Shown piece by piece: positions 1 to 64,000 of a stretch of 64,000 nucleotides of DNA (positions within the stretch are counted from its first letter, which is position 1; each line of letters starts with the position of its first letter). The position numbers were made by a program, and so were the translations under genes. Source of the stretch: an uncultured Lachnospiraceae bacterium. GTDB lineage: Bacteria > Bacillota > Clostridia > Lachnospirales > Lachnospiraceae. The notes under the pieces are model-generated. The model was given only the letters and a program-made list of their open reading frames with translations, searched no databases and was not told the origin of the DNA. The DNA lies in NCBI GenBank assembly GCA_902774915.1, contig CACYKH010000014.1:1-64000 (forward strand), given 5' to 3'.

Positions 1-1
1 C

Positions 2-214
2 AACGGAGCCACCTATGATCTTTATTTCTGGCTGCAAGAAAACAGCTACAAATACGGTTTTATCTTCCGTTACCCTGGAGATAAAACCGACATCACGGGT
101 GTTGCCGAGGAAGTATGGCATTATCGGTATGTTGGCGTTGAGGCAGCCACAGAGATGTATGAAAAAGGGCTGTGCTTGGAGGAATATTTGGCAGAAAGGC
201 AGGCAGAGCAATGA
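2..214 (+). CDS. VanY-type D,D-carboxypeptidase, C-terminal fragment
   Basis: The reading frame is open from the window edge and gives the last 70 residues of a peptidase M15 (VanY/DacB) protein. The signature end of the family is visible: an RYP motif at fragment residues 23-25, then E37-x-W-H40-Y-R-Y-V-G, where E37 and H40 correspond to the catalytic Glu and a zinc-ligand His. Members trim the terminal D-Ala from peptidoglycan stem peptides outside the membrane. The usual Pro between E and W is Val here. The stop overlaps an ATG (CAATGA) that opens only seven codons, so the coupled downstream gene has been lost. No other van genes are visible, so a glycopeptide-resistance role cannot be claimed. 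Confidence 0.8.
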   Translation, partial: NGATYDLYFWLQENSYKYGFIFRYPGDKTDITGVAEEVWHYRYVGVEAATEMYEKGLCLEEYLAERQAEQ

Positions 215-451
215 AAAGATTGAAAATGTTCTGAAATATGCTATGCCTGGAACACGTGTTTATCTCAATCTGTAATGTGAAAACAATTGGCCAGTGCTCT
301 ATCTCCGCAACATATCGGCAAAAAGAAAATGTCGGTGTATGTTACTTTTTTGTTTGAAAAATGACTTTACGAAGAATTTACAAAATTTATATTATAGGAT
401 TTACAATTGTGCGATAGCATACTCTACATAAATGATTAAGGAGCATTGTAT

Positions 452-859
452 ATGATTTATTGTGTTGAAGATGATAACAATATTCGAGAATTAATGATTT
501 ATACACTTCAAGCATCAGGTTTTGAAGCTTGTGGTTTCCGAGATGGTGATTCATTTTGGGAAATGCTTAAAGATAAAAAACCGGAGCTTGTGATACTTGA
601 TATTATGCTTCCGGGCGAAGATGGAATAAGTATTTTGAAAAAATTAAGGTTGTCTCCAACCACTGAAGATATACCGGTTATCATGGCTACTGCTAAGAAT
701 AGTGAGTATGACACGGTGATCGGGCTTGATAGTGGAGCGGATGATTATCTTGCAAAACCTTTTGGAATGATGGAAATGGTTTCGAGAATTAAAGCTGTAC
801 TCAGGCGTAGCAATCCAGGTAATAAAGCAGGTGAAATAAGGTGTGGAAGTATTCAGTAA
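452..859 (+). pseudogene. Response regulator truncated after the receiver domain
   Basis: The ATG at 452 has an AAGGAG eight bases upstream and is preferred to the TTG at 446. The 135 residues form a complete CheY-like receiver: acidic EDD near residues 6-8, phospho-acceptor Asp in VILDIMLPGEDG, conserved Thr/Ala in MATAK and the KPF lysine near residue 105. Output-domain regulators of the OmpR family continue into a winged helix beginning with a sequence like GEIRCGSIQL; here translation stops exactly there. No sensor kinase is adjacent. It is most likely the 5' remnant of an OmpR-type regulator joined to unrelated DNA. A functional single-domain receiver is the alternative. Confidence 0.7.
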
Positions 860-1004
860 AGTAATGGAACAGGTTGAAAAATTCGAGGAAAATGTTTCGT
901 ATGTAAAGGAACAGTCAACATACTATTATCCAAGTGGTGGATCAGAGTATGGTATGGTGGCTGAAGAAAATAAGTATAATGTAGGAACCCCAAATGATAA
1001 ATAG
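843..1004 (+). pseudogene. Short coding remnant joined to the response-regulator fragment
   Basis: This 53-codon frame overlaps the end of the regulator fragment and ends at TAG 1002-1004. It is Glu/Lys/Tyr-rich, ends in a plausible natural C-terminus (YNVGTPNDK) and is followed by a good terminator. It has no credible ribosome binding site and a stop lies just upstream in frame. I read it as the 3' tail of a gene whose front was deleted when the regulator was fused to it. The family is not recognised. Confidence 0.35.
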
Positions 1005-1052
1005 TATACTTGGGGGTTAGAATATAGTATTTAATTATTTGTTTGCGATTAC

Positions 1053-1085
1053 GGCTCTTGGTGATAATACCGAGAGCTGTTTTTT
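1053..1085 (+). terminator. Rho-independent terminator
   Basis: Stem GCTCTTGG (1054-1061) pairs with CCGAGAGC (1070-1077) with one G-T pair, and a T-run follows at 1080-1085. It lies 50 bases after the 53-codon remnant. Confidence 0.75.
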
Positions 1086-1122
1086 ATTTGAAAGTAGCGT
1101 GAATTATACAGGTAGGCCTTAA

Positions 1123-1233
1123 ACGTCTACTTTTGAGCCTAAATCGGATAAAAAATGGACTTTTTACGACCTTCCGCGGGATGAAATATTGTTTTATCAT
1201 ATAAGTGCAATTGAGATAGGTGGTAGTCACTAA
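1123..1233 (+). pseudogene. Possible coding remnant, 36 codons
   Basis: The frame between TAA 1120-1122 and TAA 1231-1233 reads like protein (KKWTFYDLPRDEILFYH) but has no start codon or ribosome binding site. It may be the tail of a deleted gene in this degraded stretch. The family is not recognised and chance is possible. Confidence 0.2.
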
Positions 1234-1285
1234 TGCTCCTAGGTTTTTAGCTTGAAGAATACTATGTATTCAAAAATTTCTTGAA

Positions 1286-1312
1286 AAGCAATTTTTATAC
1301 GAAAAATTGCTT
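1286..1312. repeat. Perfect 11-bp inverted repeat
   Basis: AAGCAATTTTT (1286-1296), five-base loop, AAAAATTGCTT (1302-1312). No T-run follows, so it is not an obvious plus-strand terminator. It sits alone in the gene-free stretch between the remnants and the structured region. Confidence 0.5.
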
Positions 1313-1483
1313 GTGCCGTCATTTTATTTCATAGAAACACCACTTATAATAGGCGACGAGGCAAAAATATAATTCACCTTCTGAGTTACAATTCTATATG
1401 AAAAAACACCTTTTCAGATTCTTTTCTTATTATCATTGGTGGATTATTATTGTACATGTAAAAACTGAATAGTCAATTACAGC

Positions 1484-1870
1484 GATGTGAAAATCTCGGG
1501 GTAATGCCTGGAACGAGAATCATATACTATCACTGCTACCACATTAGTAGTCTGAAGGATCGAGAGATGAAGGACGAGGCGTAGGATAGGATTTTAGTGA
1601 AGGGAGCAACATTATTGCGGGAGGATAATAAACCACAAGGGATATAGAAGAATATCCTGGTTCTCGAAACGGCAGTAGAGAAGATAGTGTCTGCAAGCAC
1701 AGCAGGGGCGTCGTGAACGAAAGGGATTAATTAATATTAATTCTGGATCGGCTCGCTGTAATTCCCAGTACACAGGGCGCAGATGGGCCTTGAAAGAGGA
1801 AATGTGTACCTTTTAAGATTATTGAAATGGTGGATAATCGATCAAAATGTGCTAGTCTTTTATGAAGACT
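1484..1870 (+). ncRNA. Candidate structured non-coding RNA
   Basis: No coding frame of useful length is present in this purine-rich stretch. Several stems can be drawn: a long-range 8-bp helix between CGAGAATC (1514-1521) and GGTTCTCG (1659-1666), a GGATAT/ATATCC hairpin at about 1640-1656, a GCAA/TTGC hairpin near 1607-1618 and a final AGTCTT/AAGACT hairpin (1854-1870) followed by T-rich sequence. Long structured RNAs in such elements include group II intron fragments and large phage or ICE RNAs. I see no group II domain V and no reverse transcriptase. The class is not recognised. Confidence 0.35.
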
Positions 1871-1912
1871 TTGTTTAATTAACAATGATTTTACATTAAG
1901 GAGGGCCGATAG

Positions 1913-2365
1913 ATGAATGGAAGCAATAACAGTGTGCAGAAAAGCTTCAGGCTCAATCTAAACAATCCGGATCATGCCAAGATATTTCAAAAACTTCAGA
2001 ATTATAATAAGAATATCTATAAGTCAGAAAGTATGCTGATAATTGAAGCTCTAAAATATTTTGTTACGCAGATTCCGCCGGAATTTGTTACGGAAGAAAA
2101 TGCTATTGAAGACAGACTAATTCATGAGTCAGAATTAAATGCTGCTGTCGATGATCTAAAGAAATATATGGATGATACTATTCACAGAGAGCTGATAGGT
2201 ATGATTATCGGAGCGGTGGGATTTCAAAGAGGTGTAAATGCAGACAGTGCCATTCAAAATAATCAATCCGTTCACAGTTCATCAAGTTCTACTAATGTTA
2301 ATGATATGAAAATGGATAAAGAGACTGAGGCGTTGCTAGAAGAGATTGATAGTAGATGGCGTTAA
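1913..2365 (+). CDS. Ribbon-helix-helix-like (ParR-type?) protein of the mobile element
   Basis: ATG follows GGAGGG by eight bases. Of 150 residues, the first 50 (KSFRLNLNN then two predicted helices, SESMLIIEALKYFV) have the beta-strand, helix, helix pattern of ribbon-helix-helix proteins such as ParR. The middle is helical and acidic. The tail (about residues 110-135) is Ser/Asn-rich and disordered, ending in a short acidic helix. ParR proteins bind centromere repeats and link them to ParM filaments. No parM-like gene is present. A dense TGTAAT half-site array starts 53 bp downstream and could be its target. The family assignment rests on pattern only. Confidence 0.5.
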   Translation: MNGSNNSVQKSFRLNLNNPDHAKIFQKLQNYNKNIYKSESMLIIEALKYFVTQIPPEFVTEENAIEDRLIHESELNAAVDDLKKYMDDTIHRELIGMIIGAVGFQRGVNADSAIQNNQSVHSSSSSTNVNDMKMDKETEALLEEIDSRWR

Positions 2366-2417
2366 TAGAATGTATGTGAAGTTTACTTACATCCTGTGCT
2401 TTAGTAAGTGGATTTCA

Positions 2418-2548
2418 ATTACATATATTTTCTGTAATCGAATTGCAATGATATTTTAGGTGATTATTCTGCATTGTAATGACATTACAGTTTTTTTATT
2501 ACATATGTATGTGCTGAGAGAAATAGATGTCGCCCAAATGTAATTACA
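2418..2548. repeat. Array of seven TGTAAT/ATTACA half-sites
   Basis: Half-sites start at 2418 (ATTACA), 2433 (TGTAAT), 2475 (TGTAAT), 2484 (ATTACA), 2498 (ATTACA), 2539 (TGTAAT) and 2543 (ATTACA). Some form tight inverted pairs: TGTAAT-GAC-ATTACA at 2475-2489 and TGTAATTACA at 2539-2548. The gene-free interval between the ribbon-helix-helix gene and the candidate oriT therefore looks like a protein-binding array (operator, centromere or relaxosome site). Confidence 0.6.
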
Positions 2549-2566
2549 TAATTCGAACGGGATATA

Positions 2567-2613
2567 ATAAATGATGACAACAGTGGTATTTGTATGTGAT
2601 AAATAATGACAAC
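2567..2613. repeat. Direct repeat next to candidate oriT
   Basis: ATAAATGATGACAAC (2567-2581) and ATAAATAATGACAAC (2599-2613) differ at one of 15 positions and are 32 bp apart. They lie between the TGTAAT array and the candidate oriT and may be accessory relaxosome sites. Confidence 0.5.
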
Positions 2614-2668
2614 TGAATATATTTGAATATTATATTGAGAATATTCGTGATTATGCTTATCCAGGGTC

Positions 2669-2726
2669 TTAGGGGGCCCCCTAACAAGATGCAAAATGGA
2701 AATGTAAAACATTTTGCGTATCTTGC
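2669..2726 (+). other. Candidate oriT with MOBP-type nic site
   Basis: A perfect 16-bp palindrome TTAGGGGGCCCCCTAA (2669-2684) is followed by an imperfect inverted repeat: CAAGAT-G-CAAAATG (2685-2698) against CATTTTG-CGT-ATCTTG (2710-2725). The right arm ends in TATCTTGCC, matching the YATCYTG^Y nic consensus of IncP/MOBP relaxases; the nick is predicted after G2725. The MobC-like gene starts 30 bp downstream, where oriT usually lies. No relaxase gene is visible. Confidence 0.55.
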
Positions 2727-2755
2727 CACTTACTGATAAGCATTTTTTAGTTTAA

Positions 2756-3133
2756 GTGGAAGGAAGTGATTTTACGAGTAAAGGAATTATAAAAGCTTTT
2801 AGGTTAAGTGAAGCTGAGGCGATGAACCTTGCAAACTCGGCTGCTTGTTATGGAATGAAGGAAAGTAATTACATCAGAAAATGTATAGCAAGAGGTCCTA
2901 AGGACAATAAGGAAATAGTAATACTTCTACATGACATTATGAATGAGCTGCAGCGTATCGGACGGAATATAAATCAGATAGTTAAGAATAATAATTCTGG
3001 TCTTTATCTTCAGGCTGACAAAGATGTTCTGCTTATATATATGAAGCGACTGAATGCAAGCGTTCAGGAAGTAAACAATAAGATTAACAAAATGAAATAT
3101 GATTATATGGAGGATTTTGAAAATGAAAAATAA
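2756..3133 (+). CDS. MobC-like relaxosome accessory protein
   Basis: The 125-residue protein has the bacterial mobilization (MobC) layout: an N-terminal DNA-binding part with FRLSEAEAMNLANSAACYGMKESNYIRKCI, then helices with the typical LQRIGRNINQIVKNNN signature near residues 66-80. MobC proteins bind oriT and help the relaxase melt and nick it. The only in-frame start is GTG 2756 immediately after a stop, with no clear ribosome binding site in front; it lies inside a 14-bp sequence repeated before the integrase. The next gene overlaps its end. A MOBP relaxase would normally follow and does not. Confidence 0.75.
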   Translation: MEGSDFTSKGIIKAFRLSEAEAMNLANSAACYGMKESNYIRKCIARGPKDNKEIVILLHDIMNELQRIGRNINQIVKNNNSGLYLQADKDVLLIYMKRLNASVQEVNNKINKMKYDYMEDFENEK

Positions 3134-3893
3134 AGAATTAGATTTTGACATCAAGATAGGATTAAACAAGGTTGAGGAAAACATAACAAACCTGACAGAC
3201 AAGGAAAGAGAAAGGGTTATCAGTGATTTAGAGAATGGAATGGGACCGGATGATATCATTCTCTACATGAATCAGTTCAGAGGTAATGATAAAAATTTAG
3301 ATTATGTTACGGATATGGTAAAAAAAGGTGTCTCCGTTTCGGCTGCTGTAAGGATTACAAAGAAGTATTGTTCAGATAATACAATTGATGCTGTGTTAAC
3401 ATGTATGGAAAATGGTATGCCGATTGCTACAATAGAGAAAGAGTATAGCAGAAAGTCGTTTGTTTCACGCATGATGAGCTATATGGAGGCGGTCAGAGAC
3501 TTCCGTGTTAACAAAGAAAATGGAAATTATGATGACTATGATGAGGGATCGGAATATAGTTCTGAGGAAAAAGATCTTTCAATGGGTAGTGACATAATAA
3601 TGGTTCTAAAGCATCTAAACCGAGACTTCATTGTTCAGGCTAGTAAAGGGATGACTGATAAAGAAGGCGCAATATTAATTCCATTTGTTAATGATCCATA
3701 TGAAGCAAATATGGAAAATGCATTACGAGCAGGGGTAAAAATGATTTTTGATCAGATACCTACAGTTGAAAGCGTAAATATTTATATAGGTGCTTCAGAT
3801 AAAATGATGGACGAGCTATTGGAGTTATCAACTCGTATTCCAAAAGACAAGATAACGGAATATGATAAGGAGGAATTACTGAACGATGAATGA
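3123..3893 (+). CDS. Unrecognised mobile-element protein
   Basis: ATG 3123 has GGAGG nine bases upstream and overlaps the end of the MobC-like gene by 11 bases, arguing for coupled translation; an earlier in-frame ATG at 3099 lacks a site. The 256 residues are acidic. Residues about 20-125 are predicted helical with short repeats of the type ENGMGPDDI, KKGVSVSAAVRI and ENGMPIATI. Residues 140-160 are a low-complexity acidic linker. The last 100 residues look like a separate alpha/beta domain (DFIVQASKGMTD, FVNDPYEANMENALRAG). No membrane segment, signal peptide or catalytic motif was seen. It takes the place where a relaxase would be expected, but I see no relaxase motifs (Tyr, HxHxH). Confidence 0.7.
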   Translation: MKNKELDFDIKIGLNKVEENITNLTDKERERVISDLENGMGPDDIILYMNQFRGNDKNLDYVTDMVKKGVSVSAAVRITKKYCSDNTIDAVLTCMENGMPIATIEKEYSRKSFVSRMMSYMEAVRDFRVNKENGNYDDYDEGSEYSSEEKDLSMGSDIIMVLKHLNRDFIVQASKGMTDKEGAILIPFVNDPYEANMENALRAGVKMIFDQIPTVESVNIYIGASDKMMDELLELSTRIPKDKITEYDKEELLNDE

Positions 3894-4080
3894 GCAGATG
3901 ACTTTGAATAATACTCCAGTATGGAACAGATATGTTCTTACAATAGTCGAAGCTGCGGAGTATTATCATATAGGCGAGAAGAAGCTTCGAAGCATAGTAG
4001 ATGAACATCCTAAAGCTGATTTTATAATAATGAACGGATTCTGGATGATGCATCCTATGTATAGAAAAACAATTAAATAG
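3886..4080 (+). CDS. xis: Tn916-type excisionase (Xis)
   Basis: The 64-residue protein has the winged-helix MerR-like fold of Tn916 Xis: W-x-RYVLTIVEAAEYYHIGEKKLRSIVDEH at residues 9-36 and the wing xFIIMNGFWMM at 43-54. Xis bends DNA at the element ends and favours excision by the integrase encoded next. ATG 3886 overlaps the end of the preceding gene by eight bases, with AGGAGG about 12 bases upstream. The order xis-int matches Tn916-family elements. A strong hairpin separates it from int. Confidence 0.85.
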   Translation: MNEQMTLNNTPVWNRYVLTIVEAAEYYHIGEKKLRSIVDEHPKADFIIMNGFWMMHPMYRKTIK

Positions 4081-4091
4081 TTTAAGTGGAA
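4078..4091 (+). repeat. 14-bp direct repeat copy (partner at 2748-2761)
   Basis: TAGTTTAAGTGGAA occurs at 2748-2761, overlapping the MobC-like start, and here at 4078-4091, overlapping the xis stop. A perfect 14-mer repeat within 1.3 kb of one element may be a shared binding site for Xis, Int or a regulator. Confidence 0.45.
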
Positions 4092-4095
4092 AAGG

Positions 4096-4147
4096 GTCCA
4101 GACCTTGTGTTAATATAGTCAGCATAAGGTCTGGACTCTCTGTTTTT
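4096..4147 (+). terminator. Terminator between xis and int
   Basis: GTCCAGACCTT (4096-4106) pairs perfectly with AAGGTCTGGAC (4126-4136), with T6 at 4142-4147. It would uncouple integrase transcription from the upstream operon or act as an attenuator 20 bases before the int start. Confidence 0.85.
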
Positions 4148-4166
4148 TAAGAAAGAGAGGACTATT

Positions 4167-5375
4167 ATGAGTGAAAAAAGAAGAGATAACAAGAATCGAA
4201 TCTTACATAATGGAGAGATTCAGAAAGCAGATGGAAGATACAGATTTAAGTATCAGGACATTAATGGCAGGACAAGCTATGTTTACAGCTGGCGTTTAGA
4301 TAAGAATGATCCTACACCCAAAGGAAAACCAAGGGATTTGTCTCTAAGAGAGAAGGAAAAACAGATTGAACAGGATTTGTTTAATCAGGTTGTGCCTAAT
4401 GGTGGGAATCTAACAGTTATCCAGCTGGTGGAGAAATATGTCAGTCTTAAAACAGGGGTTCGGCAGACAACGGTTACCGGATATAAAACGGTAATTAATG
4501 TATTAAAGAAAGAATCTTTTGGAAGGATTCGGATTGATAAGGTAAAAACCTCTGATGCTAAGGCGTGGTTGATCAAACTTCAGAAGAAGGATGGTAGAGG
4601 ATACAGTTCAATCCATTCTATAAGAGGAGTTTTGAGACCGGCATTTGAAATGGCTCTTAATGATGATCTGATACGAAAGAATCCATTTGCATTTGAACTG
4701 AGTTCTGTGGTGGTTAATGATAGTGTTATCAGAGAAGCTATCACAAGAAAGCAGGAAAGGGACTTATTAAAGTTTATTAAGGAGGATGCGCATTTTTGCA
4801 GATATTATGATGCTATCTACATACTGTTTAATACAGGACTTAGAATCTCTGAATTCTGTGGCCTTATTATAAAGGATATTGATTTTAAGAAAATGAGAAT
4901 CAATGTTGAAAGACAACTTCAGAGATCGAGTAATATGGAGTACATCATAGAAAAGCCTAAAACTGAAAGTGGAACTAGGTTTGTTCCGATGACCAAGGAA
5001 GTTGCAGAGTGTTTTAAGAATATTATTTCTAACAGAGAAAATCCTAAAGTGGAGCCGATGGTTGATGGTATAGTTGGATTCTTATGTCTTGATAAGAATG
5101 ATATGCCTATGGTTGCTCTTCATTGGGAGAAGTATATGCAGCATATAAGAGAGAAGTACAATAGCATTTATAAGGTACAGATGCCGTGCGTCACTCCACA
5201 TGTATGCAGACATACCTTCTGCAGTAAGATGGCAAAGTCAGGAATGAATCCCAAGACACTTCAGTACATTATGGGGCATGCTGATATAAGTGTTACACTA
5301 AATACATATACGCATGTGAATTTTGAAGATGCCCAAAGTGAGATGGAAAGATTATCTTCGGTGCAGGCTTTGTGA
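4167..5375 (+). CDS. int: Tn916-family tyrosine integrase
   Basis: This 402-residue recombinase inserts and excises the element. The N-terminal arm-binding domain (about 1-75) closely resembles Tn916 Int (MSEKRRDNKNRILHNGE, SYVYSWRL, LSLREKEKQIEQD). A core-binding domain spans about 80-180. In the catalytic domain (190-400) Arg is in NTGLRISEFCGL, Lys in the KTESGTRFVPM strand, H-x-x-R in TPHVCRHTFCSKMA, the late His in MGHADISVTLNTYTH, and the nucleophile is the Tyr of NTYTHV. AAGAGAGG precedes the ATG. The product looks intact. It lies next to the right end, 360 bp before the phosphatase gene that appears to be its target. Confidence 0.93.
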   Translation: MSEKRRDNKNRILHNGEIQKADGRYRFKYQDINGRTSYVYSWRLDKNDPTPKGKPRDLSLREKEKQIEQDLFNQVVPNGGNLTVIQLVEKYVSLKTGVRQTTVTGYKTVINVLKKESFGRIRIDKVKTSDAKAWLIKLQKKDGRGYSSIHSIRGVLRPAFEMALNDDLIRKNPFAFELSSVVVNDSVIREAITRKQERDLLKFIKEDAHFCRYYDAIYILFNTGLRISEFCGLIIKDIDFKKMRINVERQLQRSSNMEYIIEKPKTESGTRFVPMTKEVAECFKNIISNRENPKVEPMVDGIVGFLCLDKNDMPMVALHWEKYMQHIREKYNSIYKVQMPCVTPHVCRHTFCSKMAKSGMNPKTLQYIMGHADISVTLNTYTHVNFEDAQSEMERLSSVQAL

Positions 5376-5445
5376 TGAGAAATGTTTTAGCGGTAGTCAA
5401 TCCGTAGATATATATTCTCAAAACACGAGGTGCACGCGAATGGGA

Positions 5446-5690
5446 TTTGCACCTTTTTGTGCACCTTTTGCCGGCAAAAATATGCTGATATTTGCCAATA
5501 TTTGCAAAAATACGTGTTGTAAATCTGTTGTACAAGCCTTTATAAATCAAGGAAAAACGAGGGAAATAGCTAATGATAAAAGTACTATTCGTATGCCACG
5601 GCAGGATAGAAAGCTATTATCATAAAGCTACATAAATACTTGATTTGCGGGATGGGAAGACGATGGTTTGCACCCCGTGTGCACCTTTTG
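5446..5690. repeat. Duplicated TGCACC-type repeats at the element end
   Basis: TTTGCACC-N5-GTGCACCTTTTG (5446-5470) recurs as TTTGCACC-N4-GTGCACCTTTTG (5667-5690), with a further GGTGCAC at 5429-5435. Direct repeats next to the core are typical arm-type binding sites of Tn916-type integrases. Each pair lies upstream of one copy of the duplicated gene start. Apart from these sites, the 357 bp between int and the phosphatase gene hold no gene. Confidence 0.55.
5573..5606 (+). pseudogene. Duplicated 5' end of the phosphatase gene (attachment-site scar)
   Basis: From ATG 5573, 28 of 34 bases match the true phosphatase start at 5733, including the first 14. It encodes MIKVLFVCHGR before diverging and stopping after 20 codons. 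CHG is the usual form of this motif in bacterial phosphatases, whereas the intact gene has CWG. It is best explained as a core (att) sequence left by integration, possibly from an earlier or tandem element. Confidence 0.6.
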
Positions 5691-5732
5691 AAATGAAGTA
5701 AAAAGAAATCTTTTACAGGAGATTGAGAAACT

Positions 5733-6245
5733 ATGATAAAAGTACTGTTTGTATGCTGGGGCAATATTTGTAGATCCCCAATGTGTGAGTTTGTTTTTAA
5801 AGATTTGGTAAAGAGAAAGGGTGTGGAGGATAAGTTCCACATTGAGTCTCGTGCCACACATACTGATGAGATTTGGAATGGGCACGGTAATCCGGTATAT
5901 CCACCAGCTAAGGAGAAAATGGCTGAGCATGGCATTTCCTGCAAAGGCAAGAGAGCTCAGCTGCTTATTCAGTCTGAATACAATGATTATGATTATATAA
6001 TCGGAATGGATGATCTGAATTTAAAGTGGATGAAAAGAATCCTGAAGGCAGATGAAACCTCACAGGGTTTTGATAGTGCAGAGGCTAGAAGAGGACAGAA
6101 GATTTCTCTTCTTATGGACTACACAAATCGTCCCGGAAGTGTTGCAGATCCATGGTATACAAGAGATTTTGAAACAACCTACAGAGATGTTATAGAAGGT
6201 TGTGATGGATTTTTTAAGTACCTTGAAGATCAAAAGATGATATAA
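5733..6245 (+). CDS. Low-molecular-weight protein-tyrosine phosphatase
   Basis: The 170-residue cytoplasmic protein has the family P-loop C8-W-G-N-I-C-R14-S at the N-terminus (CX5R, nucleophilic Cys and phosphate-binding Arg) and the general acid Asp in VADPWYTRDF near residue 140. These enzymes dephosphorylate tyrosine or arginine; the Ile in the loop (CxGNICR) fits tyrosine phosphatases, while arginine phosphatases such as YwlE have Thr there. AGGAG precedes the ATG by ten bases. The first 14 bases of the gene match the integrase-proximal scar, so the promoter and perhaps the first codons were supplied by the element. Confidence 0.9.
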   Translation: MIKVLFVCWGNICRSPMCEFVFKDLVKRKGVEDKFHIESRATHTDEIWNGHGNPVYPPAKEKMAEHGISCKGKRAQLLIQSEYNDYDYIIGMDDLNLKWMKRILKADETSQGFDSAEARRGQKISLLMDYTNRPGSVADPWYTRDFETTYRDVIEGCDGFFKYLEDQKMI

Positions 6246-6288
6246 TGCGGAAAGTATTATTCGTTAGATTAGGAAGTATAGTTTTACA

Positions 6289-7212
6289 ATGAGTACAGTA
6301 GTAGTTTTACAGCAAATGGGAGTTATTATAATCCTGGTTGCGATTGGTATTTATTTATACAAGAAAAAAGTTGTTGATAACACGGTATCTCAAAAGATAT
6401 CCGTAATAGTAATGGATATCTGTAATCCAGCTCTTATACTTGCATCCATCCTTTCGGGAAATGTGACCGCAAGCCATAAGGATCTTTTAATAGCAATTAT
6501 ACTTGGAGCAATATTCTACATTGGTCTTGTGGTTTTAGGAGCAATCCTTCCATTCATCCTTAAAGTAGAAAAAGATAAAAGGCGTTTCTACAATCTAATG
6601 ACAGTTTATACAAACGTTGGCTTTATCGGAATTCCCGTTGCAAGAGCAATCCTGCCAGAAAATGCCATCCTCTATGTAATTGTTTGTAACGTTATGTACA
6701 GCCTTCTTTTCTATACCCATGGAATAACAATTCTCAGTAGTGGCAAAGAGAAGATAAACCTAAAGCATGTTCTAAGTCCAGGAACCATCATGGCGGTGCT
6801 TAGTCTTCTTGTATGCTGGTTTAAGATAACTCCACCACCACTGATCAGTAGCAGTATTAGTTATATTGGAAATGCTACAGTATTTTTGTCTATGGTACTT
6901 CTTGGAGTATCCATTGCTAGGTCAGATGTAACAACTGGCTTTAAAGAAATTAGGCTATGGGGTTACATTGTTATCAGGCTTGTGCTCCTTCCGATTGCAA
7001 TGTTCTTTGTACTCCGCGGAATTGGATGTAAAGATATAACAGTCCTCGGATTCTGTCTTATGGCGGCAATGCCGGTAGGCAATCTGCCACTCATTCAGTC
7101 CGAAAAAATTGGAGAGGATACAGAGCTCCTCTCCAAAGCAATTACAGTTACTACAATGGTCAGCATGGTGACCATTACATTACTTATGATGCTGTTCACA
7201 TCACTGATCTAG
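6289..7212 (+). CDS. AEC (auxin efflux carrier) family transporter
   Basis: This 307-residue polytopic membrane protein has about ten predicted segments in two five-helix halves, with the conserved NPALILASIL motif near residues 45-54 and TVYTNVGFIGIPVA near 104-117, both characteristic of the AEC family (MleP/YwkB-like). Members export or exchange organic anions such as malate. The substrate cannot be told from sequence. It lies 43 bp after the phosphatase gene on the same strand and may be co-transcribed with it. Ribosome binding site is weak (AGGAAG, about 14 bases before ATG). Confidence 0.88.
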   Translation: MSTVVVLQQMGVIIILVAIGIYLYKKKVVDNTVSQKISVIVMDICNPALILASILSGNVTASHKDLLIAIILGAIFYIGLVVLGAILPFILKVEKDKRRFYNLMTVYTNVGFIGIPVARAILPENAILYVIVCNVMYSLLFYTHGITILSSGKEKINLKHVLSPGTIMAVLSLLVCWFKITPPPLISSSISYIGNATVFLSMVLLGVSIARSDVTTGFKEIRLWGYIVIRLVLLPIAMFFVLRGIGCKDITVLGFCLMAAMPVGNLPLIQSEKIGEDTELLSKAITVTTMVSMVTITLLMMLFTSLI

Positions 7213-7273
7213 TAAACTTTAGTTTATTAAAATATATAGTAATAGGCAATTAGAACCTATTAGAAAAAAGGAT

Positions 7274-7302
7274 TTGACATAGAAATATCAAAATGGTACT
7301 AT
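7274..7302 (+). promoter_or_regulatory. Sigma-A promoter of the tRNA cluster
   Basis: TTGACA (7274-7279), 17-bp spacer, TACTAT (7297-7302), 36 bp before the first tRNA. Confidence 0.8.
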
Positions 7303-7337
7303 AGTTAAGCTGAAAAGGGCATATATTAATTCAGTTA

Positions 7338-7425
7338 GGAGATGTACTCAAGTGGCTGAAGAGGTGCCCCTGCTAAGGGTATAGGTCGTTAACGCGGCGC
7401 GAGGGTTCAAATCCCTCCATCTCCG
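7338..7425 (+). tRNA. tRNA-Ser (GCU)
   Basis: Acceptor GGAGATG pairs with CATCTCC, discriminator G. The anticodon loop CTGCTAA gives GCU. A long variable arm and the T-loop GGTTCAAATCC mark a class II serine tRNA of 88 nt. CCA is not encoded. Confidence 0.95.
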
Positions 7426-7460
7426 ATCAGGTTAGAATTTTTCAAATAACCTTGAAACGA

Positions 7461-7532
7461 TCCTCGATAGCTCAATGGTAGAGCATTCGGCTGTTAACCG
7501 AAGGGTTGTTGGTTCGAGCCCAACTCGGGGAG
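7461..7532 (+). tRNA. tRNA-Asn (GUU)
   Basis: Acceptor TCCTCGA pairs with TCGGGGA (one G-T), discriminator G. The anticodon loop CTGTTAA gives GUU. 72 nt, no encoded CCA. Second gene of a three-tRNA transcript. Confidence 0.95.
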
Positions 7533-7553
7533 CTTTAAAAATATTTATATTAT

Positions 7554-7624
7554 GGCGACATAGCCAAGTGGTAAGGCATGGGACTGCAACTCCCTGATCG
7601 CTGGTTCGAATCCTGCTGTCGCCT
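7554..7624 (+). tRNA. tRNA-Cys (GCA)
   Basis: Acceptor GGCGACA pairs with TGTCGCC, discriminator U as expected for cysteine. The anticodon loop CTGCAAC gives GCA. 71 nt, followed directly by the cluster terminator. Confidence 0.95.
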
Positions 7625-7633
7625 CTCTTTTAT

Positions 7634-7670
7634 GGCTTGTATTTGAAATGTCAAATACAAGCCTTTTTTT
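7634..7670 (+). terminator. Terminator of the tRNA cluster
   Basis: A 13-bp perfect stem, GGCTTGTATTTGA (7634-7646) with TCAAATACAAGCC (7651-7663), four-base loop, then T7. Confidence 0.95.
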
Positions 7671-7700
7671 CACTAAGGTATTTAGGAGCGAAGGGAAATA

Positions 7701-8783
7701 ATGAATGTCATTTATTCTAAGCTGAAAAAAAGTGCCGGCAAGGTGTATATCATCGGAGGCATTATGCTGATGCTGATAGGCGTTGGAATTACGTTAGGCG
7801 TTGGCCATGATCTTTTTCATTATCTGTTCATTGACGAACCTGATCTTTTTGAATCTAAAAGTTCTTCCTATGAAGAAGGTGAATGGTTTACCTGTGACAA
7901 TAACATCTTGTTTGATTATTTCGCATCAGATGATTCTGGAAGATATTATCTAACGAATACAAATGATGGTGAGTACTTTGGATTCTATGTAAGAAACAAG
8001 GATCTGGACAAGGCTGAGCAGATTTGTGATGAGACCTATGATTATCTGGATGGAAAGAGAGATGATCTTTCAGATGTTTATCTTTCTGGTAAAGGCTATA
8101 TGGTCGAAATGAGTACCTCTGAGCAGAGATATCTGAGAGACTATATAGAGGCTTCGGGTTACGAGGTTGAGGATTATAATCTGATATATTTAACTTATCG
8201 TCTTGAAACGCCTTGGGGACTCATTGTGGACAATGAGGGTGAGAATAATCTCTTCTATATGATAGTTGGTTTAGTGTTATTTATCTCAGGAATAATCATG
8301 ATCATCTACTTCTTCTCTGGTGGATATAAGAAGAACATCAAGAAGAGTATTAAGAGTTACGGCATACTTGAAGAGCTTCTGGACAGGGATATGTCAACAG
8401 CCAAGCAGATTGGTGATTACTTTGTTGGAACGGAGCATCTGGTCTCCTGTAATATTCCGGGAACCATCGTAATTCCTTATAATGTATTCGTTTGGGTTTA
8501 CGTTCAAGTAACAAAAACAAAACATACAGTTTACGGTATAATACCTGCTGGAACTTCTACTTCCTATCAGCTCGTTATTTATGATAGGAATAAAAGGAAG
8601 CAAATGCTGAATTTAAAATCGCAGGAGCAGGGAGATGAAATAATTCAAGAAATGTACGGCAGAGCCCCATATTTCCTTAGAGGATTTAATGATAAGTTTG
8701 CAAATGCCGTTACAAATAATTTTCAAAGCATGGTAAATGCTGTTGATGAAAGAAGACAACAAGTTATAGGTGGAGGATACTAA
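7701..8783 (+). CDS. Two-pass membrane protein, paralogue of the next gene
   Basis: The 360-residue protein is not assigned to a family. Membrane segments are predicted at about 17-37 and 188-210. Between them is a 150-residue acidic domain, probably outside the cell (DETYDYLDGKRDDL near 110-123). The C-terminal 150 residues (cytoplasmic if N-in) form an alpha/beta domain containing AKQIGDYFVGTEHLVSCN, IVIPYNVFVWVYVQVTKTKH and a tail FLRGFNDKFANAVTNNF. The outer domain and the tail are both echoed in the following protein. Good site GGAGCGAAGGG before ATG. The stop overlaps the next ATG (TAATG), so the two are translationally coupled. Confidence 0.8.
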   Translation: MNVIYSKLKKSAGKVYIIGGIMLMLIGVGITLGVGHDLFHYLFIDEPDLFESKSSSYEEGEWFTCDNNILFDYFASDDSGRYYLTNTNDGEYFGFYVRNKDLDKAEQICDETYDYLDGKRDDLSDVYLSGKGYMVEMSTSEQRYLRDYIEASGYEVEDYNLIYLTYRLETPWGLIVDNEGENNLFYMIVGLVLFISGIIMIIYFFSGGYKKNIKKSIKSYGILEELLDRDMSTAKQIGDYFVGTEHLVSCNIPGTIVIPYNVFVWVYVQVTKTKHTVYGIIPAGTSTSYQLVIYDRNKRKQMLNLKSQEQGDEIIQEMYGRAPYFLRGFNDKFANAVTNNFQSMVNAVDERRQQVIGGGY

Positions 8784-9565
8784 TGAAACAGATTTTTAAT
8801 TCAAGATTACTTAAGTTGTTTATTGTTCTTATTGTCGGTGGTGCGATATTTTTCGTACTAGGACTGCTGGATTTTATTGATTCAAATAAGACTCCTATTG
8901 ATTACAACACAATGACTGAAGACCAGGTTCAGAAGGGTGCTATTGTAGAAGGTGATATCTACTATAATTACGGACCTTTTGAGCAGATTGATACAAAAGA
9001 AAATGGACGTACAACAGGAACAAGTTACCGCTATGTAATTCCTGTTGGCGAAGAAGGTTATGTGGGAATTGATATTTCTAACAAAGATACAATCAGTGAA
9101 ATGGATAAGCAGACAGATGAAACCTTCGATATGATTGATGGTAAGAGAGATAACACAGAGACAGTTGTTCACTTTAAGGGTAAGATCCAGAAGATGACAA
9201 AGGAAGACTATGGTTACTTTGTAGACTTCATGAAGAGCGGTGGATTTACTGATGAAGAGATAGAGAAGTACGGTTCAGAATATTATATTCAGATCAGATT
9301 ATTCGGACAGGGTAAGTACATAATGATCGTTGGTGCAATCCTTTTCATCATCGGTATTATAATCCTTGTAGTTACTCTCAATAAGGGACGTGGACCAAAG
9401 CCAGCGCCTATGGCACCACAGAACCCAGAACAGTATGGACAGTCACTTCAGGACCCAAGTCAGTATGCTCAGGGCCAGATGCAGGATCCAAGTCAGTACG
9501 CACAACAGCAGAATCCGGAGGATACACTTAAGCGGTCATTCAATGATAACTTTAATCAGTTTTAA
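8783..9565 (+). CDS. Two-pass membrane protein with Gln-rich repeat tail
   Basis: This 260-residue paralogue of the preceding protein has membrane segments at about 9-29 and 177-199 flanking an acidic domain with DETFDMIDGKRDN in the same position and a matching GK-x-x-x-M strand. The tail (about 205-250) is Pro/Gln-rich with two copies of QDPSQYAQ, and ends in RSFNDNFNQF, resembling the FNDKF tail of its neighbour. Function is unknown; a shared membrane complex is a reasonable guess. AGGTGGAGG in the upstream gene's end serves as ribosome binding site. Confidence 0.8.
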   Translation: MKQIFNSRLLKLFIVLIVGGAIFFVLGLLDFIDSNKTPIDYNTMTEDQVQKGAIVEGDIYYNYGPFEQIDTKENGRTTGTSYRYVIPVGEEGYVGIDISNKDTISEMDKQTDETFDMIDGKRDNTETVVHFKGKIQKMTKEDYGYFVDFMKSGGFTDEEIEKYGSEYYIQIRLFGQGKYIMIVGAILFIIGIIILVVTLNKGRGPKPAPMAPQNPEQYGQSLQDPSQYAQGQMQDPSQYAQQQNPEDTLKRSFNDNFNQF

Positions 9566-9578
9566 TTATTAGATTAAT

Positions 9579-9633
9579 ATGCCACGCTTGATACAGGGAA
9601 GAAAATTCCTTGTTGAGAGGTGGCATTTTTTTT
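9579..9633 (+). terminator. Terminator after the membrane-protein pair
   Basis: ATGCCAC (9579-9585) pairs with GTGGCAT (9620-9626), with an inner AGGGAA/TTCCTT stem and T8 from 9626. The 3' arm overlaps the next promoter. Confidence 0.85.
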
Positions 9634-9641
9634 CGTATAAT
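9613..9641 (+). promoter_or_regulatory. Promoter of the aroA cluster, inside the terminator
   Basis: TTGAGA (9613-9618), 17-bp spacer, TATAAT (9636-9641). The -35 and spacer coincide with the 3' half of the upstream terminator hairpin. Confidence 0.65.
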
Positions 9642-9665
9642 TGCAAGGGATAAAGGAAGAGAATT

Positions 9666-10925
9666 ATGGTAGTAACATTTAAAAATTCAAATCTTGATTT
9701 TCATATAGAAGCACCTCCGTCGAAGTCTATCTATCACAGAGAGCTTATTGTTAGTTTTTTATGTGGTAATTATGAGCATTTGGAATTCCTCGAAGGAGAT
9801 AGCGACGATATAAAGGCGACGAAGGGTATTCTTAAGAGTCTTCAAGAAGTTATGGAAGGAAATGTCCCTGAAGGAAAAATAGATGGGGATGGGTTCCTTC
9901 ATCTTTTCTGTAATGAGAGTGGTTCTACTCTAAGACTTCTTATTCCAGTTGTTGCAGCGTTTCTTTTGGGTGAAGGAAGAGAACGCTATGGACTAAGTGG
10001 TCTTGTCTTTGAAACGGCTGGTCGTCTTTTTGACAGACCAATAGATGAGCTGCAGGAAGCGGTTAAGCCACATGGACTGATGGTTGTGAAGAATTCAGAA
10101 ACAAGGTCTATTAAAGTGACAGGCGAGATGACATCTGGCGAATACTTTATAGATGGAAGTCGTTCCTCGCAAAGTATTTCGGGGCTTCTGATTGCACTTT
10201 CTATTCTTGATAAACCAAGCTCTGTTAATGTTATTTCAGAGATGAGTTCTAAATACTACATTGGACTGACGGAGCACGCATTAGAAAAATATGGCTGCCC
10301 TGTTGAAAAGGATGGAAAGACCTTCTATCCTAAGGCTGGTAGTCTTGCTGGAAATGATAAAAATCGTGTGATCCCTGAATTCAAGGTGGAAGGGGATTGG
10401 AGTAACGGCGCATTTCTGCTTTGCATGAAGAGATGGTCTGATATAACAGTTGGAAATCTGTACTCGGATTCCAGACAGGGAGACAGAGCAATCGTAGATT
10501 TTCTTGAACTTGTGGACTCGGATGACAGTCCTGCAGAGGTGACATGGGACTGTTCTGATATTCCGGACATCACGCCTTATATGGCTATGGTTGCACCTTT
10601 CGAATTTGCGAAGGTTACATTTACCGGAATCTCAAGACTAAGAATAAAGGAATCCGACAGAGTAAAGGCAACTCGCGAAATGCTATCTGCAATCGGAGTA
10701 AGAACTGAAGAGACAGATGATACTCTTACAGTTTATGAATATGAAAGCCCTTCAAATATAGAGTTGGAAGAGCCAATAAAACTGAGCTCTTACCACGATC
10801 ACAGAATGGCAATGTGTGCGATCCTTCTATCAGTTATTCTGAAAAAGAAGGTAGATATAGATGACATTTGGTGTATAAGGAAGTCTTATCCAGAGTTCCT
10901 GGAGTTCCTTGATATTTCGGAATAA
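9666..10925 (+). CDS. aroA: 3-phosphoshikimate 1-carboxyvinyltransferase (EPSP synthase)
   Basis: Joins shikimate-3-phosphate and phosphoenolpyruvate in the shikimate pathway. Family motifs are in order: APPSKSIYHRELI (residues 17-29, Lys and Ser of the S3P site), LFCNESGSTLRLLIP near 79-93, DGSRSSQSISGLL near 163-175, RLRIKESDRVKATREML near 323-339 and SYHDHRMAMCAILLS near 378-392. The 419 residues are within family range. The N-terminal half lacks some usual Gly-rich turns, so it belongs to a divergent clade. It has AAGGAAG before ATG and is first in a run with ispE and a capA-like gene. Glyphosate sensitivity class cannot be judged. Confidence 0.92.
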   Translation: MVVTFKNSNLDFHIEAPPSKSIYHRELIVSFLCGNYEHLEFLEGDSDDIKATKGILKSLQEVMEGNVPEGKIDGDGFLHLFCNESGSTLRLLIPVVAAFLLGEGRERYGLSGLVFETAGRLFDRPIDELQEAVKPHGLMVVKNSETRSIKVTGEMTSGEYFIDGSRSSQSISGLLIALSILDKPSSVNVISEMSSKYYIGLTEHALEKYGCPVEKDGKTFYPKAGSLAGNDKNRVIPEFKVEGDWSNGAFLLCMKRWSDITVGNLYSDSRQGDRAIVDFLELVDSDDSPAEVTWDCSDIPDITPYMAMVAPFEFAKVTFTGISRLRIKESDRVKATREMLSAIGVRTEETDDTLTVYEYESPSNIELEEPIKLSSYHDHRMAMCAILLSVILKKKVDIDDIWCIRKSYPEFLEFLDISE

Positions 10926-10969
10926 TAGGTTTTAGATAAATAGACTCTTTTGATCATAGGGAGAAGAGT

Positions 10970-11908
10970 ATGGGGAATGTAGTAGATAAAAAAGCATATG
11001 CCAAGGTAAATCTCAGTCTGGATATTGTTGGCAGGCGTGAGGATGGTTATCATCTGGTGCGTATGGTAATGCAATCGCTTGACATAGCAGATGAACTTAC
11101 CTTTGAAAAAACAGACAATGGCAAGATAGAGGTTTTGCTTAACTCACAGCAGAATGAGGGTAGTGAGGCTTCAGCGTCAGAAACAACAGATAAGCTTGGA
11201 GTTGTTCCTTTAAACGAGGATAATTTGATATATAAGGTTGCAAAGCTTCTCCTGGAAAAATATGTTTGGGAGAAGAATCCAGAGGCCGGAGTTAAAATAA
11301 CTCTGATCAAGAATATTCCTATAGCGGCTGGTCTTGCGGGTGGAAGCAGTGATGCGGCTGCAACCTTCAGGGGAATAAATGAACTTTATGGGCTGAATAT
11401 TCTGGATCAGGACCTTATGGATATGGGTGTTACTCTTGGAGCGGACATTCCTTATTGCATTATGGGAGGAACTGCTCTTTCAGAAGGAATTGGTGAAAAG
11501 CTTACACAGTTGCCAGCTCTTCCCAAATGTTATTTCCTTGTTGCAAAACCAAATATCTCGGTTTCAACAGCGGAAGCCTATGGTGGTTATGACAAGCTGG
11601 TAGAAAGCGAAGAGAGGATTAAGCATCCGGATGTAGATGGTCAGGTGGATGCAATCTATTCAGAGAATCTGAAAGGGGTAACTGATCTTTTCAAAAATGT
11701 TTTGGAATATGTTACCTCAAGGAACCATGAAGAGATTGGAATACTTGAAAAAGAAATGATGGATGGTGGCGCCATAAATGCCATGATGAGCGGAAGCGGC
11801 CCGACAGTCTTTGGAGTATTTGAAGACGCAGATACAGCCGAGAATACAAAACAAAAGATTGAAGAAAAGGGACTGGCTAAGCAGGTTTTTGTAGCCAGAG
11901 CGGTATAG
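10970..11908 (+). CDS. ispE: 4-diphosphocytidyl-2-C-methyl-D-erythritol kinase
   Basis: ATP-dependent kinase of the MEP isoprenoid pathway and member of the GHMP family. Motif 1, KAYAKVNLSLDIVGRREDGYH, is at residues 8-28 with the catalytic Lys. The ATP-binding Gly-rich loop PIAAGLAGGSSDAAA is near 110-124 and the final GHMP motif MMSGSGPTVFGVF near 272-284. The 312 residues are slightly long because of an acidic insert (about 50-68, EGSEASASETTDK). It starts 44 bp after aroA with GGGAGAAG before ATG, and ends one base before the next gene. Confidence 0.95.
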   Translation: MGNVVDKKAYAKVNLSLDIVGRREDGYHLVRMVMQSLDIADELTFEKTDNGKIEVLLNSQQNEGSEASASETTDKLGVVPLNEDNLIYKVAKLLLEKYVWEKNPEAGVKITLIKNIPIAAGLAGGSSDAAATFRGINELYGLNILDQDLMDMGVTLGADIPYCIMGGTALSEGIGEKLTQLPALPKCYFLVAKPNISVSTAEAYGGYDKLVESEERIKHPDVDGQVDAIYSENLKGVTDLFKNVLEYVTSRNHEEIGILEKEMMDGGAINAMMSGSGPTVFGVFEDADTAENTKQKIEEKGLAKQVFVARAV

Positions 11909-11909
11909 T

Positions 11910-13163
11910 ATGAACGAAAGAGAAAGAGCAGAAAAGCTTCGTAAGATGAACGAAGCTTCAAAAAGAAGAAGGCTTGAAAGAGAGAGGAAAGTCAGAAAAC
12001 TGAAGGCTATTATAGCTGTGGTTACAGGCCTCCTCCTTATTATGGTGGTTCTTCTTATTCTAAGTTTAACAGGCGTACTGAAACTGGATAAGAAGAATAA
12101 TAAAGCAGATAAGTCGAAAGACAAAAAGGTGGTAGAACAGGAAGATGATGACCTTGAAAATCTTATTGCTTCGGCTTCAGATGCATCTTCCACTGATGCA
12201 TCTTCCACTGATGCTTCAGCAACAGATGCGACTCCTAAGGATTTCAGCATAGAAATGACTTTTGTGGGCGACTGCTGTATGGCAACTAATCTGGAGAATA
12301 ATTCCTACGGAACACTTCTCTGGTACGAGTCAAATGCTCCTACCACATATTTCTTTGATGGTGTAAGACAGTATTTCGAGGGAGATGACATTACCATCGC
12401 AAACTGTGAGAATACATTTTCTGATAGTTCGGTTGCTCCTAGAGATAAGGGTGAGGGAACTAATTACTGGTTCAAGTCTCCATCCAGTTTTGCTTCTGTT
12501 TTTTCGGACAACAATATAGAAGCAGTTACGATTAATAATAACCATACAAATGATTATGGCCCTGAAGTTTTTGAGGATACAAAGGCAGCTCTGGATGCGG
12601 CCGGTGTTGAGTGGGGCTTCAGAGATAAGATTATTTACTATGAAAAAGAAGGCTATAAGATTGGTGTTGTCTGCGTTTCATATTATTATTATGAAGAGGC
12701 AGAGGGCATTCTCCCATATCTTGAGCTGGCAAAGGAGAATAGTGACTTTCAGATCATCTTTTTCCATGGTGGAGTAGAAGGTGAGTATCAGCCAGAAGAC
12801 TGGAAGGTTCAGGCGTGCCATATGCTGGTGGATAATGGAGCGGACCTTATTCTTGGAGCTCATCCACATGTACTCCAGAAGAGAGAAAACTATAACGGTG
12901 TTGATATAGTTTATTCCCTTGGTAATTTCTGTTTCGGTGGAAATGACCATCCAGGTTCAAACAGAACGATCATTTATAAATATACTTTGAACATTCATAG
13001 TGACGGAATTGAGTATACCGTTAACAGTAAGGATGAACAGATTATACCTTGCTATGTTTATACAGGAAGTACGAATAACTGGCAGCCTTATCCTATAGAA
13101 GATGCAGAGATTGCAGATAGAGTTGTCAAGTTTATGAATGGTGAGCTTGATTCGCCTAATTAA
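11910..13163 (+). CDS. CapA/PgsA-family metallophosphatase-like envelope protein
   Basis: The 417 residues comprise a very basic cytoplasmic N-terminus (1-32), one membrane segment (about 33-55), a charged stretch and an Ala/Ser/Thr-Asp linker (about 88-112, repeats of SSTDA), then the extracellular CapA domain (PGA_cap) from EMTFVGDCCM. Metal-site motifs are recognisable: GDCCM, NCENTF, NNNHTNDYG, FFHGGVEGEYQP, GAHPHVLQ and YSLGNFCFGG. The family takes part in poly-gamma-glutamate or capsule synthesis, but no pgsBC is nearby, so the substrate is open. It follows ispE by one base and the tmk start lies 43 bp downstream. Confidence 0.85.
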   Translation: MNERERAEKLRKMNEASKRRRLERERKVRKLKAIIAVVTGLLLIMVVLLILSLTGVLKLDKKNNKADKSKDKKVVEQEDDDLENLIASASDASSTDASSTDASATDATPKDFSIEMTFVGDCCMATNLENNSYGTLLWYESNAPTTYFFDGVRQYFEGDDITIANCENTFSDSSVAPRDKGEGTNYWFKSPSSFASVFSDNNIEAVTINNNHTNDYGPEVFEDTKAALDAAGVEWGFRDKIIYYEKEGYKIGVVCVSYYYYEEAEGILPYLELAKENSDFQIIFFHGGVEGEYQPEDWKVQACHMLVDNGADLILGAHPHVLQKRENYNGVDIVYSLGNFCFGGNDHPGSNRTIIYKYTLNIHSDGIEYTVNSKDEQIIPCYVYTGSTNNWQPYPIEDAEIADRVVKFMNGELDSPN

Positions 13164-13206
13164 GAGACTAGGGTGCGAAAAGAACGGTGAGCAGCCGGAG
13201 GTAGAT

Positions 13207-13830
13207 ATGAGCAGAGGAATTTTCATAACAATGGAAGGTCCTGATGGATCTGGAAAATCAACACAGATAAGCCGTCTTAAGGAGTATCTGGAAAAGGAAG
13301 GCTATAACGTTCTTATTACCAGAGAGCCAGGCGGAACTGTTATTAGTGAGGCAATCAGAGAAATCATTCTCAATAAGGATTTCACCGAGATGTCACCTGT
13401 AACAGAAATGATGCTCTATGCCAGCGCAAGGGCTCAACTTATCGCAGAGGTTGTGGGACCGGCTATCGATAGTGGAACAGCTGTTATCAGCGACAGATTT
13501 GTGGATTCATCTCTTGTATATCAGGGAATGGCCAGAGGCCTTGGTGTTGATACGGTATATGAGATAAACAAGGTGGCAATCGGAGATTATATGCCAGATG
13601 TTACCTTTATGCTGGATCTTCCTGCAGAGGTAGGCATAAGCAGAAAGAAGGATCAGAAGGAACTGGACCGTATGGAGCTTGAGAGTCTTGAGTTTCATAA
13701 GAAGGTTGCAGAGGGCTATAGAAGCCTTGCTGCAAAGTTCCCGGACCGAATAAAAACTATTGATGCAACTTTACCTATAGATGAAATCTGTGGTATTATA
13801 AAAGGTGAGGTAAAACACTTATTGAGGTAA
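13207..13830 (+). CDS. tmk: Thymidylate kinase
   Basis: Converts dTMP to dTDP. Start chosen at ATG 13207, five bases after GGAGG, which gives 207 residues, the usual family size; an upstream in-frame ATG at 13138 would overlap the previous gene and add an unrelated 23-residue leader. P-loop EGPDGSGKSTQ is at residues 10-20, TREPGG at 37-42, the DR-(F/Y) motif in ISDRFVDSSLVYQG near 98-111 and the basic lid ISRKKDQKELDRME near 141-154. It opens the conserved tmk-holB-ricT-trmN6-rsmI cluster seen in Bacillus. Confidence 0.95.
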   Translation: MSRGIFITMEGPDGSGKSTQISRLKEYLEKEGYNVLITREPGGTVISEAIREIILNKDFTEMSPVTEMMLYASARAQLIAEVVGPAIDSGTAVISDRFVDSSLVYQGMARGLGVDTVYEINKVAIGDYMPDVTFMLDLPAEVGISRKKDQKELDRMELESLEFHKKVAEGYRSLAAKFPDRIKTIDATLPIDEICGIIKGEVKHLLR

Positions 13831-13836
13831 CTGCTT

Positions 13837-14823
13837 ATGGATTTTAATAAAATAATAGGACATGAAGATATAATAAGTAGATTTAGAAGTAGTATTGAAA
13901 CGGATCACGTTAACCACGCTTATATCATTGCTGGTGAAGAAGGAAGTGGAAGGTTTTCACTTGCTCAGGCTTTTGCGAAAGCTCTGCAATGCGAAGAGGG
14001 TGGATCTGAATCATGCGGTTCTTGTAAGTCATGTAAGCAGGCTGAAAGTGGCAACCATCCGGATATACTTGTTGTAGATAGAGGTATTGAACAAACTCTT
14101 TCTGTAAAGACTATCCGTGAGCAGGTTGTAAGCACCATGGATATAAAGCCTTACAGTAGTAAGTATAAGATATATATCATCAAGGAAGCTGAGAAGATGT
14201 CTGAGGAAGCTGAAAGTGCACTCCTTAAGACTATTGAGGAACCACCTGAGTATGGAATTATCATTATTATAACTACTCAGCCTGAAAAACTGCTTCCAAC
14301 TATCAGATCAAGATGTATAACTATTACTACAAAGCCTGTTAAGGAAAAGGATATTCACGATTATCTGGTAGAGAAATACGGCGTAGATGAGCAGAAGGCT
14401 GAATTTGCTATTGAGTACGCTCAGGGTAATCTTGGAAAGGCTGTGCTGCTTGCTACAAATGAGGACTATGAGAACCTCATTAAGTCAGTTATTGATCTTC
14501 AGGCAAATATCTGCGATATGACTATGGAAGATATTTCCGAGGCTATTCAAAGATGTACTGCTTATAAAATGAATATAAATGATTATCTTGATCTTATGAT
14601 GATGTGGTACAGAGATATTCTTGTACTAAAGGTTACTGGAAATCCGGATAAGATTCTTTTCAAGGAACAGTATTCTATTATCAAAGATCAGGCAAAATAT
14701 CTTTCCTTTAACGAGCTTGAGGATAAGCAGAAGGCTATCGAATCTGCAAAGGAAAGAATAAATGCCAAGGCTCGAATGGAAGACATTATGAAACTTCTCA
14801 TCATGTCTCTTAAAGAGTTTTAA
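13837..14823 (+). CDS. holB: DNA polymerase III delta' subunit
   Basis: Clamp-loader subunit of the replisome. The 328-residue AAA+ protein has HAYIIAGEEGSGRFSLA near 27-43; the P-loop Lys is Arg, in line with the inactive nucleotide site of delta'. A zinc module of four cysteines follows (C-x8-C-x2-C-x2-C, about residues 49-64), then SEEAESALLKTIEEPPEYGIIIIITT and the sensor motif TIRSRC. It starts 6 bp after tmk and the next gene starts 26 bp downstream. Confidence 0.92.
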   Translation: MDFNKIIGHEDIISRFRSSIETDHVNHAYIIAGEEGSGRFSLAQAFAKALQCEEGGSESCGSCKSCKQAESGNHPDILVVDRGIEQTLSVKTIREQVVSTMDIKPYSSKYKIYIIKEAEKMSEEAESALLKTIEEPPEYGIIIIITTQPEKLLPTIRSRCITITTKPVKEKDIHDYLVEKYGVDEQKAEFAIEYAQGNLGKAVLLATNEDYENLIKSVIDLQANICDMTMEDISEAIQRCTAYKMNINDYLDLMMMWYRDILVLKVTGNPDKILFKEQYSIIKDQAKYLSFNELEDKQKAIESAKERINAKARMEDIMKLLIMSLKEF

Positions 14824-14849
14824 TTCATCAGAAGGAGCAACTAGCTAGA

Positions 14850-15770
14850 ATGAAGGAAGTTATAGGCGTTAGGTTCAGACCTAATGGCAAAATATATTTT
14901 TTCGATCCACAGGATTTCTATGTTCAGGTTGGAACTGAGGTTATAGTGGAGACTGCCAGAGGCGTTGAATATGGTAAATGCGTTCAGGGCAGAAGAAAAA
15001 TAGAAGACCCTAAGAGAATAAACGGTCTTAAGCCTATTCTCAGAATCGCAAATGATGAGGATAGAAAGAATTACGAGAAGAACAAACAAAAGTCTAAGGA
15101 CGCATTCGTTACTTGCGAGAAGAAGATCAAAGAGCACAATCTGGAGATGAAGCTCATCTCTGCGGAGTATACATTTGATGGAAGCAAGGTGCTTTTCTAT
15201 TTCACTGCAGATGGAAGAGTAGATTTCAGAGACCTTGTTCGTGACCTGGCTTCAGTATTCAAAACAAGAATAGAGCTTAGACAGATTGGTGTAAGAGACG
15301 AGGCTAAGCTTTGTGGTGGCATTGGAATGTGCGGAAGACCACTTTGCTGTAATAGTTATCTTTCAGAGTTCATCCCTGTTTCTATCAAGATGGCTAAGGA
15401 GCAGAACCTTTCTCTGAATCCTACAAAGATATCTGGTGTATGTGGAAGACTTATGTGCTGTCTGAAGCATGAGCAGGATGCTTACGAGTATCTGAATGCT
15501 AAGATGCCTATGGTTGGCGATAATGCAACTACTCCTGAGGGTGTTGTCGGAAAGGTTGATTCTGTAAATGTAATGAGGCAGACAGTTCGTATAATCATTA
15601 CAGATGAGGAAGGCAACAAGACAGCTGAGGAATATAAGGTAGAAGAACTTAAGTTTAAACCTCGTAAGAAGCCTAAGAAGGATAAGAATCAGACTAGTGA
15701 AGATAAGGAACTGGCTGCTCTTGAGGCTTTAGAGAGAGAAGAAGGACGTTCGAAGCTTAACGATGATTGA
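14850..15770 (+). CDS. ricT: RicT (YaaT), PSP1-domain protein
   Basis: The 306-residue protein contains the PSP1 domain (about 1-200): GVRFRPNGKIYFFDP at the start and the Cys-rich signature DEAKLCGGIGMCGRPLCCNSYL with a second group GVCGRLMCCLKHEQ, which bind Fe-S clusters in the RicAFT complex. In Bacillus, RicT works with RicA and RicF in mRNA maturation through RNase Y. The C-terminal 40 residues are Lys/Glu-rich. It lies between holB and trmN6 as in Bacillus and overlaps the next start by eight bases. AAGGAG lies rather far (12-13 bases) from ATG. Confidence 0.92.
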   Translation: MKEVIGVRFRPNGKIYFFDPQDFYVQVGTEVIVETARGVEYGKCVQGRRKIEDPKRINGLKPILRIANDEDRKNYEKNKQKSKDAFVTCEKKIKEHNLEMKLISAEYTFDGSKVLFYFTADGRVDFRDLVRDLASVFKTRIELRQIGVRDEAKLCGGIGMCGRPLCCNSYLSEFIPVSIKMAKEQNLSLNPTKISGVCGRLMCCLKHEQDAYEYLNAKMPMVGDNATTPEGVVGKVDSVNVMRQTVRIIITDEEGNKTAEEYKVEELKFKPRKKPKKDKNQTSEDKELAALEALEREEGRSKLNDD

Positions 15771-16509
15771 TGTAATCCTAAAAGAGAATGAAAGAATAGA
15801 TGATCTAGAAATAAATGGGTTCCGTATTATACAGAACCCATTTTGTTTCTGTTTTGGTATGGATGCGGTTCTTTTGGCAAACTTTGCAAGGATATCCCCT
15901 AAAGCAGATGTTATAGATCTTGGAACTGGAACGGGAATAGTTCCTCTTCTTCTGGCGGCTAAATCAAAGGGCCAGTCCTGGACTGGACTTGAGATTCAGG
16001 AAAACATGGTGGATATGGCGAGAAGAAGTGTTGAGATGAATGAGGTCACAGAGAAGGTGAAAATCCTTCAGGGTGACTTAAAGACTGTTCGAGAAATGTT
16101 TAAACCAGCACAGTTTGGGGCGGTCACATCTAACCCACCTTATATGAAAGAGAATTCGGGGCTCAAGAATCCTAGTGATACTATTTATATTTCGAGGCAT
16201 GAGGTTAGTGCCAGTCTTGAAGATGTTATCTCAGCGGCATCGTATCTGCTAAAGACAAATGGGACCTTTACTATGGTGCACCGTCCATCCAGGCTCCCTG
16301 AAATTATGGAAATGATGGTTAAGTACAGGCTGGAGCCAAAGCGTATGCAGCTGGTTCAGCCTACTGTTGATAAAGAACCAAACCTCGTTCTTATAGAGGG
16401 GGTTAAAGAGGCGGGAAGAGAGTGCAGAATCCTTCCTACTCTGGCTGTTTATGATGATGAGGGAAACTATACTGAGGAACTGCTTCGTTATTACGGTAAG
16501 GAGAAGTAA
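15763..16509 (+). CDS. tRNA1(Val) A37 N6-methyltransferase-like protein (TrmN6/YabB)
   Basis: This 248-residue Rossmann methyltransferase has SAM motif I VIDLGTGTGIVPLLLAAK near 50-67, an acidic ribose-binding strand near GLEIQENMVDMA and the N6-amino methylase motif SNPPYM near 126-131. The N-terminal FCFGMDAVLLANFA helix is typical of YfiC/YabB. Its place between ricT and rsmI matches Bacillus yabB. ATG overlaps the ricT stop (ATGATTGA). The exact tRNA target is inferred from family only. Confidence 0.88.
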   Translation: MIDVILKENERIDDLEINGFRIIQNPFCFCFGMDAVLLANFARISPKADVIDLGTGTGIVPLLLAAKSKGQSWTGLEIQENMVDMARRSVEMNEVTEKVKILQGDLKTVREMFKPAQFGAVTSNPPYMKENSGLKNPSDTIYISRHEVSASLEDVISAASYLLKTNGTFTMVHRPSRLPEIMEMMVKYRLEPKRMQLVQPTVDKEPNLVLIEGVKEAGRECRILPTLAVYDDEGNYTEELLRYYGKEK

Positions 16510-16510
16510 T

Positions 16511-17368
16511 ATGTCAGGAATATTATATTTGGTTGCAACTCCTATAGGTAATCTGGAAGATATGACTTATAGGGCTATCCGGATTCTTAAAGAGGCGGAC
16601 CTTATAGCTGCTGAGGATACCAGGAATAGCATAAAGCTGCTAAACCATTTTGAAATAAAAACTCCAATGACCAGTTATCATGAATTTAACAGGTTTGATA
16701 AGGCGGATTTTCTTATTGAGAAGCTTCGTCAGGGGCAGAATGTGGCTGTTATAACGGATGCGGGCACACCGGGTATATCTGATCCTGGTGAAGTCCTTGT
16801 TAAGATGTGTCATGAAGAGGGAATTCAGGTGGTGCCTGTTCCGGGAGCGGTAGCCGGCGTTAATGCGCTTATAGCTTCGGGCCAGGATACAAGAAGGTTT
16901 GCTTTTGAGGCATTTATTCCTACTGACAAGAAGGAATGTGCCAGAGTGATGGAGGAGCTGAGCAAAGAAACCAGAACCATGGTTATTTATGAGGCACCTC
17001 ACAGATTAAGGAAAACACTGGAGCTACTGAGGAAGACACTGGGAGATGAGAGAAGCATCTCTATTTGTAAAGAAATAACCAAGAAGCACGAAAGCTTTAA
17101 AAAGACTACTATTGGTGAGGCAATTCAGTTTTATGAGGCTGAAGAAAACCAGCCGCGTGGTGAATATGTTCTCGTAATTGCGGGAAAGTCATATGCCGAG
17201 CAGGAAGCGGAGGAAAGAGCTAAATGGGAGGATATGAGCATAGAAGAACACATCAGGTATTATATAGAGCAGGGTGTTGATAAGAAAGAGGCCGTGAAGA
17301 AGGTCGCTTCAGACCGAGGTCTTAGCAAGAGAGATGTTTATTCGGTCAGCGTAGACATGGATATCTAG
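16511..17368 (+). CDS. rsmI: 16S rRNA C1402 2'-O-methyltransferase
   Basis: Start chosen at ATG 16511, with AAGGAG eight bases upstream and two bases after the preceding stop, giving 285 residues, the family size; an upstream in-frame start would overlap trmN6. Tetrapyrrole-methylase fold: LYLVATPIGNLEDMTYRAI at residues 4-22, AEDTRN near 38-43, ITDAGTPGISDPG near 80-92 and FEAFIP near 132-137. RsmI and RsmH methylate C1402 in the ribosomal P site. The last 60 residues form the usual helical tail. Confidence 0.95.
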   Translation: MSGILYLVATPIGNLEDMTYRAIRILKEADLIAAEDTRNSIKLLNHFEIKTPMTSYHEFNRFDKADFLIEKLRQGQNVAVITDAGTPGISDPGEVLVKMCHEEGIQVVPVPGAVAGVNALIASGQDTRRFAFEAFIPTDKKECARVMEELSKETRTMVIYEAPHRLRKTLELLRKTLGDERSISICKEITKKHESFKKTTIGEAIQFYEAEENQPRGEYVLVIAGKSYAEQEAEERAKWEDMSIEEHIRYYIEQGVDKKEAVKKVASDRGLSKRDVYSVSVDMDI

Positions 17369-17395
17369 AGGTATTTTGGAATTAAAGTTTGTGTT

Positions 17396-17433
17396 GGCTA
17401 ACCGAGTACTGCTGTAGTATACTTCGCTTAGCT
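17396..17433 (+). terminator. Possible terminator after rsmI
   Basis: GGCTAA (17396-17401) pairs with TTAGCT (17428-17433) around an inner imperfect stem (CGAGTACT against AGTATACTTCG). The following sequence is T-rich (TTATTTATTT) but has no clean T-run, so it may instead be a leader hairpin of the ferredoxin mRNA. Confidence 0.4.
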
Positions 17434-17463
17434 TATTTATTTAATTAAAGGAGGATTATAGCT

Positions 17464-17634
17464 ATGGCATACGTAATCAATGATTCTTGTATCTCATGTG
17501 GAACATGTGCTGGCAACTGCCCAGTTGGTGCTATCTCTGAGGGAGATGGACAGTTCACAATCGATGCTGATTCATGTATCTCTTGTGGTGCTTGCGCTAG
17601 CAACTGCCCAGTTGGAGCTATAGAAGAAGGTTAA
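17464..17634 (+). CDS. 2[4Fe-4S] ferredoxin
   Basis: This 56-residue protein is a classical clostridial ferredoxin: two CxxCxxCxxxCP motifs, C9-x2-C-x2-C-x3-CP and C38-x2-C-x2-C-x3-CP, each binding one [4Fe-4S] cluster, arranged in pseudo-twofold repeats ending in VGAI. It carries low-potential electrons in fermentation. AAAGGAGG precedes ATG and a strong terminator follows, so it is a short, probably highly expressed transcript. Codon choice (TGT/TGC, CCA, GGT) fits high expression. Confidence 0.97.
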
Positions 17635-17657
17635 GTATTATCTTAATACAAAAAGTA

Positions 17658-17689
17658 AAACCATCCCAAATTAATGGGATGGTTTTTTT
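17658..17689 (+). terminator. Terminator after ferredoxin
   Basis: AAACCATCCCA (17658-17668) pairs perfectly with TGGGATGGTTT (17675-17685), then T-run to 17689. Confidence 0.95.
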
Positions 17690-17740
17690 GTTCGTCAAAA
17701 ATATTACGCCGTCGAAAAATAATCTGTAACGTTTTTAAAA

Positions 17741-17770
17741 GTTTGATGTTCAAGAATCATCTTATCAAAC
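17741..17770. promoter_or_regulatory. Inverted repeat upstream of mecA
   Basis: GTTTGAT (17741-17747) and ATCAAAC (17764-17770) form a 7-bp inverted repeat about 120 bp before mecA. It may be an operator. Nothing else is seen in this 200-bp gap. Confidence 0.3.
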
Positions 17771-17890
17771 GGTACTACTCATTGCAATATAAATTTTTGC
17801 TGATTCGTCGGTACATTAAATTTTCACTGTAAAAATACAGAATATATGTTAGAATACTAATAATCAAAAAAGTCACTAAAGGATAATGAT

Positions 17891-18562
17891 ATGAAAATAG
17901 AGAAATTAAGTGACAACCAAATATCCTTTACTCTTTGGAAAAATGACCTAGAAGAGTACGATCTGACAATCACAGATCTGATTGGCAAAAGAAGTGATAA
18001 GGCTGAGGGATTCCTCAGAAAGCTCATGGAAGTTGCAAAGAATGACTATGACTTTGAGACGGATGATACATCCATCGTCATAGAAGCAATGCAGGTTGAT
18101 CAGGATTGTCTTGTTTTTGTTGTGACTAAACTGGCTGAGGGCGAGAACCTTGATCCTCGTTATGAGATGATGAGAAAGATTAAGGAAGGCCTTAAGAGAG
18201 AAGAAAAAGAAGAGGAATTTCCTTCCGTAGACGAACAGCCAAAGAAGGCTGAAGCCAAGGAATCCATTCCTCTTTATGGTATCTATACATTTGATAATAT
18301 GGACAAGCTTATAGAGGTTTCAAAGTTGTTTGAAAACTTCTATGACAGCGATAACTCCCTTTATAAAAATAAGGAAGATGGCCTCTATTATCTGGTATTT
18401 ACAAGAAATAGAAATACCGAAAATGAATTTTTACTGGTAGGAAGACAGCTCCGAGAATTTGGTACAGCCTTCAGACAGAGCTATGCTTCCAGATATTATA
18501 TAGAAGAGCATTTTGAGAAGATAATCTCTGATACAGCTCTTCAGACTCTTTCAGAGCTTTAA
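17891..18562 (+). CDS. mecA: MecA-type ClpC adaptor
   Basis: This 223-residue negative regulator of genetic competence recruits substrates to the ClpC unfoldase. The N-terminal substrate-binding module MKIEKLSDNQISFTLWKNDLEEYDLTITDLIGK (residues 1-33) is clear, followed by a charged linker (about 100-125, Lys/Glu-rich) and the C-terminal ClpC-binding domain with YGIYTFDNMDKLIEVSKLF and YYLVFTRNR. It stands alone, convergent with rpiB; the two stops are 11 bp apart. Confidence 0.92.
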   Translation: MKIEKLSDNQISFTLWKNDLEEYDLTITDLIGKRSDKAEGFLRKLMEVAKNDYDFETDDTSIVIEAMQVDQDCLVFVVTKLAEGENLDPRYEMMRKIKEGLKREEKEEEFPSVDEQPKKAEAKESIPLYGIYTFDNMDKLIEVSKLFENFYDSDNSLYKNKEDGLYYLVFTRNRNTENEFLLVGRQLREFGTAFRQSYASRYYIEEHFEKIISDTALQTLSEL

Positions 18563-18573
18563 AACGGACTATC

Positions 18574-19002
18574 TTATGAATAATAGCTGATTCTTCGAAT
18601 GTGTCTTTCGTCGTTTGAGAAAGGTGTATCGATGAATGTATCGATTATCATAAGTGCAAGTCCAGGACCTACAACTCTAGCGCCCATGCAGAGTATATTT
18701 GCATTATTATGCTCTCTTGTGGCTTTTGCTGAAAAAGTATCATGGCACAGTGCTGCTCTGATACCTTTTTCTTTATTAGCCGCCATTGACATTCCAATTC
18801 CTGTTCCGCAGATCAGGATTCCCAGGTCTGCATCACCGTTTTGAATAGCCTCTGTTACAGGCTTTGCATATACAGGATAATCGCAGGATTCTGCGCTGTA
18901 GCATCCTACATCTACTACTTCAATTCCTCTTTTCTTCAGGTGGTCCATAACCTCCTGCTTAAGCTCGTATCCGCCGTGATCGCTTCCGATTACTATTTTC
19001 AT
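18574..19002 (-). CDS. rpiB: Ribose 5-phosphate isomerase B
   Basis: Interconverts ribose-5-phosphate and ribulose-5-phosphate. The 142-residue protein has IGSDHGGYELK at 5-15, the active-site Cys in GILICGTGIGMSMAANK near 61-77 and the DTFSAKATREHNNANILCMG segment near 89-108. AGGAGG lies five bases before ATG. It is last in the minus-strand run murT-gatD-tsaC-rpiB, 11 bp after tsaC. Allose-6-phosphate isomerases share the fold but no allose genes are near. Confidence 0.95.
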   Translation of the reverse strand: MKIVIGSDHGGYELKQEVMDHLKKRGIEVVDVGCYSAESCDYPVYAKPVTEAIQNGDADLGILICGTGIGMSMAANKEKGIRAALCHDTFSAKATREHNNANILCMGARVVGPGLALMIIDTFIDTPFSNDERHIRRISYYS

Positions 19003-19013
19003 AATGTCCTCCT

Positions 19014-20048
19014 TTAAACATAAATAACTTTATGACCTGCCGCTTTTAGTAGACGGTTCATTATTGCGCCGCCTATTTCATAATCCTTAAAGCTTTCGCT
19101 ATAAATGTATTCTGCCCCGAGATCGTCGCATTCTCTAAGAGCGCTGTAAAGTCTTGCTGAAACTGTTATTCCGTCAGTAGTACTTCCTACTATTATAACG
19201 TCTTTATCATCATAATAGTGGGCATGCTCCTGTGGTGCAAGAATTTTAACTCTAAATCCTTCGAATTTTTTCTTTCTATATAATTCATTAATCTTTTCAG
19301 GGACATTATCAGCTTCTACTATATATAACTCGCCAGCAGGAGCGTAGTGAGTATATTTCATTCCAGGGGCCAGAGGTCTCATATTTGGATCTGGATGAGT
19401 GAGAGTAGGATCCACCTGAACCTTTCCTATTAAATGTTCCAGCATTTTCTTTGTTATAAATCCAGGTCTTAGTATAGTAGGAACCTTTCCGGTGAGGTCA
19501 ACAATAGTAGATTCTATTCCTATACCGACTGCGCCTCCATCTATTACCGCCTCTATCTTTCCATTCAGGTCCGTCATAACGTGCTCCGCCGTGGTAGGAG
19601 ATGGTCTGCCAGATGTATTCGCAGATGGTGCGGCAATATAAACACCGCTTTTCTTTATAAGCTCCAGTGCAGCAGGGTGGGAAGGCATACGAATAGCCAC
19701 GGTCTTAAGACCGCCGGTTGTTGCATCTGGTACTATTTCTTTCTTTGGGAGTATTATCGTGAGAGGTCCCGGCCAAAAGGCTTCCATAAGAGTCTTTGCT
19801 ATGTCCGGAACATTTTCTGCCAGCTCGTAAACAGCAGCAGTATCCGCAATATGAACTATAAGCGGATTGTCAGATGGGCGTCCCTTTGCTGCATAGATGT
19901 GCTGTGAAGCGGAAGGGTTCAGGGCGTTACCGCCCAGTCCATAAACCGTTTCGGTAGGAAATGCAACAAGACCGCCATTTTTAAGAATGTCAGCAGCTAT
20001 ATCTATATCCTGACTACTGTCAGATAGAAGTTTAGTTTCTGTTTCCAT
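19014..20048 (-). CDS. tsaC: L-threonylcarbamoyladenylate synthase (Sua5/YwlC type)
   Basis: Makes threonylcarbamoyl-AMP for t6A37 of ANN-decoding tRNAs. The 344-residue protein has the YrdC domain (about 10-210: LKNGGLVAFPTETVYGLGGNAL, KGRPSDNPLIVHI, PSANTSGRPSPT, STIVDLTG) and the C-terminal Sua5 domain (PGMKYTHYAP linker, then about 240-344). It starts two bases after the gatD stop. The tsaC-rpiB neighbourhood is also found near ywlC in Bacillus. Confidence 0.93.
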   Translation of the reverse strand: METETKLLSDSSQDIDIAADILKNGGLVAFPTETVYGLGGNALNPSASQHIYAAKGRPSDNPLIVHIADTAAVYELAENVPDIAKTLMEAFWPGPLTIILPKKEIVPDATTGGLKTVAIRMPSHPAALELIKKSGVYIAAPSANTSGRPSPTTAEHVMTDLNGKIEAVIDGGAVGIGIESTIVDLTGKVPTILRPGFITKKMLEHLIGKVQVDPTLTHPDPNMRPLAPGMKYTHYAPAGELYIVEADNVPEKINELYRKKKFEGFRVKILAPQEHAHYYDDKDVIIVGSTTDGITVSARLYSALRECDDLGAEYIYSESFKDYEIGGAIMNRLLKAAGHKVIYV

Positions 20049-20050
20049 TA

Positions 20051-20809
20051 TCAGTCTCCACTCATGGTTCCATTAAGAACCTTTTCTAAGATGTGGTCAT
20101 GCGCTGCCTTCTCGTAGGCATCGGCCAGCGGCTCAAGTTCGCCTGAGCCATACTTGTGCTCAAGAGCCTTGCTGATAAGATGGTCAGCAAATTCAGGATT
20201 CTTTGGAAGAATAGGGCCGTGGCTGTAAGAACCATAAAGATTCTTATAATGTATTCCTTCGGTTTTATCCTCACCATTATTGCCATATCCGCTGAGAACT
20301 GTACCCAGTGGCTTTGTTCCTTCGCCCAGGTAAGTTCTTCCGCTATGGTTTTCGAATCCTACTATATCTGTACCTCCGGCTTCCTCAGGAAGACGGAAAG
20401 CGTAGTTTCCAATCATACGGACATCGCCGCCGATAGTATGAAAATCAACAGCGCCAAGGAATGACATGCGCTCACCTTCCTTGGTTTCATAATAATGTCC
20501 CATCATCTGATAACCACCGCAGATAACAAGGAAGGTCTTTCCATCCTCGATAGCGGCTTTGATGTTATCGCCTTTTCCTGCTTTCAGGTCGTTCAGGAGA
20601 ACCTCCTGCTCGAAATCTTGTCCGCCACCTATGAAAAATAGGTCATACTGAGTAAGGTCAGGCTGATCTCCCAGCTTAACCTCGTTTATTTCGCAGTCAA
20701 ATCCGCGCCATTCGAGACGCTTCTTAAGGCAGATTATATTTCCCCTGTCTCCGTAAAGGTTAAGGACCTCAGGAAACATATGTGCAATTTTAATCTTTCG
20801 TTCTGACAT
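20051..20809 (-). CDS. gatD: Lipid II isoglutaminyl synthase, glutaminase subunit
   Basis: GatD with MurT amidates the D-Glu of lipid II. Start chosen at the ATG overlapping the murT stop (TAATG), giving 252 residues; an in-frame ATG 21 bases upstream is buried in murT. CobB/CobQ-type class I amidotransferase: LYGDRGNIICL near 18-28, oxyanion and nucleophile strand FLVICGGYQMMGHYY with Cys near 92, and catalytic His in YSHGPILPKNP. The pair is typical of Gram-positives. Confidence 0.93.
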   Translation of the reverse strand: MSERKIKIAHMFPEVLNLYGDRGNIICLKKRLEWRGFDCEINEVKLGDQPDLTQYDLFFIGGGQDFEQEVLLNDLKAGKGDNIKAAIEDGKTFLVICGGYQMMGHYYETKEGERMSFLGAVDFHTIGGDVRMIGNYAFRLPEEAGGTDIVGFENHSGRTYLGEGTKPLGTVLSGYGNNGEDKTEGIHYKNLYGSYSHGPILPKNPEFADHLISKALEHKYGSGELEPLADAYEKAAHDHILEKVLNGTMSGD

Positions 20810-22191
20810 TATACCTTCTGATCCTTCCAAAATTCTTTCTTTCCTGTGGCTGCGCTGACTACAGCTCTGAGACTAAGCATAGATGTGTAGTTAGGCAGTA
20901 TGAAAACAGGGAGATTATGGCTGGTCATTGCTTCTAGCAGCTTTTCATTATCTTCTATTAATGTAATCTTTTCTTCTTCGGCATCTGCATATTTCAGCCT
21001 TACCTGCATATCAGTAGCTCTGGTGCCGGAAACATATATCTTCTTGCAATGTGGATCCTGTGCCACCTTTTCATGGTCTGCATCCCAGATCCAGGATATA
21101 TCATGACCGTCTGCAGTCTTATCATTCAGACAGAATACTGCTACATAGTCCTCTCCAAGTGAAGAAAGATAGCTGAGAGACTGGTTGCATCCTGCTGGAT
21201 TTTTAACCAGTATCATCTGAATATCTACATTATTATATGTAAAGGTTTCCATTCGGCCGAAGCTGGAGCTTACATTTGCCAGAGAAGAGATTATATTCTT
21301 CTTGTCCCAGCCGGCGGCATCGTAGGCGCCTATAGCGGCTATTCCATTATAAACATTGTAGAGAGCAGGAAGGCCAATATGTATTTTTTCCTCATTAATA
21401 ACTATATCGCTTCCCTTGGCTGATATATCTATAGAAGAAACTTCTATATTAGGTTTAATTCTCTTGTATCCACACTTAGGACAGCTGAATCCACCCAGAT
21501 GCGCATATGTGTGGTAGGAGTATTCATACTCCGTGCCGCATTTAATACAATATTTAGCATCTGAAAGCTCGTCGTCGCTTGTTGCATCCTCGCAGGCTCC
21601 CTGTCCAATTCCGTAATAATAGACTTTATTTGGTACATCATTTGCAAGAGATGCAGTAAGGGAACAATCAGCATTGAGGCAGAGAGTTGTTTCAGGAACC
21701 AGCTTAACGCCTGTTCTAATCTCTTCCAATGTATGCATAACCTCACCGTATCTATCCAACTGATCTCTGAAAAGATTAGTTACTACTATTACTTTAGGCT
21801 TGATCAGAGGAACTACCTTTTTAAGGGCGCCCTCGTCACATTCAACTATTGCATATTTTCTTTTTGGTTTTCCGCCGAGAGTAGCAAGTGACGTGAATTC
21901 AGCAGTAACACCAGTAAGCAGGTTGGCACCGGAAATGTTTGAAAGAGGATTGATTCCGCTTTCCTGAAGGGCATTCCTCAGCATACTGCAGGTGGATGTC
22001 TTTCCGTTTGTACCTGTTACTACTATTATTTCCATATCTTTGGAAACAACCTCAAGAATCTTCTTATCGAAGAACATTGCTGCACGACCTGGAGTGGTAG
22101 TGCCACCGCGGTGCATTACTCTGAGACCCCATCTGGTCATTCTACAGGCTGCTACAGATAGAAATGTTGTTAGAAAATTATGATTTTTCAT
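20809..22191 (-). CDS. murT: Lipid II isoglutaminyl synthase, Mur-ligase subunit
   Basis: The 460-residue Mur ligase-like ATPase activates the glutamate carboxylate of lipid II. P-loop VVTGTNGKTSTCSML is near 57-71; the MurT-specific zinc ribbon C-x2-C-x~20-C-x2-C (YCIKCGTEY, FSCPKCGYKR) is near 210-240; the DUF1727 domain is C-terminal (LVKNPAGCNQSLSYL, then a conserved Asp in WIWDADHE). It is first gene of the minus-strand run and is divergent from the wall hydrolase gene, with a 273-bp shared upstream region. Confidence 0.94.
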   Translation of the reverse strand: MKNHNFLTTFLSVAACRMTRWGLRVMHRGGTTTPGRAAMFFDKKILEVVSKDMEIIVVTGTNGKTSTCSMLRNALQESGINPLSNISGANLLTGVTAEFTSLATLGGKPKRKYAIVECDEGALKKVVPLIKPKVIVVTNLFRDQLDRYGEVMHTLEEIRTGVKLVPETTLCLNADCSLTASLANDVPNKVYYYGIGQGACEDATSDDELSDAKYCIKCGTEYEYSYHTYAHLGGFSCPKCGYKRIKPNIEVSSIDISAKGSDIVINEEKIHIGLPALYNVYNGIAAIGAYDAAGWDKKNIISSLANVSSSFGRMETFTYNNVDIQMILVKNPAGCNQSLSYLSSLGEDYVAVFCLNDKTADGHDISWIWDADHEKVAQDPHCKKIYVSGTRATDMQVRLKYADAEEEKITLIEDNEKLLEAMTSHNLPVFILPNYTSMLSLRAVVSAATGKKEFWKDQKV

Positions 22192-22337
22192 AAGAGCTTT
22201 ACCGAGTTTCTTCCTATTATATATTTTTATAAAAGATTTAGGTTGATAATCTTGCCATAAAAGAGTATACTCTCGATAAGTATGGGCATATTACTAGGAA
22301 AGATTAGCACAAAATCCCTATGATTTCAATCTAAAGG

Positions 22338-22366
22338 TTGACAATCAGTGCCCATGGTGTTATTAT
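22338..22366 (+). promoter_or_regulatory. Sigma-A promoter of the NlpC/P60 gene
   Basis: TTGACA (22338-22343), 17-bp spacer, TATTAT (22361-22366), leaving a leader of about 90 nt before the ATG. Confidence 0.75.
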
Positions 22367-22371
22367 GTTTG

Positions 22372-22419
22372 CGTAACAATTTTGTAACAAATTAATCGAA
22401 AATGTAAAAAAAACGTAAC
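22372..22419 (+). promoter_or_regulatory. Two WalR-box-like direct repeats
   Basis: CGTAAC-N5-TGTAAC (22372-22388) and TGTAAA-N5-CGTAAC (22403-22419) each match the known WalR (YycF) box, TGTWAH-N5-TGTWAH, with one T-to-C change. They lie just downstream of the promoter -10 and upstream of a wall-hydrolase gene. Position downstream of the start site would favour repression, or use of another promoter. Confidence 0.5.
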
Positions 22420-22464
22420 AAACCACAAGATATTGTGTGTTATATGACCATAGGAGGTTACATA

Positions 22465-23850
22465 ATGTATAAACCAACAAAGAGAGTTGTAGCTGCATTT
22501 CTTACAGCTGGCATACTTTTGTCGGTATCAGGAATATCTGCAAATGTAGAAGCTGGACAGGATTATGACTCTTCTAACGTCGGAATATCAATTAAAGTCG
22601 GAGAATATTTAGAGGAAAAGAAGTCAGAGGATCCGGTTTCAGATCTTACAGATGGAATCGTGACAATGGCTGATGTATATGCTGAGACAGAAGTAACTAC
22701 AGCATCAGATGCAGATGCTACTGCAACAGATGCAACTTCAACAGATGCTTCACCTACAGATGCTCATCTGTATCCACAGTTCCAGGATAGAGCTGTTGCT
22801 ACAGCAGAGGGCAAGGTAAACATCAGAACAGAAGCTAGTCCAGACGCTGAGGTTGTCGGCGTACTCGATAGAGGTGGTATCTGCCTCGTTGATGAGATTG
22901 GCGAAGAGTGGACAAAGATTGAATCTGGTACTTGCGTAGGATATATCGCAAATGAGTATCTTGCATACGGCGATGACGCAGGAACATGGTGTGAGAACAA
23001 CGGTATCGCAAGAACAGCCGTTATCAATACAGCTACTCTTAAGGTAAGAGAAGAAAAAGATGAATCCAGTGAGTGTGTAACTCTTGTACCAGAAGGTGAA
23101 GAGTACTATGTATACAGCGTTGGCGATGAGTGGACAGAGCTTTCAGTCGACGATGATGTTAGAGGATTCGTTAAGAGTGAATACGTTGATGTAACATTCG
23201 ATAACCCAAGAGCTGTTTCAGTTGAGGAACAGGCAGAGGCAGATAGAAAGGCTAAGGAAGAGGCTGACGCAGCTTGGCTTGCATATCTTGCATCACTTAA
23301 TACTCAGACAACAACAACTACAACTCAGCAGAATACAAACACAAATCAGACAACAACAACTACTACAACTCAGCAGACTGATAATACTCAGGCTGTAGAT
23401 AATACACAGCAGACACAGCAGACAGAAGTTGCTACAGAGGCAACAACACAGGCTACAACAGCTGCACCAGTTGCAGCACCAGCTGGTTCAACAGGAGTTG
23501 ATCTTGCAAACTATGCTTGCCAGTTCGTTGGTTACTCATATGTTTACGGTGGATCAAGTCTTACAGGTGGTACAGACTGTTCAGGATTTACAATGAGCGT
23601 TTACGCAGCATATGGATATTCACTTCCACATAATGCAGCTGCTCAGTCAGGATATGGTACAGAGGTTAGCTTATCTGACCTTCAGGCTGGAGACCTTCTC
23701 TTCTACAGCAATGGTGGTGGAATTGGTCACGTAGCAATCTACATCGGTGGTGGTTCAGTTGTACATGCATCTAATGCAAGAGATGGTATTAAGATCTCAT
23801 CATACAACTACAGAACACCTGTTAAGGCTGTTAGAATTATCAATAACTAA
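22465..23850 (+). CDS. Secreted SH3-NlpC/P60 peptidoglycan hydrolase
   Basis: Start chosen at ATG 22465, eight bases after AGGAGG. The 461 residues comprise a signal peptide (about 1-30, VVAAFLTAGILLSVSG, cleavage after ANVEA), an Ala/Ser/Thr-Asp linker (about 80-103), two bacterial SH3 domains (about 105-165 and 180-245), a Lys/Ala helix, a Thr/Gln-rich spacer (about 283-340) and an NlpC/P60 domain with catalytic Cys in GGTDCSGFTMS, His in GGIGHVAIYIG and a third polar residue near VVHASN. It cleaves stem peptides in the wall, probably for growth or daughter-cell separation. Terminator follows directly. Confidence 0.93.
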   Translation: MYKPTKRVVAAFLTAGILLSVSGISANVEAGQDYDSSNVGISIKVGEYLEEKKSEDPVSDLTDGIVTMADVYAETEVTTASDADATATDATSTDASPTDAHLYPQFQDRAVATAEGKVNIRTEASPDAEVVGVLDRGGICLVDEIGEEWTKIESGTCVGYIANEYLAYGDDAGTWCENNGIARTAVINTATLKVREEKDESSECVTLVPEGEEYYVYSVGDEWTELSVDDDVRGFVKSEYVDVTFDNPRAVSVEEQAEADRKAKEEADAAWLAYLASLNTQTTTTTTQQNTNTNQTTTTTTTQQTDNTQAVDNTQQTQQTEVATEATTQATTAAPVAAPAGSTGVDLANYACQFVGYSYVYGGSSLTGGTDCSGFTMSVYAAYGYSLPHNAAAQSGYGTEVSLSDLQAGDLLFYSNGGGIGHVAIYIGGGSVVHASNARDGIKISSYNYRTPVKAVRIINN

Positions 23851-23867
23851 TTAGAAAAGCTTATGAG

Positions 23868-23896
23868 CCCCGGAACGAAAGTTCCGGGGTTTTTGT
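23868..23896 (+). terminator. Terminator after the wall hydrolase
   Basis: CCCCGGAAC (23868-23876), GAAA loop, GTTCCGGGG (23881-23889), T5. Confidence 0.95.
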
Positions 23897-23909
23897 TTTA
23901 TTAACAACG

Positions 23910-23981
23910 TTTGATAATTAATTAGTTTATCAAAAGCGTAAAATGGGGAAAAATAGGCCTGTTTTGTGCAACATGCACAAA
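23910..23981. promoter_or_regulatory. Two operator-like inverted repeats
   Basis: TTTGATAA (23910-23917)/TTATCAAA (23927-23934) and TTTGTGCA (23963-23970)-ACA-TGCACAAA (23974-23981), both perfect 8-bp arms. They lie in the 390-bp gene-free interval before hpf, upstream of the DnaA-box cluster. Confidence 0.45.
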
Positions 23982-24030
23982 GGATTGCTTTGGTGGTTGA
24001 CAATAATTAACATAATACGGTGTAAACCAG

Positions 24031-24097
24031 TGTGGATAACTACCCTCGGGAAGGCGCTAAAACGGTGTTATTAACAAATTTATCCACATTATCCACA
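24031..24097. other. Cluster of three perfect DnaA boxes
   Basis: TGTGGATAA (24031-24039) and two directly abutting TTATCCACA (24080-24088, 24089-24097) match the consensus DnaA box. They are followed by an AT-rich stretch (24135-24195). No dnaA, dnaN or other origin gene is present, so a DnaA-titration or regulatory site, or an unusual origin, are all possible. The rest of the interval holds only the inverted repeats and the hpf promoter. Confidence 0.6.
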
Positions 24098-24197
24098 TAA
24101 AAAGGGTAAACATAATCCGTGTGTTTTGGGCGGAATAAAAAAATAAATTTCGTGGTTTTTAACAAACTTTTAAAAAATTTCGGTTCTTAAACACTAA

Positions 24198-24226
24198 TTG
24201 AATGGAACTAGTCGATGTGATATAAT
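24198..24226 (+). promoter_or_regulatory. Promoter of hpf
   Basis: TTGAAT (24198-24203), 17-bp spacer, TATAAT (24221-24226). Confidence 0.75.
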
Positions 24227-24285
24227 CTAATAAACATGGAAATCCTATGGTTTTCGTGTATTTCTAGCGAGAAGGAGACAAAACT

Positions 24286-24816
24286 ATGAATTATATGATT
24301 AGTGGAAAAAACATCGATGTCACTGAGGGGTTAAAGCAGGCAATCTATGATAAGCTTGGAAGACTTGAGAAGTTTTTCGCTGAAGATGCTAATGCACAGG
24401 TTACTCTATCTGTAGAAAAGGAGAGACAGAAGATAGAGGTTACTATACCAATGAAGGGCCATATCATCAGAGCAGAGCAGGTTAGCGATGACATGTATGT
24501 TTCTATCGATATGGTAGCAGAGATAATCGAGAGACAGGTTATCAGATATAAAAAGAAGATTATAGATCAGAATCAGGATAAAGCTTACTTCCAGGATAGA
24601 TTCCTTGAGGAAGAAGATACAGAGGATTATGATGAGATTCAGATCATCAGAAGTAAGAGATTCGCTGTTAAGCCTATGTATCCAGAAGATGCATGCGTAC
24701 AGATGGAGCTTTTAGGACATAGTTTCTTCGTATTCCGTAATGCAGAGACAAACGAAGTAAACGTAGTTTACAAGAGAAAAGGTAATACATACGGACTTAT
24801 CGAACCTGAATTCTAA
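24286..24816 (+). CDS. hpf: Ribosome hibernation-promoting factor, long form
   Basis: This 176-residue protein joins two 70S ribosomes into inactive 100S dimers. The N-terminal S30AE domain (1-100; MISGKNIDVTEGLKQAI, KLGRLEKFF) blocks the mRNA channel; after an acidic linker, the C-terminal dimerisation domain (about 118-176, SKRFAVKPMYPEDACVQMELLGHSFFVFRNAETNEVNVVYKR with break points) marks the long form. AGAAGGAG precedes ATG. hpf-secA-prfB is the standard Firmicute order. Confidence 0.95.
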   Translation: MNYMISGKNIDVTEGLKQAIYDKLGRLEKFFAEDANAQVTLSVEKERQKIEVTIPMKGHIIRAEQVSDDMYVSIDMVAEIIERQVIRYKKKIIDQNQDKAYFQDRFLEEEDTEDYDEIQIIRSKRFAVKPMYPEDACVQMELLGHSFFVFRNAETNEVNVVYKRKGNTYGLIEPEF

Positions 24817-24843
24817 AAATTTATAGACGAATAATTCATTTGG

Positions 24844-24874
24844 GGCCTGGCAAATTATTGCCAGGTCCTTTTTT
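24844..24874 (+). terminator. Terminator after hpf
   Basis: CCTGGCAA (24846-24853) pairs with TTGCCAGG (24858-24865), extended by GG/CC, then T6. Confidence 0.9.
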
Positions 24875-25011
24875 GCTGAATCTTTTGTTAAAAAGGGGCA
24901 TAAGAATCGCTAAAATGCTTGATGAAATAAGGGTTTGGTGGTATAGTAGAAAAGCGGTTTTTTATGCTGATATAGATATTAATCGAGTATTTTAACTACG
25001 GAGGAAAAATA

Positions 25012-27756
25012 ATGTCACTTGCGGACAAAATCTTTGGCACATATAGTGACCGAGAACTCAAGAAAATAGATGGCACAGTAAATGCGATTATGGATCTGGA
25101 GGAGAAGTATAGTGTTGAGAACTATACTGACGAACAGCTCAGAGCCAAGACAGAAGAATTCAAGGCTGCTCTTGCTGATGGTAAGACTCTGGATGATATC
25201 CTTGTAGATGCATTCGCTGTAGTTAGAGAGGCTGCATGGAGAGTACTTGGCATGCGCCCTTATAGAGTACAGGTTATAGGTGGTATCATTCTTCACATGG
25301 GACGTCTTGCAGAGATGCGTACTGGTGAAGGTAAAACTCTTGTATCAACTATGCCTGCATATTTAAATGCACTTGCTGGCAAGGGTGTTCATATCGTTAC
25401 AGTTAATGATTACCTGGCACAGCGTGACTCGGAGTGGATGGGAAGAGTACATGAGTTCTTAGGACTCAAGGTTGCCTGTGTACTTCAGAGCTACAGTAAA
25501 GAAGAGAGACAGGCTGCTTATAAAGCAGACATTACATATATCACAAACAATGAGCTTGGTTTCGATTATCTGAGAGATAACATGGTTACTTACAAGGAGC
25601 AGCTGGTTCAGCGTGGTCTCCACTATGCTATCATCGACGAGATTGACTCAATCCTTATTGATGAGGCAAGAACACCACTTATCATTTCTGGTAGAGGTGG
25701 AAAGCCAACAGAGCTTTACAAGATATGTGATAACCTTGCTAAGCGTATGAAGAGAGGTACAGCCTCAACTGAGATTACAAAGGCTCAGGCTATCATGGGC
25801 GAGCAGGTTCAGGAAGATGGAGATTACCTTGTAAATGAGAAGGACAACTTCATTGTATTCACTGAGCAGGGTGTTAAGCAGATAGAGAACTATCTGGATA
25901 TTACAAACCTTACAGAGCCAGAGCATATTGATGAATATCACTGTATGTTACAGGCAGTAAGAGCTCATGCTCTTATGCATAGAGATAAGGATTACATTGT
26001 CAAAGATAACGAAGTACTTATCGTAGATGAGTTTACTGGACGTGTTATGCCAGGTCGTCGTTTCAGCGATGGTCTGCATCAGGCACTGGAAGCTAAGGAA
26101 GGTGTTAAGGTTAATAGAGAGAACAAGACTCTCGCAACTATCACATTCCAGAACTTCTTCAACAAGTATGAGAAGAAGGCAGGTATGACAGGTACTGCTC
26201 AGACAGAGGAAACAGAGTTCCGTGAGATTTACGGAATGGACGTTGTAGTTATTCCTCCTAACAGACCAGTTGCGAGAATTGATATGGAAGACAGCCTTTA
26301 TGCTACAAAGGCAGATAAGTACAATGCAATCGTAAACGCAACTATCGAGGCTCATGAAAAGCAGCAGCCAGTACTTGTTGGTACAGCAAACATTGAGGTA
26401 TCTGAGACACTTAGTAAGATGCTCAAGAAGAAGGGCATTAAGCATAACGTACTGAATGCTAAGTTCCATGACAAGGAAGCAGAGATAGTAGCAGAGGCTG
26501 GACGTCTTGGTGCAGTTACAATCGCTACTAACATGGCTGGTCGTGGTACCGATATTGTTCTTGGTGGTAACCCAGAGAAGATGGCCGAGAAGATCCTTAA
26601 GGATGAGGGCATTGAATTTGAGTATGCTACTGATGAAGAGAGAAAGAATGCTCTTAAGAAGGCTAAGGAAATATCTGCTGAAGAAGCAGTTAAGGTTAAA
26701 GAAATTGGTGGACTTAAGGTTATCGGTAGTGAGAGACATGAGTCCAGACGTATAGATAATCAGCTCCGTGGACGTTCAGGACGTCAGGGAGACCCAGGTG
26801 AATCCAAGTTCTATCTTTCACTTGAGGATGATCTTCTCAGACTCTTTGGTGCTGAGAGAACCATGGAAACACTGAAGAGACTCAGTGGCGGAGATGGTGG
26901 CGAGATCGTTGAGAATAGAATGGTTTCTAAGGGTATAGAGACAGCTCAGAAGAGAATTGAATCTAACCACTATGGAATCAGAAAGAACCTGCTTGAATTC
27001 GACCAGGTAAACAACGAGCAGCGTGAGATTATCTACGAAGAGAGAAGAAGAGTTCTTGATGGCGAGAACATGCACGAGACAGTTCGTGATATGTTAAACG
27101 AGACCATCGGAAAGTACATTGATAGATTCATTTCAACAGAGATTGAGCCAGAAGAGTGGGATATTGCAAGTCTTAAGGAAGAGCTTGCTCAGACAATGCC
27201 ACCTCAGAGATCTGACAAGGTTATCGACATTAATCCTACTGAGGAAGAGCTTAATCGTGGAGATGCTGCTGGATATAAAGAACGTATTCAGACTTCTGCA
27301 CTTGAAGCCTTCGAGGAGTTCTGTAAGGCTGTTTACGAGAGTGATGAGCAGCTGCAGGAGTTCGAGCGTAAGATGATCATGCAGGCTGTTGATGAGAAGT
27401 GGATGGAGCAGATTGACGATATGGAGCAGCTCCGTCAGGGTATTGGACTTCAGGGTATGGCTGGTAAGGACCCAGTTGTTGAGTACAAGCTTGCTGGATT
27501 TGATATGTTCAATGAGATGATCGCTACTATCAGAGAGAGAGTAGCCTTCAATATGACTCATTACATTCCTAAGCCAAAGGAAGAGGCTGTCAGAGAGCAG
27601 GTAGCTAAGGTTACTGGAACAAACAAGGATGACAGCGTTAAGAAGGGTCCAAAGGTTAATAAGACTAAGAAGATCGGTAGAAACGACCTGTGTCCATGTG
27701 GCTCAGGAAAGAAATATAAGAATTGTCATCTGCCATTAGGTGGCTGGGAAGGATAA
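25012..27756 (+). CDS. secA: Preprotein translocase ATPase SecA
   Basis: The 914-residue motor drives Sec-dependent export. Walker A region EMRTGEGKTLVSTMPAYLNAL is near 100-120; DEAD-type IDEIDSILIDEARTPL near 208-223; helicase motif AGRGTDIVLGG near 507-517; SERHESRRIDNQLRGRSGRQGDPG near 575-600; C-terminal zinc tail RNDLCPCGSGKKYKNCH binds SecB or ribosomes. GGAGG precedes ATG by eight bases. prfB starts four bases after the stop. Confidence 0.98.
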   Translation: MSLADKIFGTYSDRELKKIDGTVNAIMDLEEKYSVENYTDEQLRAKTEEFKAALADGKTLDDILVDAFAVVREAAWRVLGMRPYRVQVIGGIILHMGRLAEMRTGEGKTLVSTMPAYLNALAGKGVHIVTVNDYLAQRDSEWMGRVHEFLGLKVACVLQSYSKEERQAAYKADITYITNNELGFDYLRDNMVTYKEQLVQRGLHYAIIDEIDSILIDEARTPLIISGRGGKPTELYKICDNLAKRMKRGTASTEITKAQAIMGEQVQEDGDYLVNEKDNFIVFTEQGVKQIENYLDITNLTEPEHIDEYHCMLQAVRAHALMHRDKDYIVKDNEVLIVDEFTGRVMPGRRFSDGLHQALEAKEGVKVNRENKTLATITFQNFFNKYEKKAGMTGTAQTEETEFREIYGMDVVVIPPNRPVARIDMEDSLYATKADKYNAIVNATIEAHEKQQPVLVGTANIEVSETLSKMLKKKGIKHNVLNAKFHDKEAEIVAEAGRLGAVTIATNMAGRGTDIVLGGNPEKMAEKILKDEGIEFEYATDEERKNALKKAKEISAEEAVKVKEIGGLKVIGSERHESRRIDNQLRGRSGRQGDPGESKFYLSLEDDLLRLFGAERTMETLKRLSGGDGGEIVENRMVSKGIETAQKRIESNHYGIRKNLLEFDQVNNEQREIIYEERRRVLDGENMHETVRDMLNETIGKYIDRFISTEIEPEEWDIASLKEELAQTMPPQRSDKVIDINPTEEELNRGDAAGYKERIQTSALEAFEEFCKAVYESDEQLQEFERKMIMQAVDEKWMEQIDDMEQLRQGIGLQGMAGKDPVVEYKLAGFDMFNEMIATIRERVAFNMTHYIPKPKEEAVREQVAKVTGTNKDDSVKKGPKVNKTKKIGRNDLCPCGSGKKYKNCHLPLGGWEG

Positions 27757-27760
27757 TTTC

Positions 27761-28876
27761 GTGCTGGAACTTGATGAGTATAAGCTGGAGCTTCAGAAAT
27801 TCAGGAAGCCTCTTGAAGAGGTTAAGGCTTCGCTTGATATAGAAAGCAAGGAAAAAAGAATAGCAGAGCTGGACGAAGCAATGCAGCAGCCTGGCTTTTG
27901 GGATGATGCTCAGAAATCCGGACAGATCATGAAGGAGATTAAGGGACTCAAGAATACTATTGAGAGCTTTAACGAGATCAGTCAGGACTTCGAAGACCTT
28001 GAAACCATGATTGAGATGGCGGAAGAGGACGGAGATGAAGAGCTTGTTGTTGAAACAGGCGAACTACTGAAGAGCTTCACCAAGCGCTTTGAGGATTTCA
28101 GAATAGAAACCCTTCTTTCTGGCGAGTTCGATGCCAACGATGCTACAGTTAAGATTAATGCTGGTACAGGTGGAACAGAAGCCTGTGACTGGACAAGCAT
28201 GGTTTATAGAATGTATTCCAGATGGGCTGAGAAGCATGGCTTTCAGCTTACTCTGCTGGACCTGATAGATGGTGAAGAGGCTGGAATTAAGACGGTTACA
28301 TTTCAGGTCTCAGGATATCATGCATATGGATATCTTAAGTCGGAGCACGGGGTTCATCGTTTAGTAAGAATTTCTCCATTCAATGCGAATGGAAAGAGGC
28401 AGACATCCTTCTGTGCTGTGGAGGTTCTGCCGGTTATAGATGAGGCCATTGAAATAGAAGTGGCGGATGATGACATCCGAATAGATACATATAGAGCCAG
28501 TGGAGCGGGTGGACAGCACATCAACAAAACCTCCTCGGCTATAAGAATAACTCACATTCCTACAGGAATAGTTGTTCAGTGTCAGAATGAAAGAAGTCAG
28601 CATCAGAATAAGGATCAGGCCATGAAGATGCTGAAATCCAAGCTCTATCTCCTTAAGGAACAGGAGAATGCAGAGAAGATGTCCGGTATTAAGGGCGAGG
28701 CTTTTGAGAATGGATTTGGAAGTCATATCAGGTCCTATTTCTTACAGCCATATACTTTGGTAAAGGATTCTCGTACAGCCTGTGAAACAGGTGATGCATA
28801 TAGAGTTTTAGATGGTGATGTGGATCCATTCATGAATGCATATTTAGTATGGATGGCCGCAGGTGAAGAAAGTTAA
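27761..28876 (+). CDS. prfB: Peptide chain release factor 2
   Basis: Terminates translation at UGA and UAA. Start chosen at GTG 27761, seven bases after GGAAGGA and four after the secA stop, giving 371 residues. GGQ motif is in ASGAGGQHINKTSSA and the stop-codon-reading SPF in RISPFNANGKRQTSF. Many prfB genes need a +1 frameshift at an in-frame UGA near codon 25; here the frame is continuous through the matching place (KASLDIESKEKR), so autoregulation by frameshifting is absent. Confidence 0.95.
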   Translation: MLELDEYKLELQKFRKPLEEVKASLDIESKEKRIAELDEAMQQPGFWDDAQKSGQIMKEIKGLKNTIESFNEISQDFEDLETMIEMAEEDGDEELVVETGELLKSFTKRFEDFRIETLLSGEFDANDATVKINAGTGGTEACDWTSMVYRMYSRWAEKHGFQLTLLDLIDGEEAGIKTVTFQVSGYHAYGYLKSEHGVHRLVRISPFNANGKRQTSFCAVEVLPVIDEAIEIEVADDDIRIDTYRASGAGGQHINKTSSAIRITHIPTGIVVQCQNERSQHQNKDQAMKMLKSKLYLLKEQENAEKMSGIKGEAFENGFGSHIRSYFLQPYTLVKDSRTACETGDAYRVLDGDVDPFMNAYLVWMAAGEES

Positions 28877-28916
28877 TGATCAAAGCAAAAGACAGCTTTG
28901 GTGAAAGGATAAAGTT

Positions 28917-30116
28917 ATGAAAAATATAGCAATTCTTGGATACGGAACAGTTGGTTCTGGAGTATACAAAATAATCAATGACAACAACAGCCATGTTTCC
29001 CGTCGTGCAGGTGAGGAGATTAAGGTTAAGTATGTACTGGACCTTAGAGATTTTCCTGGAGATCCTGTAGAGGAAGTGCTGGTTCATGATGTAGATGTAA
29101 TCATTGAGGATGAGAGCGTTGATGTTGTTGTAGAGGTTATGGGCGGAGTTGAGCCTGCATATACCTTTGTGAAGAGAGCTCTTCAGGCAGGAAAGAGTGC
29201 CTGCACATCTAACAAAGAGCTTGTAGCAAAGCACGGCGCAGAGCTTATTTCCATTGCTCAGGAGAAGAATGTTAATTTCTTCTTTGAGGCATCAGTTGGT
29301 GGTGGTATTCCTATCATTAGACCTCTTATCGAGTGCATTACAGCTGATCATATTGAAGAGATTCAGGGTATCATGAATGGTACAACAAACTACATCCTCA
29401 CAAAGATGGAGGATGAGGGCGCTGACTTTGATACAGTACTTAAGGATGCTCAGGATAAGGGTTATGCTGAGAGAAATCCAGAAGCTGATATTGAAGGTCA
29501 TGATGCATGCCGTAAGATTGCTATTCTTTCATCACTCGCTTATGAGAAGCAGGTTGATTTCGAAGATATCTACACAGAAGGAATTACAAAGATCACAACA
29601 GATGATTTTGATTATATGAAGAAGATTGGCGCTTCTATTAAGCTTCTTGGTATTGCGAGAAAAGAAGGAAGTACAGTTTATTCAATGGTTGCTCCATTTG
29701 TCATCTATGCAGATAATCCTCTTTATAACGTAAAGGATGTATTTAATGCCATCCTTCTTAAGGGTGATATGCTTGGTGATGTAATGTTCTATGGAAAGGG
29801 AGCTGGTTCTCTTCCAACTGCCAGTGCAGTTGTTTCTGATGTAGTTGATGCAGTAAAGAGAACAGGTGCTACAGCTGAGATTCTTTGGGAAAGCACTAAG
29901 AGAGAAATTGGAAGTGCAGATGCATTCACAACTCCTTATTTCGTAAGAATTAAGGGCGGCGATAAAGCTGCAGTGGAGAATGCATTTGGCACTGTTGAAT
30001 ATATTGATGGTAAAGATGGCGAGACAGCATTTATTACTGGTGTAATGTCTGGTTCAGACTTTAATAAGGCGGCTGAGGGATTTGATGTTGTTAGCCGCAT
30101 TCGTGTAAGTAAATAA
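28917..30116 (+). CDS. hom: Homoserine dehydrogenase
   Basis: NAD(P)-dependent reduction of aspartate semialdehyde to homoserine for threonine and methionine. The 399 residues have the dinucleotide loop ILGYGTVGSGVY at 5-16, TSNKELVAKHG near 97-107, the catalytic region VGGGIPIIRPL, GIMNGTTNYILTKM and YAERNPEADIEGHDACRKIAIL. The usual C-terminal ACT domain is reduced to about 70 residues (TPYFVRIKGGDK onward). ACT-like feedback by threonine is possible but not certain. AAAGGA lies seven bases before ATG. lysC follows 57 bp later. Confidence 0.95.
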   Translation: MKNIAILGYGTVGSGVYKIINDNNSHVSRRAGEEIKVKYVLDLRDFPGDPVEEVLVHDVDVIIEDESVDVVVEVMGGVEPAYTFVKRALQAGKSACTSNKELVAKHGAELISIAQEKNVNFFFEASVGGGIPIIRPLIECITADHIEEIQGIMNGTTNYILTKMEDEGADFDTVLKDAQDKGYAERNPEADIEGHDACRKIAILSSLAYEKQVDFEDIYTEGITKITTDDFDYMKKIGASIKLLGIARKEGSTVYSMVAPFVIYADNPLYNVKDVFNAILLKGDMLGDVMFYGKGAGSLPTASAVVSDVVDAVKRTGATAEILWESTKREIGSADAFTTPYFVRIKGGDKAAVENAFGTVEYIDGKDGETAFITGVMSGSDFNKAAEGFDVVSRIRVSK

Positions 30117-30140
30117 ACCTTTCCTAACTAGAAAGGGTTT
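30115..30140 (+). terminator. Weak hairpin between hom and lysC
   Basis: AAACCTTTC (30115-30123) pairs with GAAAGGGTTT (30131-30140) with a bulge. There is no T-run, so read-through into lysC is likely. Confidence 0.3.
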
Positions 30141-30173
30141 ATCGGGGGAGTAATTATTCAGGAGGCATGAAAA

Positions 30174-31376
30174 ATGCTAATAGTTAAGAAATTCGGAGGT
30201 ACTTCGGTAGGTAACAGAGACCGTATTTTCAATGTTGCTAATCGATGTATCGAGGATTACAAAAATGGAAATGATGTGGTAGTAGTTCTGTCAGCTATGG
30301 GTAAATATACAGATGTGCTGATAGATATGGCAAAGGAGATCAATCCTAATCCTCCAAAGCGAGAGATGGACATGATCCTTACTACCGGTGAGCAGCAGTC
30401 AGTTGCCCTTATGGCAATGGCAATGGCTTCCATGGGTGTTCCAGCAGTTTCGCTGAACGCTTATCAGGTTGCAATGCACACTACCAGTACTTACAGCAAT
30501 GCGCGTGTTAAGAGAATCGATACAGAGCGCATTAGAGCAGAGCTGGAGCAGCACAAGATAGTTATCGTAACCGGTTTCCAGGGTGTAAACAAATTTGATG
30601 ATTACACAACTCTTGGAAGAGGTGGTTCTGATACTACAGCAGTTGCACTTGCAGCAGCGCTTCACGCAGACAAATGTGAAATTTACACTGACGTAGACGG
30701 TGTTTACACAGCAGATCCTAGAAAGGTTCCTGATGCTAGAAAGCTGAAGAATGTAACCTATGATGAGATGCTTGAGCTGGCAACTCTTGGAGCGGGAGTA
30801 CTTCACAACCGTTCAGTAGAGCTTGCAAAGAAGTATGGAGTAAGACTTGTAGTTCGTTCAAGTCTGAACACTAATGAAGGAACCGTCGTAAGGGAGGGAA
30901 GTAAAATGGAGAAAATGATAGTAAGCGGAGTTGCAGCTGATCCAGATGCAGCCAGAGTTGCAGTTATAGGACTTAAGGATGAGCCTGGTATAGCATTTAA
31001 GCTCTTTAATGCACTTGCTCAGCAGGGAATTAATATAGATATGATTCTTCAGTCAATTGGACGTCATGGAAAGAAGGATATTTCCTTCACATGTACAGAT
31101 GATGATGCAGATCTTGCAAAGCAGATCATCGACGATCTTATGGAGTTCGAGGAGATTGATGTAGATAAGGGAGTTTCAAAGGTATCTATCGTTGGTGCCG
31201 GAATGCAGACACATCCTGGTGTTGCTGCAAAGATGTTCGAAGCACTCTTTGATGCAAACATCAATATCAGAATGATCTCAACATCAGAGATCAGAGTTAC
31301 AGTTCTTATCAATGAGAAAAACACAGATAGAGCTATCAATGCTATCCATGAGAAGTTCAATCTTGGTGAGGAGTAA
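30174..31376 (+). CDS. lysC: Aspartate kinase
   Basis: Phosphorylates aspartate, first step to lysine, threonine and methionine. The 400-residue monofunctional enzyme has KKFGGTSVG at 4-12, TLGRGGSDTTAVALAAAL near 143-160, YTDVDGVYTADPRKV near 169-183 and two ACT domains (about 260-330 and 335-400) for feedback control. It has the length of the alpha form; an internal beta start cannot be judged. GGAGG lies eight bases before ATG. With hom it forms a threonine-branch pair. Confidence 0.95.
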   Translation: MLIVKKFGGTSVGNRDRIFNVANRCIEDYKNGNDVVVVLSAMGKYTDVLIDMAKEINPNPPKREMDMILTTGEQQSVALMAMAMASMGVPAVSLNAYQVAMHTTSTYSNARVKRIDTERIRAELEQHKIVIVTGFQGVNKFDDYTTLGRGGSDTTAVALAAALHADKCEIYTDVDGVYTADPRKVPDARKLKNVTYDEMLELATLGAGVLHNRSVELAKKYGVRLVVRSSLNTNEGTVVREGSKMEKMIVSGVAADPDAARVAVIGLKDEPGIAFKLFNALAQQGINIDMILQSIGRHGKKDISFTCTDDDADLAKQIIDDLMEFEEIDVDKGVSKVSIVGAGMQTHPGVAAKMFEALFDANINIRMISTSEIRVTVLINEKNTDRAINAIHEKFNLGEE

Positions 31377-31417
31377 ACTCGAGAATTAAATTCTGGAATA
31401 TAATACAGGAATAAATA

Positions 31418-31451
31418 AAGGCGTATCACTCAGGTGATACGCCTTGTTTTT
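31418..31451 (+). terminator. Terminator of hom-lysC
   Basis: AAGGCGTATCAC (31418-31429) pairs perfectly with GTGATACGCCTT (31434-31445), four-base loop, then GT5. It separates convergent lysC and the aminotransferase gene. Confidence 0.9.
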
Positions 31452-31482
31452 GCTTTGATTATGTTTTGTTTAGACTTCTATT

Positions 31483-32637
31483 CTACTTTGATACGAAGGC
31501 TTCGATTCTGTCCAGCGCCTCACGCAGCTGGTCGATTGAATAGGCATAAGAAATACGGATAAATCCTTCGCCCGAGTTTCCGAATGCATTTCCAGGAACA
31601 ACAGCAAGCTTCTGTTCCTGAAGAAGCTTTGTGGCAAATTCATCGGATGACATTCCGAATTTCTGGATGCTTGGGAAAATATAGAATGCACCAAGTGGTT
31701 CGAATGCTGGCATTCCAATATTTTCCAGTCTCTTTAATAAATAACGTCTGCGTTCATCGTAGGATTCTTTCATGTTCAGAACATCATTGTCACCATTTCT
31801 CAGGGCTTCTACAGCAGCGTACTGGCTGGTTGTAGGTGCACACATAATACAGAACTGGTGAATCTTGATCATAAGCTTTGCTATTTTTTCCGGTGCGAGG
31901 GCATAGCCCAGTCGCCATCCGGTCATGGCGAATGCCTTTGAAAATCCATTTATTACTATAGTTCTTTCCTTCATACCTGGAAGAGAAGCAATAGAAAAAT
32001 GAGGCTCCTCAGTATATGTCAGTTCAGAATAAATCTCATCCGAAATAACATAGAGGTCATTTTCTATAGCAAGACGGGCAATAGGCTCCAGATCCTCTTT
32101 GGTCATAATGGCTCCAGTTGGATTATTAGGATAGGAGAGAATGAGTACCTTTGTCTTATCAGTTATATGTTCAGCCAGCTCAGCCTCTGTAAGCTTAAAC
32201 TGGTTTTCATTTTTTAAATCAATAGTAACCGGAACGGCTCCTGTCAGGCTGGCACATGGAACGTAGGATACATAGCTGGGCTCTGGGATAATTACCTCGT
32301 CTCCTGGGTTTATAAGAGCACGGAGAGCCAGGTCTATTCCTTCGGAACCACCGACTGTAATAAGGCAGTTTTTGGCTGCTTCATAAGAGATGTTATATTT
32401 GCGTTCATACCAGTTGCATATTTCCTGACGGAGATCCATAAGTCCTGAATTAGATGTGTAGTAGGTTCTTCCCTGTTCAAGGGAATAGATGCCTTCATCC
32501 ACTACATGCCATGGAGTATCAAAATCAGGTTCGCCAACTCCAAGAGAGATGGCATCTGGCATTTCGCTTACTATATCAAAGAATTTTCTTATTCCAGATG
32601 GCTTAATCTCATCTGCAACTTTACTTACTGATTTCAT
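31483..32637 (-). CDS. Class I/II aminotransferase (PatA/aspartate aminotransferase type)
   Basis: The 384-residue PLP enzyme has SLGVGEPDFDTPWHV near 31-45, YPNNPTGAIMTKEDLEPIA near 167-185, the DEIYSEL segment and the PLP lysine in VINGFSKAFAMTGWRLGYAL near 228-247. It probably moves amino groups from aspartate, aromatic amino acids or N-acetyl-diaminopimelate; PatA of Bacillus, also beside an Lrp regulator (yugG), is the closest context match. It is last in the minus-strand run that begins with mutS2, 43 bp after the Lrp gene. Confidence 0.9.
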   Translation of the reverse strand: MKSVSKVADEIKPSGIRKFFDIVSEMPDAISLGVGEPDFDTPWHVVDEGIYSLEQGRTYYTSNSGLMDLRQEICNWYERKYNISYEAAKNCLITVGGSEGIDLALRALINPGDEVIIPEPSYVSYVPCASLTGAVPVTIDLKNENQFKLTEAELAEHITDKTKVLILSYPNNPTGAIMTKEDLEPIARLAIENDLYVISDEIYSELTYTEEPHFSIASLPGMKERTIVINGFSKAFAMTGWRLGYALAPEKIAKLMIKIHQFCIMCAPTTSQYAAVEALRNGDNDVLNMKESYDERRRYLLKRLENIGMPAFEPLGAFYIFPSIQKFGMSSDEFATKLLQEQKLAVVPGNAFGNSGEGFIRISYAYSIDQLREALDRIEAFVSK

Positions 32638-32680
32638 AATTTATTCCTTAATGAAAATTTAATTCGAATATAGGTCAAAG

Positions 32681-33172
32681 CTATGGCATTATCTGAATTC
32701 TTTTGTCTTCGCCGTGACCTTCTGTCATATCAACATAGTGATTCTTATACTTCTTAAGAACAAAATAAGTTGCTGTGGAAACAACTGTGTCCATTGGGGC
32801 AATCTTGTTATATACGAAGTGGGAGATTTCTTTAAGTGAATCTCCTTCGATTGTGAGAATCAGGTCATTGCTGGAACCAGACATAAGATAAACAGATTTT
32901 ACTTCGTCGAATTTGCTGATCCTTGCAGAGATTCTGTCAAATCCCTCGCCTCTTACAGGGGAAATCTTAACTCCTATAAAAGCAGTAACTCTTTCCTGAT
33001 CATCCAGCTTGTCCCAGTCTACAAGTGCCTGGTAGCCACAGATTATATGGTCATTTTCAAGCTCTGTGATTGCGGCAGCAACGCTGGCCTCGTCAGAACC
33101 TATCATAGCTGCAATTTCTTCAGCTGTTAATTTACTGTTTTTCTCAAGTAACTCAAGTATTTTTCTTTTCAT
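32681..33172 (-). CDS. Lrp/AsnC-family transcriptional regulator
   Basis: Start chosen at ATG 33172, eight bases after GGAGG (163 residues); an upstream in-frame ATG adds only seven residues. N-terminal helix-turn-helix is at about 1-50 (KLTAEEIAAMIGSDEASVAAAITELENDHII with break points), then the RAM ligand-binding domain (GVKISPVRGEGFDRI, then VYLMSGSSNDLILTIEG). The family senses amino acids as octamers. The neighbour aminotransferase is the likely target, as with yugG-patA. It starts 35 bp after the sensor-kinase stop. Confidence 0.9.
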   Translation of the reverse strand: MKRKILELLEKNSKLTAEEIAAMIGSDEASVAAAITELENDHIICGYQALVDWDKLDDQERVTAFIGVKISPVRGEGFDRISARISKFDEVKSVYLMSGSSNDLILTIEGDSLKEISHFVYNKIAPMDTVVSTATYFVLKKYKNHYVDMTEGHGEDKRIQIMP

Positions 33173-33207
33173 AAAATCCTCCAAAAGATTCATCGTGATG
33201 AAAGCAT

Positions 33208-34755
33208 TTAGCTTTCGTTTGCGTTTACGAGAATCTGAGTCTCGCCAGAATGAGTGGTCTCGTCATTTGCCTTCTTAAGTGTGAATACAAATTCGGAACC
33301 TTCTCCTTCTTTACTATATACATCTATAGTCTCGTTATGAGCCTTAATGATCTCCTTGGTTATAGCAAGTCCAAGACCGGTACCTCCCTTATCCTTACCA
33401 CGGCTGGTATCGTCCTTGTAGAATCTTGTCCAGATCTTCTTCTGAGTTTCCTCGCTCATTCCAATTCCCTCATCCTTAATGGAAATCTGAAGCTTATCAC
33501 CCTTCTCAACAATATTGATGTAGATATGCTTTCCTTCAGGAGTGAACTTAAGAGCATTATCCAGAAGATTATAAACAACCTGCTGTACCTTTGTTTTATC
33601 GGCAGTAACGACTGTTGCCTCTGCATGATTATTCAGATAAATGGCAACATTTTTGTCGATACATTTTATTTCAAATGTATTCAGTGTAGGCTTAATTATA
33701 TCGATGAAGTCAAAGTCTGTAAGGTTCAGATATGGACCATAAATCTCAAGACGGTTGAGATCTAGAAGTCCCTGAGTAAGCTTAGTCAGACGGTTTGTCT
33801 CATCAAGAACTATTCCAAGATATCTATCCTGTTTCTCAGGAGGGATTGTTCCATCCTGAATGGCTGTAACATATCCACGAATAGAAGTAAGTGGACTTCG
33901 GAAATCATGAGATATATTGGAAATGAATTCGTGCCTGTATTCCTCCAGCTTCGACAGCTCGGAAGCCATATACTCCATGGATTCCGCCAGCTGGCCAATC
34001 TCATCCTGGGAATTGATCTCAGTCTTTGTATCAAAATCACCCTTAGAATAATCCTGTGCCACTTCCGCCAGTTTCTTAATAGGTCTCAGGACCTTATGAG
34101 AGACAATCTGCAGAAGTGAGAATGCAATAACGATGATGACAAGACAAGGTATGAAGGTAATTCCATAAATGTTTTTCATCATGGAGTTAATGTCCTCGGT
34201 TGTGGAGTGAATGATAAGCGCTCCACAATCTAAGTCCTTTGATTTATCATCAATATAATAGGTCATGACCACAGGAATACTGACGGTTATCATGTTGGTA
34301 CTATAAACACCGTAGAAATCAGAAACCCCGTAGCTTGCCTCATGAATATCGTAATTCTTATCCAATGAATAGATTGAATTTGGAAGTCTTTTAAGAATGG
34401 CTACATCAGGCCTTCCCGAGGTGGCCACATCTTTATCATAATCATCTGCATCATTGAAATAACCGGAAGTCGCGACAATCTTTCCGTTTTCATCCACATA
34501 CCAAATGTCTGCCTCAAGTGTCTGAGAATAAACATTAAAGTAGTTGGAAAGCTCGGTTGGACTTAGGTTTCCGCTTATATATAAAGTTATAACCTGAGAG
34601 GATATAAGAGTTGCTTCATTCGCAAGGGTTGTCTGCTTTTCCTGGATAAGTGACCTTCTTGTAAATACAGAAATGAAGAAGATCAGAAATCCAAAAGACA
34701 CGATAAGTATCAAAAGGAATGCAATATATATCCTATCGAGTACGGAACGCTGCAT
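33208..34755 (-). CDS. Membrane sensor histidine kinase
   Basis: The 515 residues comprise a membrane segment (about 9-31), an extracellular Cache-like sensory domain (about 32-185), a second segment (about 186-210), HAMP (about 205-260, LRPIKKLAEVAQDYSKGDF), HisKA with phospho-His in FISNISHDFRSPLTSIRGYV (about 278) and HATPase_c with N box NLLDNALKFTPEG, G1 DEGIGMS and G2 GGTGLGLAITKEI. There is no PAS domain between HAMP and HisKA, unlike Bacillus WalK. It is cognate to the OmpR regulator ending 13 bp upstream. The signal is unknown. Confidence 0.92.
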   Translation of the reverse strand: MQRSVLDRIYIAFLLILIVSFGFLIFFISVFTRRSLIQEKQTTLANEATLISSQVITLYISGNLSPTELSNYFNVYSQTLEADIWYVDENGKIVATSGYFNDADDYDKDVATSGRPDVAILKRLPNSIYSLDKNYDIHEASYGVSDFYGVYSTNMITVSIPVVMTYYIDDKSKDLDCGALIIHSTTEDINSMMKNIYGITFIPCLVIIVIAFSLLQIVSHKVLRPIKKLAEVAQDYSKGDFDTKTEINSQDEIGQLAESMEYMASELSKLEEYRHEFISNISHDFRSPLTSIRGYVTAIQDGTIPPEKQDRYLGIVLDETNRLTKLTQGLLDLNRLEIYGPYLNLTDFDFIDIIKPTLNTFEIKCIDKNVAIYLNNHAEATVVTADKTKVQQVVYNLLDNALKFTPEGKHIYINIVEKGDKLQISIKDEGIGMSEETQKKIWTRFYKDDTSRGKDKGGTGLGLAITKEIIKAHNETIDVYSKEGEGSEFVFTLKKANDETTHSGETQILVNANES

Positions 34756-34768
34756 AAATTAACCTCAT

Positions 34769-35488
34769 TTATCTTACTTCGAATTTATAGCCTATACGAT
34801 AAACTGTCTGGATAGACCAGTTGTACTTGCTTCCAAGCTTCTCGCGAAGACGCTTAATGTGAACGTCAACGGTTCTTGTATCACCTACAAAATCATAGCC
34901 CCAGAGCTGATTAAGCAGCTGATCACGGGTAAATACCTGATTAGGATGGGAAGCTATAAAGTAAAGAAGCTCAAGTTCCTTAGGTGGCATTTCAATACTC
35001 TGTCCTTCGAATGTAACTGAATAATTTGAAATGTTTACGATCAGGTTGTCGTATTCAATATAGTCGCCAGTATGCTCAAAATCTGATGCCGTAGCTGAAT
35101 CTGCTTCTTCAGATTTTGAGTTACCTGCACGACGAAGAACTGCGCTGACTCTGGCAACAAGCTCATTAGCATCGAATGGCTTTACCAGATAATCATCTGC
35201 ACCCATCTTAAGACCGAGAACCTTATCAAATACCTCACCCTTTGCTGAAAGCATGATGATAGGCACATCTCTGGTCTTACGAACCTGCTGACAAACCTCA
35301 TAGCCGTCAATGCCAGGAAGCATGATGTCCAGAAGAATAAGATCTGGATTATAAACATCTATTATCTGAAGTGCCTCCTCACCATCGTGAGCCATTTCTG
35401 TGTCGTATTGTTCTTTTGCAAGATAGAGTGATATCAGCTCTGCAATGTTTTCGTCATCATCAACGATTAATATCTTTTGTTTTAACAT
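34769..35488 (-). CDS. OmpR-family response regulator
   Basis: The 239-residue protein has a receiver (1-120: acidic DDD at 9-11, Asp in LILLDIMLPGIDGYE near 54, KPF near 104) and a winged-helix DNA-binding domain (about 140-237: MPPKELELLYFIASHPNQVFTRDQLLNQLWG, then DTRTVDVHIKRLREKLG). It has the architecture of WalR/PhoP/ResD regulators and pairs with the kinase immediately downstream. An acidic linker of about 20 residues separates the domains. It lies 54 bp after mutS2 on the same strand. Confidence 0.94.
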   Translation of the reverse strand: MLKQKILIVDDDENIAELISLYLAKEQYDTEMAHDGEEALQIIDVYNPDLILLDIMLPGIDGYEVCQQVRKTRDVPIIMLSAKGEVFDKVLGLKMGADDYLVKPFDANELVARVSAVLRRAGNSKSEEADSATASDFEHTGDYIEYDNLIVNISNYSVTFEGQSIEMPPKELELLYFIASHPNQVFTRDQLLNQLWGYDFVGDTRTVDVHIKRLREKLGSKYNWSIQTVYRIGYKFEVR

Positions 35489-35542
35489 CCTTTCACCATT
35501 TTTAACCTTCTGATAGATTTTTCATTTTCGTTTAGTATTTAA

Positions 35543-37924
35543 CTAAAATTTTACTATGGTTACGCCAGCGTCGCCTTCTCCGAACTCACCACTTCGGAAT
35601 TCTTTGACGAAGCTCTTTTTCTTTAGATATTCTGTGATTCCCTTTCTGAGTGCGCCGGTTCCTTTACCATGAATGATGGTAATCTGCTCAGCGTGTGTGA
35701 GAAGAGCATCGTCCAGATATTTATCTAGAATATTTATTGCATCATCTACTGTTTTACCTAGTAGATTTATTTCTGGTTTAAATGTCATGGCAGTGCTTGA
35801 ACTGTTGAGAGCAGCGGCTCTGTAAGCCTGTCCCTGGTTCTTCTTGTTCAGCTTTTCTTCGTCTATTATCAAAAGATCGCTGGCAGGGAATCTGGATGTG
35901 AGAATTCCCATCTCTACAAGGAACAGTCCCTTTGAATCTGCAAGTTCTATAATGTGTCCTTCTGTATCCAGGCTGAGAACAAGTACCTTATCTCCAATAT
36001 GGAAGTCTGAATTCTTATGTCCGGAGGTTTTCTTCTCCTTCTTTTCTTCCTTTACTTTGTAGGAATCCTTCTTGTTACGAAGGCGGGACCTTGTTTCCTC
36101 CATTGTTCGGGCATCTGCCTTATGAGGATTTTTCAGCCACTTATTATAATCTCTGATTGCTGAATCTGCAGTTTCCTTAGCGTCTTCAAGGATTTCTCTT
36201 GCTTCAGCTCTGGCTTTATCGAGAATCTCTTCCTTCTTTGTATCCAGCTTGGACTCTTTGTCAGCCAGTCTCTTTCTTAACTGCTTTTCTGTATTAACTT
36301 CAATCTCGAGTTCTGAACGAAGTCTGGACATTTCCTTTTCGGATTCTTCCAGTTCGGAAATAATACGCTCCATATTGATCTGGTTTTCGTTCATGCCACT
36401 CTGAGCAGCCTCGGTAATTTCCTTTGGCATGCCAAGCCTTGTGGCGATTGCGAATGCATTTGATGAACCAGGTATTCCGATCATCAGCTTGTAGGTTGGT
36501 CTGAGAGATTTCATGTCGAATTCGCAGGATGCATTTTCAACACCTTCTGTACCAATTGCATAGGTCTTAAGCTCGGTATAATGGGTTGTAGCCATTACTC
36601 TGGCTCCAAGATCCTTAAGATGATTCAGGATTGAAATGGCAAGAGCGGCACCTTCGGCAGGGTCCGTTCCGCCACCAGGCTCATCGAAAAGAACCAGTGA
36701 TTTATCTGTTGCATGCTTGATGATGTAGATGATATTGCTCATATGAGATGAGAAGGTGGAGAGACTGAGCTCAATACTCTGTTCATCACCAATATCTGCA
36801 TATACATCATCAAAAACTGTAAGCTGACTTCCTTCCAAAGCAGGCACATGAAGTCCGGATTGTCCCATAAGAGTAAGGAGTCCCAAAGTCTTAAGGGATA
36901 CGGTTTTACCACCTGTGTTTGGACCGGTGATTATCAGCAGATTATAATTATCTCCAAGGGTGATATCCACAGGAACTGCAGTGGCTGGGTCCAGAAGAGG
37001 ATGCACGGCCTGCTTCAGCTCCACTATTCCCTTGTTATTCCAGACGGGTTCTGTAGCACCAGTTTTCTTAGCATACTTAGCCTTGGCAAAACAGAAATCC
37101 AGTTCCACAAGAGTCTTATAGTTTTCGTGGATTTCTTCACGAACGGAAGCGGCCATACGACTGAGATCGTAGAGAATCTTTTCAATCTCAACATGTTCAT
37201 CGTTATGAAGCTCCTGAATTGTATTGTTTAGCTCGACAACCTGCATTGGCTCAATGAAAACTGTGGAGCCAGTTTGGGAGCGGTCATGTACCATTCCCGG
37301 AAATGCATTCTTGTATTCTATTTTAACAGGGATACAGTATCTGCCGTTTCTTGTTGTAACAAGGGCATCCATCAGCATATCTCTGTTGTTCGAATTCTTG
37401 ATTATTTTGTTCAGGGTGTTATGAAGACTTGCTTCGGATTCAACAATCTTTCTTCTTATGGAACGAAGATTTCCGGAAGCATCATCCGCTATCTCGTCAG
37501 AAGAAATGATACATCTTCTGATCTCGCTGGATATATCTTCAAAAACAACCAGATTATCAAAGAGTGGAGTAAGAGAATCATAAGCTTTTTCTTCTCCGCC
37601 CTGATCATCGTATTTCTTAACTTCAGCCGTTGCTTCAAGCAGGCTTGCTATATCTAAAAGCTCTGCTGCTGAAAGAGATGAATCTATTTCAAGAAGTCGC
37701 AGACTTTCATTTACATTCTTTACGCCAGAGAAGGAAACCTGTCCGTGTTTTTCGAGTCTCAGGAACGCGTCTCTTGTATTCTGCTGGAGCTCCTGGATGA
37801 CATTTATCTCATTAAATGGTTTTAAATGAGATATCTTATTTTTGGCCCCTTGAGTTACGGCGTGTTCACTAAGCTGTTCTAATATTTTATTGTATTCCAA
37901 AACTCTTATAGAGCGTTTGTTCAT
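35543..37924 (-). CDS. mutS2: Endonuclease MutS2
   Basis: Start chosen at ATG 37924, after GGAGAAAAGG, giving 793 residues. MutS core ATPase has Walker A ITGPNTGGKTVSLKTLGL near 330-347, Walker B LVLFDEPGGGTDPAEG near 405-420 and a following conserved ATTHYTELK. A long coiled coil (about 515-600) leads to a basic KOW-like region and the C-terminal Smr nuclease domain (about 720-793, LLGKTVDDAINILDKYL, HGKGTGALRKG). It acts on stalled or collided ribosomes and on recombination structures. First gene of the five-gene minus-strand run. Confidence 0.95.
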   Translation of the reverse strand: MNKRSIRVLEYNKILEQLSEHAVTQGAKNKISHLKPFNEINVIQELQQNTRDAFLRLEKHGQVSFSGVKNVNESLRLLEIDSSLSAAELLDIASLLEATAEVKKYDDQGGEEKAYDSLTPLFDNLVVFEDISSEIRRCIISSDEIADDASGNLRSIRRKIVESEASLHNTLNKIIKNSNNRDMLMDALVTTRNGRYCIPVKIEYKNAFPGMVHDRSQTGSTVFIEPMQVVELNNTIQELHNDEHVEIEKILYDLSRMAASVREEIHENYKTLVELDFCFAKAKYAKKTGATEPVWNNKGIVELKQAVHPLLDPATAVPVDITLGDNYNLLIITGPNTGGKTVSLKTLGLLTLMGQSGLHVPALEGSQLTVFDDVYADIGDEQSIELSLSTFSSHMSNIIYIIKHATDKSLVLFDEPGGGTDPAEGAALAISILNHLKDLGARVMATTHYTELKTYAIGTEGVENASCEFDMKSLRPTYKLMIGIPGSSNAFAIATRLGMPKEITEAAQSGMNENQINMERIISELEESEKEMSRLRSELEIEVNTEKQLRKRLADKESKLDTKKEEILDKARAEAREILEDAKETADSAIRDYNKWLKNPHKADARTMEETRSRLRNKKDSYKVKEEKKEKKTSGHKNSDFHIGDKVLVLSLDTEGHIIELADSKGLFLVEMGILTSRFPASDLLIIDEEKLNKKNQGQAYRAAALNSSSTAMTFKPEINLLGKTVDDAINILDKYLDDALLTHAEQITIIHGKGTGALRKGITEYLKKKSFVKEFRSGEFGEGDAGVTIVKF

Positions 37925-38076
37925 AACCTTTTCTCCAATAGACAATACCTCCCATAAATATACCTCAAATAGCGGAAAAATGGAAGAGTTTGCGCATTTT
38001 AAATAGTATATATTTTTATTTTCATGTGGTACAATGAAAAAGGTGATTGAAATCTGATTTTGGGGAGGAAGGGGTT

Positions 38077-39582
38077 ATGAAACTTCGTGACCTACTAAAA
38101 TATAATGATATAGTAATCCAGTGTCATGATAATCCGGATGCAGATGCGTTGGCATCGGGCTATGGATTATGGTGGTATCTGAAAAAGAATGGAAAAAGGC
38201 CAAGATTTATATATAGAGGAAAAAACAAAATACAGAAGAGTAATCTCGTGCTAATGCTTAGTTTTCTGGAGATTCCTGTAAAATACGAGCCTGATTTTTC
38301 TGATAATCCGGAGCTTCTTGTTACCGTTGACTGTCAGTACGGACAGAGAAATGTTACAAAGACCGAGGCTCAGGAAGTAGCTATAATAGACCATCACCAA
38401 AAAACTGTAGAGCTGCCTCCACTGTCAGAAGTGAAAAGTAATTTAGGCAGCTGCTCGACAATAATCTGGGACATGATTAGGCAGGAAGGTCTGGATGTTG
38501 TTTCAGATGTTAATTTATCCACTGCTTTATATTATGGCCTCTATACAGATACGAATCGTTTTTCTGAGATTTCCCATCCTCTTGACAGGGACATGATAGA
38601 CTGCCTTATTGTAAATAAAAGTATTATTACCGAGATGAGTAATTCCAATATTTCGCTGGATGAACTCAAGATTACAGGACGCGCCATACAGCATTATCAT
38701 TACAAGGAACAAAATAAATATATAGTTATGCATGCAGAAAAATGCGATCCTAATATTCTCGGAGTGATAAGTGATTTTTCTATGGAGACCGCCGGCATTA
38801 ATGTTTGCCTTGCATACTATACAAGTCCTGAGGAAGTGAAGTTTTCAGTGAGAAGCTGCGTAAGGGAAGTCCATGCAAATGAGCTGGCTGCATTTATTGC
38901 AGATGGTATTGGCGGTGGTGGAGGACATTTGTTTAAAGCAGGTGGAACCCTCAGACCTGAAAAGCTGCCTGAAACAAAGGATGAAAAAGAGTTTGATGCA
39001 ATGGTTTACTCACTTTTTATCGACAGGCTGAATCAGTATTTTGATATGTATGAGATCATTTATGCAAAAGAAATGGTTCTGGATACAACTGATATGGAGA
39101 AATACGAGAAGAAGCCTATGGAGCTTGGATATGTAAAAATGACAGATATCTTTCCTGTTGATTCTCTTGCGGAGATCAGAACTCTTGAGGGCGACATCAA
39201 TATCAGAGTTAAAGAAGATACATATCTTATGATCGGAATAGCTGGTGAAGTTTATCCTATAACAAAACAAAAGCTGGAGAGTAGTTATGAGCTTACAGGA
39301 AACAAATACTCTCACAGCTTTGAATACGATCCTTCGATCAGGAATATTGTTACTGGCGAAAAAATAAGTGTTCTTAATTTTGCAAATGGTGTAATAAGTA
39401 CAGGGAAGTCCCGAATTTTGGCTAAGAAGCTGGATCATCATGTGAAGCTTTTCACAGCCTGGGATGATGAAAAATACTATTCGGGTACTCCTGGTGATTA
39501 TATAGCGGTGCGTGAAGATGATGAACACGATATCTATATAATCAGTGGTGAACTTTTCGACGACCTGTACGAAAAGATTTAA
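38077..39582 (+). CDS. DHH/DHHA1 phosphoesterase with C-terminal extension
   Basis: Start chosen at ATG 38077, after GGAGGAAGGGG, giving 501 residues. DHH domain: CHDNPDADALASGYGL near 16-31, LVTVDCQYGQ near 80-89, AIIDHHQK near 104-111 and the late Asp in YGLYTDTNRF. DHHA1: GGGGGHLFKAGGTLR near 290-304. Such proteins degrade nano-RNAs, pAp or cyclic dinucleotides (NrnA-like). About 170 extra residues at the C-terminus, predicted beta-rich, are not part of NrnA and are not recognised. It converges with the TIR gene; the two stops overlap by four bases. Confidence 0.85.
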   Translation: MKLRDLLKYNDIVIQCHDNPDADALASGYGLWWYLKKNGKRPRFIYRGKNKIQKSNLVLMLSFLEIPVKYEPDFSDNPELLVTVDCQYGQRNVTKTEAQEVAIIDHHQKTVELPPLSEVKSNLGSCSTIIWDMIRQEGLDVVSDVNLSTALYYGLYTDTNRFSEISHPLDRDMIDCLIVNKSIITEMSNSNISLDELKITGRAIQHYHYKEQNKYIVMHAEKCDPNILGVISDFSMETAGINVCLAYYTSPEEVKFSVRSCVREVHANELAAFIADGIGGGGGHLFKAGGTLRPEKLPETKDEKEFDAMVYSLFIDRLNQYFDMYEIIYAKEMVLDTTDMEKYEKKPMELGYVKMTDIFPVDSLAEIRTLEGDINIRVKEDTYLMIGIAGEVYPITKQKLESSYELTGNKYSHSFEYDPSIRNIVTGEKISVLNFANGVISTGKSRILAKKLDHHVKLFTAWDDEKYYSGTPGDYIAVREDDEHDIYIISGELFDDLYEKI

Positions 39583-42500
39583 TCATCAATTCCATAAAGT
39601 GATTTCTGCTCCTCGGAGAGTTCTTCTCCGTGGAGCATTTCATTTCCTATCTTAATCAATTCTTTGTCGGAGAAATGCTCAAAATATCCGTGTCTCATAT
39701 CACTTGACAATGTATAAAATCTATCAGTGGAAACCTGATATCCACACACTTTTGGTATTGTAGCCGCTAGTTCCCAGGACTCGGTATCTAAGGCGTACAT
39801 ATTTTCAGATATGGAGTTAAGATAAACATAATTGTTATCCTTGCTAACATACCATTCTGTGTTATATGTATAATCATCAATTTCTATCTCAGAAATAGGT
39901 TTGAAGTCCTTTGCATCATATACTGAAATAGAATTGCTATAGCATACAAGTATATAATCCTCTGAGCCCTTTTTGTAATAGAAGGCATCTACAGGCACAC
40001 TTCCTGTTTTAGTTATTGTGGAAATAGTGTTCCCTTCGCAGTCGAGTATGATCGTTCTTTTAGAATCGGTTACAAGAATCTTATTATTCTCAATAAATCG
40101 CGCATTATTAGTACCAGCCCAATCTTCCGGAAGGGATAAAGGAGTGACCTCGCCGGTGGACATATCAATAAAATAATCTCCACCAGACGATGCGTAGTAT
40201 AGTAAATTTTCTTCAGAAGAGAAGACAGGTTTACTTGCAGGGATAGTTCCTTCTGGTACATCAAATGTTTTACTTGTTCCATTAGAAAGATCCATAGTAT
40301 TAATTTTATAATTATTGTTTTCATCTAAATTAAAATAAGCAAATATATTGTCGGAAGCATAGAGCAAGTGGCTGGAAGTGGAATGGCACTGGCCAACCGG
40401 TTCCAAGGTTCTTTCGCCTGTTTCTAAGGACATCTTTCCGAGATATAAATCGCTTATATCGTCATCAAATGGCAGATTTAGAGCAAAATAGTATAAATAG
40501 GAATCGTAGATAGTAATAAATTCCATCCAATAAGTTGCTTCAATGTCATCTGCATCGAATTTTACAATTTTATAAGTATCATCTTTCAGGTTATATATGA
40601 TAAAAGCTCGAGTGTCTTCGGTGTAACCATCTTCTACATAATAATTTTCATCCATATAGTTTAGATAAGAAAAATAAAAGTTTTCCTGCCCATTAAGTAT
40701 ATGCCAATAAGGATTGTTAAAACTCGTGGCATAGTGAGAAATTCTTGTACTTTCTTCTGAACATATATATATTCCATCATTATAAACGATATATGAGATG
40801 TTCTGATTTAGCTTTTTAGTTAAATTAAATTGTCCTTCATTAAGTGTTCCATTATAACCATCGTTTGTAATGACAGATAAAGACTCATCATCATAATACA
40901 AATAAACTATTGGACTATTTGCGTCATAGCTTTCTTTTATTTCTCCGGTCTTCCAGTCATAGATAGTGCATATGGAACCCCAATAATGAATGACACTTTT
41001 ATTATCTATAGAATCAAGGAAGCCTTCTTTTGCCCCGGCTTCATTATTGGTGAATTCACTTCTCCATGTTTCTTTGGTGGTTTTTACATCAATGCATCGA
41101 AGGGTCACATCTGTATTTGACAAGTATCTATTGTTTTTATATATCATACTAAAATTTTCAGAATACTTGTATCCACTTATCAAAAGATATTCTTCGTTAT
41201 TCCAAAAATATGAAGTGGTATGTAGGTTGCTTTGTTCTAGTTCAGTAACCTTGAGCGTGGATAAATCCATTATATAATTAGTAGGCTGTGAGTTACTATC
41301 TAAAGAACCCATAGCAAGAAGCTTTTCTTCAGGAGAAATAGAGAATGTACTTACTACCTCATCCTCAGGGAAGTCGGTTGGAAAGCTTTCCAGAAGGCTG
41401 CCATCCTTAGAACTGTATTTTCTAAGCTCCGCACCACCGAAGAAGGCATAAAAAGCATCTTCTTTTTCACTGTTAATTATGTTTGTGTTTATTTTGTAAT
41501 CTTCAGATTCAATGGTATATGCAATTTCCCCTGATTGGGCATCATAAGCTGTGATAGCATTTTCATTCCATACCAAAAGATAATTGTTCTTTGTAAATGT
41601 GATGTTATACATGTCCTCGATTGATAATGTAGTTTCAAAAGTTTGCTCGTGAGTTTCAGTATCCCATACCTGTACGGTTTCGTATATATTGATAGAGGCG
41701 AGGTACTTTCCATCTTCAGATATTGATAATCCGTTTATGTCCATCTTAGATGTGTAAGAATAATCAAAATGGAAATTCTCATCAGAAGTAGGCTCGTAAA
41801 CTCCGGTAGCATCTGTGAGTGCATTTATGGCGGCTGTTGTAACCGGCTGCTTTTTGTTTTTTTCACTTGGCAGACCCGCCAGAGCCAGCTGGATTGCGGT
41901 TATCTTCTCAGATTCATCTAAAAGCTGCTGGGATTCATGCGCCAGATATTCGGATTTATTAATGAGCGCATTTTTATAATTTTTATTAATGGAATAAATG
42001 CCGTATATAAGCTGCAAAACAAAAAGAAGAGCTACAACAGAAATAATGGCAATGACCTTTGTCAGGTGCTTGATGTAGTAGGCTCTTTGTCTGTTAATTA
42101 GCTCACTATAAGAACAGCCAATAATGGCGCTTACCAATCGTGGCAGTTCTATTTTTTCGGCGATTTTTCTGGCAAATCGAAAATCACAGGAGAGGGGTTC
42201 CACCAGAGTGTCGTCTTCGTATTGAAGAACTTCAGGTACTACCTCTGCAGGTTCGCCCTCAATTAGAACAGTTAATATATGATCGCGGGAATGCTTCTCA
42301 AGAAAATAATTAATCTCGCGAAGTACCCATTCTGATTCCTTGGTTTTCTTAGAACAAATAACTATTAAATAGTCGGTGTTATCGAGTGCATCTGTTATTG
42401 TGTCAGAGAGATTGGCTGTTAGAGAGAGCTCGTCAGTATCACGAAATACTCTCTCAATCTTTTTGAATCCTGTTTTTTCCTGTATTCGATCCGGAATACG

Positions 42501-42590
42501 ATAATGCTCAAGCTCTCGCTGAATCAGTTTTGCAATTTTAGTATCTTCTACCTCGTGCTTGTATGAAATGAATGCATTGTACTTACTCAT
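39579..42590 (-). CDS. TIR domain, membrane segment, beta-propeller-like protein
   Basis: The 1003 residues have three parts. The TIR domain (1-150) begins MSKYNAFISYKHEVED; the motif W88-V-L-R-E92-I has the spacing of the catalytic Glu motif of NAD-cleaving TIRs such as SARM1 (WVHKEI). A basic stretch RQRAYYIKHLTK then precedes one membrane segment (about 177-198). After a helical SEYLAHESQQLLDESEKI region, about 720 residues (280-1000) form repeated beta-strands with WD40-like blades (ISEDGKYLASI, VQVWDTETHE, SPEEKLLAMGS, ISVYDAKDF). By the positive-inside rule the TIR is cytoplasmic and the propeller outside. A NADase effector gated by an outer sensor is an inference. GAGGTGG precedes ATG. 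Confidence 0.85.
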   Translation of the reverse strand: MSKYNAFISYKHEVEDTKIAKLIQRELEHYRIPDRIQEKTGFKKIERVFRDTDELSLTANLSDTITDALDNTDYLIVICSKKTKESEWVLREINYFLEKHSRDHILTVLIEGEPAEVVPEVLQYEDDTLVEPLSCDFRFARKIAEKIELPRLVSAIIGCSYSELINRQRAYYIKHLTKVIAIISVVALLFVLQLIYGIYSINKNYKNALINKSEYLAHESQQLLDESEKITAIQLALAGLPSEKNKKQPVTTAAINALTDATGVYEPTSDENFHFDYSYTSKMDINGLSISEDGKYLASINIYETVQVWDTETHEQTFETTLSIEDMYNITFTKNNYLLVWNENAITAYDAQSGEIAYTIESEDYKINTNIINSEKEDAFYAFFGGAELRKYSSKDGSLLESFPTDFPEDEVVSTFSISPEEKLLAMGSLDSNSQPTNYIMDLSTLKVTELEQSNLHTTSYFWNNEEYLLISGYKYSENFSMIYKNNRYLSNTDVTLRCIDVKTTKETWRSEFTNNEAGAKEGFLDSIDNKSVIHYWGSICTIYDWKTGEIKESYDANSPIVYLYYDDESLSVITNDGYNGTLNEGQFNLTKKLNQNISYIVYNDGIYICSEESTRISHYATSFNNPYWHILNGQENFYFSYLNYMDENYYVEDGYTEDTRAFIIYNLKDDTYKIVKFDADDIEATYWMEFITIYDSYLYYFALNLPFDDDISDLYLGKMSLETGERTLEPVGQCHSTSSHLLYASDNIFAYFNLDENNNYKINTMDLSNGTSKTFDVPEGTIPASKPVFSSEENLLYYASSGGDYFIDMSTGEVTPLSLPEDWAGTNNARFIENNKILVTDSKRTIILDCEGNTISTITKTGSVPVDAFYYKKGSEDYILVCYSNSISVYDAKDFKPISEIEIDDYTYNTEWYVSKDNNYVYLNSISENMYALDTESWELAATIPKVCGYQVSTDRFYTLSSDMRHGYFEHFSDKELIKIGNEMLHGEELSEEQKSLYGIDD

Positions 42591-42740
42591 TTACTATCCA
42601 CCTCAGATACTTTGATTTCTATATAATGATATTATAATCAAGAGGGTATGTAAAGTGTAGAAATGGCTATTTTTCTTGCTATATTCGATAAATAGTGATA
42701 ACCTACTGTCTTAGAATGAAACTGGAAATGAGGATGATTT

Positions 42741-43682
42741 ATGAACTATATCAACACCCTTAGAGAGGGCGAAAACATAACAGAAACTTACTTCTGTAAA
42801 GATAAGGTTGTAGCTCAGTCAAAAGCTGGAAAAACCTATTATAGCCTGAAGCTTCAGGATAAGACAGGAGTGATCGATGCAAAGATTTGGGACCTTTCAA
42901 ATGCCATCGAACATTTTGAGGCTATGGATTATATAAGAATAAGTGCGCAGGTAACTTCGTTCAATAATGCGCTGCAGTTAAATGTAAAACAGGTGAGAAA
43001 GGCGGAAGAGGGAACCTTTGATGTGGCCGACTATATGCCTGTTTCAGAGTTTAATATTGATGACATGTATAAGGAGCTTCTGGAACTCATCGATACAGTT
43101 CAGGATAAATATCTGAATCAGCTTCTTAAGCTGTTTTTTGTTGAAGATGCAAGCTTTATCAAGGGCTTCAAAAAAAGCAGTGCTGCGAAGAGCATGCATC
43201 ACTCATTTATAGGAGGACTTCTTCAGCACACACTATCAGTTGCAAAGATTTCAGACTTCCTTGCAAGTCAGTATCCAATAATGAATAGAGACCTTCTTGT
43301 GACGGCAGCTATCTGCCATGATATAGGTAAGGTTTATGAGCTGTCTGAGTTTCCTGAAAATGACTATACAGATGCAGGAAATCTTATGGGCCATATTGTA
43401 ATGGGCGCTATGATGATCAGAGATAAGGCAAAGAAGGTACCGGATATTCCGATTGATCTGCTAAATAAACTGGTTCATTGTATACTTGCTCATCACGGAA
43501 AGCTGGAATTTGGTTCTCCAGAAAAACCAAAGATCATAGAAGCTATGGCGCTTTCCTTTGCTGATGATACAGATGCAAAACTGGAGGCTTTTAAAGAGGC
43601 GGTAGAAGGAGACCAGAGTGGTGAGACCTGGCTTCCTTACAATAAGATGTTTGAAACATTTATAAGAAAAACGGACGGTTAA
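42741..43682 (+). CDS. yhaM: YhaM-type 3'-5' exoribonuclease (OB fold plus HD domain)
   Basis: The 313-residue protein has an N-terminal OB-fold (about 1-95, KTYYSLKLQDKTGVIDAKIWD) that binds nucleic acid and a metal-dependent HD domain (about 155-300): H-H in KSMHHSFIGGLLQHTLSV, HD in AAICHDIGKVYEL, later His in LAHHGKLEFGSPEKP and the DD of ALSFADDTDAK. YhaM trims RNA 3' ends and single-stranded DNA in Gram-positives. It is monocistronic, divergent from the TIR gene and followed by a hairpin overlapping its stop codon. Confidence 0.92.
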   Translation: MNYINTLREGENITETYFCKDKVVAQSKAGKTYYSLKLQDKTGVIDAKIWDLSNAIEHFEAMDYIRISAQVTSFNNALQLNVKQVRKAEEGTFDVADYMPVSEFNIDDMYKELLELIDTVQDKYLNQLLKLFFVEDASFIKGFKKSSAAKSMHHSFIGGLLQHTLSVAKISDFLASQYPIMNRDLLVTAAICHDIGKVYELSEFPENDYTDAGNLMGHIVMGAMMIRDKAKKVPDIPIDLLNKLVHCILAHHGKLEFGSPEKPKIIEAMALSFADDTDAKLEAFKEAVEGDQSGETWLPYNKMFETFIRKTDG

Positions 43683-43695
43683 TAAACCGTCCGTT
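43670..43695. terminator. Perfect 11-bp hairpin at the yhaM stop
   Basis: AACGGACGGTT (43670-43680) pairs with AACCGTCCGTT (43685-43695), four-base loop. The plus-strand T-tract is weak, the minus strand has an A/T-rich continuation, so it may serve both convergent genes. Confidence 0.6.
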
Positions 43696-43710
43696 CGTTA
43701 TTTCCAGATA

Positions 43711-44130
43711 TTATTTTCTACTTTGAATGTAGTCGTTAATTCTCTGAACAACTTCATCCTCTGATTCGTTAATTCCGTCAGATGCATTAACTACATTTTC
43801 AAGACCAGCCTGCATATTCTCAAGAGTTTCAACTGAGAGTACATCTAAATACTCTGTAACCTCTTCCCAGGTAATGCTGTGCTTCATGGATAATTCTGAA
43901 ACAGTTTTCATCAGCTCATCTGAAAGATGGAACTGTTTGTTGATTGTTGCAACATTCAGATCAGCTTCCATATACTCGTCAAGAGTAATAGTTCCGTCAC
44001 ATGCGGCAGCATATGTGGAAAGAGCAACTGTTGCAAGGCATACATCTGTAATTGCTCTCTTTTCTTCTAATGAATATTCATCCTTCTCTTTGATATCCAT
44101 TTTATCAATAACTGACTTAAGTAATCCCAT
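43711..44130 (-). CDS. TerB-like small acidic protein
   Basis: This 139-residue cytoplasmic, all-helical, acidic protein has ACDGTITLDEYMEADL near 44-59, resembling the metal-binding loop (ADG-x-I-x-x-x-E) of TerB/tellurite-resistance and DUF533 proteins, followed by helices with TVSELSMKHSITWEEV. Family match is tentative. No ter genes are near. AGGGGAGG precedes ATG. It stands alone between convergent yhaM and the divergent isochorismatase gene. Confidence 0.6.
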   Translation of the reverse strand: MGLLKSVIDKMDIKEKDEYSLEEKRAITDVCLATVALSTYAAACDGTITLDEYMEADLNVATINKQFHLSDELMKTVSELSMKHSITWEEVTEYLDVLSVETLENMQAGLENVVNASDGINESEDEVVQRINDYIQSRK

Positions 44131-44249
44131 ATTAACCTCCCCTTAAAAGATAACAATAAGTTGTTATTTTGATTCGTTGAAATATGTCAACGTTGAATAT
44201 ATAATAGAAATGATTTTTTTATCTGTCAAGGAATATAAGGAGAAAGACC

Positions 44250-44750
44250 ATGAAGAAGACTTTAATTGTAATAGATATGCAGAATGATTTTATTGATGGA
44301 AGCCTTGGAACTGCTGAGGCGGTTGCAATAGTAGATAATGTAAAGAAGAAAATTGAGGAGTATAAGGCGAATGGTGACGAAATAATCTTCACCAGAGATA
44401 CTCATCAGGAAAATTACATGGAAACAAATGAAGGAAAGCATTTGCCAGTTGTTCATTGTATAGAGGGAACTTCAGGCTGGGAGATCAGAGATGTTCTGGA
44501 TACAGAAGGCTGCGAGATCATCAACAAGCCTTCGTTTGGCTATACGGGTTGGAGCGGCTACAGCTTTGAAGAAGTTGAGCTTGTTGGACTTTGTACAGAT
44601 ATTTGTGTTGTTTCTAACGCACTTATCATCAAGGCGCTCTTCCCAGAGATTAGAGTGAGCGTAGACAGTTCATGCTGTGCAGGCGTTACTCCAGAGAGCC
44701 ATGAGGCAGCCCTTACAACCATGAAAATGTGCCAGATTGAAGTGATTTAG
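44250..44750 (+). CDS. Isochorismatase-family hydrolase (nicotinamidase-like)
   Basis: The 166-residue cysteine hydrolase has the catalytic Asp in LIVIDMQNDFIDG (residue about 9), a candidate Lys in CEIINKPSFGYTG and the nucleophilic Cys in VGLCTDICVVSNAL near 118, with THQENY and HCIEGTSGWEI as in nicotinamidases. The likely reaction is nicotinamide to nicotinate in NAD salvage, but the family also cleaves other amides. AAGGAG precedes ATG. Single gene, with the tRNA-Gln promoter immediately after. Confidence 0.8.
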   Translation: MKKTLIVIDMQNDFIDGSLGTAEAVAIVDNVKKKIEEYKANGDEIIFTRDTHQENYMETNEGKHLPVVHCIEGTSGWEIRDVLDTEGCEIINKPSFGYTGWSGYSFEEVELVGLCTDICVVSNALIIKALFPEIRVSVDSSCCAGVTPESHEAALTTMKMCQIEVI

Positions 44751-44790
44751 AACAAAAATCTGCGTATTTAGAAAAAACCTAATAAAATGC

Positions 44791-44819
44791 TTGCATTTTT
44801 TAATATTGTTGTATATAAT
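44791..44819 (+). promoter_or_regulatory. Promoter of tRNA-Gln
   Basis: TTGCAT (44791-44796), 17-bp spacer, TATAAT (44814-44819). Confidence 0.8.
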
Positions 44820-44821
44820 AA

Positions 44822-44850
44822 CCCTTGCGCTGTGAAAAATGGCGCAAGGG
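44822..44850 (+). other. Leader hairpin before tRNA-Gln
   Basis: CCCTTGCGC (44822-44830) pairs perfectly with GCGCAAGGG (44842-44850), right at the predicted transcript start and without a T-run. It would sit in the 5' leader of the tRNA precursor. Confidence 0.5.
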
Positions 44851-44860
44851 AATTAAATAT

Positions 44861-44932
44861 AGGGGTATCGCCAAATGGTAAGGCAACGGACTCTGACTCC
44901 GTCATTTCTAGGTTCGAATCCTAGTACCCCTG
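44861..44932 (+). tRNA. tRNA-Gln (CUG)
   Basis: Acceptor AGGGGTA pairs with TACCCCT, discriminator G. Anticodon stem ACGGA/TCCGT encloses CTCTGAC, anticodon CUG. 72 nt. Its 3' 24 bases begin the left copy of the island repeat. Confidence 0.95.
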
Positions 44933-44977
44933 CTTGAAAGGTCTTAGTGGATAATTGAAACTAAGACCTTTTTTGTT
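44909..44977 (+). repeat. Left 69-bp direct repeat of the tRNA-Gln island
   Basis: From the tRNA T-arm through its terminator, 68 of 69 bases are identical to 46973-47041 (only C44933/A differs). The tRNA is complete on this side. Confidence 0.95.
44939..44974 (+). terminator. Terminator of tRNA-Gln
   Basis: AGGTCTTAGT (44939-44948) pairs with ACTAAGACCT (44960-44969), then T6. The same hairpin recurs in the right repeat. Confidence 0.9.
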
Positions 44978-45001
44978 GACTTTAGCTGCCATATAGGATA
45001 A

Positions 45002-45019
45002 AATACGAAAAAACGTATT
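45002..45019. promoter_or_regulatory. Island operator 1
   Basis: AATACG-N6-CGTATT, perfect 6-bp arms, 24 bp before the first island gene. A near-identical site lies before the third gene (45895-45912). Probable target of the island's XRE regulator. Confidence 0.5.
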
Positions 45020-45043
45020 AGAATTCGAAAAGGAGGCTATAAG

Positions 45044-45400
45044 ATGAGTTGTCATGATATAGGCGGAGGTATGAATTATGTATCGATTAAAGTGTTGGAG
45101 CTGTATAAAAGCGGGATGATCAGTAAGGAGGCTGCTATTCAATTAGTTCATGCTTGTCGAAAAGGGGTTCACTGGTGTGACGGAAATGAATATGAAGCTT
45201 TCGAGGGATTAATAGATGAGGGTATTTGTGGCTTGTGTTTTGAAAAATATGACGAGCTTACTAATATTTATGATAACGATATAGAGCATCCTGGTCGTTA
45301 TGAAGTGTTTAAAGATTATGATGATTCTGCGGCTCATTTTTTTCTATGTGATAAATGTAAAGCCAAGGTAATTGATGCATATCGCAAAAAGAATCAATAA
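45044..45400 (+). CDS. Cys-rich small island protein
   Basis: The 118-residue acidic protein is not assigned to a family. Its C-terminal half has paired cysteines, GICGLCFEKYDEL near 67-79 and LCDKCKAKVID near 103-113, forming a likely CxxC-x~30-CxxC zinc-binding module; further Cys lie at HACRKGVHWCDG. Residues 10-40 are helical (SIKVLELYKSGMISKEAAIQL). No membrane segment. AAAGGAGG lies seven bases before ATG. It is first of the three island genes and has its own upstream operator-like repeat. Confidence 0.75.
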   Translation: MSCHDIGGGMNYVSIKVLELYKSGMISKEAAIQLVHACRKGVHWCDGNEYEAFEGLIDEGICGLCFEKYDELTNIYDNDIEHPGRYEVFKDYDDSAAHFFLCDKCKAKVIDAYRKKNQ

Positions 45401-45435
45401 TCAGTTTACGTCATAGGTAGTTATTGCGTTTAGTA

Positions 45436-45464
45436 TTGAACTATTATATCAATACTTTTATAAT
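45436..45464 (+). promoter_or_regulatory. Promoter of the XRE regulator
   Basis: TTGAAC (45436-45441), 17-bp spacer, TATAAT (45459-45464). Confidence 0.7.
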
Positions 45465-45496
45465 GTACTTATTTATTTGATATGAGGATAAGTACA
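45464..45496. promoter_or_regulatory. Inverted repeat from -10 to start codon of the XRE gene
   Basis: TGTACTTAT (45464-45472) and ATAAGTACA (45488-45496) form perfect 9-bp arms with the GAGG ribosome binding site in the 15-base loop and the A of the ATG in the stem. It could be an autoregulatory operator or an RNA hairpin affecting translation. Confidence 0.5.
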
Positions 45497-45855
45497 TGGT
45501 TATTAGTGATAGAGTATTTGAATTATTAAAGGAAAAGGGGATGTCTCAAAAAGAGTTTTCTGAAAGAACGGGAATTCCTCAAAGTACGATAAGCGATTGG
45601 AAAAGAAAAAATGTCAATCCTGCTTCTGATAAAATAATGATTATATGTGAGGTTTTGGAAATAAGCCCAAGTGCGCTGTTATCTGGAATAGGTGATGATA
45701 CTTACGTTACTCCTGAGCATATGATAATTGATAAAGAGGGGGTTGAATATCAATTAGTCAATGGTTTTCGAGAACTGGATGAAAAAAGAAAAGAACGCCT
45801 TATAGGTTATTTGGAAGCCTTACAGGAGCATCTAAAGAATAAAGATAACACATAA
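45496..45855 (+). CDS. XRE-family transcriptional regulator
   Basis: The 119-residue protein has an N-terminal cI/Cro-type helix-turn-helix (about 5-60: VFELLKEKGMSQKEFSERTG, then IPQSTISDWKRKNVNPASDKI) and a helical C-terminal region ending in EKRKERLIGYLEALQEHL, probably for dimerisation. Such regulators commonly repress accessory genes and themselves. GAGG lies eight bases before ATG, inside an inverted repeat. A short hairpin terminator follows. Shared operators before the first and third island genes make it the likely island regulator. Confidence 0.88.
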   Translation: MVISDRVFELLKEKGMSQKEFSERTGIPQSTISDWKRKNVNPASDKIMIICEVLEISPSALLSGIGDDTYVTPEHMIIDKEGVEYQLVNGFRELDEKRKERLIGYLEALQEHLKNKDNT

Positions 45856-45858
45856 TAG

Positions 45859-45880
45859 AACAGGTTTAAAAACCTGTTTT
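45859..45880 (+). terminator. Terminator after the XRE gene
   Basis: AACAGGTTT (45859-45867) pairs with AAACCTGTT (45870-45878), followed by TT and AT-rich sequence. Confidence 0.6.
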
Positions 45881-45894
45881 ATTATTACACACAC

Positions 45895-45920
45895 AATACG
45901 CATAATCGTATAATTATACG
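45895..45920. promoter_or_regulatory. Island operator 2
   Basis: AATACG-N6-CGTATA (45895-45912) matches operator 1 with one change, and overlaps a perfect 14-bp palindrome CGTATAATTATACG (45907-45920). It lies 40 bp before the Rpn-like gene. Confidence 0.5.
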
Positions 45921-45960
45921 TTTATACAATAAGCTATAATTTGGAAAAGGAGGGAGAAGT

Positions 45961-46914
45961 ATGAAAGTGCAAAATGTATTAGCAAATAGAATAGATACAG
46001 CTGGAGAGATGATTTCTTATGATGAAGCATGTAAACAAGTTCTTGCAAATAAGATTATTCTTGCATGGATAATAAAAGGTTGCATTCAAGAGTATAATGA
46101 TTATAGTATTAAAGAAATAGCTGATAGATTTATTGAAGGGGACCCAGAAATATCTAAAGCGGCTGTACATATTGATGAAATAGCTGAATTTATTACTGGA
46201 ATGAATAATGAAAGCGCTACAATGAAAGAAGGCACGACTACATATGATATTAAATTTCGTGCTCTTTTGCCAGAAATGGATGAAGTGCTTGATATGATCA
46301 TTAATGTAGAGGCGCAGAATGACTTCTATCCCGGTTATCCTATTGTTAAAAGAGGAATATACTATGCTTGTAGAATGATTTCAGAACAGTATGGCACAGT
46401 ATTTACAAAGTCAGAATATAATAAGATAAAAAAGGTTGCAAGCATATGGATTTGTCCGAATCCGCCAGAATATAGAAGGAATACTATTACTGGTTATAAA
46501 ATGGGCGAACATGGGATAATCGGTTCAGTTCAGGAAAAAGAGAGTAATTATGATTTATTAAAAGTAATTATTGTATGTCTTGGGGGAGAAGATAAGGAAG
46601 GATATAATGGTGTGTTAAGGATGCTAGATGTTCTTCTGTCTCAAGATACAGAACCATCAACGAAGAAAAAGATATTGCAAGAAGAATTTGGCATTCCGAT
46701 GACTACAAAATTGGAAGGAGATGTAGATACTATGTGTAATTTAAGTAAAGGCGTATATGAAAAGGGAATAGATAAAGCAAGTGTTGAGTCTATCATTAAT
46801 CTTATGGATAGTACAGGGTGGGATGTTGATATGAGTATGGATAAATTAAAGATTCCATCAGAAAAAAGAGACCTATACAAAGCTGCTGTTGAAGCTGAGC
46901 TTCAACTGGCATAA
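45961..46914 (+). CDS. Rpn/PD-(D/E)XK nuclease-family protein
   Basis: The 317-residue protein resembles the PD-(D/E)XK 'transposase-like' proteins frequent in clostridia. The nuclease core is TTYDIKFRALLP near 92-103 (Asp) followed by IINVEAQNDFYPGYPIVKRGIYYACRMIS near 112-140 (E-x-Q in place of E-x-K, as in Rpn). Later come WICPNPP near 170, LLKVIIVCLGG, a helical part and EEFGIPMTTKLEGDVDTMCNLSKGVYEKGI, a typical C-terminal signature. Rpn proteins stimulate recA-independent recombination by DNA cleavage. AAGGAGGGAG precedes ATG. Activity with Q for K needs testing. Confidence 0.7.
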   Translation: MKVQNVLANRIDTAGEMISYDEACKQVLANKIILAWIIKGCIQEYNDYSIKEIADRFIEGDPEISKAAVHIDEIAEFITGMNNESATMKEGTTTYDIKFRALLPEMDEVLDMIINVEAQNDFYPGYPIVKRGIYYACRMISEQYGTVFTKSEYNKIKKVASIWICPNPPEYRRNTITGYKMGEHGIIGSVQEKESNYDLLKVIIVCLGGEDKEGYNGVLRMLDVLLSQDTEPSTKKKILQEEFGIPMTTKLEGDVDTMCNLSKGVYEKGIDKASVESIINLMDSTGWDVDMSMDKLKIPSEKRDLYKAAVEAELQLA

Positions 46915-46972
46915 TTACAAATAATCGTATTACCACATAAATTAGCATAATAGTAAGGGATATTGGAAAGAA

Positions 46973-47041
46973 TAGGTTCGAATCCTAGTACCCCTGATTG
47001 AAAGGTCTTAGTGGATAATTGAAACTAAGACCTTTTTTGTT
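46973..47041 (+). repeat. Right 69-bp direct repeat of the tRNA-Gln island
   Basis: Contains the last 24 bases of tRNA-Gln and the complete terminator, without the 5' part of the tRNA. It marks the right end of the island. Confidence 0.95.
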
Positions 47042-47053
47042 TATGTCGCAAAA

Positions 47054-47184
47054 TTGTCACGAAAATTATACAATAATCGTGACAAAGTCGGATGGCATTA
47101 CCTTTTGAAAAATGACAAAGTTGGGTGATACTATCCTTTGAAAAATGACAATACTTACCGTGTTTACCCCTTGAAAAATGACAA
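47054..47184. repeat. 33-bp-phased TGACAA array upstream of the ATPase gene
   Basis: TGACAA starts at 47080, 47113, 47146 and 47179, exactly 33 bp apart. The last three lie in the 14-mer TTGAAAAATGACAA (47105-47118, 47138-47151, 47171-47184). An inverted half-site makes TTGTCACGA (47054-47062)/TCGTGACAA (47077-47085), perfect 9-bp arms. It ends 36 bp before the ATPase ATG and fills most of the 180 bp after the island. Probably a multi-site operator. Confidence 0.75.
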
Positions 47185-47220
47185 AACTCTTCGTATAATA
47201 TATGTACATGGAGGTGGAAA

Positions 47221-48627
47221 ATGCTTAAAAGAACTATTTGGAACAGCTTAATAGGCTGGAAAAGACGAGAACATCATCCATTGGTCATCAAGGGTCTAAG
47301 GCAGATAGGAAAAACATATATCGTCCGTCGATTCGGTGAGGAGTTTTACGACAACTGTGTATACATAGATTTAAGAGCCAATACCAATGTTCATTATGCA
47401 TTTGATGGCGATTTCGATGTTGATCAAATGGTTTTATCAATTTCTGCTGTTATTAGAGATGCAAGATTTATTCCCGGAAAGACATTAATCATTTTGGATG
47501 AAATACAGGATTGTCCTAATGCAAGAAGCTCGCTCAAATATTGGGATATAGATGGAAGATATGATGTAATAGCAACAGGCAGTTTTCTTGGGGTAAAGGG
47601 CTTTCGAACGCCGTATACACGAGGTATTCCTGTAGGATATGAGGAACAGATTACAATGTTCCCATTAACATTTAAGGAATTTATTATTAATTCCGGTCTC
47701 AATACTGAAGTTATTGAGTATGTTAAAAATTCACTAAAGGATTTAAAGCCAATTGACAAAACAATTCATGAGAGCATGCGTTCGTTGTATTTACAATACC
47801 TTATTGTAGGGGGGATGCCTGAGGTTGTAAATGTCTATTTAGAAACTCATGATCTAAATGCGGTGAGAACAATTCAGAGAACGGTATTAAGCTCAATAAA
47901 GGATGATTTTGGAAGATATAAGAATGCTCAAGGCAATGATGCTGTAAATGAAGTATTAAAATTAAGGGCTGAAGCCTGCTTGGAATCATTACCGACTCAG
48001 CTGGCGAAGAATTATAAGAAGTTTCAGTATAGTTTAGTAAATGTGAAGGGTCATTCTCCTGAAAAAGCAGACGGGTTGCAGTATATTGAAGATGTGGGGA
48101 TTGTAGTAAAGTCTTACAACACAAGAGAAATATCTTTTCCTTTGGAAGGTGTTAAGATACCATCGGAATTTAAGGTCTTTTATATTGATACGGGACTTCT
48201 CGTTTCTCAGTTGGGGGATGAGGTTCCACAAGAGATACTCAAAGGAAATATCAGTTCTTACAAGGGTGCCATTGCTGAAAATATGGTTGCATCTGCGTTT
48301 GCTGCTAACGGAATTGCTCTTTATTACTTTCATGCTCCAAGTGGGTCTCCTGAATTAGATTTTCTGTTTGAAAAAAACGGAGAAGTAAATATTGTTGAAT
48401 GCAAAGCATCTAATGATAGAGCTACAAGTATGAAATTCGTTATTGCAAATCAAAAGAAATACGGAAAACATTCTGCAGTAAAATTTGCTGATACAAATGT
48501 TGGTGGAGGAGAGGGATTCATCACTTTACCATTATATGCAGTAGGCTTGATTGAACTGAATAATGAACAAAGAATAGTTGACACGATTGATTTGAGTAAT
48601 CTAAAGGTGCCAACGGATGTTTCTTAA
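47221..48627 (+). CDS. AAA_14/DUF4143 family ATPase
   Basis: The 468-residue protein has Walker A GLRQIGKT at 25-32, Walker B LIILDEIQD at 89-97 and an ATGSFLGVK sensor segment near 118-126. The DUF4143 part (about 190-400) ends in a PD-(D/E)XK-like strand set, SPELDFLFE then VNIVECKAS (about 378-398). The family is common in anaerobes and archaea, and its function is unsettled; defence, transport of nucleoprotein and toxin-like roles have been discussed. GGAGG lies six bases before ATG. Single gene with its own array and terminator. Confidence 0.88.
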   Translation: MLKRTIWNSLIGWKRREHHPLVIKGLRQIGKTYIVRRFGEEFYDNCVYIDLRANTNVHYAFDGDFDVDQMVLSISAVIRDARFIPGKTLIILDEIQDCPNARSSLKYWDIDGRYDVIATGSFLGVKGFRTPYTRGIPVGYEEQITMFPLTFKEFIINSGLNTEVIEYVKNSLKDLKPIDKTIHESMRSLYLQYLIVGGMPEVVNVYLETHDLNAVRTIQRTVLSSIKDDFGRYKNAQGNDAVNEVLKLRAEACLESLPTQLAKNYKKFQYSLVNVKGHSPEKADGLQYIEDVGIVVKSYNTREISFPLEGVKIPSEFKVFYIDTGLLVSQLGDEVPQEILKGNISSYKGAIAENMVASAFAANGIALYYFHAPSGSPELDFLFEKNGEVNIVECKASNDRATSMKFVIANQKKYGKHSAVKFADTNVGGGEGFITLPLYAVGLIELNNEQRIVDTIDLSNLKVPTDVS

Positions 48628-48657
48628 TTTCATCGAAAGACAAAATCCCAGATAAAA

Positions 48658-48689
48658 AACCTCGGTAGTTTTAACTGCCGAGGTTTTTT
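48658..48689 (+). terminator. Terminator after the ATPase gene
   Basis: AACCTCGG (48658-48665) pairs with CCGAGGTT (48678-48685), extended by an inner AGTT/AACT stem, then T6. Confidence 0.92.
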
Positions 48690-48789
48690 GGTTTTTGCAT
48701 TTTCGTTTTCCATTGGTTCTATTTTAGCTATGCATAGTGGAATAATCAAGAAGATAAAATACAAAAGTAATATAGCGCTGAATGAATAA

Positions 48790-48857
48790 TGTGACTTTAG
48801 TCATATTCGAAAAGTGCCTTTATTCACTACAAAAGGAAAGTTGTGAATTATATAATG
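48790..48857 (+). promoter_or_regulatory. Operator and promoter of the ABC/two-component operon
   Basis: The inverted repeat ATGTGACT-TT-AGTCATAT (48790-48807, seven of eight arm bases paired) lies upstream of a TATAAT (48852-48857) with no good -35, as expected for an activated promoter. Its centre is about 65 bp before the probable start site, suited to the NarL-type regulator encoded in this operon. The rest of the 284-bp gap is AT-rich with nothing else recognised. Confidence 0.45.
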
Positions 48858-48911
48858 AGCGTGTCAGATGGAGATAGGGTTCTCCGGAAAAAATAAAATG
48901 GAGAGAAAAAG

Positions 48912-49664
48912 ATGGGAACAATTTTAAAGACAAAAGATCTTACAAAGAAATATGACAACAAAGTGGTAGTTGATAATCTGAATATTGAAATTCAGGAAGG
49001 AGAAATCTTCGGACTCCTTGGTCCAAACGGAGCGGGCAAGAGTACAACGATGAATATGATTTGCGGAATTGTTCGTCCAACTCTTGGAGATGTAGAGTTT
49101 ATGGAAAAGGACTTCCTAAAGAATAGAAAGAAGCTGATTGAGAATCTGGGGTATATCCCACAGGAACTTGCAATCCACGGTAATCTGAAGGCCTGGGAAA
49201 ATGTAGAGCTTTTTACTTCTCTTTACGGAATCAAAGGTGCAGAGCTTAAAGAAAGAATTGATGAGTCTCTTGAATATGTAGGACTTCTGGATAAGAGAAA
49301 TGAATATGCAAAAACATTTTCCGGTGGTATGAAGAGAAGACTTAACATTGCATGTGCCATTGGTCATCATCCAAAGCTTCTTATCTTCGATGAGCCTACA
49401 GTTGGAATTGATCCACAGTCAAGAAACTTCATTCTGGATAAGATTAAAATGTCCAATAAAAATGGTGCAACAGTAATCTATACCAGCCATTACATGGAAG
49501 AGGTTGAGGCCATATGTACTCGAATCGCAATAATGGATAATGGAAAGGTTATAGCAACTGGAACAAGCGAAGAACTTAAGAAGATGGTTACTGATGATAC
49601 ATCATCAATCACACTTGAAGAAGTCTTCCTTACAATGACAGGAAAGAAACTGAGGGATTATTAA
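48912..49664 (+). CDS. ABC transporter ATPase (LnrL-like)
   Basis: The 250-residue ATPase has Walker A LLGPNGAGKSTTMNM near 35-49, Q-loop IPQEL near 80, signature FSGGMKRRLNIA near 136-147, Walker B LLIFDEPTVGIDPQSR near 156-171 and switch His in YTSHYMEEV. It is the DrrA/CcmA type that drives drug or lipid export with ABC-2 permeases. The cluster ATPase, two permeases, sensor kinase, NarL regulator matches Bacillus lnrLMN-lnrJK, which confers resistance to linearmycins and other polyenes. GGAGAG precedes ATG. One base separates it from the next gene. Confidence 0.92.
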   Translation: MGTILKTKDLTKKYDNKVVVDNLNIEIQEGEIFGLLGPNGAGKSTTMNMICGIVRPTLGDVEFMEKDFLKNRKKLIENLGYIPQELAIHGNLKAWENVELFTSLYGIKGAELKERIDESLEYVGLLDKRNEYAKTFSGGMKRRLNIACAIGHHPKLLIFDEPTVGIDPQSRNFILDKIKMSNKNGATVIYTSHYMEEVEAICTRIAIMDNGKVIATGTSEELKKMVTDDTSSITLEEVFLTMTGKKLRDY

Positions 49665-49665
49665 A

Positions 49666-50751
49666 ATGATCAGATATTTAATAAAAAACAATTTCAAGCT
49701 AATGGCCAGGAGTAAGACGAATTTCCTCCTGTTTGTCATAACTCCATTGATACTCATAGCACTGCTTTCTAGTGCATTTAATGATCTTATGAAGAAGTAT
49801 GAAGGTGATGTAAGTATTAGTGCAGGTTATAGAATAGATGATGATACTTCAACCGAGATTTTAGATGCACTTAAAGATGCGGCTGAAGAAGGAAATGTGG
49901 ATCTTAAGGAGTATTCAACCGGAGAACCTGAGGAACTAATTAAGGAAGAGGATCTGGGAGCCTTCGTGGTATTTAATGGCGACTCTTATAAAATTTATCA
50001 GAATGATAAAAATAAGGAAGAGGGTAAAGCTCTCGAGTATATGATAAATGCATTCTATGACAGAGTTGTTACGGCTACGGTCACACAGAAGACAGAACAG
50101 GGCGTTTCATCGAGTGATCTCAGAATAGAGAATCCTGATTACATGCCACCTATCGAATCCACGGATTATTATGGAATCATAGAGATTGTGTACTTCGGAT
50201 GGTGTGCCATAGTTTGTGGAGCTGGAGTTTTTATGAATGAGAAGAAATACCGAATCAGAAAGAAACTTCGTGTTTCATCTCTAAGCGAAACACAGCAGTA
50301 TATGGCAAAATACATTCCAATGGTTATGGTGGTTTCTATTGGAACACTTTTATCAACAGCATTATCAATTCTACTCTTTGGAGTACATTGGGGTAATCCA
50401 CTTTTATCAGCAGTTATAGTTGTTCTTTCAACAGCAGCTGCGACAGCACTGGGACTCATGGTTTACAGCATCACAGACAATATGGTAGTAACAATAATCT
50501 CAGTATTTTCATTAGTTTGGTTTGCCGGTTTCTTCGGAGGAAGCTTCGAGACCTATATGTTCTCGGCACATTCAATGTCAGTTAAAATGGCATCTCCTAT
50601 ATATCACATTAACAGAGCTTTGGTTGAGCTCTCATGTATGGGACACAGCGATTTCGTTGGAAGCGCAATTGGTTATTCATTAGCAATAATAGTGGTTTGT
50701 ACATTGATTGGTATCTTCGCAGGAACCATTAGAAAGAGAGGAAAAGCATGA
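49666..50751 (+). CDS. ABC-2 permease, first subunit (LnrM-like)
   Basis: The 361-residue protein has one N-terminal membrane segment (about 20-40, FLLFVITPLILIALLSSAF), a long extracellular acidic domain (about 45-165) and five to six membrane segments in the C-terminal half, the ABC-2 layout with a final segment ending in KRGKA. It works with the ATPase and the second permease. The stop overlaps the next start (ATGA). Confidence 0.88.
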   Translation: MIRYLIKNNFKLMARSKTNFLLFVITPLILIALLSSAFNDLMKKYEGDVSISAGYRIDDDTSTEILDALKDAAEEGNVDLKEYSTGEPEELIKEEDLGAFVVFNGDSYKIYQNDKNKEEGKALEYMINAFYDRVVTATVTQKTEQGVSSSDLRIENPDYMPPIESTDYYGIIEIVYFGWCAIVCGAGVFMNEKKYRIRKKLRVSSLSETQQYMAKYIPMVMVVSIGTLLSTALSILLFGVHWGNPLLSAVIVVLSTAAATALGLMVYSITDNMVVTIISVFSLVWFAGFFGGSFETYMFSAHSMSVKMASPIYHINRALVELSCMGHSDFVGSAIGYSLAIIVVCTLIGIFAGTIRKRGKA

Positions 50752-52007
50752 AAACATTAGTAAAAACAAGCATAAAATTACTTTTCAGATCAAAAGCATT
50801 CTGGTTTTTCCTTGTGCTTATGCCTATTCTTTCTACATTCATCCTTACTCTTAAATTTGACTCATCTGCTGCTTTTGGAGATGGAAATGAGGAGAAAATA
50901 ATTGAACTGGCAAATGCGGATGAGAAGGTTGCTTACCGTGGCGGTAAGGGTGAATACCTTATAAAAGTATATGATGCATCCGGCAGTGATCTTTCAGAAT
51001 ATTTCCTTCAGAAAATCTGTGATTCAGGTATGTTCCTGGTTCATAGAGCAGACCTTACAAAAGATGATATAAAGGATCAGGTTAACGAAGAGTTTATTAC
51101 TGACCATATTGAAAAAGATGGTTACGAAGACAGAATGGGTGTTGCAATCTATCTTACACCTGATTTTGATGAGGCAGTATTAGATGGTGACTATAGAAAG
51201 GCTCTTACAATTTATGTTCTTTCTAAGGATTCAAGAACAGAAGTCCTTGAGGACGAGATGGCATTTCAGCTTTCAAGAATTAAGGATCTGGGTACTATAG
51301 ATGCGTTGGAAAAGGTGGATGAATACATACCAGAAAAGACTATTGAAACTGTTGCTGGTGGTGACGGAAGAAACCTGACTACAACACAGATCAATCAGAA
51401 AACACAGATGGGCTATGCATTCTCATTCCTTACACTTGGATTTGTATTCTGCGGTATATTCGTAGCGCATGCATCTATTAAGGAACAGAAGAATGGTGTT
51501 CTTACAAGAATCAACCTTACTAAGGCAAGCACACTTCAGTACTTTGTTTCTAAGTTTATAACAGGTTTCGTTATAGCAGTTATGTTTGCGGCTATTGAAT
51601 CTGTTTGCTCAATTATGCTGGACTTCGATGACCTTGGAATGAACAGATTTAAGTTTATAGGAATGATATTCTTAATGGGACTGATCTTCAGCTCATTGAG
51701 TATGCTTATTGGAATCCTTTTAGGAGATATAATGAGCTCCAACGTTGCAGCATTTACAATCTGGTGTATGTCAGCACTTCTCAGTGGTCTTTACTTCCCA
51801 CTTAACTATACATCAAATGCACTTAAGGTTCTTTCCTTCCTTATGCCACAGAAGTGGTTTGTGACAGGTGCTGAAATGATATTTGTTGGAGACAATAATG
51901 CATTTCCTATGTTAATATGTATAACAGCAGCATACCTGGCTGTTATCATCAGTCTTGGAAGTCTTGGACTGAAAATAAGAAGGACAGATTCATGGGGGAA
52001 TTCTTAA
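50748..52007 (+). CDS. ABC-2 permease, second subunit (LnrN-like)
   Basis: The 419-residue protein has a membrane segment at about 18-36, an extracellular domain of about 180 residues and six C-terminal segments (FSFLTLGFVFCGIFVAHA onward, then AAFTIWCMSALLSGLYFP). It is presumably the heterodimer partner of the preceding permease. The four-base ATGA overlap indicates coupled translation. The kinase start lies inside its last codons. Confidence 0.88.
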   Translation: MKTLVKTSIKLLFRSKAFWFFLVLMPILSTFILTLKFDSSAAFGDGNEEKIIELANADEKVAYRGGKGEYLIKVYDASGSDLSEYFLQKICDSGMFLVHRADLTKDDIKDQVNEEFITDHIEKDGYEDRMGVAIYLTPDFDEAVLDGDYRKALTIYVLSKDSRTEVLEDEMAFQLSRIKDLGTIDALEKVDEYIPEKTIETVAGGDGRNLTTTQINQKTQMGYAFSFLTLGFVFCGIFVAHASIKEQKNGVLTRINLTKASTLQYFVSKFITGFVIAVMFAAIESVCSIMLDFDDLGMNRFKFIGMIFLMGLIFSSLSMLIGILLGDIMSSNVAAFTIWCMSALLSGLYFPLNYTSNALKVLSFLMPQKWFVTGAEMIFVGDNNAFPMLICITAAYLAVIISLGSLGLKIRRTDSWGNS

Positions 52008-53131
52008 AAGACAATTATTTTACTGGAGTTCGAATAATTCTGATGCTCGTTCTGAGCATATACGGAATTGCGATAAATGACAGTTATGAGTGGAACACAG
52101 GAGTATCTGTAAAGGTACTCCTGCTTGTTTCGTTATTTATATCCTTAATGGCACTTAAAGAACTTGTTGGAAAATCCATGAAAAGAGTTTTTATGATGGG
52201 TGCCATTATTGTTTTTGCATTTCTATTTAAGGTGGGCGGCTCAGGTTACATTTTACTTGGGGTATTTCTCATTCTGGAGATACTCTATTTACTGGAAGCT
52301 CCTCTTATCATGTTTATTTTCCCTTTTATTACGGTGTTTTATGAATCGCCGATAGATAGTCTTACTTTGCTTGTTGTTGTATTCGTTTTGACTGTTTGTT
52401 ATATCCAGCATATTTTTATCGTTACACCTTATAGAAAACAGGTGATGGAAGAGACAAAAACTCAGCAGGGTCTTAAGCGGGATATGGAAACTCAGGAAAA
52501 TGCGTCCCGAGAAGAGTTAAAGAAAAACCGGCTTCAGGCAGAGAACAAAATGTTGGAGGAAAGAGCAAACCTTTCCCAGACTCTTCACGATAAGCTGGGC
52601 CATAACATAAATGGTTCTATTTATCAGCTGGAAGCCAGCAAGGTTATTATGGATAAAGAGCCTGAAAAGGCAAGGGGCATGATACAGGCTGTTATAGATC
52701 AGCTCCGAACCGGAATGGACGAGATAAGAGCCATCCTCAGAAAGGAAAGACCAGAGAAGCAGCAAATGGCTATGCTTCAGCTGTACGAGCTTTGTGAAGA
52801 TTGCAATAAAAAAGGTGTTGAAGCAGAGTTTGAAAAAGAGGGAGATCTTTCTGCAATACCGGACAGCCTGTGGGAGATTATCCTGGACAATGCCTTCGAG
52901 GCCGTTACTAATTCTATGAAGTATTCTAAATGTAATTCCATTAATATTAAAATTATTGTGATGAATAAGATGGTAAGATGCGTAGTCAGGGATGACGGAA
53001 TAGGCTGTGACGAGATAGTAGATGGAATGGGCCTTTCCGGAATGAGAAAGAGAGTGAGAAGTGTGGGTGGAAATATAGATTTCAACACTCATCCTGGATT
53101 TGAGGTTAGCATGCTTCTCCCGTTAGAATAG
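51992..53131 (+). CDS. HisKA_3 sensor histidine kinase (LnrJ-like)
   Basis: Start chosen at ATG 51992, after AAGGA, overlapping the permease stop by 16 bases; 379 residues. Five to six short membrane segments fill residues 10-160, with little extracellular sequence, so it may sense events in the membrane or the transporter. A coiled coil (about 165-200) leads to the dimerisation helix with phospho-His in LSQTLHDKLGHNINGSIYQL (about 203), then HATPase_c with NAFEAVTNSMKYS and DDGIGCDEIVDGMGLSGMRKR. Confidence 0.92.
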   Translation: MGEFLKDNYFTGVRIILMLVLSIYGIAINDSYEWNTGVSVKVLLLVSLFISLMALKELVGKSMKRVFMMGAIIVFAFLFKVGGSGYILLGVFLILEILYLLEAPLIMFIFPFITVFYESPIDSLTLLVVVFVLTVCYIQHIFIVTPYRKQVMEETKTQQGLKRDMETQENASREELKKNRLQAENKMLEERANLSQTLHDKLGHNINGSIYQLEASKVIMDKEPEKARGMIQAVIDQLRTGMDEIRAILRKERPEKQQMAMLQLYELCEDCNKKGVEAEFEKEGDLSAIPDSLWEIILDNAFEAVTNSMKYSKCNSINIKIIVMNKMVRCVVRDDGIGCDEIVDGMGLSGMRKRVRSVGGNIDFNTHPGFEVSMLLPLE

Positions 53132-53185
53132 AGTGTTGTTTTGAGACCAATAGACCGAAGAATCATTTGAAAGAAAGAGGGAAAG

Positions 53186-53833
53186 ATGGAGAAAATAAAA
53201 GTAATAATTGCAGACGATAGTGATTTTGTCCGTGACGGAATGAAGATAATTTTGGATGTGGATGATGATTTTGATGTAATAGGCTGCGCGGCAAATGGTA
53301 AAGAAGCGATTGAGATTGCAGAGAAGAATAAGCCAGATGTTTTCCTGATGGATATTCAGATGCCTGAAATGGACGGAATAGAGGCGACTAAGTATATAGT
53401 AGAAAATGATCTGGGAAAGGTTCTTATTCTTACAACCTTTGATGATAATGACCTGGTGAAGCAGGCACTGCAGAATGGAGCGAAGGGTTATCTTATAAAG
53501 AACCATACACCTGACCACTTAAAGCAGATGATTAAATCTGTATATAATGGAACCGGAGTTATGGAGGAAAGCATCTTGGAATCTCTTGCTACCAGCGAGG
53601 TTTCTGGTGGCTCGTCAGGTGGTTCGGCCGAGGGCTTTGATGCATCTGATTATTCAGAAAGAGAGCTGGACATTGTGAAGGCTGTTGCGGAAGGCCTTTC
53701 AAATAAAGAGATTGCTGCAAAGCTTTTTATATCAGAGGGAACGGTTAAGAATTATATAACTAACATATTATCTAAAGAAAACCTTTCACATAGAACGGCA
53801 CTTGCGGTATACTACCTCACAGGGAAAAAATAA
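53186..53833 (+). CDS. NarL-family response regulator (LnrK-like)
   Basis: The 215-residue protein has a receiver (1-120: IIADDSDFVRDGMK, Asp in VFLMDIQMPEMDGIEA near 55, Lys in GYLIKNHTP) and a LuxR-type helix-turn-helix (about 150-213: YSERELDIVKAVAEGLSNKEIAAKLF, then ISEGTVKNYITNILSKE). A Gly/Ser linker separates them. Cognate to the preceding kinase. It probably activates the operon through the inverted repeat near 48798. Confidence 0.94.
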   Translation: MEKIKVIIADDSDFVRDGMKIILDVDDDFDVIGCAANGKEAIEIAEKNKPDVFLMDIQMPEMDGIEATKYIVENDLGKVLILTTFDDNDLVKQALQNGAKGYLIKNHTPDHLKQMIKSVYNGTGVMEESILESLATSEVSGGSSGGSAEGFDASDYSERELDIVKAVAEGLSNKEIAAKLFISEGTVKNYITNILSKENLSHRTALAVYYLTGKK

Positions 53834-53869
53834 AGAAGAATTTACATGGGTGAAATTCAGGAGGAAACA

Positions 53870-56608
53870 ATGAAATACTATCTGGAAGAATTTGATAAGG
53901 TCCTTGCTGAAGTTAAGTCCGACGAAGATGGACTTAAGAAAAGCGAGGTCGAAAAAAGACTGGAAGAATACGGGCCTAATAAATTAGTAGAGAAAGAGAA
54001 GGAGAGTCTCATTCACAAATTCTTTAAAGAGATTTGTGAACCCATGACGATCGTTCTTATAATCGCGGCTATCATATCAGCTGTTACAGCGGTATTTTCG
54101 CATGAAGGCTTTGCAGATGTATTCATTATTCTGACGGTTGTAATAGTGAATGCTGTTCTTGGTGTTTATCAGGAATCAAAAGCAGAGTCAGCTATTGCGG
54201 CGCTTCAGGAAATAGCAGCTGCACAGTCTAAGGTTATCAGAGACGGCGAAGTAATGGTCATCCCTTCAGTAGACCTTGTGCCAGGAGATATCATTACACT
54301 TGAGGCTGGAGATGCAGTCCCAGCAGATGCCAGAGTTATAGAGGCCGCATCTCTCAAGGTTGAGGAAGCTGCCCTTACAGGTGAATCGGTTCCTTCAGAT
54401 AAGACCGCAAATGTTCTTGATCTTAACGGAGCAACAGATGTTCCACTTGGTGACAGAGCAAACATGCTATATATGGGTTCTTCTGTTCAGTATGGCCGTG
54501 CTAAGGCTGTTGTTGTTGGAACTGGAATGAATACCGAGATGGGTAAGATTGCAGATCAGCTTTCACAGGCAGGTGATGAGGAGACACCTCTTCAGATAAA
54601 ACTGAAGGAATTATCAAAGATACTTTCAATCATGGTTCTTGTAATCTGTGCAGTTATCTTTGGTATAAATATAGTTAGAAATCTTGTTACAGGCGCAGGC
54701 CTTACCGGTGAGTTCTTTATTAATACATTTATGATAGCTATCTCACTTGCAGTTGCTGCTATCCCAGAAGGTCTTGCGGCAGTAGTTACAGTTCTTCTTT
54801 CAATCGGCGTAACACATATGTCAAAGAATCACGCCATTATCAGAAGGCTTACAGCAGTTGAGACTCTTGGTTGTACAGAAATAATTTGTTCAGATAAAAC
54901 AGGAACACTTACTCAGAATAAGATGACAGTTGTTGAGCATGTAACTATTTCTGATGGAAGTGTTGAAGTTGAAAGTGATGAGAATGGAAAACTTCTTCCA
55001 GACGATAACCTTTCTGATGATGGAAGAATTCTTATTCTTGGAATGGCTCTTTGCTCAGATGCTGAGTGGGAGACAGATAAGGCTGTTGGTGAGGCTACAG
55101 AATGCGCTCTTGTAACAGATGCAGCTAAGAATGGAATGGAGAAGGCTAAGCTTAAGGAAACATATCCAAGAGTTGGTGAGGCTCCTTTCGATTCACTTAG
55201 AAAGATGATGAGTACTATTCATCAGGATCCAGAGGGTGGATACACTCAGTTCACAAAGGGTGCGCCTGACTGCGTTCTTGATGCTTGTAATTATTACCTA
55301 ATGGATGGTCAGGTTCATGAGATGACACCAGAGGTGCTAAAGAAGATACAGCAGGCCAACAAGGGAATGGCTGATAGAGCTCTCAGAGTATTGGCGCTTG
55401 CTTATCACAAGATGGAGAAGGTTCCTTCTGATCTTTCTCCTGAGAAGATAGAGAATGACCTGATTTATGTTGGTCTTTGCGGAATGATAGATCCTATCAG
55501 ACCAGAGGTTAAGGTCGCAATCGGTGAATGCCGCAAGGCAGGAATTCGTCCTGTTATGATTACAGGTGATCACAAGGATACAGCTGTTGCTATTGCAAAA
55601 CAACTTGGAATTCTTGATGGCGTTGACGAGAATGGAGAGGCAACAACATTTGAAGCTATTACTGGTGCAGAGCTGGAAGAACTTTCAGATGAATACTTCA
55701 TGGAGCATGTTGGAGATTATTCAGTTTATGCCAGAGTTCAGCCTGAGCATAAGGTTAGAATAGTTAATGCATGGAAGGAAAAAGGCAAGGTTACTGCCAT
55801 GACTGGTGACGGTGTAAACGATGCTCCTTCTATTAAGTCAGCTGATATCGGTGTAGGAATGGGAATTACTGGAACCGATGTTACAAAGAATGTTGCAGAT
55901 ATGATCCTGACAGATGATAACTTTGCAACCATCGTTGCTGCAGTTGCTGAGGGACGAAGAATTTACGATAACATTCGTAAGGCAATCCAGTTCCTTCTTT
56001 CCTCTAACCTAGCAGAGGTTATTGCAATCTTCATTGCGACTATTATGAACTTTACAATCCTTAAGCCAGCACATCTGCTTTGGATTAATCTTATTACTGA
56101 CTGCTTCCCAGCAATCGGACTTGGTATGGAAGAAGCAGAGGCAAATACAATGACACAGCCACCAAGGAAAAAGACAGATGGCATTTTCTCTGGTGGACTT
56201 GGGGTAGATGTAATCCTTCAGGGTACGGTGATTGCTGTGCTTACAGTTGTTTCTTATATTATTGGTCATTATCTGGAAAGTGGAAGCTGGGCAGTTCAGA
56301 CTTCTCCTGACGGAATGACAATGGCCTTCCTTACACTTTCGCTTATGGAGATTTTCCATAGCTTTAATATGAGATCCAGAAGGGCATCTCTCTTCACACT
56401 TAAGAAGCAGAACGTTACACTTTGGGGAACTCTTGTTTTCTCACTTGTGCTGACGGTGACAATACTTTATGTGCCAGCTCTTAGAAGAATTTTCTCTTTC
56501 AGCTTTATTGACGGAAAAGAGTTTGGTATAGCTGTTGGGCTTGCATTCCTCATTATTCCTATAGTGGAGATTTCAAAGCTTATTCAAAGAGCGGTTGAAA
56601 AGAAGTAA
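53870..56608 (+). CDS. Calcium-type P-type ATPase (P2)
   Basis: Start chosen at ATG 53870, after AGGAGGAAACA; 912 residues. Cation N-terminal domain, actuator motif ALTGESVPSDK near 175, phosphorylation site CSDKTGTLTQNKMT near 345, nucleotide-domain FTKGAPDCVLD and hinge TGDGVNDAPSIKSADIGVGMG. Membrane calcium-site residues are present in M4 (AVAAIPEGLAAVVT) and M6 (NLITDCFPAIGLG). It likely exports Ca2+. It begins 36 bp after the NarL regulator with no terminator between, so it may share the ABC operon's control, which is unusual for LnrJK-type clusters. Confidence 0.93.
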   Translation: MKYYLEEFDKVLAEVKSDEDGLKKSEVEKRLEEYGPNKLVEKEKESLIHKFFKEICEPMTIVLIIAAIISAVTAVFSHEGFADVFIILTVVIVNAVLGVYQESKAESAIAALQEIAAAQSKVIRDGEVMVIPSVDLVPGDIITLEAGDAVPADARVIEAASLKVEEAALTGESVPSDKTANVLDLNGATDVPLGDRANMLYMGSSVQYGRAKAVVVGTGMNTEMGKIADQLSQAGDEETPLQIKLKELSKILSIMVLVICAVIFGINIVRNLVTGAGLTGEFFINTFMIAISLAVAAIPEGLAAVVTVLLSIGVTHMSKNHAIIRRLTAVETLGCTEIICSDKTGTLTQNKMTVVEHVTISDGSVEVESDENGKLLPDDNLSDDGRILILGMALCSDAEWETDKAVGEATECALVTDAAKNGMEKAKLKETYPRVGEAPFDSLRKMMSTIHQDPEGGYTQFTKGAPDCVLDACNYYLMDGQVHEMTPEVLKKIQQANKGMADRALRVLALAYHKMEKVPSDLSPEKIENDLIYVGLCGMIDPIRPEVKVAIGECRKAGIRPVMITGDHKDTAVAIAKQLGILDGVDENGEATTFEAITGAELEELSDEYFMEHVGDYSVYARVQPEHKVRIVNAWKEKGKVTAMTGDGVNDAPSIKSADIGVGMGITGTDVTKNVADMILTDDNFATIVAAVAEGRRIYDNIRKAIQFLLSSNLAEVIAIFIATIMNFTILKPAHLLWINLITDCFPAIGLGMEEAEANTMTQPPRKKTDGIFSGGLGVDVILQGTVIAVLTVVSYIIGHYLESGSWAVQTSPDGMTMAFLTLSLMEIFHSFNMRSRRASLFTLKKQNVTLWGTLVFSLVLTVTILYVPALRRIFSFSFIDGKEFGIAVGLAFLIIPIVEISKLIQRAVEKK

Positions 56609-56677
56609 AATAGCCAATTAATAAACGAATAATACTGATTAAGAAACAGTTAAGAATTAAAGAAGAAACAGGTTAAG

Positions 56678-56733
56678 ACTTCCGTGATGGGTTGTTGTAT
56701 ATTAACATCAACAAGCCAACACGGAAGTTTTTT
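56678..56733 (+). terminator. Terminator after the P-type ATPase
   Basis: ACTTCCGTG (56678-56686) pairs perfectly with CACGGAAGT (56720-56728), with an inner GGGTTGTTG/CAACAAGCC stem, then T6. Confidence 0.85.
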
Positions 56734-56783
56734 GATGAAGCATTTAGTGAAGGATATTCAAATAAAGAATAGGAGAATTAAAA

Positions 56784-57589
56784 ATGAGTAAAGAAACAGT
56801 ATTAACAGCTAAGGATTTATCTAAGACATTTTCAAATGAGTCAGTTCAGCAGCATGTACTGAAGAATCTTAACTTAGAAATATATAAAGGAGATTTCACA
56901 GTAATCATGCACTTAGCGGTATGGATAGACCGACACTCGGAACTATTACATATAACGTTAAGGATAAGCTGGAGAAGAAATGCAAGAAGACAAATGGTGG
57001 GAGCGGGGTTGAGATTTCAAAGTTCAGCAATGACTGCCTGGCAATGTTCAGAAGAAACCATTGCGGATTTGTTTTCCAGCAGAATTACTTAAATGACAGC
57101 ATGAGCGCTCTCGACAACATAATGGTATGTGGACTCCTTAAGACAAAGGATAGAAAAGCTCTTGCAGAGAAAAGTAAGGAGCTGTTGGAAAAGGTTGAGA
57201 TAACTTCTAAGGATTGGAACAAGTTCCCAACTCAGCTATCCGGTGGGCAGCAACAGAGAGTTGCGGTAGTAAGAGGAGTTATCAATCAGCCGGAGGTTCT
57301 CTTCGCAGATGAGCCAACGGGAGCTCTTAACTCTCAGAATACAACAAATGTTCTGGACATTCTTTCAGACCTGAATGATCAGGGACAGAGCATTGTTATG
57401 GTCACACATACAGTAAAGGCGGCAGAGAGAGCTAACAGAGTTATCTACCTGGCCGACGGAGTTATTACAGACGAAATAGACCTTGGCCCATACCTTGGGG
57501 ATTATAAAGACGAAAGTAATCCAAACAAAGAGCAGGCAATAGAAAGACACAGAAAACTCAAAGATTTCTTATCGGAAATGGGATGGTAA
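56784..57589 (+). pseudogene. MacB-type ABC ATPase lacking its P-loop, frameshifted
   Basis: The first frame (from 56784) encodes the normal start up to KGDFTVIM; the second frame (to 57589) resumes with ALSGMDRPTLG and runs through FRRNHCGFVFQQ, signature QLSGGQQQRVAVVRG, Walker B VLFADEPTGALNS and the switch His VTHTVKA. Between them, near 56911, the Walker A segment (GSSGxGKSTLLY in the family, about 12 residues) is missing and the frame changes; a deletion of about 37 bases explains both. No working ATPase can be made. It was probably the partner of the FtsX-type permease downstream, forming an antimicrobial-peptide efflux pair. Confidence 0.85.
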
Positions 57590-57590
57590 A

Positions 57591-57681
57591 GGTATCGATT
57601 TGCTTTGCAAATCGATGCCGGAGCGAAGCGACCAGCAAGCCGCAGTGCCTTGCAGGCACATGGGTGCCTGTAAGGGCAGGC
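57591..57681. repeat. GC-rich triple-hairpin element
   Basis: Three hairpins follow each other: GGTATCGATTTGC (57591-57603)/GCAAATCGATGCC (57607-57619), 13 bp with a TTT loop; GTGCCT (57645-57650)/AGGCAC (57654-57659); GCCTG (57666-57670)/CAGGC (57677-57681). The stretch is far richer in G+C than its surroundings and includes GGAGCGAAGCGACC. It sits between the ATPase and permease genes and looks like a REP- or MITE-like repeat. Confidence 0.55.
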
Positions 57682-57705
57682 GGCGTTAAGCTAAAGGAGA
57701 AAACA

Positions 57706-60061
57706 ATGAATAGATTATTTATGATAGCTAAAAATAATATGAAAAAGCAACGTGGCGACATGATTACATTTTTCTTACTCACCATGATTGCTGTATTCCT
57801 TGTCTTTGACTCTGTGTCTGCACTTGCAGGAGCAAAGAATGTTATAAAGGATAGATTTACTGAAATTAAGGGAACAGATACACTCTTTGCGGTTGATGAT
57901 AGTAAGGAGTCTATGGAATGTCTTGAAAAAGCCCTTGAAAAGAATGGTGTTATAGAATATGAGCATACACCATTTCTCTTAATGAATGCTGATTATAAGA
58001 ATAAGAAGGATAAAGATTATACTTCTTCACAAATGATTGCAGAAAACTATAATAACAAAAATAAGTTTTGTGATGTTGTATCTGGTTTTTCTAATCTTAA
58101 GAAGGATGATGTTATTATTCCACTTTATATGAAGAATGCATTTGCAATCGGGGATACGCTTCAGATCAAGATAAGGGATGATGTATACGATCTCAGAGTT
58201 GCTGGATATCATGAGACACCATACTTTTGTTCGACTCTTATGATATCTATTGGATACTACTATGTTTCTGACGAAATGATGGAGGCATTTTCCGAGCATG
58301 CAACAGGAAACGTTAGTGCAGATGTTTTGGAAGAACAGCTATATAAGGCTAATTTCCAGTCGGTGCCTGGAAGTGATGAGAAAGATCTTGAAAAAATAGA
58401 GATGGCTGTTGCAGATGAGTTTAATGAACTTATAGCTCCTGTAAAAGAGGCTGATCCAATGGCTAGAAATAACCTTGATCTTACTGCAAACTGGAGCCTC
58501 TTCGAATGGGGTGACATGATGCTTCCAAGTGTAGTTCTTGGTGTTATCCTTCTCTTTGCTGTAATAACACTTGTTATAGCTCTTGTTATTACATCCTTCA
58601 GTATTAAGAACTTCATCCAGAGAAATATGAAGAATACCGGAATACTTGAGGCGAGTGGATATACTGTAAAGGAGCTTAGATGGGCTCTTACAATTCAGCT
58701 TCTCTTTGTGACTGTGCTGGGAATCATTTTTGGAGAAATACTTGCATTCCTTTCAGTTGGAAGCTTTGGAAGCCTTCTGGATATGCTGATCGGTATTTCC
58801 TGGAATCAGCCAATTAATGTAGTAGTAGCAATAGGTACAGCATTTTTCTTCTTTGTTACTATCTTTATAACAGTAAGACTTCTCAGTAGAAGATATAAGA
58901 AGATTGCAGTTCTGGATGCTCTAAGGGGCGGAATTAGTACTCATAACTTTAAGACTTTCTCTTAAGGATACATTTGGTGGTATAGGAAGAAATATTGCAA
59001 TGTCAGTTATTATAGCAATCCTTACTATTGTATCTCTTGTAGGAGTTGGATCGGTTGAAAACTTTAGTAATGATCCTGAGGGACTTATCGGTATCATGGG
59101 CTTTGAGTTTGGAGATATGGGAGTTACTGGTGAGTCAGGATATGCTGATGAGATGAGAGAGCTTTCCGGAGTAAAAAATGTACTCGTGGAAAACAGTATT
59201 GAGCCTACATATAGCTATAATGGCAAGACAAGTAAAATCTATACTATTGTAAATGATGATGGTAAATATGCTATTAATAAGGTTATGATCGAAGGAAGAT
59301 TTCCAGAAAATGATAACGAAGTAATGCTTACGGGTTCTGTTGCGAAAGAACTGGGCTGCAAAGTAGGAGATGTTATAACTGCAAAGATTGGTGATAAGAA
59401 AGAAGACTATATAGTTACTGGAATCAATCAGAGACTGATGCAGGCTGGTAGAACAGCGACTATGGTTAAGTCAGGAGCTGAAAGACTTGGTGCTAATATG
59501 CCATACGATAATTATTATGTGACGGCTGAGGATGGAGTTTCATATGATGAATTAAAGAAAACATTTGAAGATTATGCTGAGAAGGAGAAGCTTGATTTCT
59601 CATACTCTAAAATGGATGATATGATTTCGAGTGTTACAGATACATTAACAGTTACTATATCAGCTGTATGTGTTCTTCTTTCCATCATTACTGTTCTGAT
59701 CGTTGTATTTGTAGAATCACTTGTTATAAGAGCAAAGGTTACTCGTGAGTGGAGAGGAATGGGTATCAGCAAGGCACTTGGAATGAGTTCAGGCGAGCTA
59801 TTAACCCAGATAATGCTTTCCAACATCCCAGCCATAATAGTTGGATGTATAATAGGAGCACTTCTCTCAAGTCAGGCAGGTAAGGCTGTTGTGGAGATGG
59901 CATTTTCCTACATGGGTGTTCAGAATGTTCACTTTAATATATCATTCATCTGGATGGTGGTTGTGTTCGTAGGAATAGTCCTGGTAGCGATGATGACCTC
60001 AGGCCTCGCAGGAAGAAAAGTTAAGAAGATCAATCCAATCGAGATGATCACCGAAGAGTAG
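57706..60061 (+). pseudogene. FtsX-type ABC permease with a frameshift
   Basis: ATG 57706 follows AAAGGAG. The first frame gives 419 residues (to 58965): membrane segment about 20-40, extracellular domain, three segments near 270-395. At about 58945-58960 the coding frame shifts by one: LSLKDTFGGIGRNIAMSV continues in the frame ending at 60061, with a second extracellular domain and three segments (TVTISAVCVLLSIITVLIVV, then IPAIIVGCIIGALL). Together they would make a normal 780-residue two-module permease. An added or lost base, or a sequencing error, explains the split. Confidence 0.85.
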
Positions 60062-60125
60062 ACCATAGAAAAAATTTAATATTTAGTGTACAATAAGACC
60101 GATATTCTTTTTGGGAGGGTTTTAG

Positions 60126-61273
60126 ATGAGATATCCTAAACCATTACAACCAGGAGGCACTATCGGTTTTATTGCGCCTTCCTTTTTCGTGAGATGGGTT
60201 ATAAGACTTATCTGGGTCCTAACTGCTATGAGGGAAGTGGCATAGGGATCAGCAATACTCCGGAGAAGTGCGGTGAGGAATTGACGGATGTCATGACCAC
60301 AGGCGTTTCCGGATATGATGCTGAGTCAGGTGAGAAGGCAGATGCAATCATCACCTGCGGTGGCGGCGAGCTGATGTGTGAGGTTGTTCCATTTATTGAT
60401 TTTGAGAAGATTCGAAGCAGTGAACCTAAGTGGTACATGGGTTATTCTGATAATACAAATTATACATTTCTTTCTACTATTCTGGCAGATACAGCGGCTA
60501 TCTATGGGCCTTGTGCTCCGGCTTTTGGAAGAGAGCCTTGGCATGAATCGATTGCAGATGCAATGAAGTTAATAACTGGCGAGAAGACAGAATTCACTAG
60601 TTATGACCTATGGGAGAAGGATGATTATTCTTTCGAGGACGAATCTGGTGAAGCCGGTTCCGAAGATAGTCCTGTAGAAATAAGTGCAGAAGAGGAAGCA
60701 AGAAGGGCGCTTCTTCCGTATAATGTGACCGAACCCGCAAAGTATTTCTATTATCTGCCTCAAGAAGAGGGTAAAGCATATAGCGGGAAACTTTTATCAG
60801 GTGATGAATTAACTAGTGGTATTTCAGAATCTGAAGATATAAGAAATGGAATAAATATCAGGGGACGACTCCTCGGAGGATGTGTCGACATCCTGACTCT
60901 CCACGTTGGTACAAAGACCGACAAGGTTGCGGAGTTCCTTGAAAAATATAAGGACGACGGCTTCATATGGTTCCTTGAGTGCTGCGATCTTGATCCTCTA
61001 TCCATGAGAAGAGCTTTTTGGCAAATGCGTGAGGCTGGCTGGTTTAAATACGTGAAGGGATTTATGATCGGCAGACCACTTCATTTTGGAGAAGAGGCTC
61101 TGGGTGTTGATCAGTATAACGCGGTGACAGACATTCTTGGAGGTCTCGGTGCTCCAATCATCATGGACCTCGATATAGGTCATGTGCCACCAATGATGCC
61201 AATTGTTTCCGGTAGTTTGACAGAGGTTAAGGCTTCAGGAAACAAGATAAATATGAAATACATTTTTGCGTAA
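60126..61273 (+). pseudogene. S66 (LD-carboxypeptidase/MccF-like) peptidase with N-terminal deletion
   Basis: ATG 60126 follows GGGAGGG and encodes MRYPKPLQPGGTIGFIAPSF, the normal S66 start, then the frame is lost. From 60194 another frame continues MGYKTYLGPNCYEG to the end, with IITCGGGELM, nucleophile Ser in WYMGYSDNTNYTF, Glu/His-bearing segments GGCVDILTLHVGT and MIGRPLHFG. About 25 residues expected after APSF are missing, so a deletion of some 70 bases with a frame change is likely. MccF-like enzymes inactivate microcin C or trim muropeptides. Initiation at 60194 would give an N-truncated protein. Confidence 0.8.
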
Positions 61274-61319
61274 AGCATAGCAAAATCGAAATAAAGGTTA
61301 TTAGTAAAAGGGGAAGAAA

Positions 61320-62014
61320 ATGAGAATAGCAGTTTGTGACGATGAGGAAAAGTTCAGAAATCAGGCGCGTGATATGGTAGATAAGCTTGCGGGCAGTCTG
61401 GATGTGGTGGTTGATGCCTATTCAGATGGAAATCAGCTCAGAAACCATATGACGTGCTTTTTCTTGATATTGAAATGCCAGCTATGGACGGAATTACGCT
61501 GGCAAAGAAACTTCGTGAGCGTAGCGACAGCATATACATCGTATTCCTTACGGGCCATGTTGAGTATGCCCTTGAGGGTTACGAGGTAAATGCACTCCGT
61601 TATCTGACTAAGCCGGTTCAGGAGGAGAAGCTTCGCGAGGTTCTGAGATTCGTTATGGATCAGAGCACCAGCAAAAAACAGCTTATGATCAAGGAAGATG
61701 GAGAAGAACTACTCCTTAATATCGCGGACATCGTATACTTCGAGGCTCAGAACCAGTACGTAATGATATATACAACAGATGGAGAGCATCTCGTTAGATA
61801 TAATATTGGTGACTTCGAGGAACAGCTGAAGGCGGATGGTTTTTTCAGAGTCCACAGAGGATATCTGGTATCTCTGGCAAAGGTTAAGAAGCTTGTTAAG
61901 TCAGAGGTGATCATGGATGGCGAAGATGGAGAAGTAAGTGTTCCAGTAAGCCGAAGCAATGTGAAACCACTTAAAGAAGCGCTATATGCCTATGTAGAAA
62001 ATACGGCTATGTAG
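61320..62014 (+). pseudogene. LytTR response regulator with a short internal deletion
   Basis: The first frame from ATG 61320 gives the receiver start MRIAVCDDEEKFRNQ to QLRNH; the second frame continues YDVLFLDIEMPAMDG (phospho-Asp) and runs to 62014 with the LytTR DNA-binding domain (about 100 residues; VYFEAQNQYVMIYT, FFRVHRGYLVSLAKVK). Near 61450 a few residues are missing and the frame shifts, consistent with a deletion of about 14-17 bases. The kinase that follows appears intact. Start at 61454 would give a protein without the acidic pocket. Confidence 0.82.
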
Positions 62015-62056
62015 CAAAACTTTTATTACGACAGTATATAAAACACGGAGATTTAT

Positions 62057-63532
62057 ATGGATAAACAAGAAATATTTGGATATATTGTTACAGGCATTTC
62101 GGATATCAATTTCATGTTACTTATGATTATCATTATCTTGGTGGCGGCATGCTTCTTTGGAAGATACGTTAATATATCGCGCAAAATGATAATTGCAACC
62201 ATAGGAATACTCGTTCTTCAGATAGTTATTTTGTTAGCGGGTGATTTCTTACTACTAAAAATCAATCCCGAGCTATACCACACCATGGAGAACTTAGATG
62301 CGTCTGAAGGCGTTTCGCTAATGGATGAAGGATATGAAGGGTATTATGCATTCGTTAGCATTTTTCAAGCAGTTCTCAATATATCTGTTTTTGTATACGC
62401 ATTTATTTTTTATCTTGTCTGTTATAAAGAGAAAAAGTTCCTCCGTGCGATTGAATCTACTTTAGTTCTTTTCCTGTTAAATCAATATGAAGGCATGATT
62501 GTTCAGTTTTTTTTGCTTTATATAAAAGGAGGAGAGCCAGATTATTTACAAAACTTATATAGCACGGTAGGTGGGCCTGATGTGATGTGGTTCAATTCGT
62601 TATACGTTGCTATATCTCTAATAACAAATATTATTTTATTCTTAACTGTTTATTTTGGATATTATAAAAAGAAAAAAGTATATGTTGTCAGGGTTAGAGA
62701 CAGAGTGCTTTTTGTTGTATGGCTGGTGATTTTTTACATCATCCCATCTATACCATTAGCGGTGTATGAACTAGATTTACGCTACAAAGTTATAAGTGCA
62801 ATCTTTGCATTTTTACTACCTGTTTTAGGTATTTTAGCTCCGGTTCTCATCGTAATGAATGCAGCGGATAAGAGCCTGAAGGAAAAGAACGAATATCAGG
62901 AAACCTATCTGAATGCTGAGCTGGAATACATAGAGCGTTACAAGAATGCGCAGACCGAGACCAGAGCTTTCAGGCATGATATCATCAACAATCTTTCACT
63001 TACCAATATGATGTTGGATGAAGGAAAGGTTGAAGAGGCTAGTCAGCACCTGAAAGAATTATTAGGAAACGTGCGCGCCCTATCTCCTTCGATCATAACA
63101 GGCGATGAAATGCTTGACTGCATAGTGGCAATGAAGGCGGATAAGATGAAGGAACTTAATATCAGCTTTACATCCGATGGCGTTGTTGATGGCGGCCTTC
63201 GTATGAAACCTATGGATGTCTGCAGCATCTTTGCGAATGCTCTGGACAATGCTATCGAAGCCGCGAGAAAAGTTGAAAAAGATTCATGGGTTGATCTAAA
63301 GATAAAGAGAACTGAAAAGTTTTTTGTTATAAATATTTCCAATGCCGCTGAAGGTAAGGTTGATGTAGAGAAGCTGTTTATGAGTGACGGTTATACCTCA
63401 AAAAAGGACAAAGAACATCATGGCTTTGGCCTTAGAAATATCAGGAACGCGGTTGAGGATTACGACGGATTGGTTAAGGCACAGTCCGAGGAGAATACAT
63501 TTGGCTTATCAATTATGATACCTAGGAAGTGA
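62057..63532 (+). CDS. GHKL-type sensor histidine kinase
   Basis: The 491 residues have six to seven N-terminal membrane segments (about 10-270) and a C-terminal module of the AgrC/VirS type: coiled helix, His in TRAFRHDIINNLSLTNMML (about 309), N box FANALDNAIEAARK and G box HHGFGLRNIRNAV. Partners are LytTR regulators, and the broken one lies 42 bp upstream. Such kinases often sense peptides. GGAG precedes ATG by eight bases. Confidence 0.9.
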   Translation: MDKQEIFGYIVTGISDINFMLLMIIIILVAACFFGRYVNISRKMIIATIGILVLQIVILLAGDFLLLKINPELYHTMENLDASEGVSLMDEGYEGYYAFVSIFQAVLNISVFVYAFIFYLVCYKEKKFLRAIESTLVLFLLNQYEGMIVQFFLLYIKGGEPDYLQNLYSTVGGPDVMWFNSLYVAISLITNIILFLTVYFGYYKKKKVYVVRVRDRVLFVVWLVIFYIIPSIPLAVYELDLRYKVISAIFAFLLPVLGILAPVLIVMNAADKSLKEKNEYQETYLNAELEYIERYKNAQTETRAFRHDIINNLSLTNMMLDEGKVEEASQHLKELLGNVRALSPSIITGDEMLDCIVAMKADKMKELNISFTSDGVVDGGLRMKPMDVCSIFANALDNAIEAARKVEKDSWVDLKIKRTEKFFVINISNAAEGKVDVEKLFMSDGYTSKKDKEHHGFGLRNIRNAVEDYDGLVKAQSEENTFGLSIMIPRK

Positions 63533-63568
63533 TACAGATTTTGGAAGCTTTAGAAAGGAAGTTTGATC

Positions 63569-64000
63569 ATGCATTATAATTGTCTGATCGTTGATGACGA
63601 AATTGAACTTGCGAAAATGACAGCTGAATATTTTCAGATGTTTGATATAAGCACTGAGTACGTTGACAGTGCCGCTGCCTGTTATGATTTTCTGGAGAAG
63701 AATGATATTGACCTCCTCCTGCTGGATATAAATCTGGGCGATGGTTCAGGCTTCGAGGTATGTAAGAAGATCAGAGAAGAATACCAGCTTCCAATTCTTT
63801 TTATAAGTGCAAGGCAGAGCGATGATGATGTGCTGGTTGCGCTTAGTATTGGCGGCGATGATTACATTAAAAAGCCTTACAGCCTTTCTGTTCTCCTTGC
63901 GAAGGTTAAGGTTAATCTTAAAAGAGTTGAGCAGCTGAAAAATGCAAACGCAGGTCAAAGCACAGTCGACGAGGATGATGGTAAAGAAACTGAAGACTTT
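63569..64000 (+). CDS. Response regulator, 5' part (runs off the window)
   Basis: From ATG 63569, after AGAAAGGAAG, 144 codons are open to the window end. The receiver is complete: VDDE at 8-11, phospho-Asp in LLLLDINLGDGSGFEV near 52, SAR near 80 and KPY near 103. The following acidic linker (STVDEDDGKETEDF) would lead to a DNA-binding domain, probably winged helix, outside the window. It starts 37 bp after the GHKL kinase but is a different regulator type, so it likely belongs with a kinase further right. Confidence 0.88.
   Translation, partial: MHYNCLIVDDEIELAKMTAEYFQMFDISTEYVDSAAACYDFLEKNDIDLLLLDINLGDGSGFEVCKKIREEYQLPILFISARQSDDDVLVALSIGGDDYIKKPYSLSVLLAKVKVNLKRVEQLKNANAGQSTVDEDDGKETEDF

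Follow-up and report, generated by a model that had tools for sequence, protein, structure and literature searches.

A transmembrane TIR protein and a long DHH/DHHA1 phosphoesterase form a recurrent two-gene unit in the DNA analyzed here, a 64,000-nucleotide stretch from an uncultured Lachnospiraceae bacterium (the window). By sequence, the TIR protein combines an N-terminal TIR domain, a single membrane helix, and a predicted outer double propeller, and both proteins carry conserved catalytic-type residues. The pair lies between mutS2 and a yhaM-like gene, where relatives have an empty site. The pairing is very likely functional, and the prospects are evenly poised that it constitutes an outside-to-inside signaling unit, in which a membrane TIR receptor would produce a nucleotide signal for the DHH enzyme to remove or read.

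Architecture of the TIR Protein

The TIR protein (1003 aa; 39579..42590, minus strand; start codon ATG) was assigned from its ORF, Pfam matches, and homologues. The TIR domain and the helices after it span residues 1–165 (42096..42590, minus strand), as delimited by Pfam, conserved residues, and alignment to plant TIRs. ThsB_TIR (2.7e-11, residues 7–112) and TIR_2 (1.3e-10, residues 7–124) both matched above their Pfam cut-offs. PADLOC gave a ThsB match at just 1.6e-4, an NCBIfam search returned nothing useful, and no NTPase domain was found by Pfam at E values up to 0.1. The catalytic-type glutamate of an SxWxxxE motif is present (W88/E92; E92 codon, 42315–42317). W88 and E92 were invariant in 59/59 aligned sequences, as was D51, in an alignment that includes the query, one identical pair, and some rows clipped at locus ends. 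A profile built from 30 TIR regions aligned W88 and E92 with the corresponding tryptophan and glutamate of two plant TIRs, AT1G72930 and Roq1.

The sole hydrophobic segment C-terminal of the TIR occupies residues 171–203, with the best 19-mer at residues 180–198 (41997..42053, minus strand). Among 55 homologues of at least 700 aa, the membrane segment was above the threshold of 1.6 in 50, of which 3 had a second, weak hydrophobic segment; the remaining 5 scored 1.43–1.60. Lysine and arginine were counted in the 15 residues on either side of the helix and were more abundant on the N-terminal side in 53 of the 55 homologues, with a tie in 1 (means of 5.1 before and 2.7 after). The outer part has a net charge of −8.0 per 100 residues; 79 exported-type ORFs gave −7.9 over their mature parts, and 389 helix-less ORFs gave −2.9. 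Cysteine content was dropped as topology evidence; it fails to separate exported-type ORFs (1.27%) from helix-less ORFs (1.50%), and the topology was therefore based on charge and composition. The flanking charges and composition indicate that the TIR is very probably cytoplasmic and the propeller outside.

Pfam, profile searches, and a low-confidence model predict an outer double WD40-like propeller at residues 285–946 (39753..41738, minus strand). A profile of 16 ectodomain sequences matched solved WD40 proteins, down to 3.5e-22. The AlphaFold models were of poor quality (pLDDT 51.7 and 42.9, each from a 2-sequence alignment). The low-confidence model contains 56 strands spanning residues 285–946, a number that would fit two seven-bladed propellers, and Foldseek searches with it found tandem WD40 proteins with TM-scores of at most 0.36 among the 50 matches listed, which is consistent with a propeller. 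An earlier note on this DNA had proposed a TIR with W/E catalytic-type residues, one membrane pass with a cytoplasmic TIR and an external sensor, and a propeller-like outer region; these proposals were supported at the sequence level, respectively, by the Pfam matches and the invariance of W88/E92, by charge and composition, and by the WD40 profile matches.

The ectodomains were less similar than the TIRs in 528/528 comparisons, with a mean likeness of 25%, against 57% for the TIRs and 56% for the DHH proteins. The outer domain, WD40-like in the window and DUF6273 elsewhere, has been exchanged at least once. By Pfam, a TIR-TM-DUF6273 protein adjoins the DHH gene in one locus (L174), and two further loci (L088 and L092) resemble this arrangement, as judged by eye.

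A Long DHH/DHHA1 Phosphoesterase with an Additional C-Terminal Domain

The partner gene (38077..39582, plus strand) was assigned from its ORF, Pfam, neighborhoods, and a PDB profile match (5.3e-11). Its ATG is at 38077, and the longest ORF begins with a TTG at 38047. The two genes are convergent, and a TTAA at 39579..39582 is common to both stop codons. The DHH half has its metal-binding motifs and DHHA1 its GGGH: DNPD.D, DC, DHH, the D of TD, and GGGH were invariant in 21 DHH sequences, and these motifs were more than 90% kept in 57 sequences. The protein scored 40.5 bits against the NrnA model NF053633, below the cut-off of 350, and PADLOC returned zero matches. The same genome contains a separate short DHH gene (a 342-aa frame, G000:C3), and the proposal that the long gene is the ordinary short DHH enzyme of this genome was rejected as a likely reading.

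The C-terminal domain of the DHH protein, here called C (39022..39579, plus strand; residues 326–511 of the longest ORF), is weakly PGDYG-like. Weak Pfam matches to PGDYG came from 8 of the 30 members, the best at 0.0064; the best E value of a PDB profile search with the C domain was 0.16, and no mention of PGDYG was found in the papers searched. C-domain proteins that lack the DHH half are encoded together with a class III cyclase and a TIR in 4/4 cases, and 3 of these 4 loci also have GAF-GGDEF genes. The cyclase of one such operon (L129) is PycC-like (4.7e-22), and DHHA1 was absent by Pfam from the C-domain proteins examined from the cyclase operons (L129 and L100).

The TIR and DHH Genes Are Recurrent Partners

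The earlier note described a single-protein system whose gene sits alone, and neither description held, with a long DHH/DHHA1 phosphoesterase gene recurring beside the TIR gene. In the window and 20 further loci (up to 20 kb each, chosen from TIR homologue matches, mostly by size of contig), the DHH family adjoined the TIR gene in 18/21; the next commonest neighbor family was found in 6/21. The reciprocal relationship was assessed in four surveys that yielded 90 long-DHH loci, defined as matches extending into the C domain and picked by eye. A TIR gene was adjacent or one ORF off in 60 of these: 35/37 in the genus, 16/31 in the rest of the family, 8/18 in the class (where 5 of the 18 loci belong to the window's own family), and 1/4 in the order. 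These counts admit one intervening ORF (G028, G082, and G109), two cut DHH genes (G014 and G149), and a neighbor of which a contig end leaves just the propeller part of a TIR homologue (G012:C155). One locus was scored as a miss without its sequence being retrieved (G246:C22), as were four on short contigs or at contig ends (G058, G539, G066, and G105), and one whose DHH gene begins at base 2 of its contig (G004) was scored neither as paired nor as unpaired. TIRs of other types were sought with one HMM of six sequences, and some were possibly missed. A random gene would lie that near a TIR in ~0.3% of cases, an estimate from 23 same-genus genomes that counts TIR_2 matches alone and takes gene density as one per kb.

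Presence and absence of the two genes were also associated. In the family survey, the long DHH gene was found in 17/25 TIR-bearing genomes vs 15/175 TIR-less genomes (Fisher 1.7e-10), and two same-genus genomes (G018 and G032) have neither. TIR and DHH distances correlate. The orientation and remaining neighbors of the pair differ between loci; in four (L101, L102, L112, and L115) the two genes are codirectional and overlap. Among 57 TIR proteins from the tree loci, 20 have no DHH gene within two genes. This set includes second copies (L061, L068, and L072), three extra copies of one genome (G002), and the two nearest tree relatives of the window TIR. The long DHH enzyme may have another use, because no adjoining TIR gene was found in 29 of the 90 loci.

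In the window, the unit extends from about 37989 to 42652, between mutS2 (35543..37945, minus strand; Pfam MutS_V and Smr, and relatives) and a yhaM-like gene (42741..43682, plus strand; NCBIfam YhaM, 5.7e-55, below its cut-off). The approximate edges were placed from homology breaks: homology with empty sites stops near 37988 (G012) and restarts near 42653 (G008). In 7/19 same-genus genomes mutS2 and yhaM adjoin directly; the site is empty there, and in the window the pair fills it as a unit. Pfam was run on six neighbors at 35543–46914 (the short frames at 45044 and 45496 excepted) and assigned them as MutS2, DHH, YhaM-like, TerB-like, isochorismatase, and PDDEXK_2-like. A scan for promoters and terminators gave results near chance. 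The TIR protein was found in 35/37 same-genus genomes searched, with several copies in some, and is patchy in the family (25/200 genomes); a scan of genome contigs gave one locus, in Lachnospiraceae UBA4381. No match was found in 50,697 phage records, and none was confirmed in two scans of viral contigs. Strict vertical conservation, which together with a housekeeping role the earlier note would have counted against its proposal, was not seen; neighbors differ, and the site is empty in relatives.

Proposed Mechanism and Alternatives

In the proposed signaling unit, the WD40-like ectodomain would meet a surface cue (a ligand, wall fragment, competitor, or phage part), and the receptors would cluster and thereby activate their cytoplasmic TIR domains. 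Through putative TIR catalysis, these would convert NAD (or another nucleotide) to a small nucleotide signal, and the cytoplasmic DHH/DHHA1-C enzyme would hydrolyze or read it, providing the reset or output arm. Action of the DHH enzyme on a TIR-derived nucleotide has slightly less than an even chance of being correct; DHH/DHHA1 enzymes have many substrates, so the substrate need not be TIR-derived. A broader and more tentative proposal is that Clostridia possess a family of outside-to-inside, Toll-receptor-like systems in which the TIR enzyme sits in the membrane, its outer domain can be exchanged (WD40 double propeller or DUF6273), and its messenger derives from NAD. Each would have a dedicated DHH/DHHA1-C eraser or reader, and the C domain would be reused as a reader in the TIR and cyclase operon.

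Defense as the primary role is possible but less likely than not. It is weakened by the presence of the TIR protein in nearly all same-genus genomes, by the lack of any widely recurrent neighbor besides the DHH gene, and by PADLOC, which was run on single proteins and yields weak ThsB matches only. A minority possibility is that the pair forms an antiphage abortive-infection receptor, whose ectodomain would recognize phage or surface damage and whose TIR would deplete NAD and cause cell death, with the DHH enzyme as a safety lock limiting leakage. Catalytic-type TIR residues, a fast-diverging ectodomain, patchiness in the family (25/200), multiple copies in some genomes, and occupation of a site empty in relatives would all suit such a receptor; its carriage by 35/37 same-genus genomes, the weak ThsB-type matches with none for the DHH protein, and the negative phage-record and viral-contig searches argue against it. 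An envelope or population sensor without a death function is likewise a minority possibility, in which a low level of TIR messenger would tune cyclic-nucleotide or similar signaling at a level set by the DHH enzyme. The near-universal presence of the TIR protein in the genus and the recurrence of the C domain with class III cyclase, TIR, and (3/4 loci) GAF-GGDEF genes favor this sensor, and the separate 342-aa DHH frame means that the long enzyme need not be a housekeeping copy. However, the window pair has no direct link to a cyclase, and an ectodomain that diverges fast is a more usual mark of recognition conflicts.

Animal receptor TIR domains are mostly scaffolds, and the TIR could similarly gather partners at the membrane, leaving the DHH enzyme as sole catalyst. 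TIR activity is so far a prediction, but the 59/59 conservation of W88, E92, and D51 and the alignment of the W and E with plant TIRs make this scaffold alternative improbable. Inherited gene order in a rearranging genus, with no functional tie, is already disfavored and very improbable: one genus supplies 37/90 loci and the correlated TIR and DHH distances are expected from vertical descent, but the pair persists while orientation and other neighbors vary, 16/31 and 8/18 loci in the rest of the family and the class are still paired, mutS2 and yhaM, the core genes on either side, adjoin in just 7/19 genomes, and differing TIR types lie beside the same enzyme.

If the two-gene signaling model is correct, bacteria would resemble animals in building TIR enzymes into genuine membrane receptors whose recognition domain lies outside, and would carry a matched enzyme to switch the TIR signal off. 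A two-gene unit that is common in one genus would offer a direct testbed for TIR messenger turnover, and the DHH enzyme's C domain, so far unstudied, would become a candidate reader of TIR products.

Comparison with Known Systems

One example of the database entries described as "toll/interleukin-1 receptor domain-containing protein," WP_167562754.1 of Butyrivibrio fibrisolvens pNP243, has a homologous TIR region and no function given; unlike the window, it has no DHH neighbor annotated within the 16.9 kb seen, for which the gene table is incomplete. The central NTPase domain of STAND/NLR proteins (TIR-NBD-repeat) was not found by Pfam (E values up to 0.1) in the window TIR protein. The DHH protein shares domains and motifs with NrnA-type DHH-DHHA1 enzymes but adds a C domain (about 180 residues) and scores 40.5 bits where the model requires 350. 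As in Thoeris, a TIR (ThsB_TIR by Pfam, though with a weak ThsB match in PADLOC) and a nucleotide-handling partner are encoded by two genes; however, no ThsA (SIR2-SLOG or TM-macro) was found among the six scanned window neighbors, the TIR continues into a membrane helix and an ectodomain in one protein, and the partner is a DHH phosphoesterase. The likeness to Pycsar lies outside the window, in the C-domain-sharing operon with its PycC-like cyclase and TIR protein. That operon differs in also carrying a C-domain protein and, in 3/4 loci, GAF-GGDEF, and there is no cyclase among the six scanned neighbors of the window pair.

In plant TIR signaling with NUDT7, the TIR receptors are intracellular; window TIR residues align with those of Roq1. 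The NUDT7 phosphodiesterase cleaves 2′,3′-cAMP/cGMP and suppresses plant TIR cell death (PMC9153377), a precedent for a phosphodiesterase that clears a TIR product; NUDT7 is a Nudix enzyme, whereas the window enzyme is a DHH protein. Animal Toll-like and IL-1 receptors have a single membrane pass, a cytosolic TIR, and a large outer recognition domain (PMC7075850). Sequence signals predict the same layout (single pass, inner TIR, outer recognition domain) for the window protein, and the parallel is drawn as an analogy, with no claim of homology for the whole design. In the window protein the TIR is N-terminal and bacterial, the ectodomain is WD40-like rather than LRR or Ig, and the neighboring gene encodes a phosphoesterase.

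TIR Protein Domains and Membrane Topology

The ORF at 39579–42590 (reverse strand) encodes a 1003-aa protein with a TIR domain, a membrane helix, and a propeller-like ectodomain. Pfam assigned the TIR domain to ThsB_TIR (2.7e-11, residues 7–112) and TIR_2 (1.3e-10, residues 7–124). Several propeller models matched residues 278–432 and 760–940, and PQQ_2 was the only one above its cut-off (28.8 versus 27.6 bits). WD40 proteins were among the PDB sequence matches of the protein (best 6.8e-6), and an ectodomain profile (n = 16) gave a much stronger match to the WD-40 repeat protein 2ymu (3.5e-22). W88, E92, D51, C79, F49, I8, and Y10 are invariant among 59 aligned TIR sequences, including the query. 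The best matches of a profile of 30 TIR regions were plant TIRs (AT1G72930, 4.3e-6; Roq1, 5.1e-6), whose W and E align with W88 and E92; plant TIRs use this glutamate for catalysis. At the level of sequence, these data bear out the W-x3-E pattern of NAD-cleaving TIRs noted earlier.

Homologs of 700 aa or more (n = 55) have one hydrophobic segment after the TIR domain, which passes the threshold of 1.6 in 50 and scores 1.43–1.60 in the remaining 5; 3 of the 50 contain one further weak segment. Lysine and arginine are more numerous before the segment than after it in 53/55 homologs and equal in 1. The ectodomain carries a net charge of −8.0 per 100 residues, close to the −7.9 of exported-type ORFs in the loci analyzed (n = 79) and unlike the −2.9 of helix-less ORFs (n = 389); cysteine content did not discriminate between these two ORF classes. 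Export of an N-terminal TIR without a signal peptide would hardly be expected, and NAD is inside the cell. Based on these features, the TIR is predicted to lie inside and the propeller outside, in agreement with the single-pass arrangement proposed in the earlier note.

The AlphaFold model suggested there as a check was poor (two-row alignment, mean pLDDT 51.7). It contains a helix (161–225) spanning the membrane segment and 56 strands between 285 and 946. Foldseek returned many tandem WD40 proteins among the best 50 rows, with TM-scores of at most 0.36. The model is consistent with a double seven-bladed propeller and goes no further. The model of the partner DHH protein was unusable (pLDDT 42.9).

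A Long DHH Gene Is Paired with the TIR Gene

The TIR gene had been described as sitting alone. This is contradicted by clustering of the genes in the window and in 20 further loci, each at most 20 kb long: a DHH family adjoins the TIR gene in 18/21 cases, and the runner-up family occurs in 6/21. In the window, this partner is a long DHH/DHHA1 phosphoesterase gene (38077–39582, forward strand), whose stop shares TTAA with the TIR gene. Its product matches DHH (9.9e-15) and DHHA1 (2e-8) in Pfam with motifs intact and falls far under the NrnA cut-off (40.5 versus 350 bits). The C-terminal region (C domain) comprises ~180 residues without clear family; PGDYG matched weakly in 8/30 members, and a PDB search with the region returned nothing significant. 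A second, short DHH gene lies elsewhere in the same genome.

Pairing was assessed with HMM searches across 80 loci and the window, with gap tables, and with a class-wide C-domain survey, which was positive in 18/291 genomes (3 already in other surveys) and added 18 loci. A TIR gene was adjacent or one ORF away in 35/37 long-DHH loci of the genus, 16/31 in the rest of the family, 1/4 in other families of the order, and 8/18 in the class survey (5 of these 18 loci being from the same family). The total of 60/90 includes other TIR types besides the propeller type; in 29 loci no adjacent TIR gene was found, and 1 was not classifiable. A random gene would be within two genes of a TIR_2 gene in an estimated ~0.3% of cases, because the 23 same-genus genomes searched have 0 to 7 TIR_2 genes each above cut-off. 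In the family survey, long DHH genes occurred in 17/25 genomes with the TIR versus 15/175 without (Fisher 1.7e-10), and in 15/23 versus 15/175 with the window's genus excluded (Fisher 3.2e-9). Both genes are missing from the same 2/37 genus genomes, G018 and G032 (86 and 91% complete); G018 has short TIR genes.

The paired genes are convergent or co-directional, and same-direction genes overlap at four loci (L101, L102, L112, and L115). In Lachnospiraceae UBA4381, the closest relative with a name, both genes are present and point the same way; identity to the window is 72% for the TIR region and 73% for the DHH protein. Its TIR gene (L032, around 2520–2620) is split between two frames, which may reflect a sequencing error.

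Unlinked copies also exist. No DHH gene lies within two genes of 20/57 proteins in the TIR tree. These include the second copy in each of L061, L068, and L072, plus three additional copies in genome G002; the L061 and L068 copies are the nearest kin of the window TIR in this tree. The DHH and TIR trees (57 rows each, the former counting propeller-type TIR alone as linked) each gave 10 linked-state changes, compared with shuffled means of 17.7 and 16.7. Linkage is therefore clustered, yet was gained or lost several times. Genome G002 carries two tandem copies and a third copy of another TIR-propeller type, with near-identical TIR regions (L134, 6120–12535; L133, 7882–11073). The genome of the window itself has, outside the window, three TIR_2 matches within ~2 kb (G000:C2:232433–234519), one under cut-off.

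Evolution and Genomic Site of the Pair

Comparing 33 linked pairs with one another (528 comparisons) gave mean identities of 57% for the TIR, 56% for the DHH protein, and 25% for the ectodomain, and ectodomain identity was below TIR identity in 528/528. A fast-changing ectodomain speaks for recognition conflict. TIR identity tracks DHH identity across the pairs (Mantel r 0.88, 0 of 2000 permutations, window excluded); on its own, this could reflect plain vertical descent.

In the window, the pair lies between mutS2 and a yhaM-like gene. Both flanking genes were found in 19 of 22 other same-genus genomes, and in 7 of the 19 they are directly adjacent (112–320 bp). Homology to these empty sites ends near 37988 and restarts near 42653, leaving ~4.66 kb that holds exactly the TIR and DHH genes; the pair was therefore gained as a unit here or lost elsewhere. 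The empty site likewise speaks for recognition conflict, whereas near-universal presence in the genus speaks against a typical defense island gene. The output may be defense or ordinary sensing. The window TIR clusters with those on G024:C7 and G009:C3 in a divergent group, and contig C8 of its own genome carries a second complete pair.

Nearby, the region 44861–46914 begins with tRNA-Gln. Behind it come small ORFs, one of which looks helix-turn-helix-like, and a gene resembling PDDEXK_2 transposases (0.0013, under cut-off); the region may be an element at the tRNA. A TerB-like small protein is encoded near yhaM at 43711–44130 (4.5e-4, under cut-off).

Exchange of Parts in Related Loci

Beside the DHH-C gene of L174 is a 580-aa protein (5328–7067) with TIR_2 (2.5e-19) and DUF6273 (8.1e-17) domains and, by eye, a hydrophobic stretch separating the two. 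In L088 (6436–7953) and L092 (137–1552), the TIR protein beside the DHH-C gene looks alike by eye, with a DUF6273-type second half. The TIR protein beside the DHH gene of L084 has 311 aa and contains hydrophobic stretches.

Four family-survey proteins (genomes G074, G185, G236, and G247) match the C domain but lack the DHH half. All four loci also encode a TIR protein and a class III cyclase: L127 (7522–11782), L128 (7435–11822), L129 (7789–12306), and L100 (554–3866). A GAF-GGDEF gene is also present in L127, L128, and L129, and in L127 the cyclase is fused to the C domain. The cyclase has a receiver-like start and is PycC-like in L129 (PADLOC, 4.7e-22). The C-domain matches in L100 and L127 extend over the DHHA1 region (query 251–510 and 268–509); Pfam did not find DHHA1 in the C-domain proteins of L100, L127, and L129. 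We tentatively regard the C domain as a shared nucleotide reader, and the operon is possibly an undescribed Pycsar-like or signaling system.

Proposed Mechanism and Comparison with Known Systems

In the most likely scheme, contact of the ectodomain with an outside factor would cluster the TIR domains, which would then produce a nucleotide messenger that the DHH-C enzyme would remove or read. Plasmid records label some related proteins as TIR proteins. Among the open-literature papers listed, a scope outside which most subscription papers fall, titles and abstract beginnings revealed neither a TIR and DHH pair nor such a receptor design. A precedent in plants is NUDT7, which suppresses cell death caused by TIRs and has 2',3'-cAMP/cGMP-cleaving activity (PMC9153377). 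Thoeris exemplifies the wider principle, in which a TIR makes ADP-ribose signals and a partner reads them (PMC11204291).
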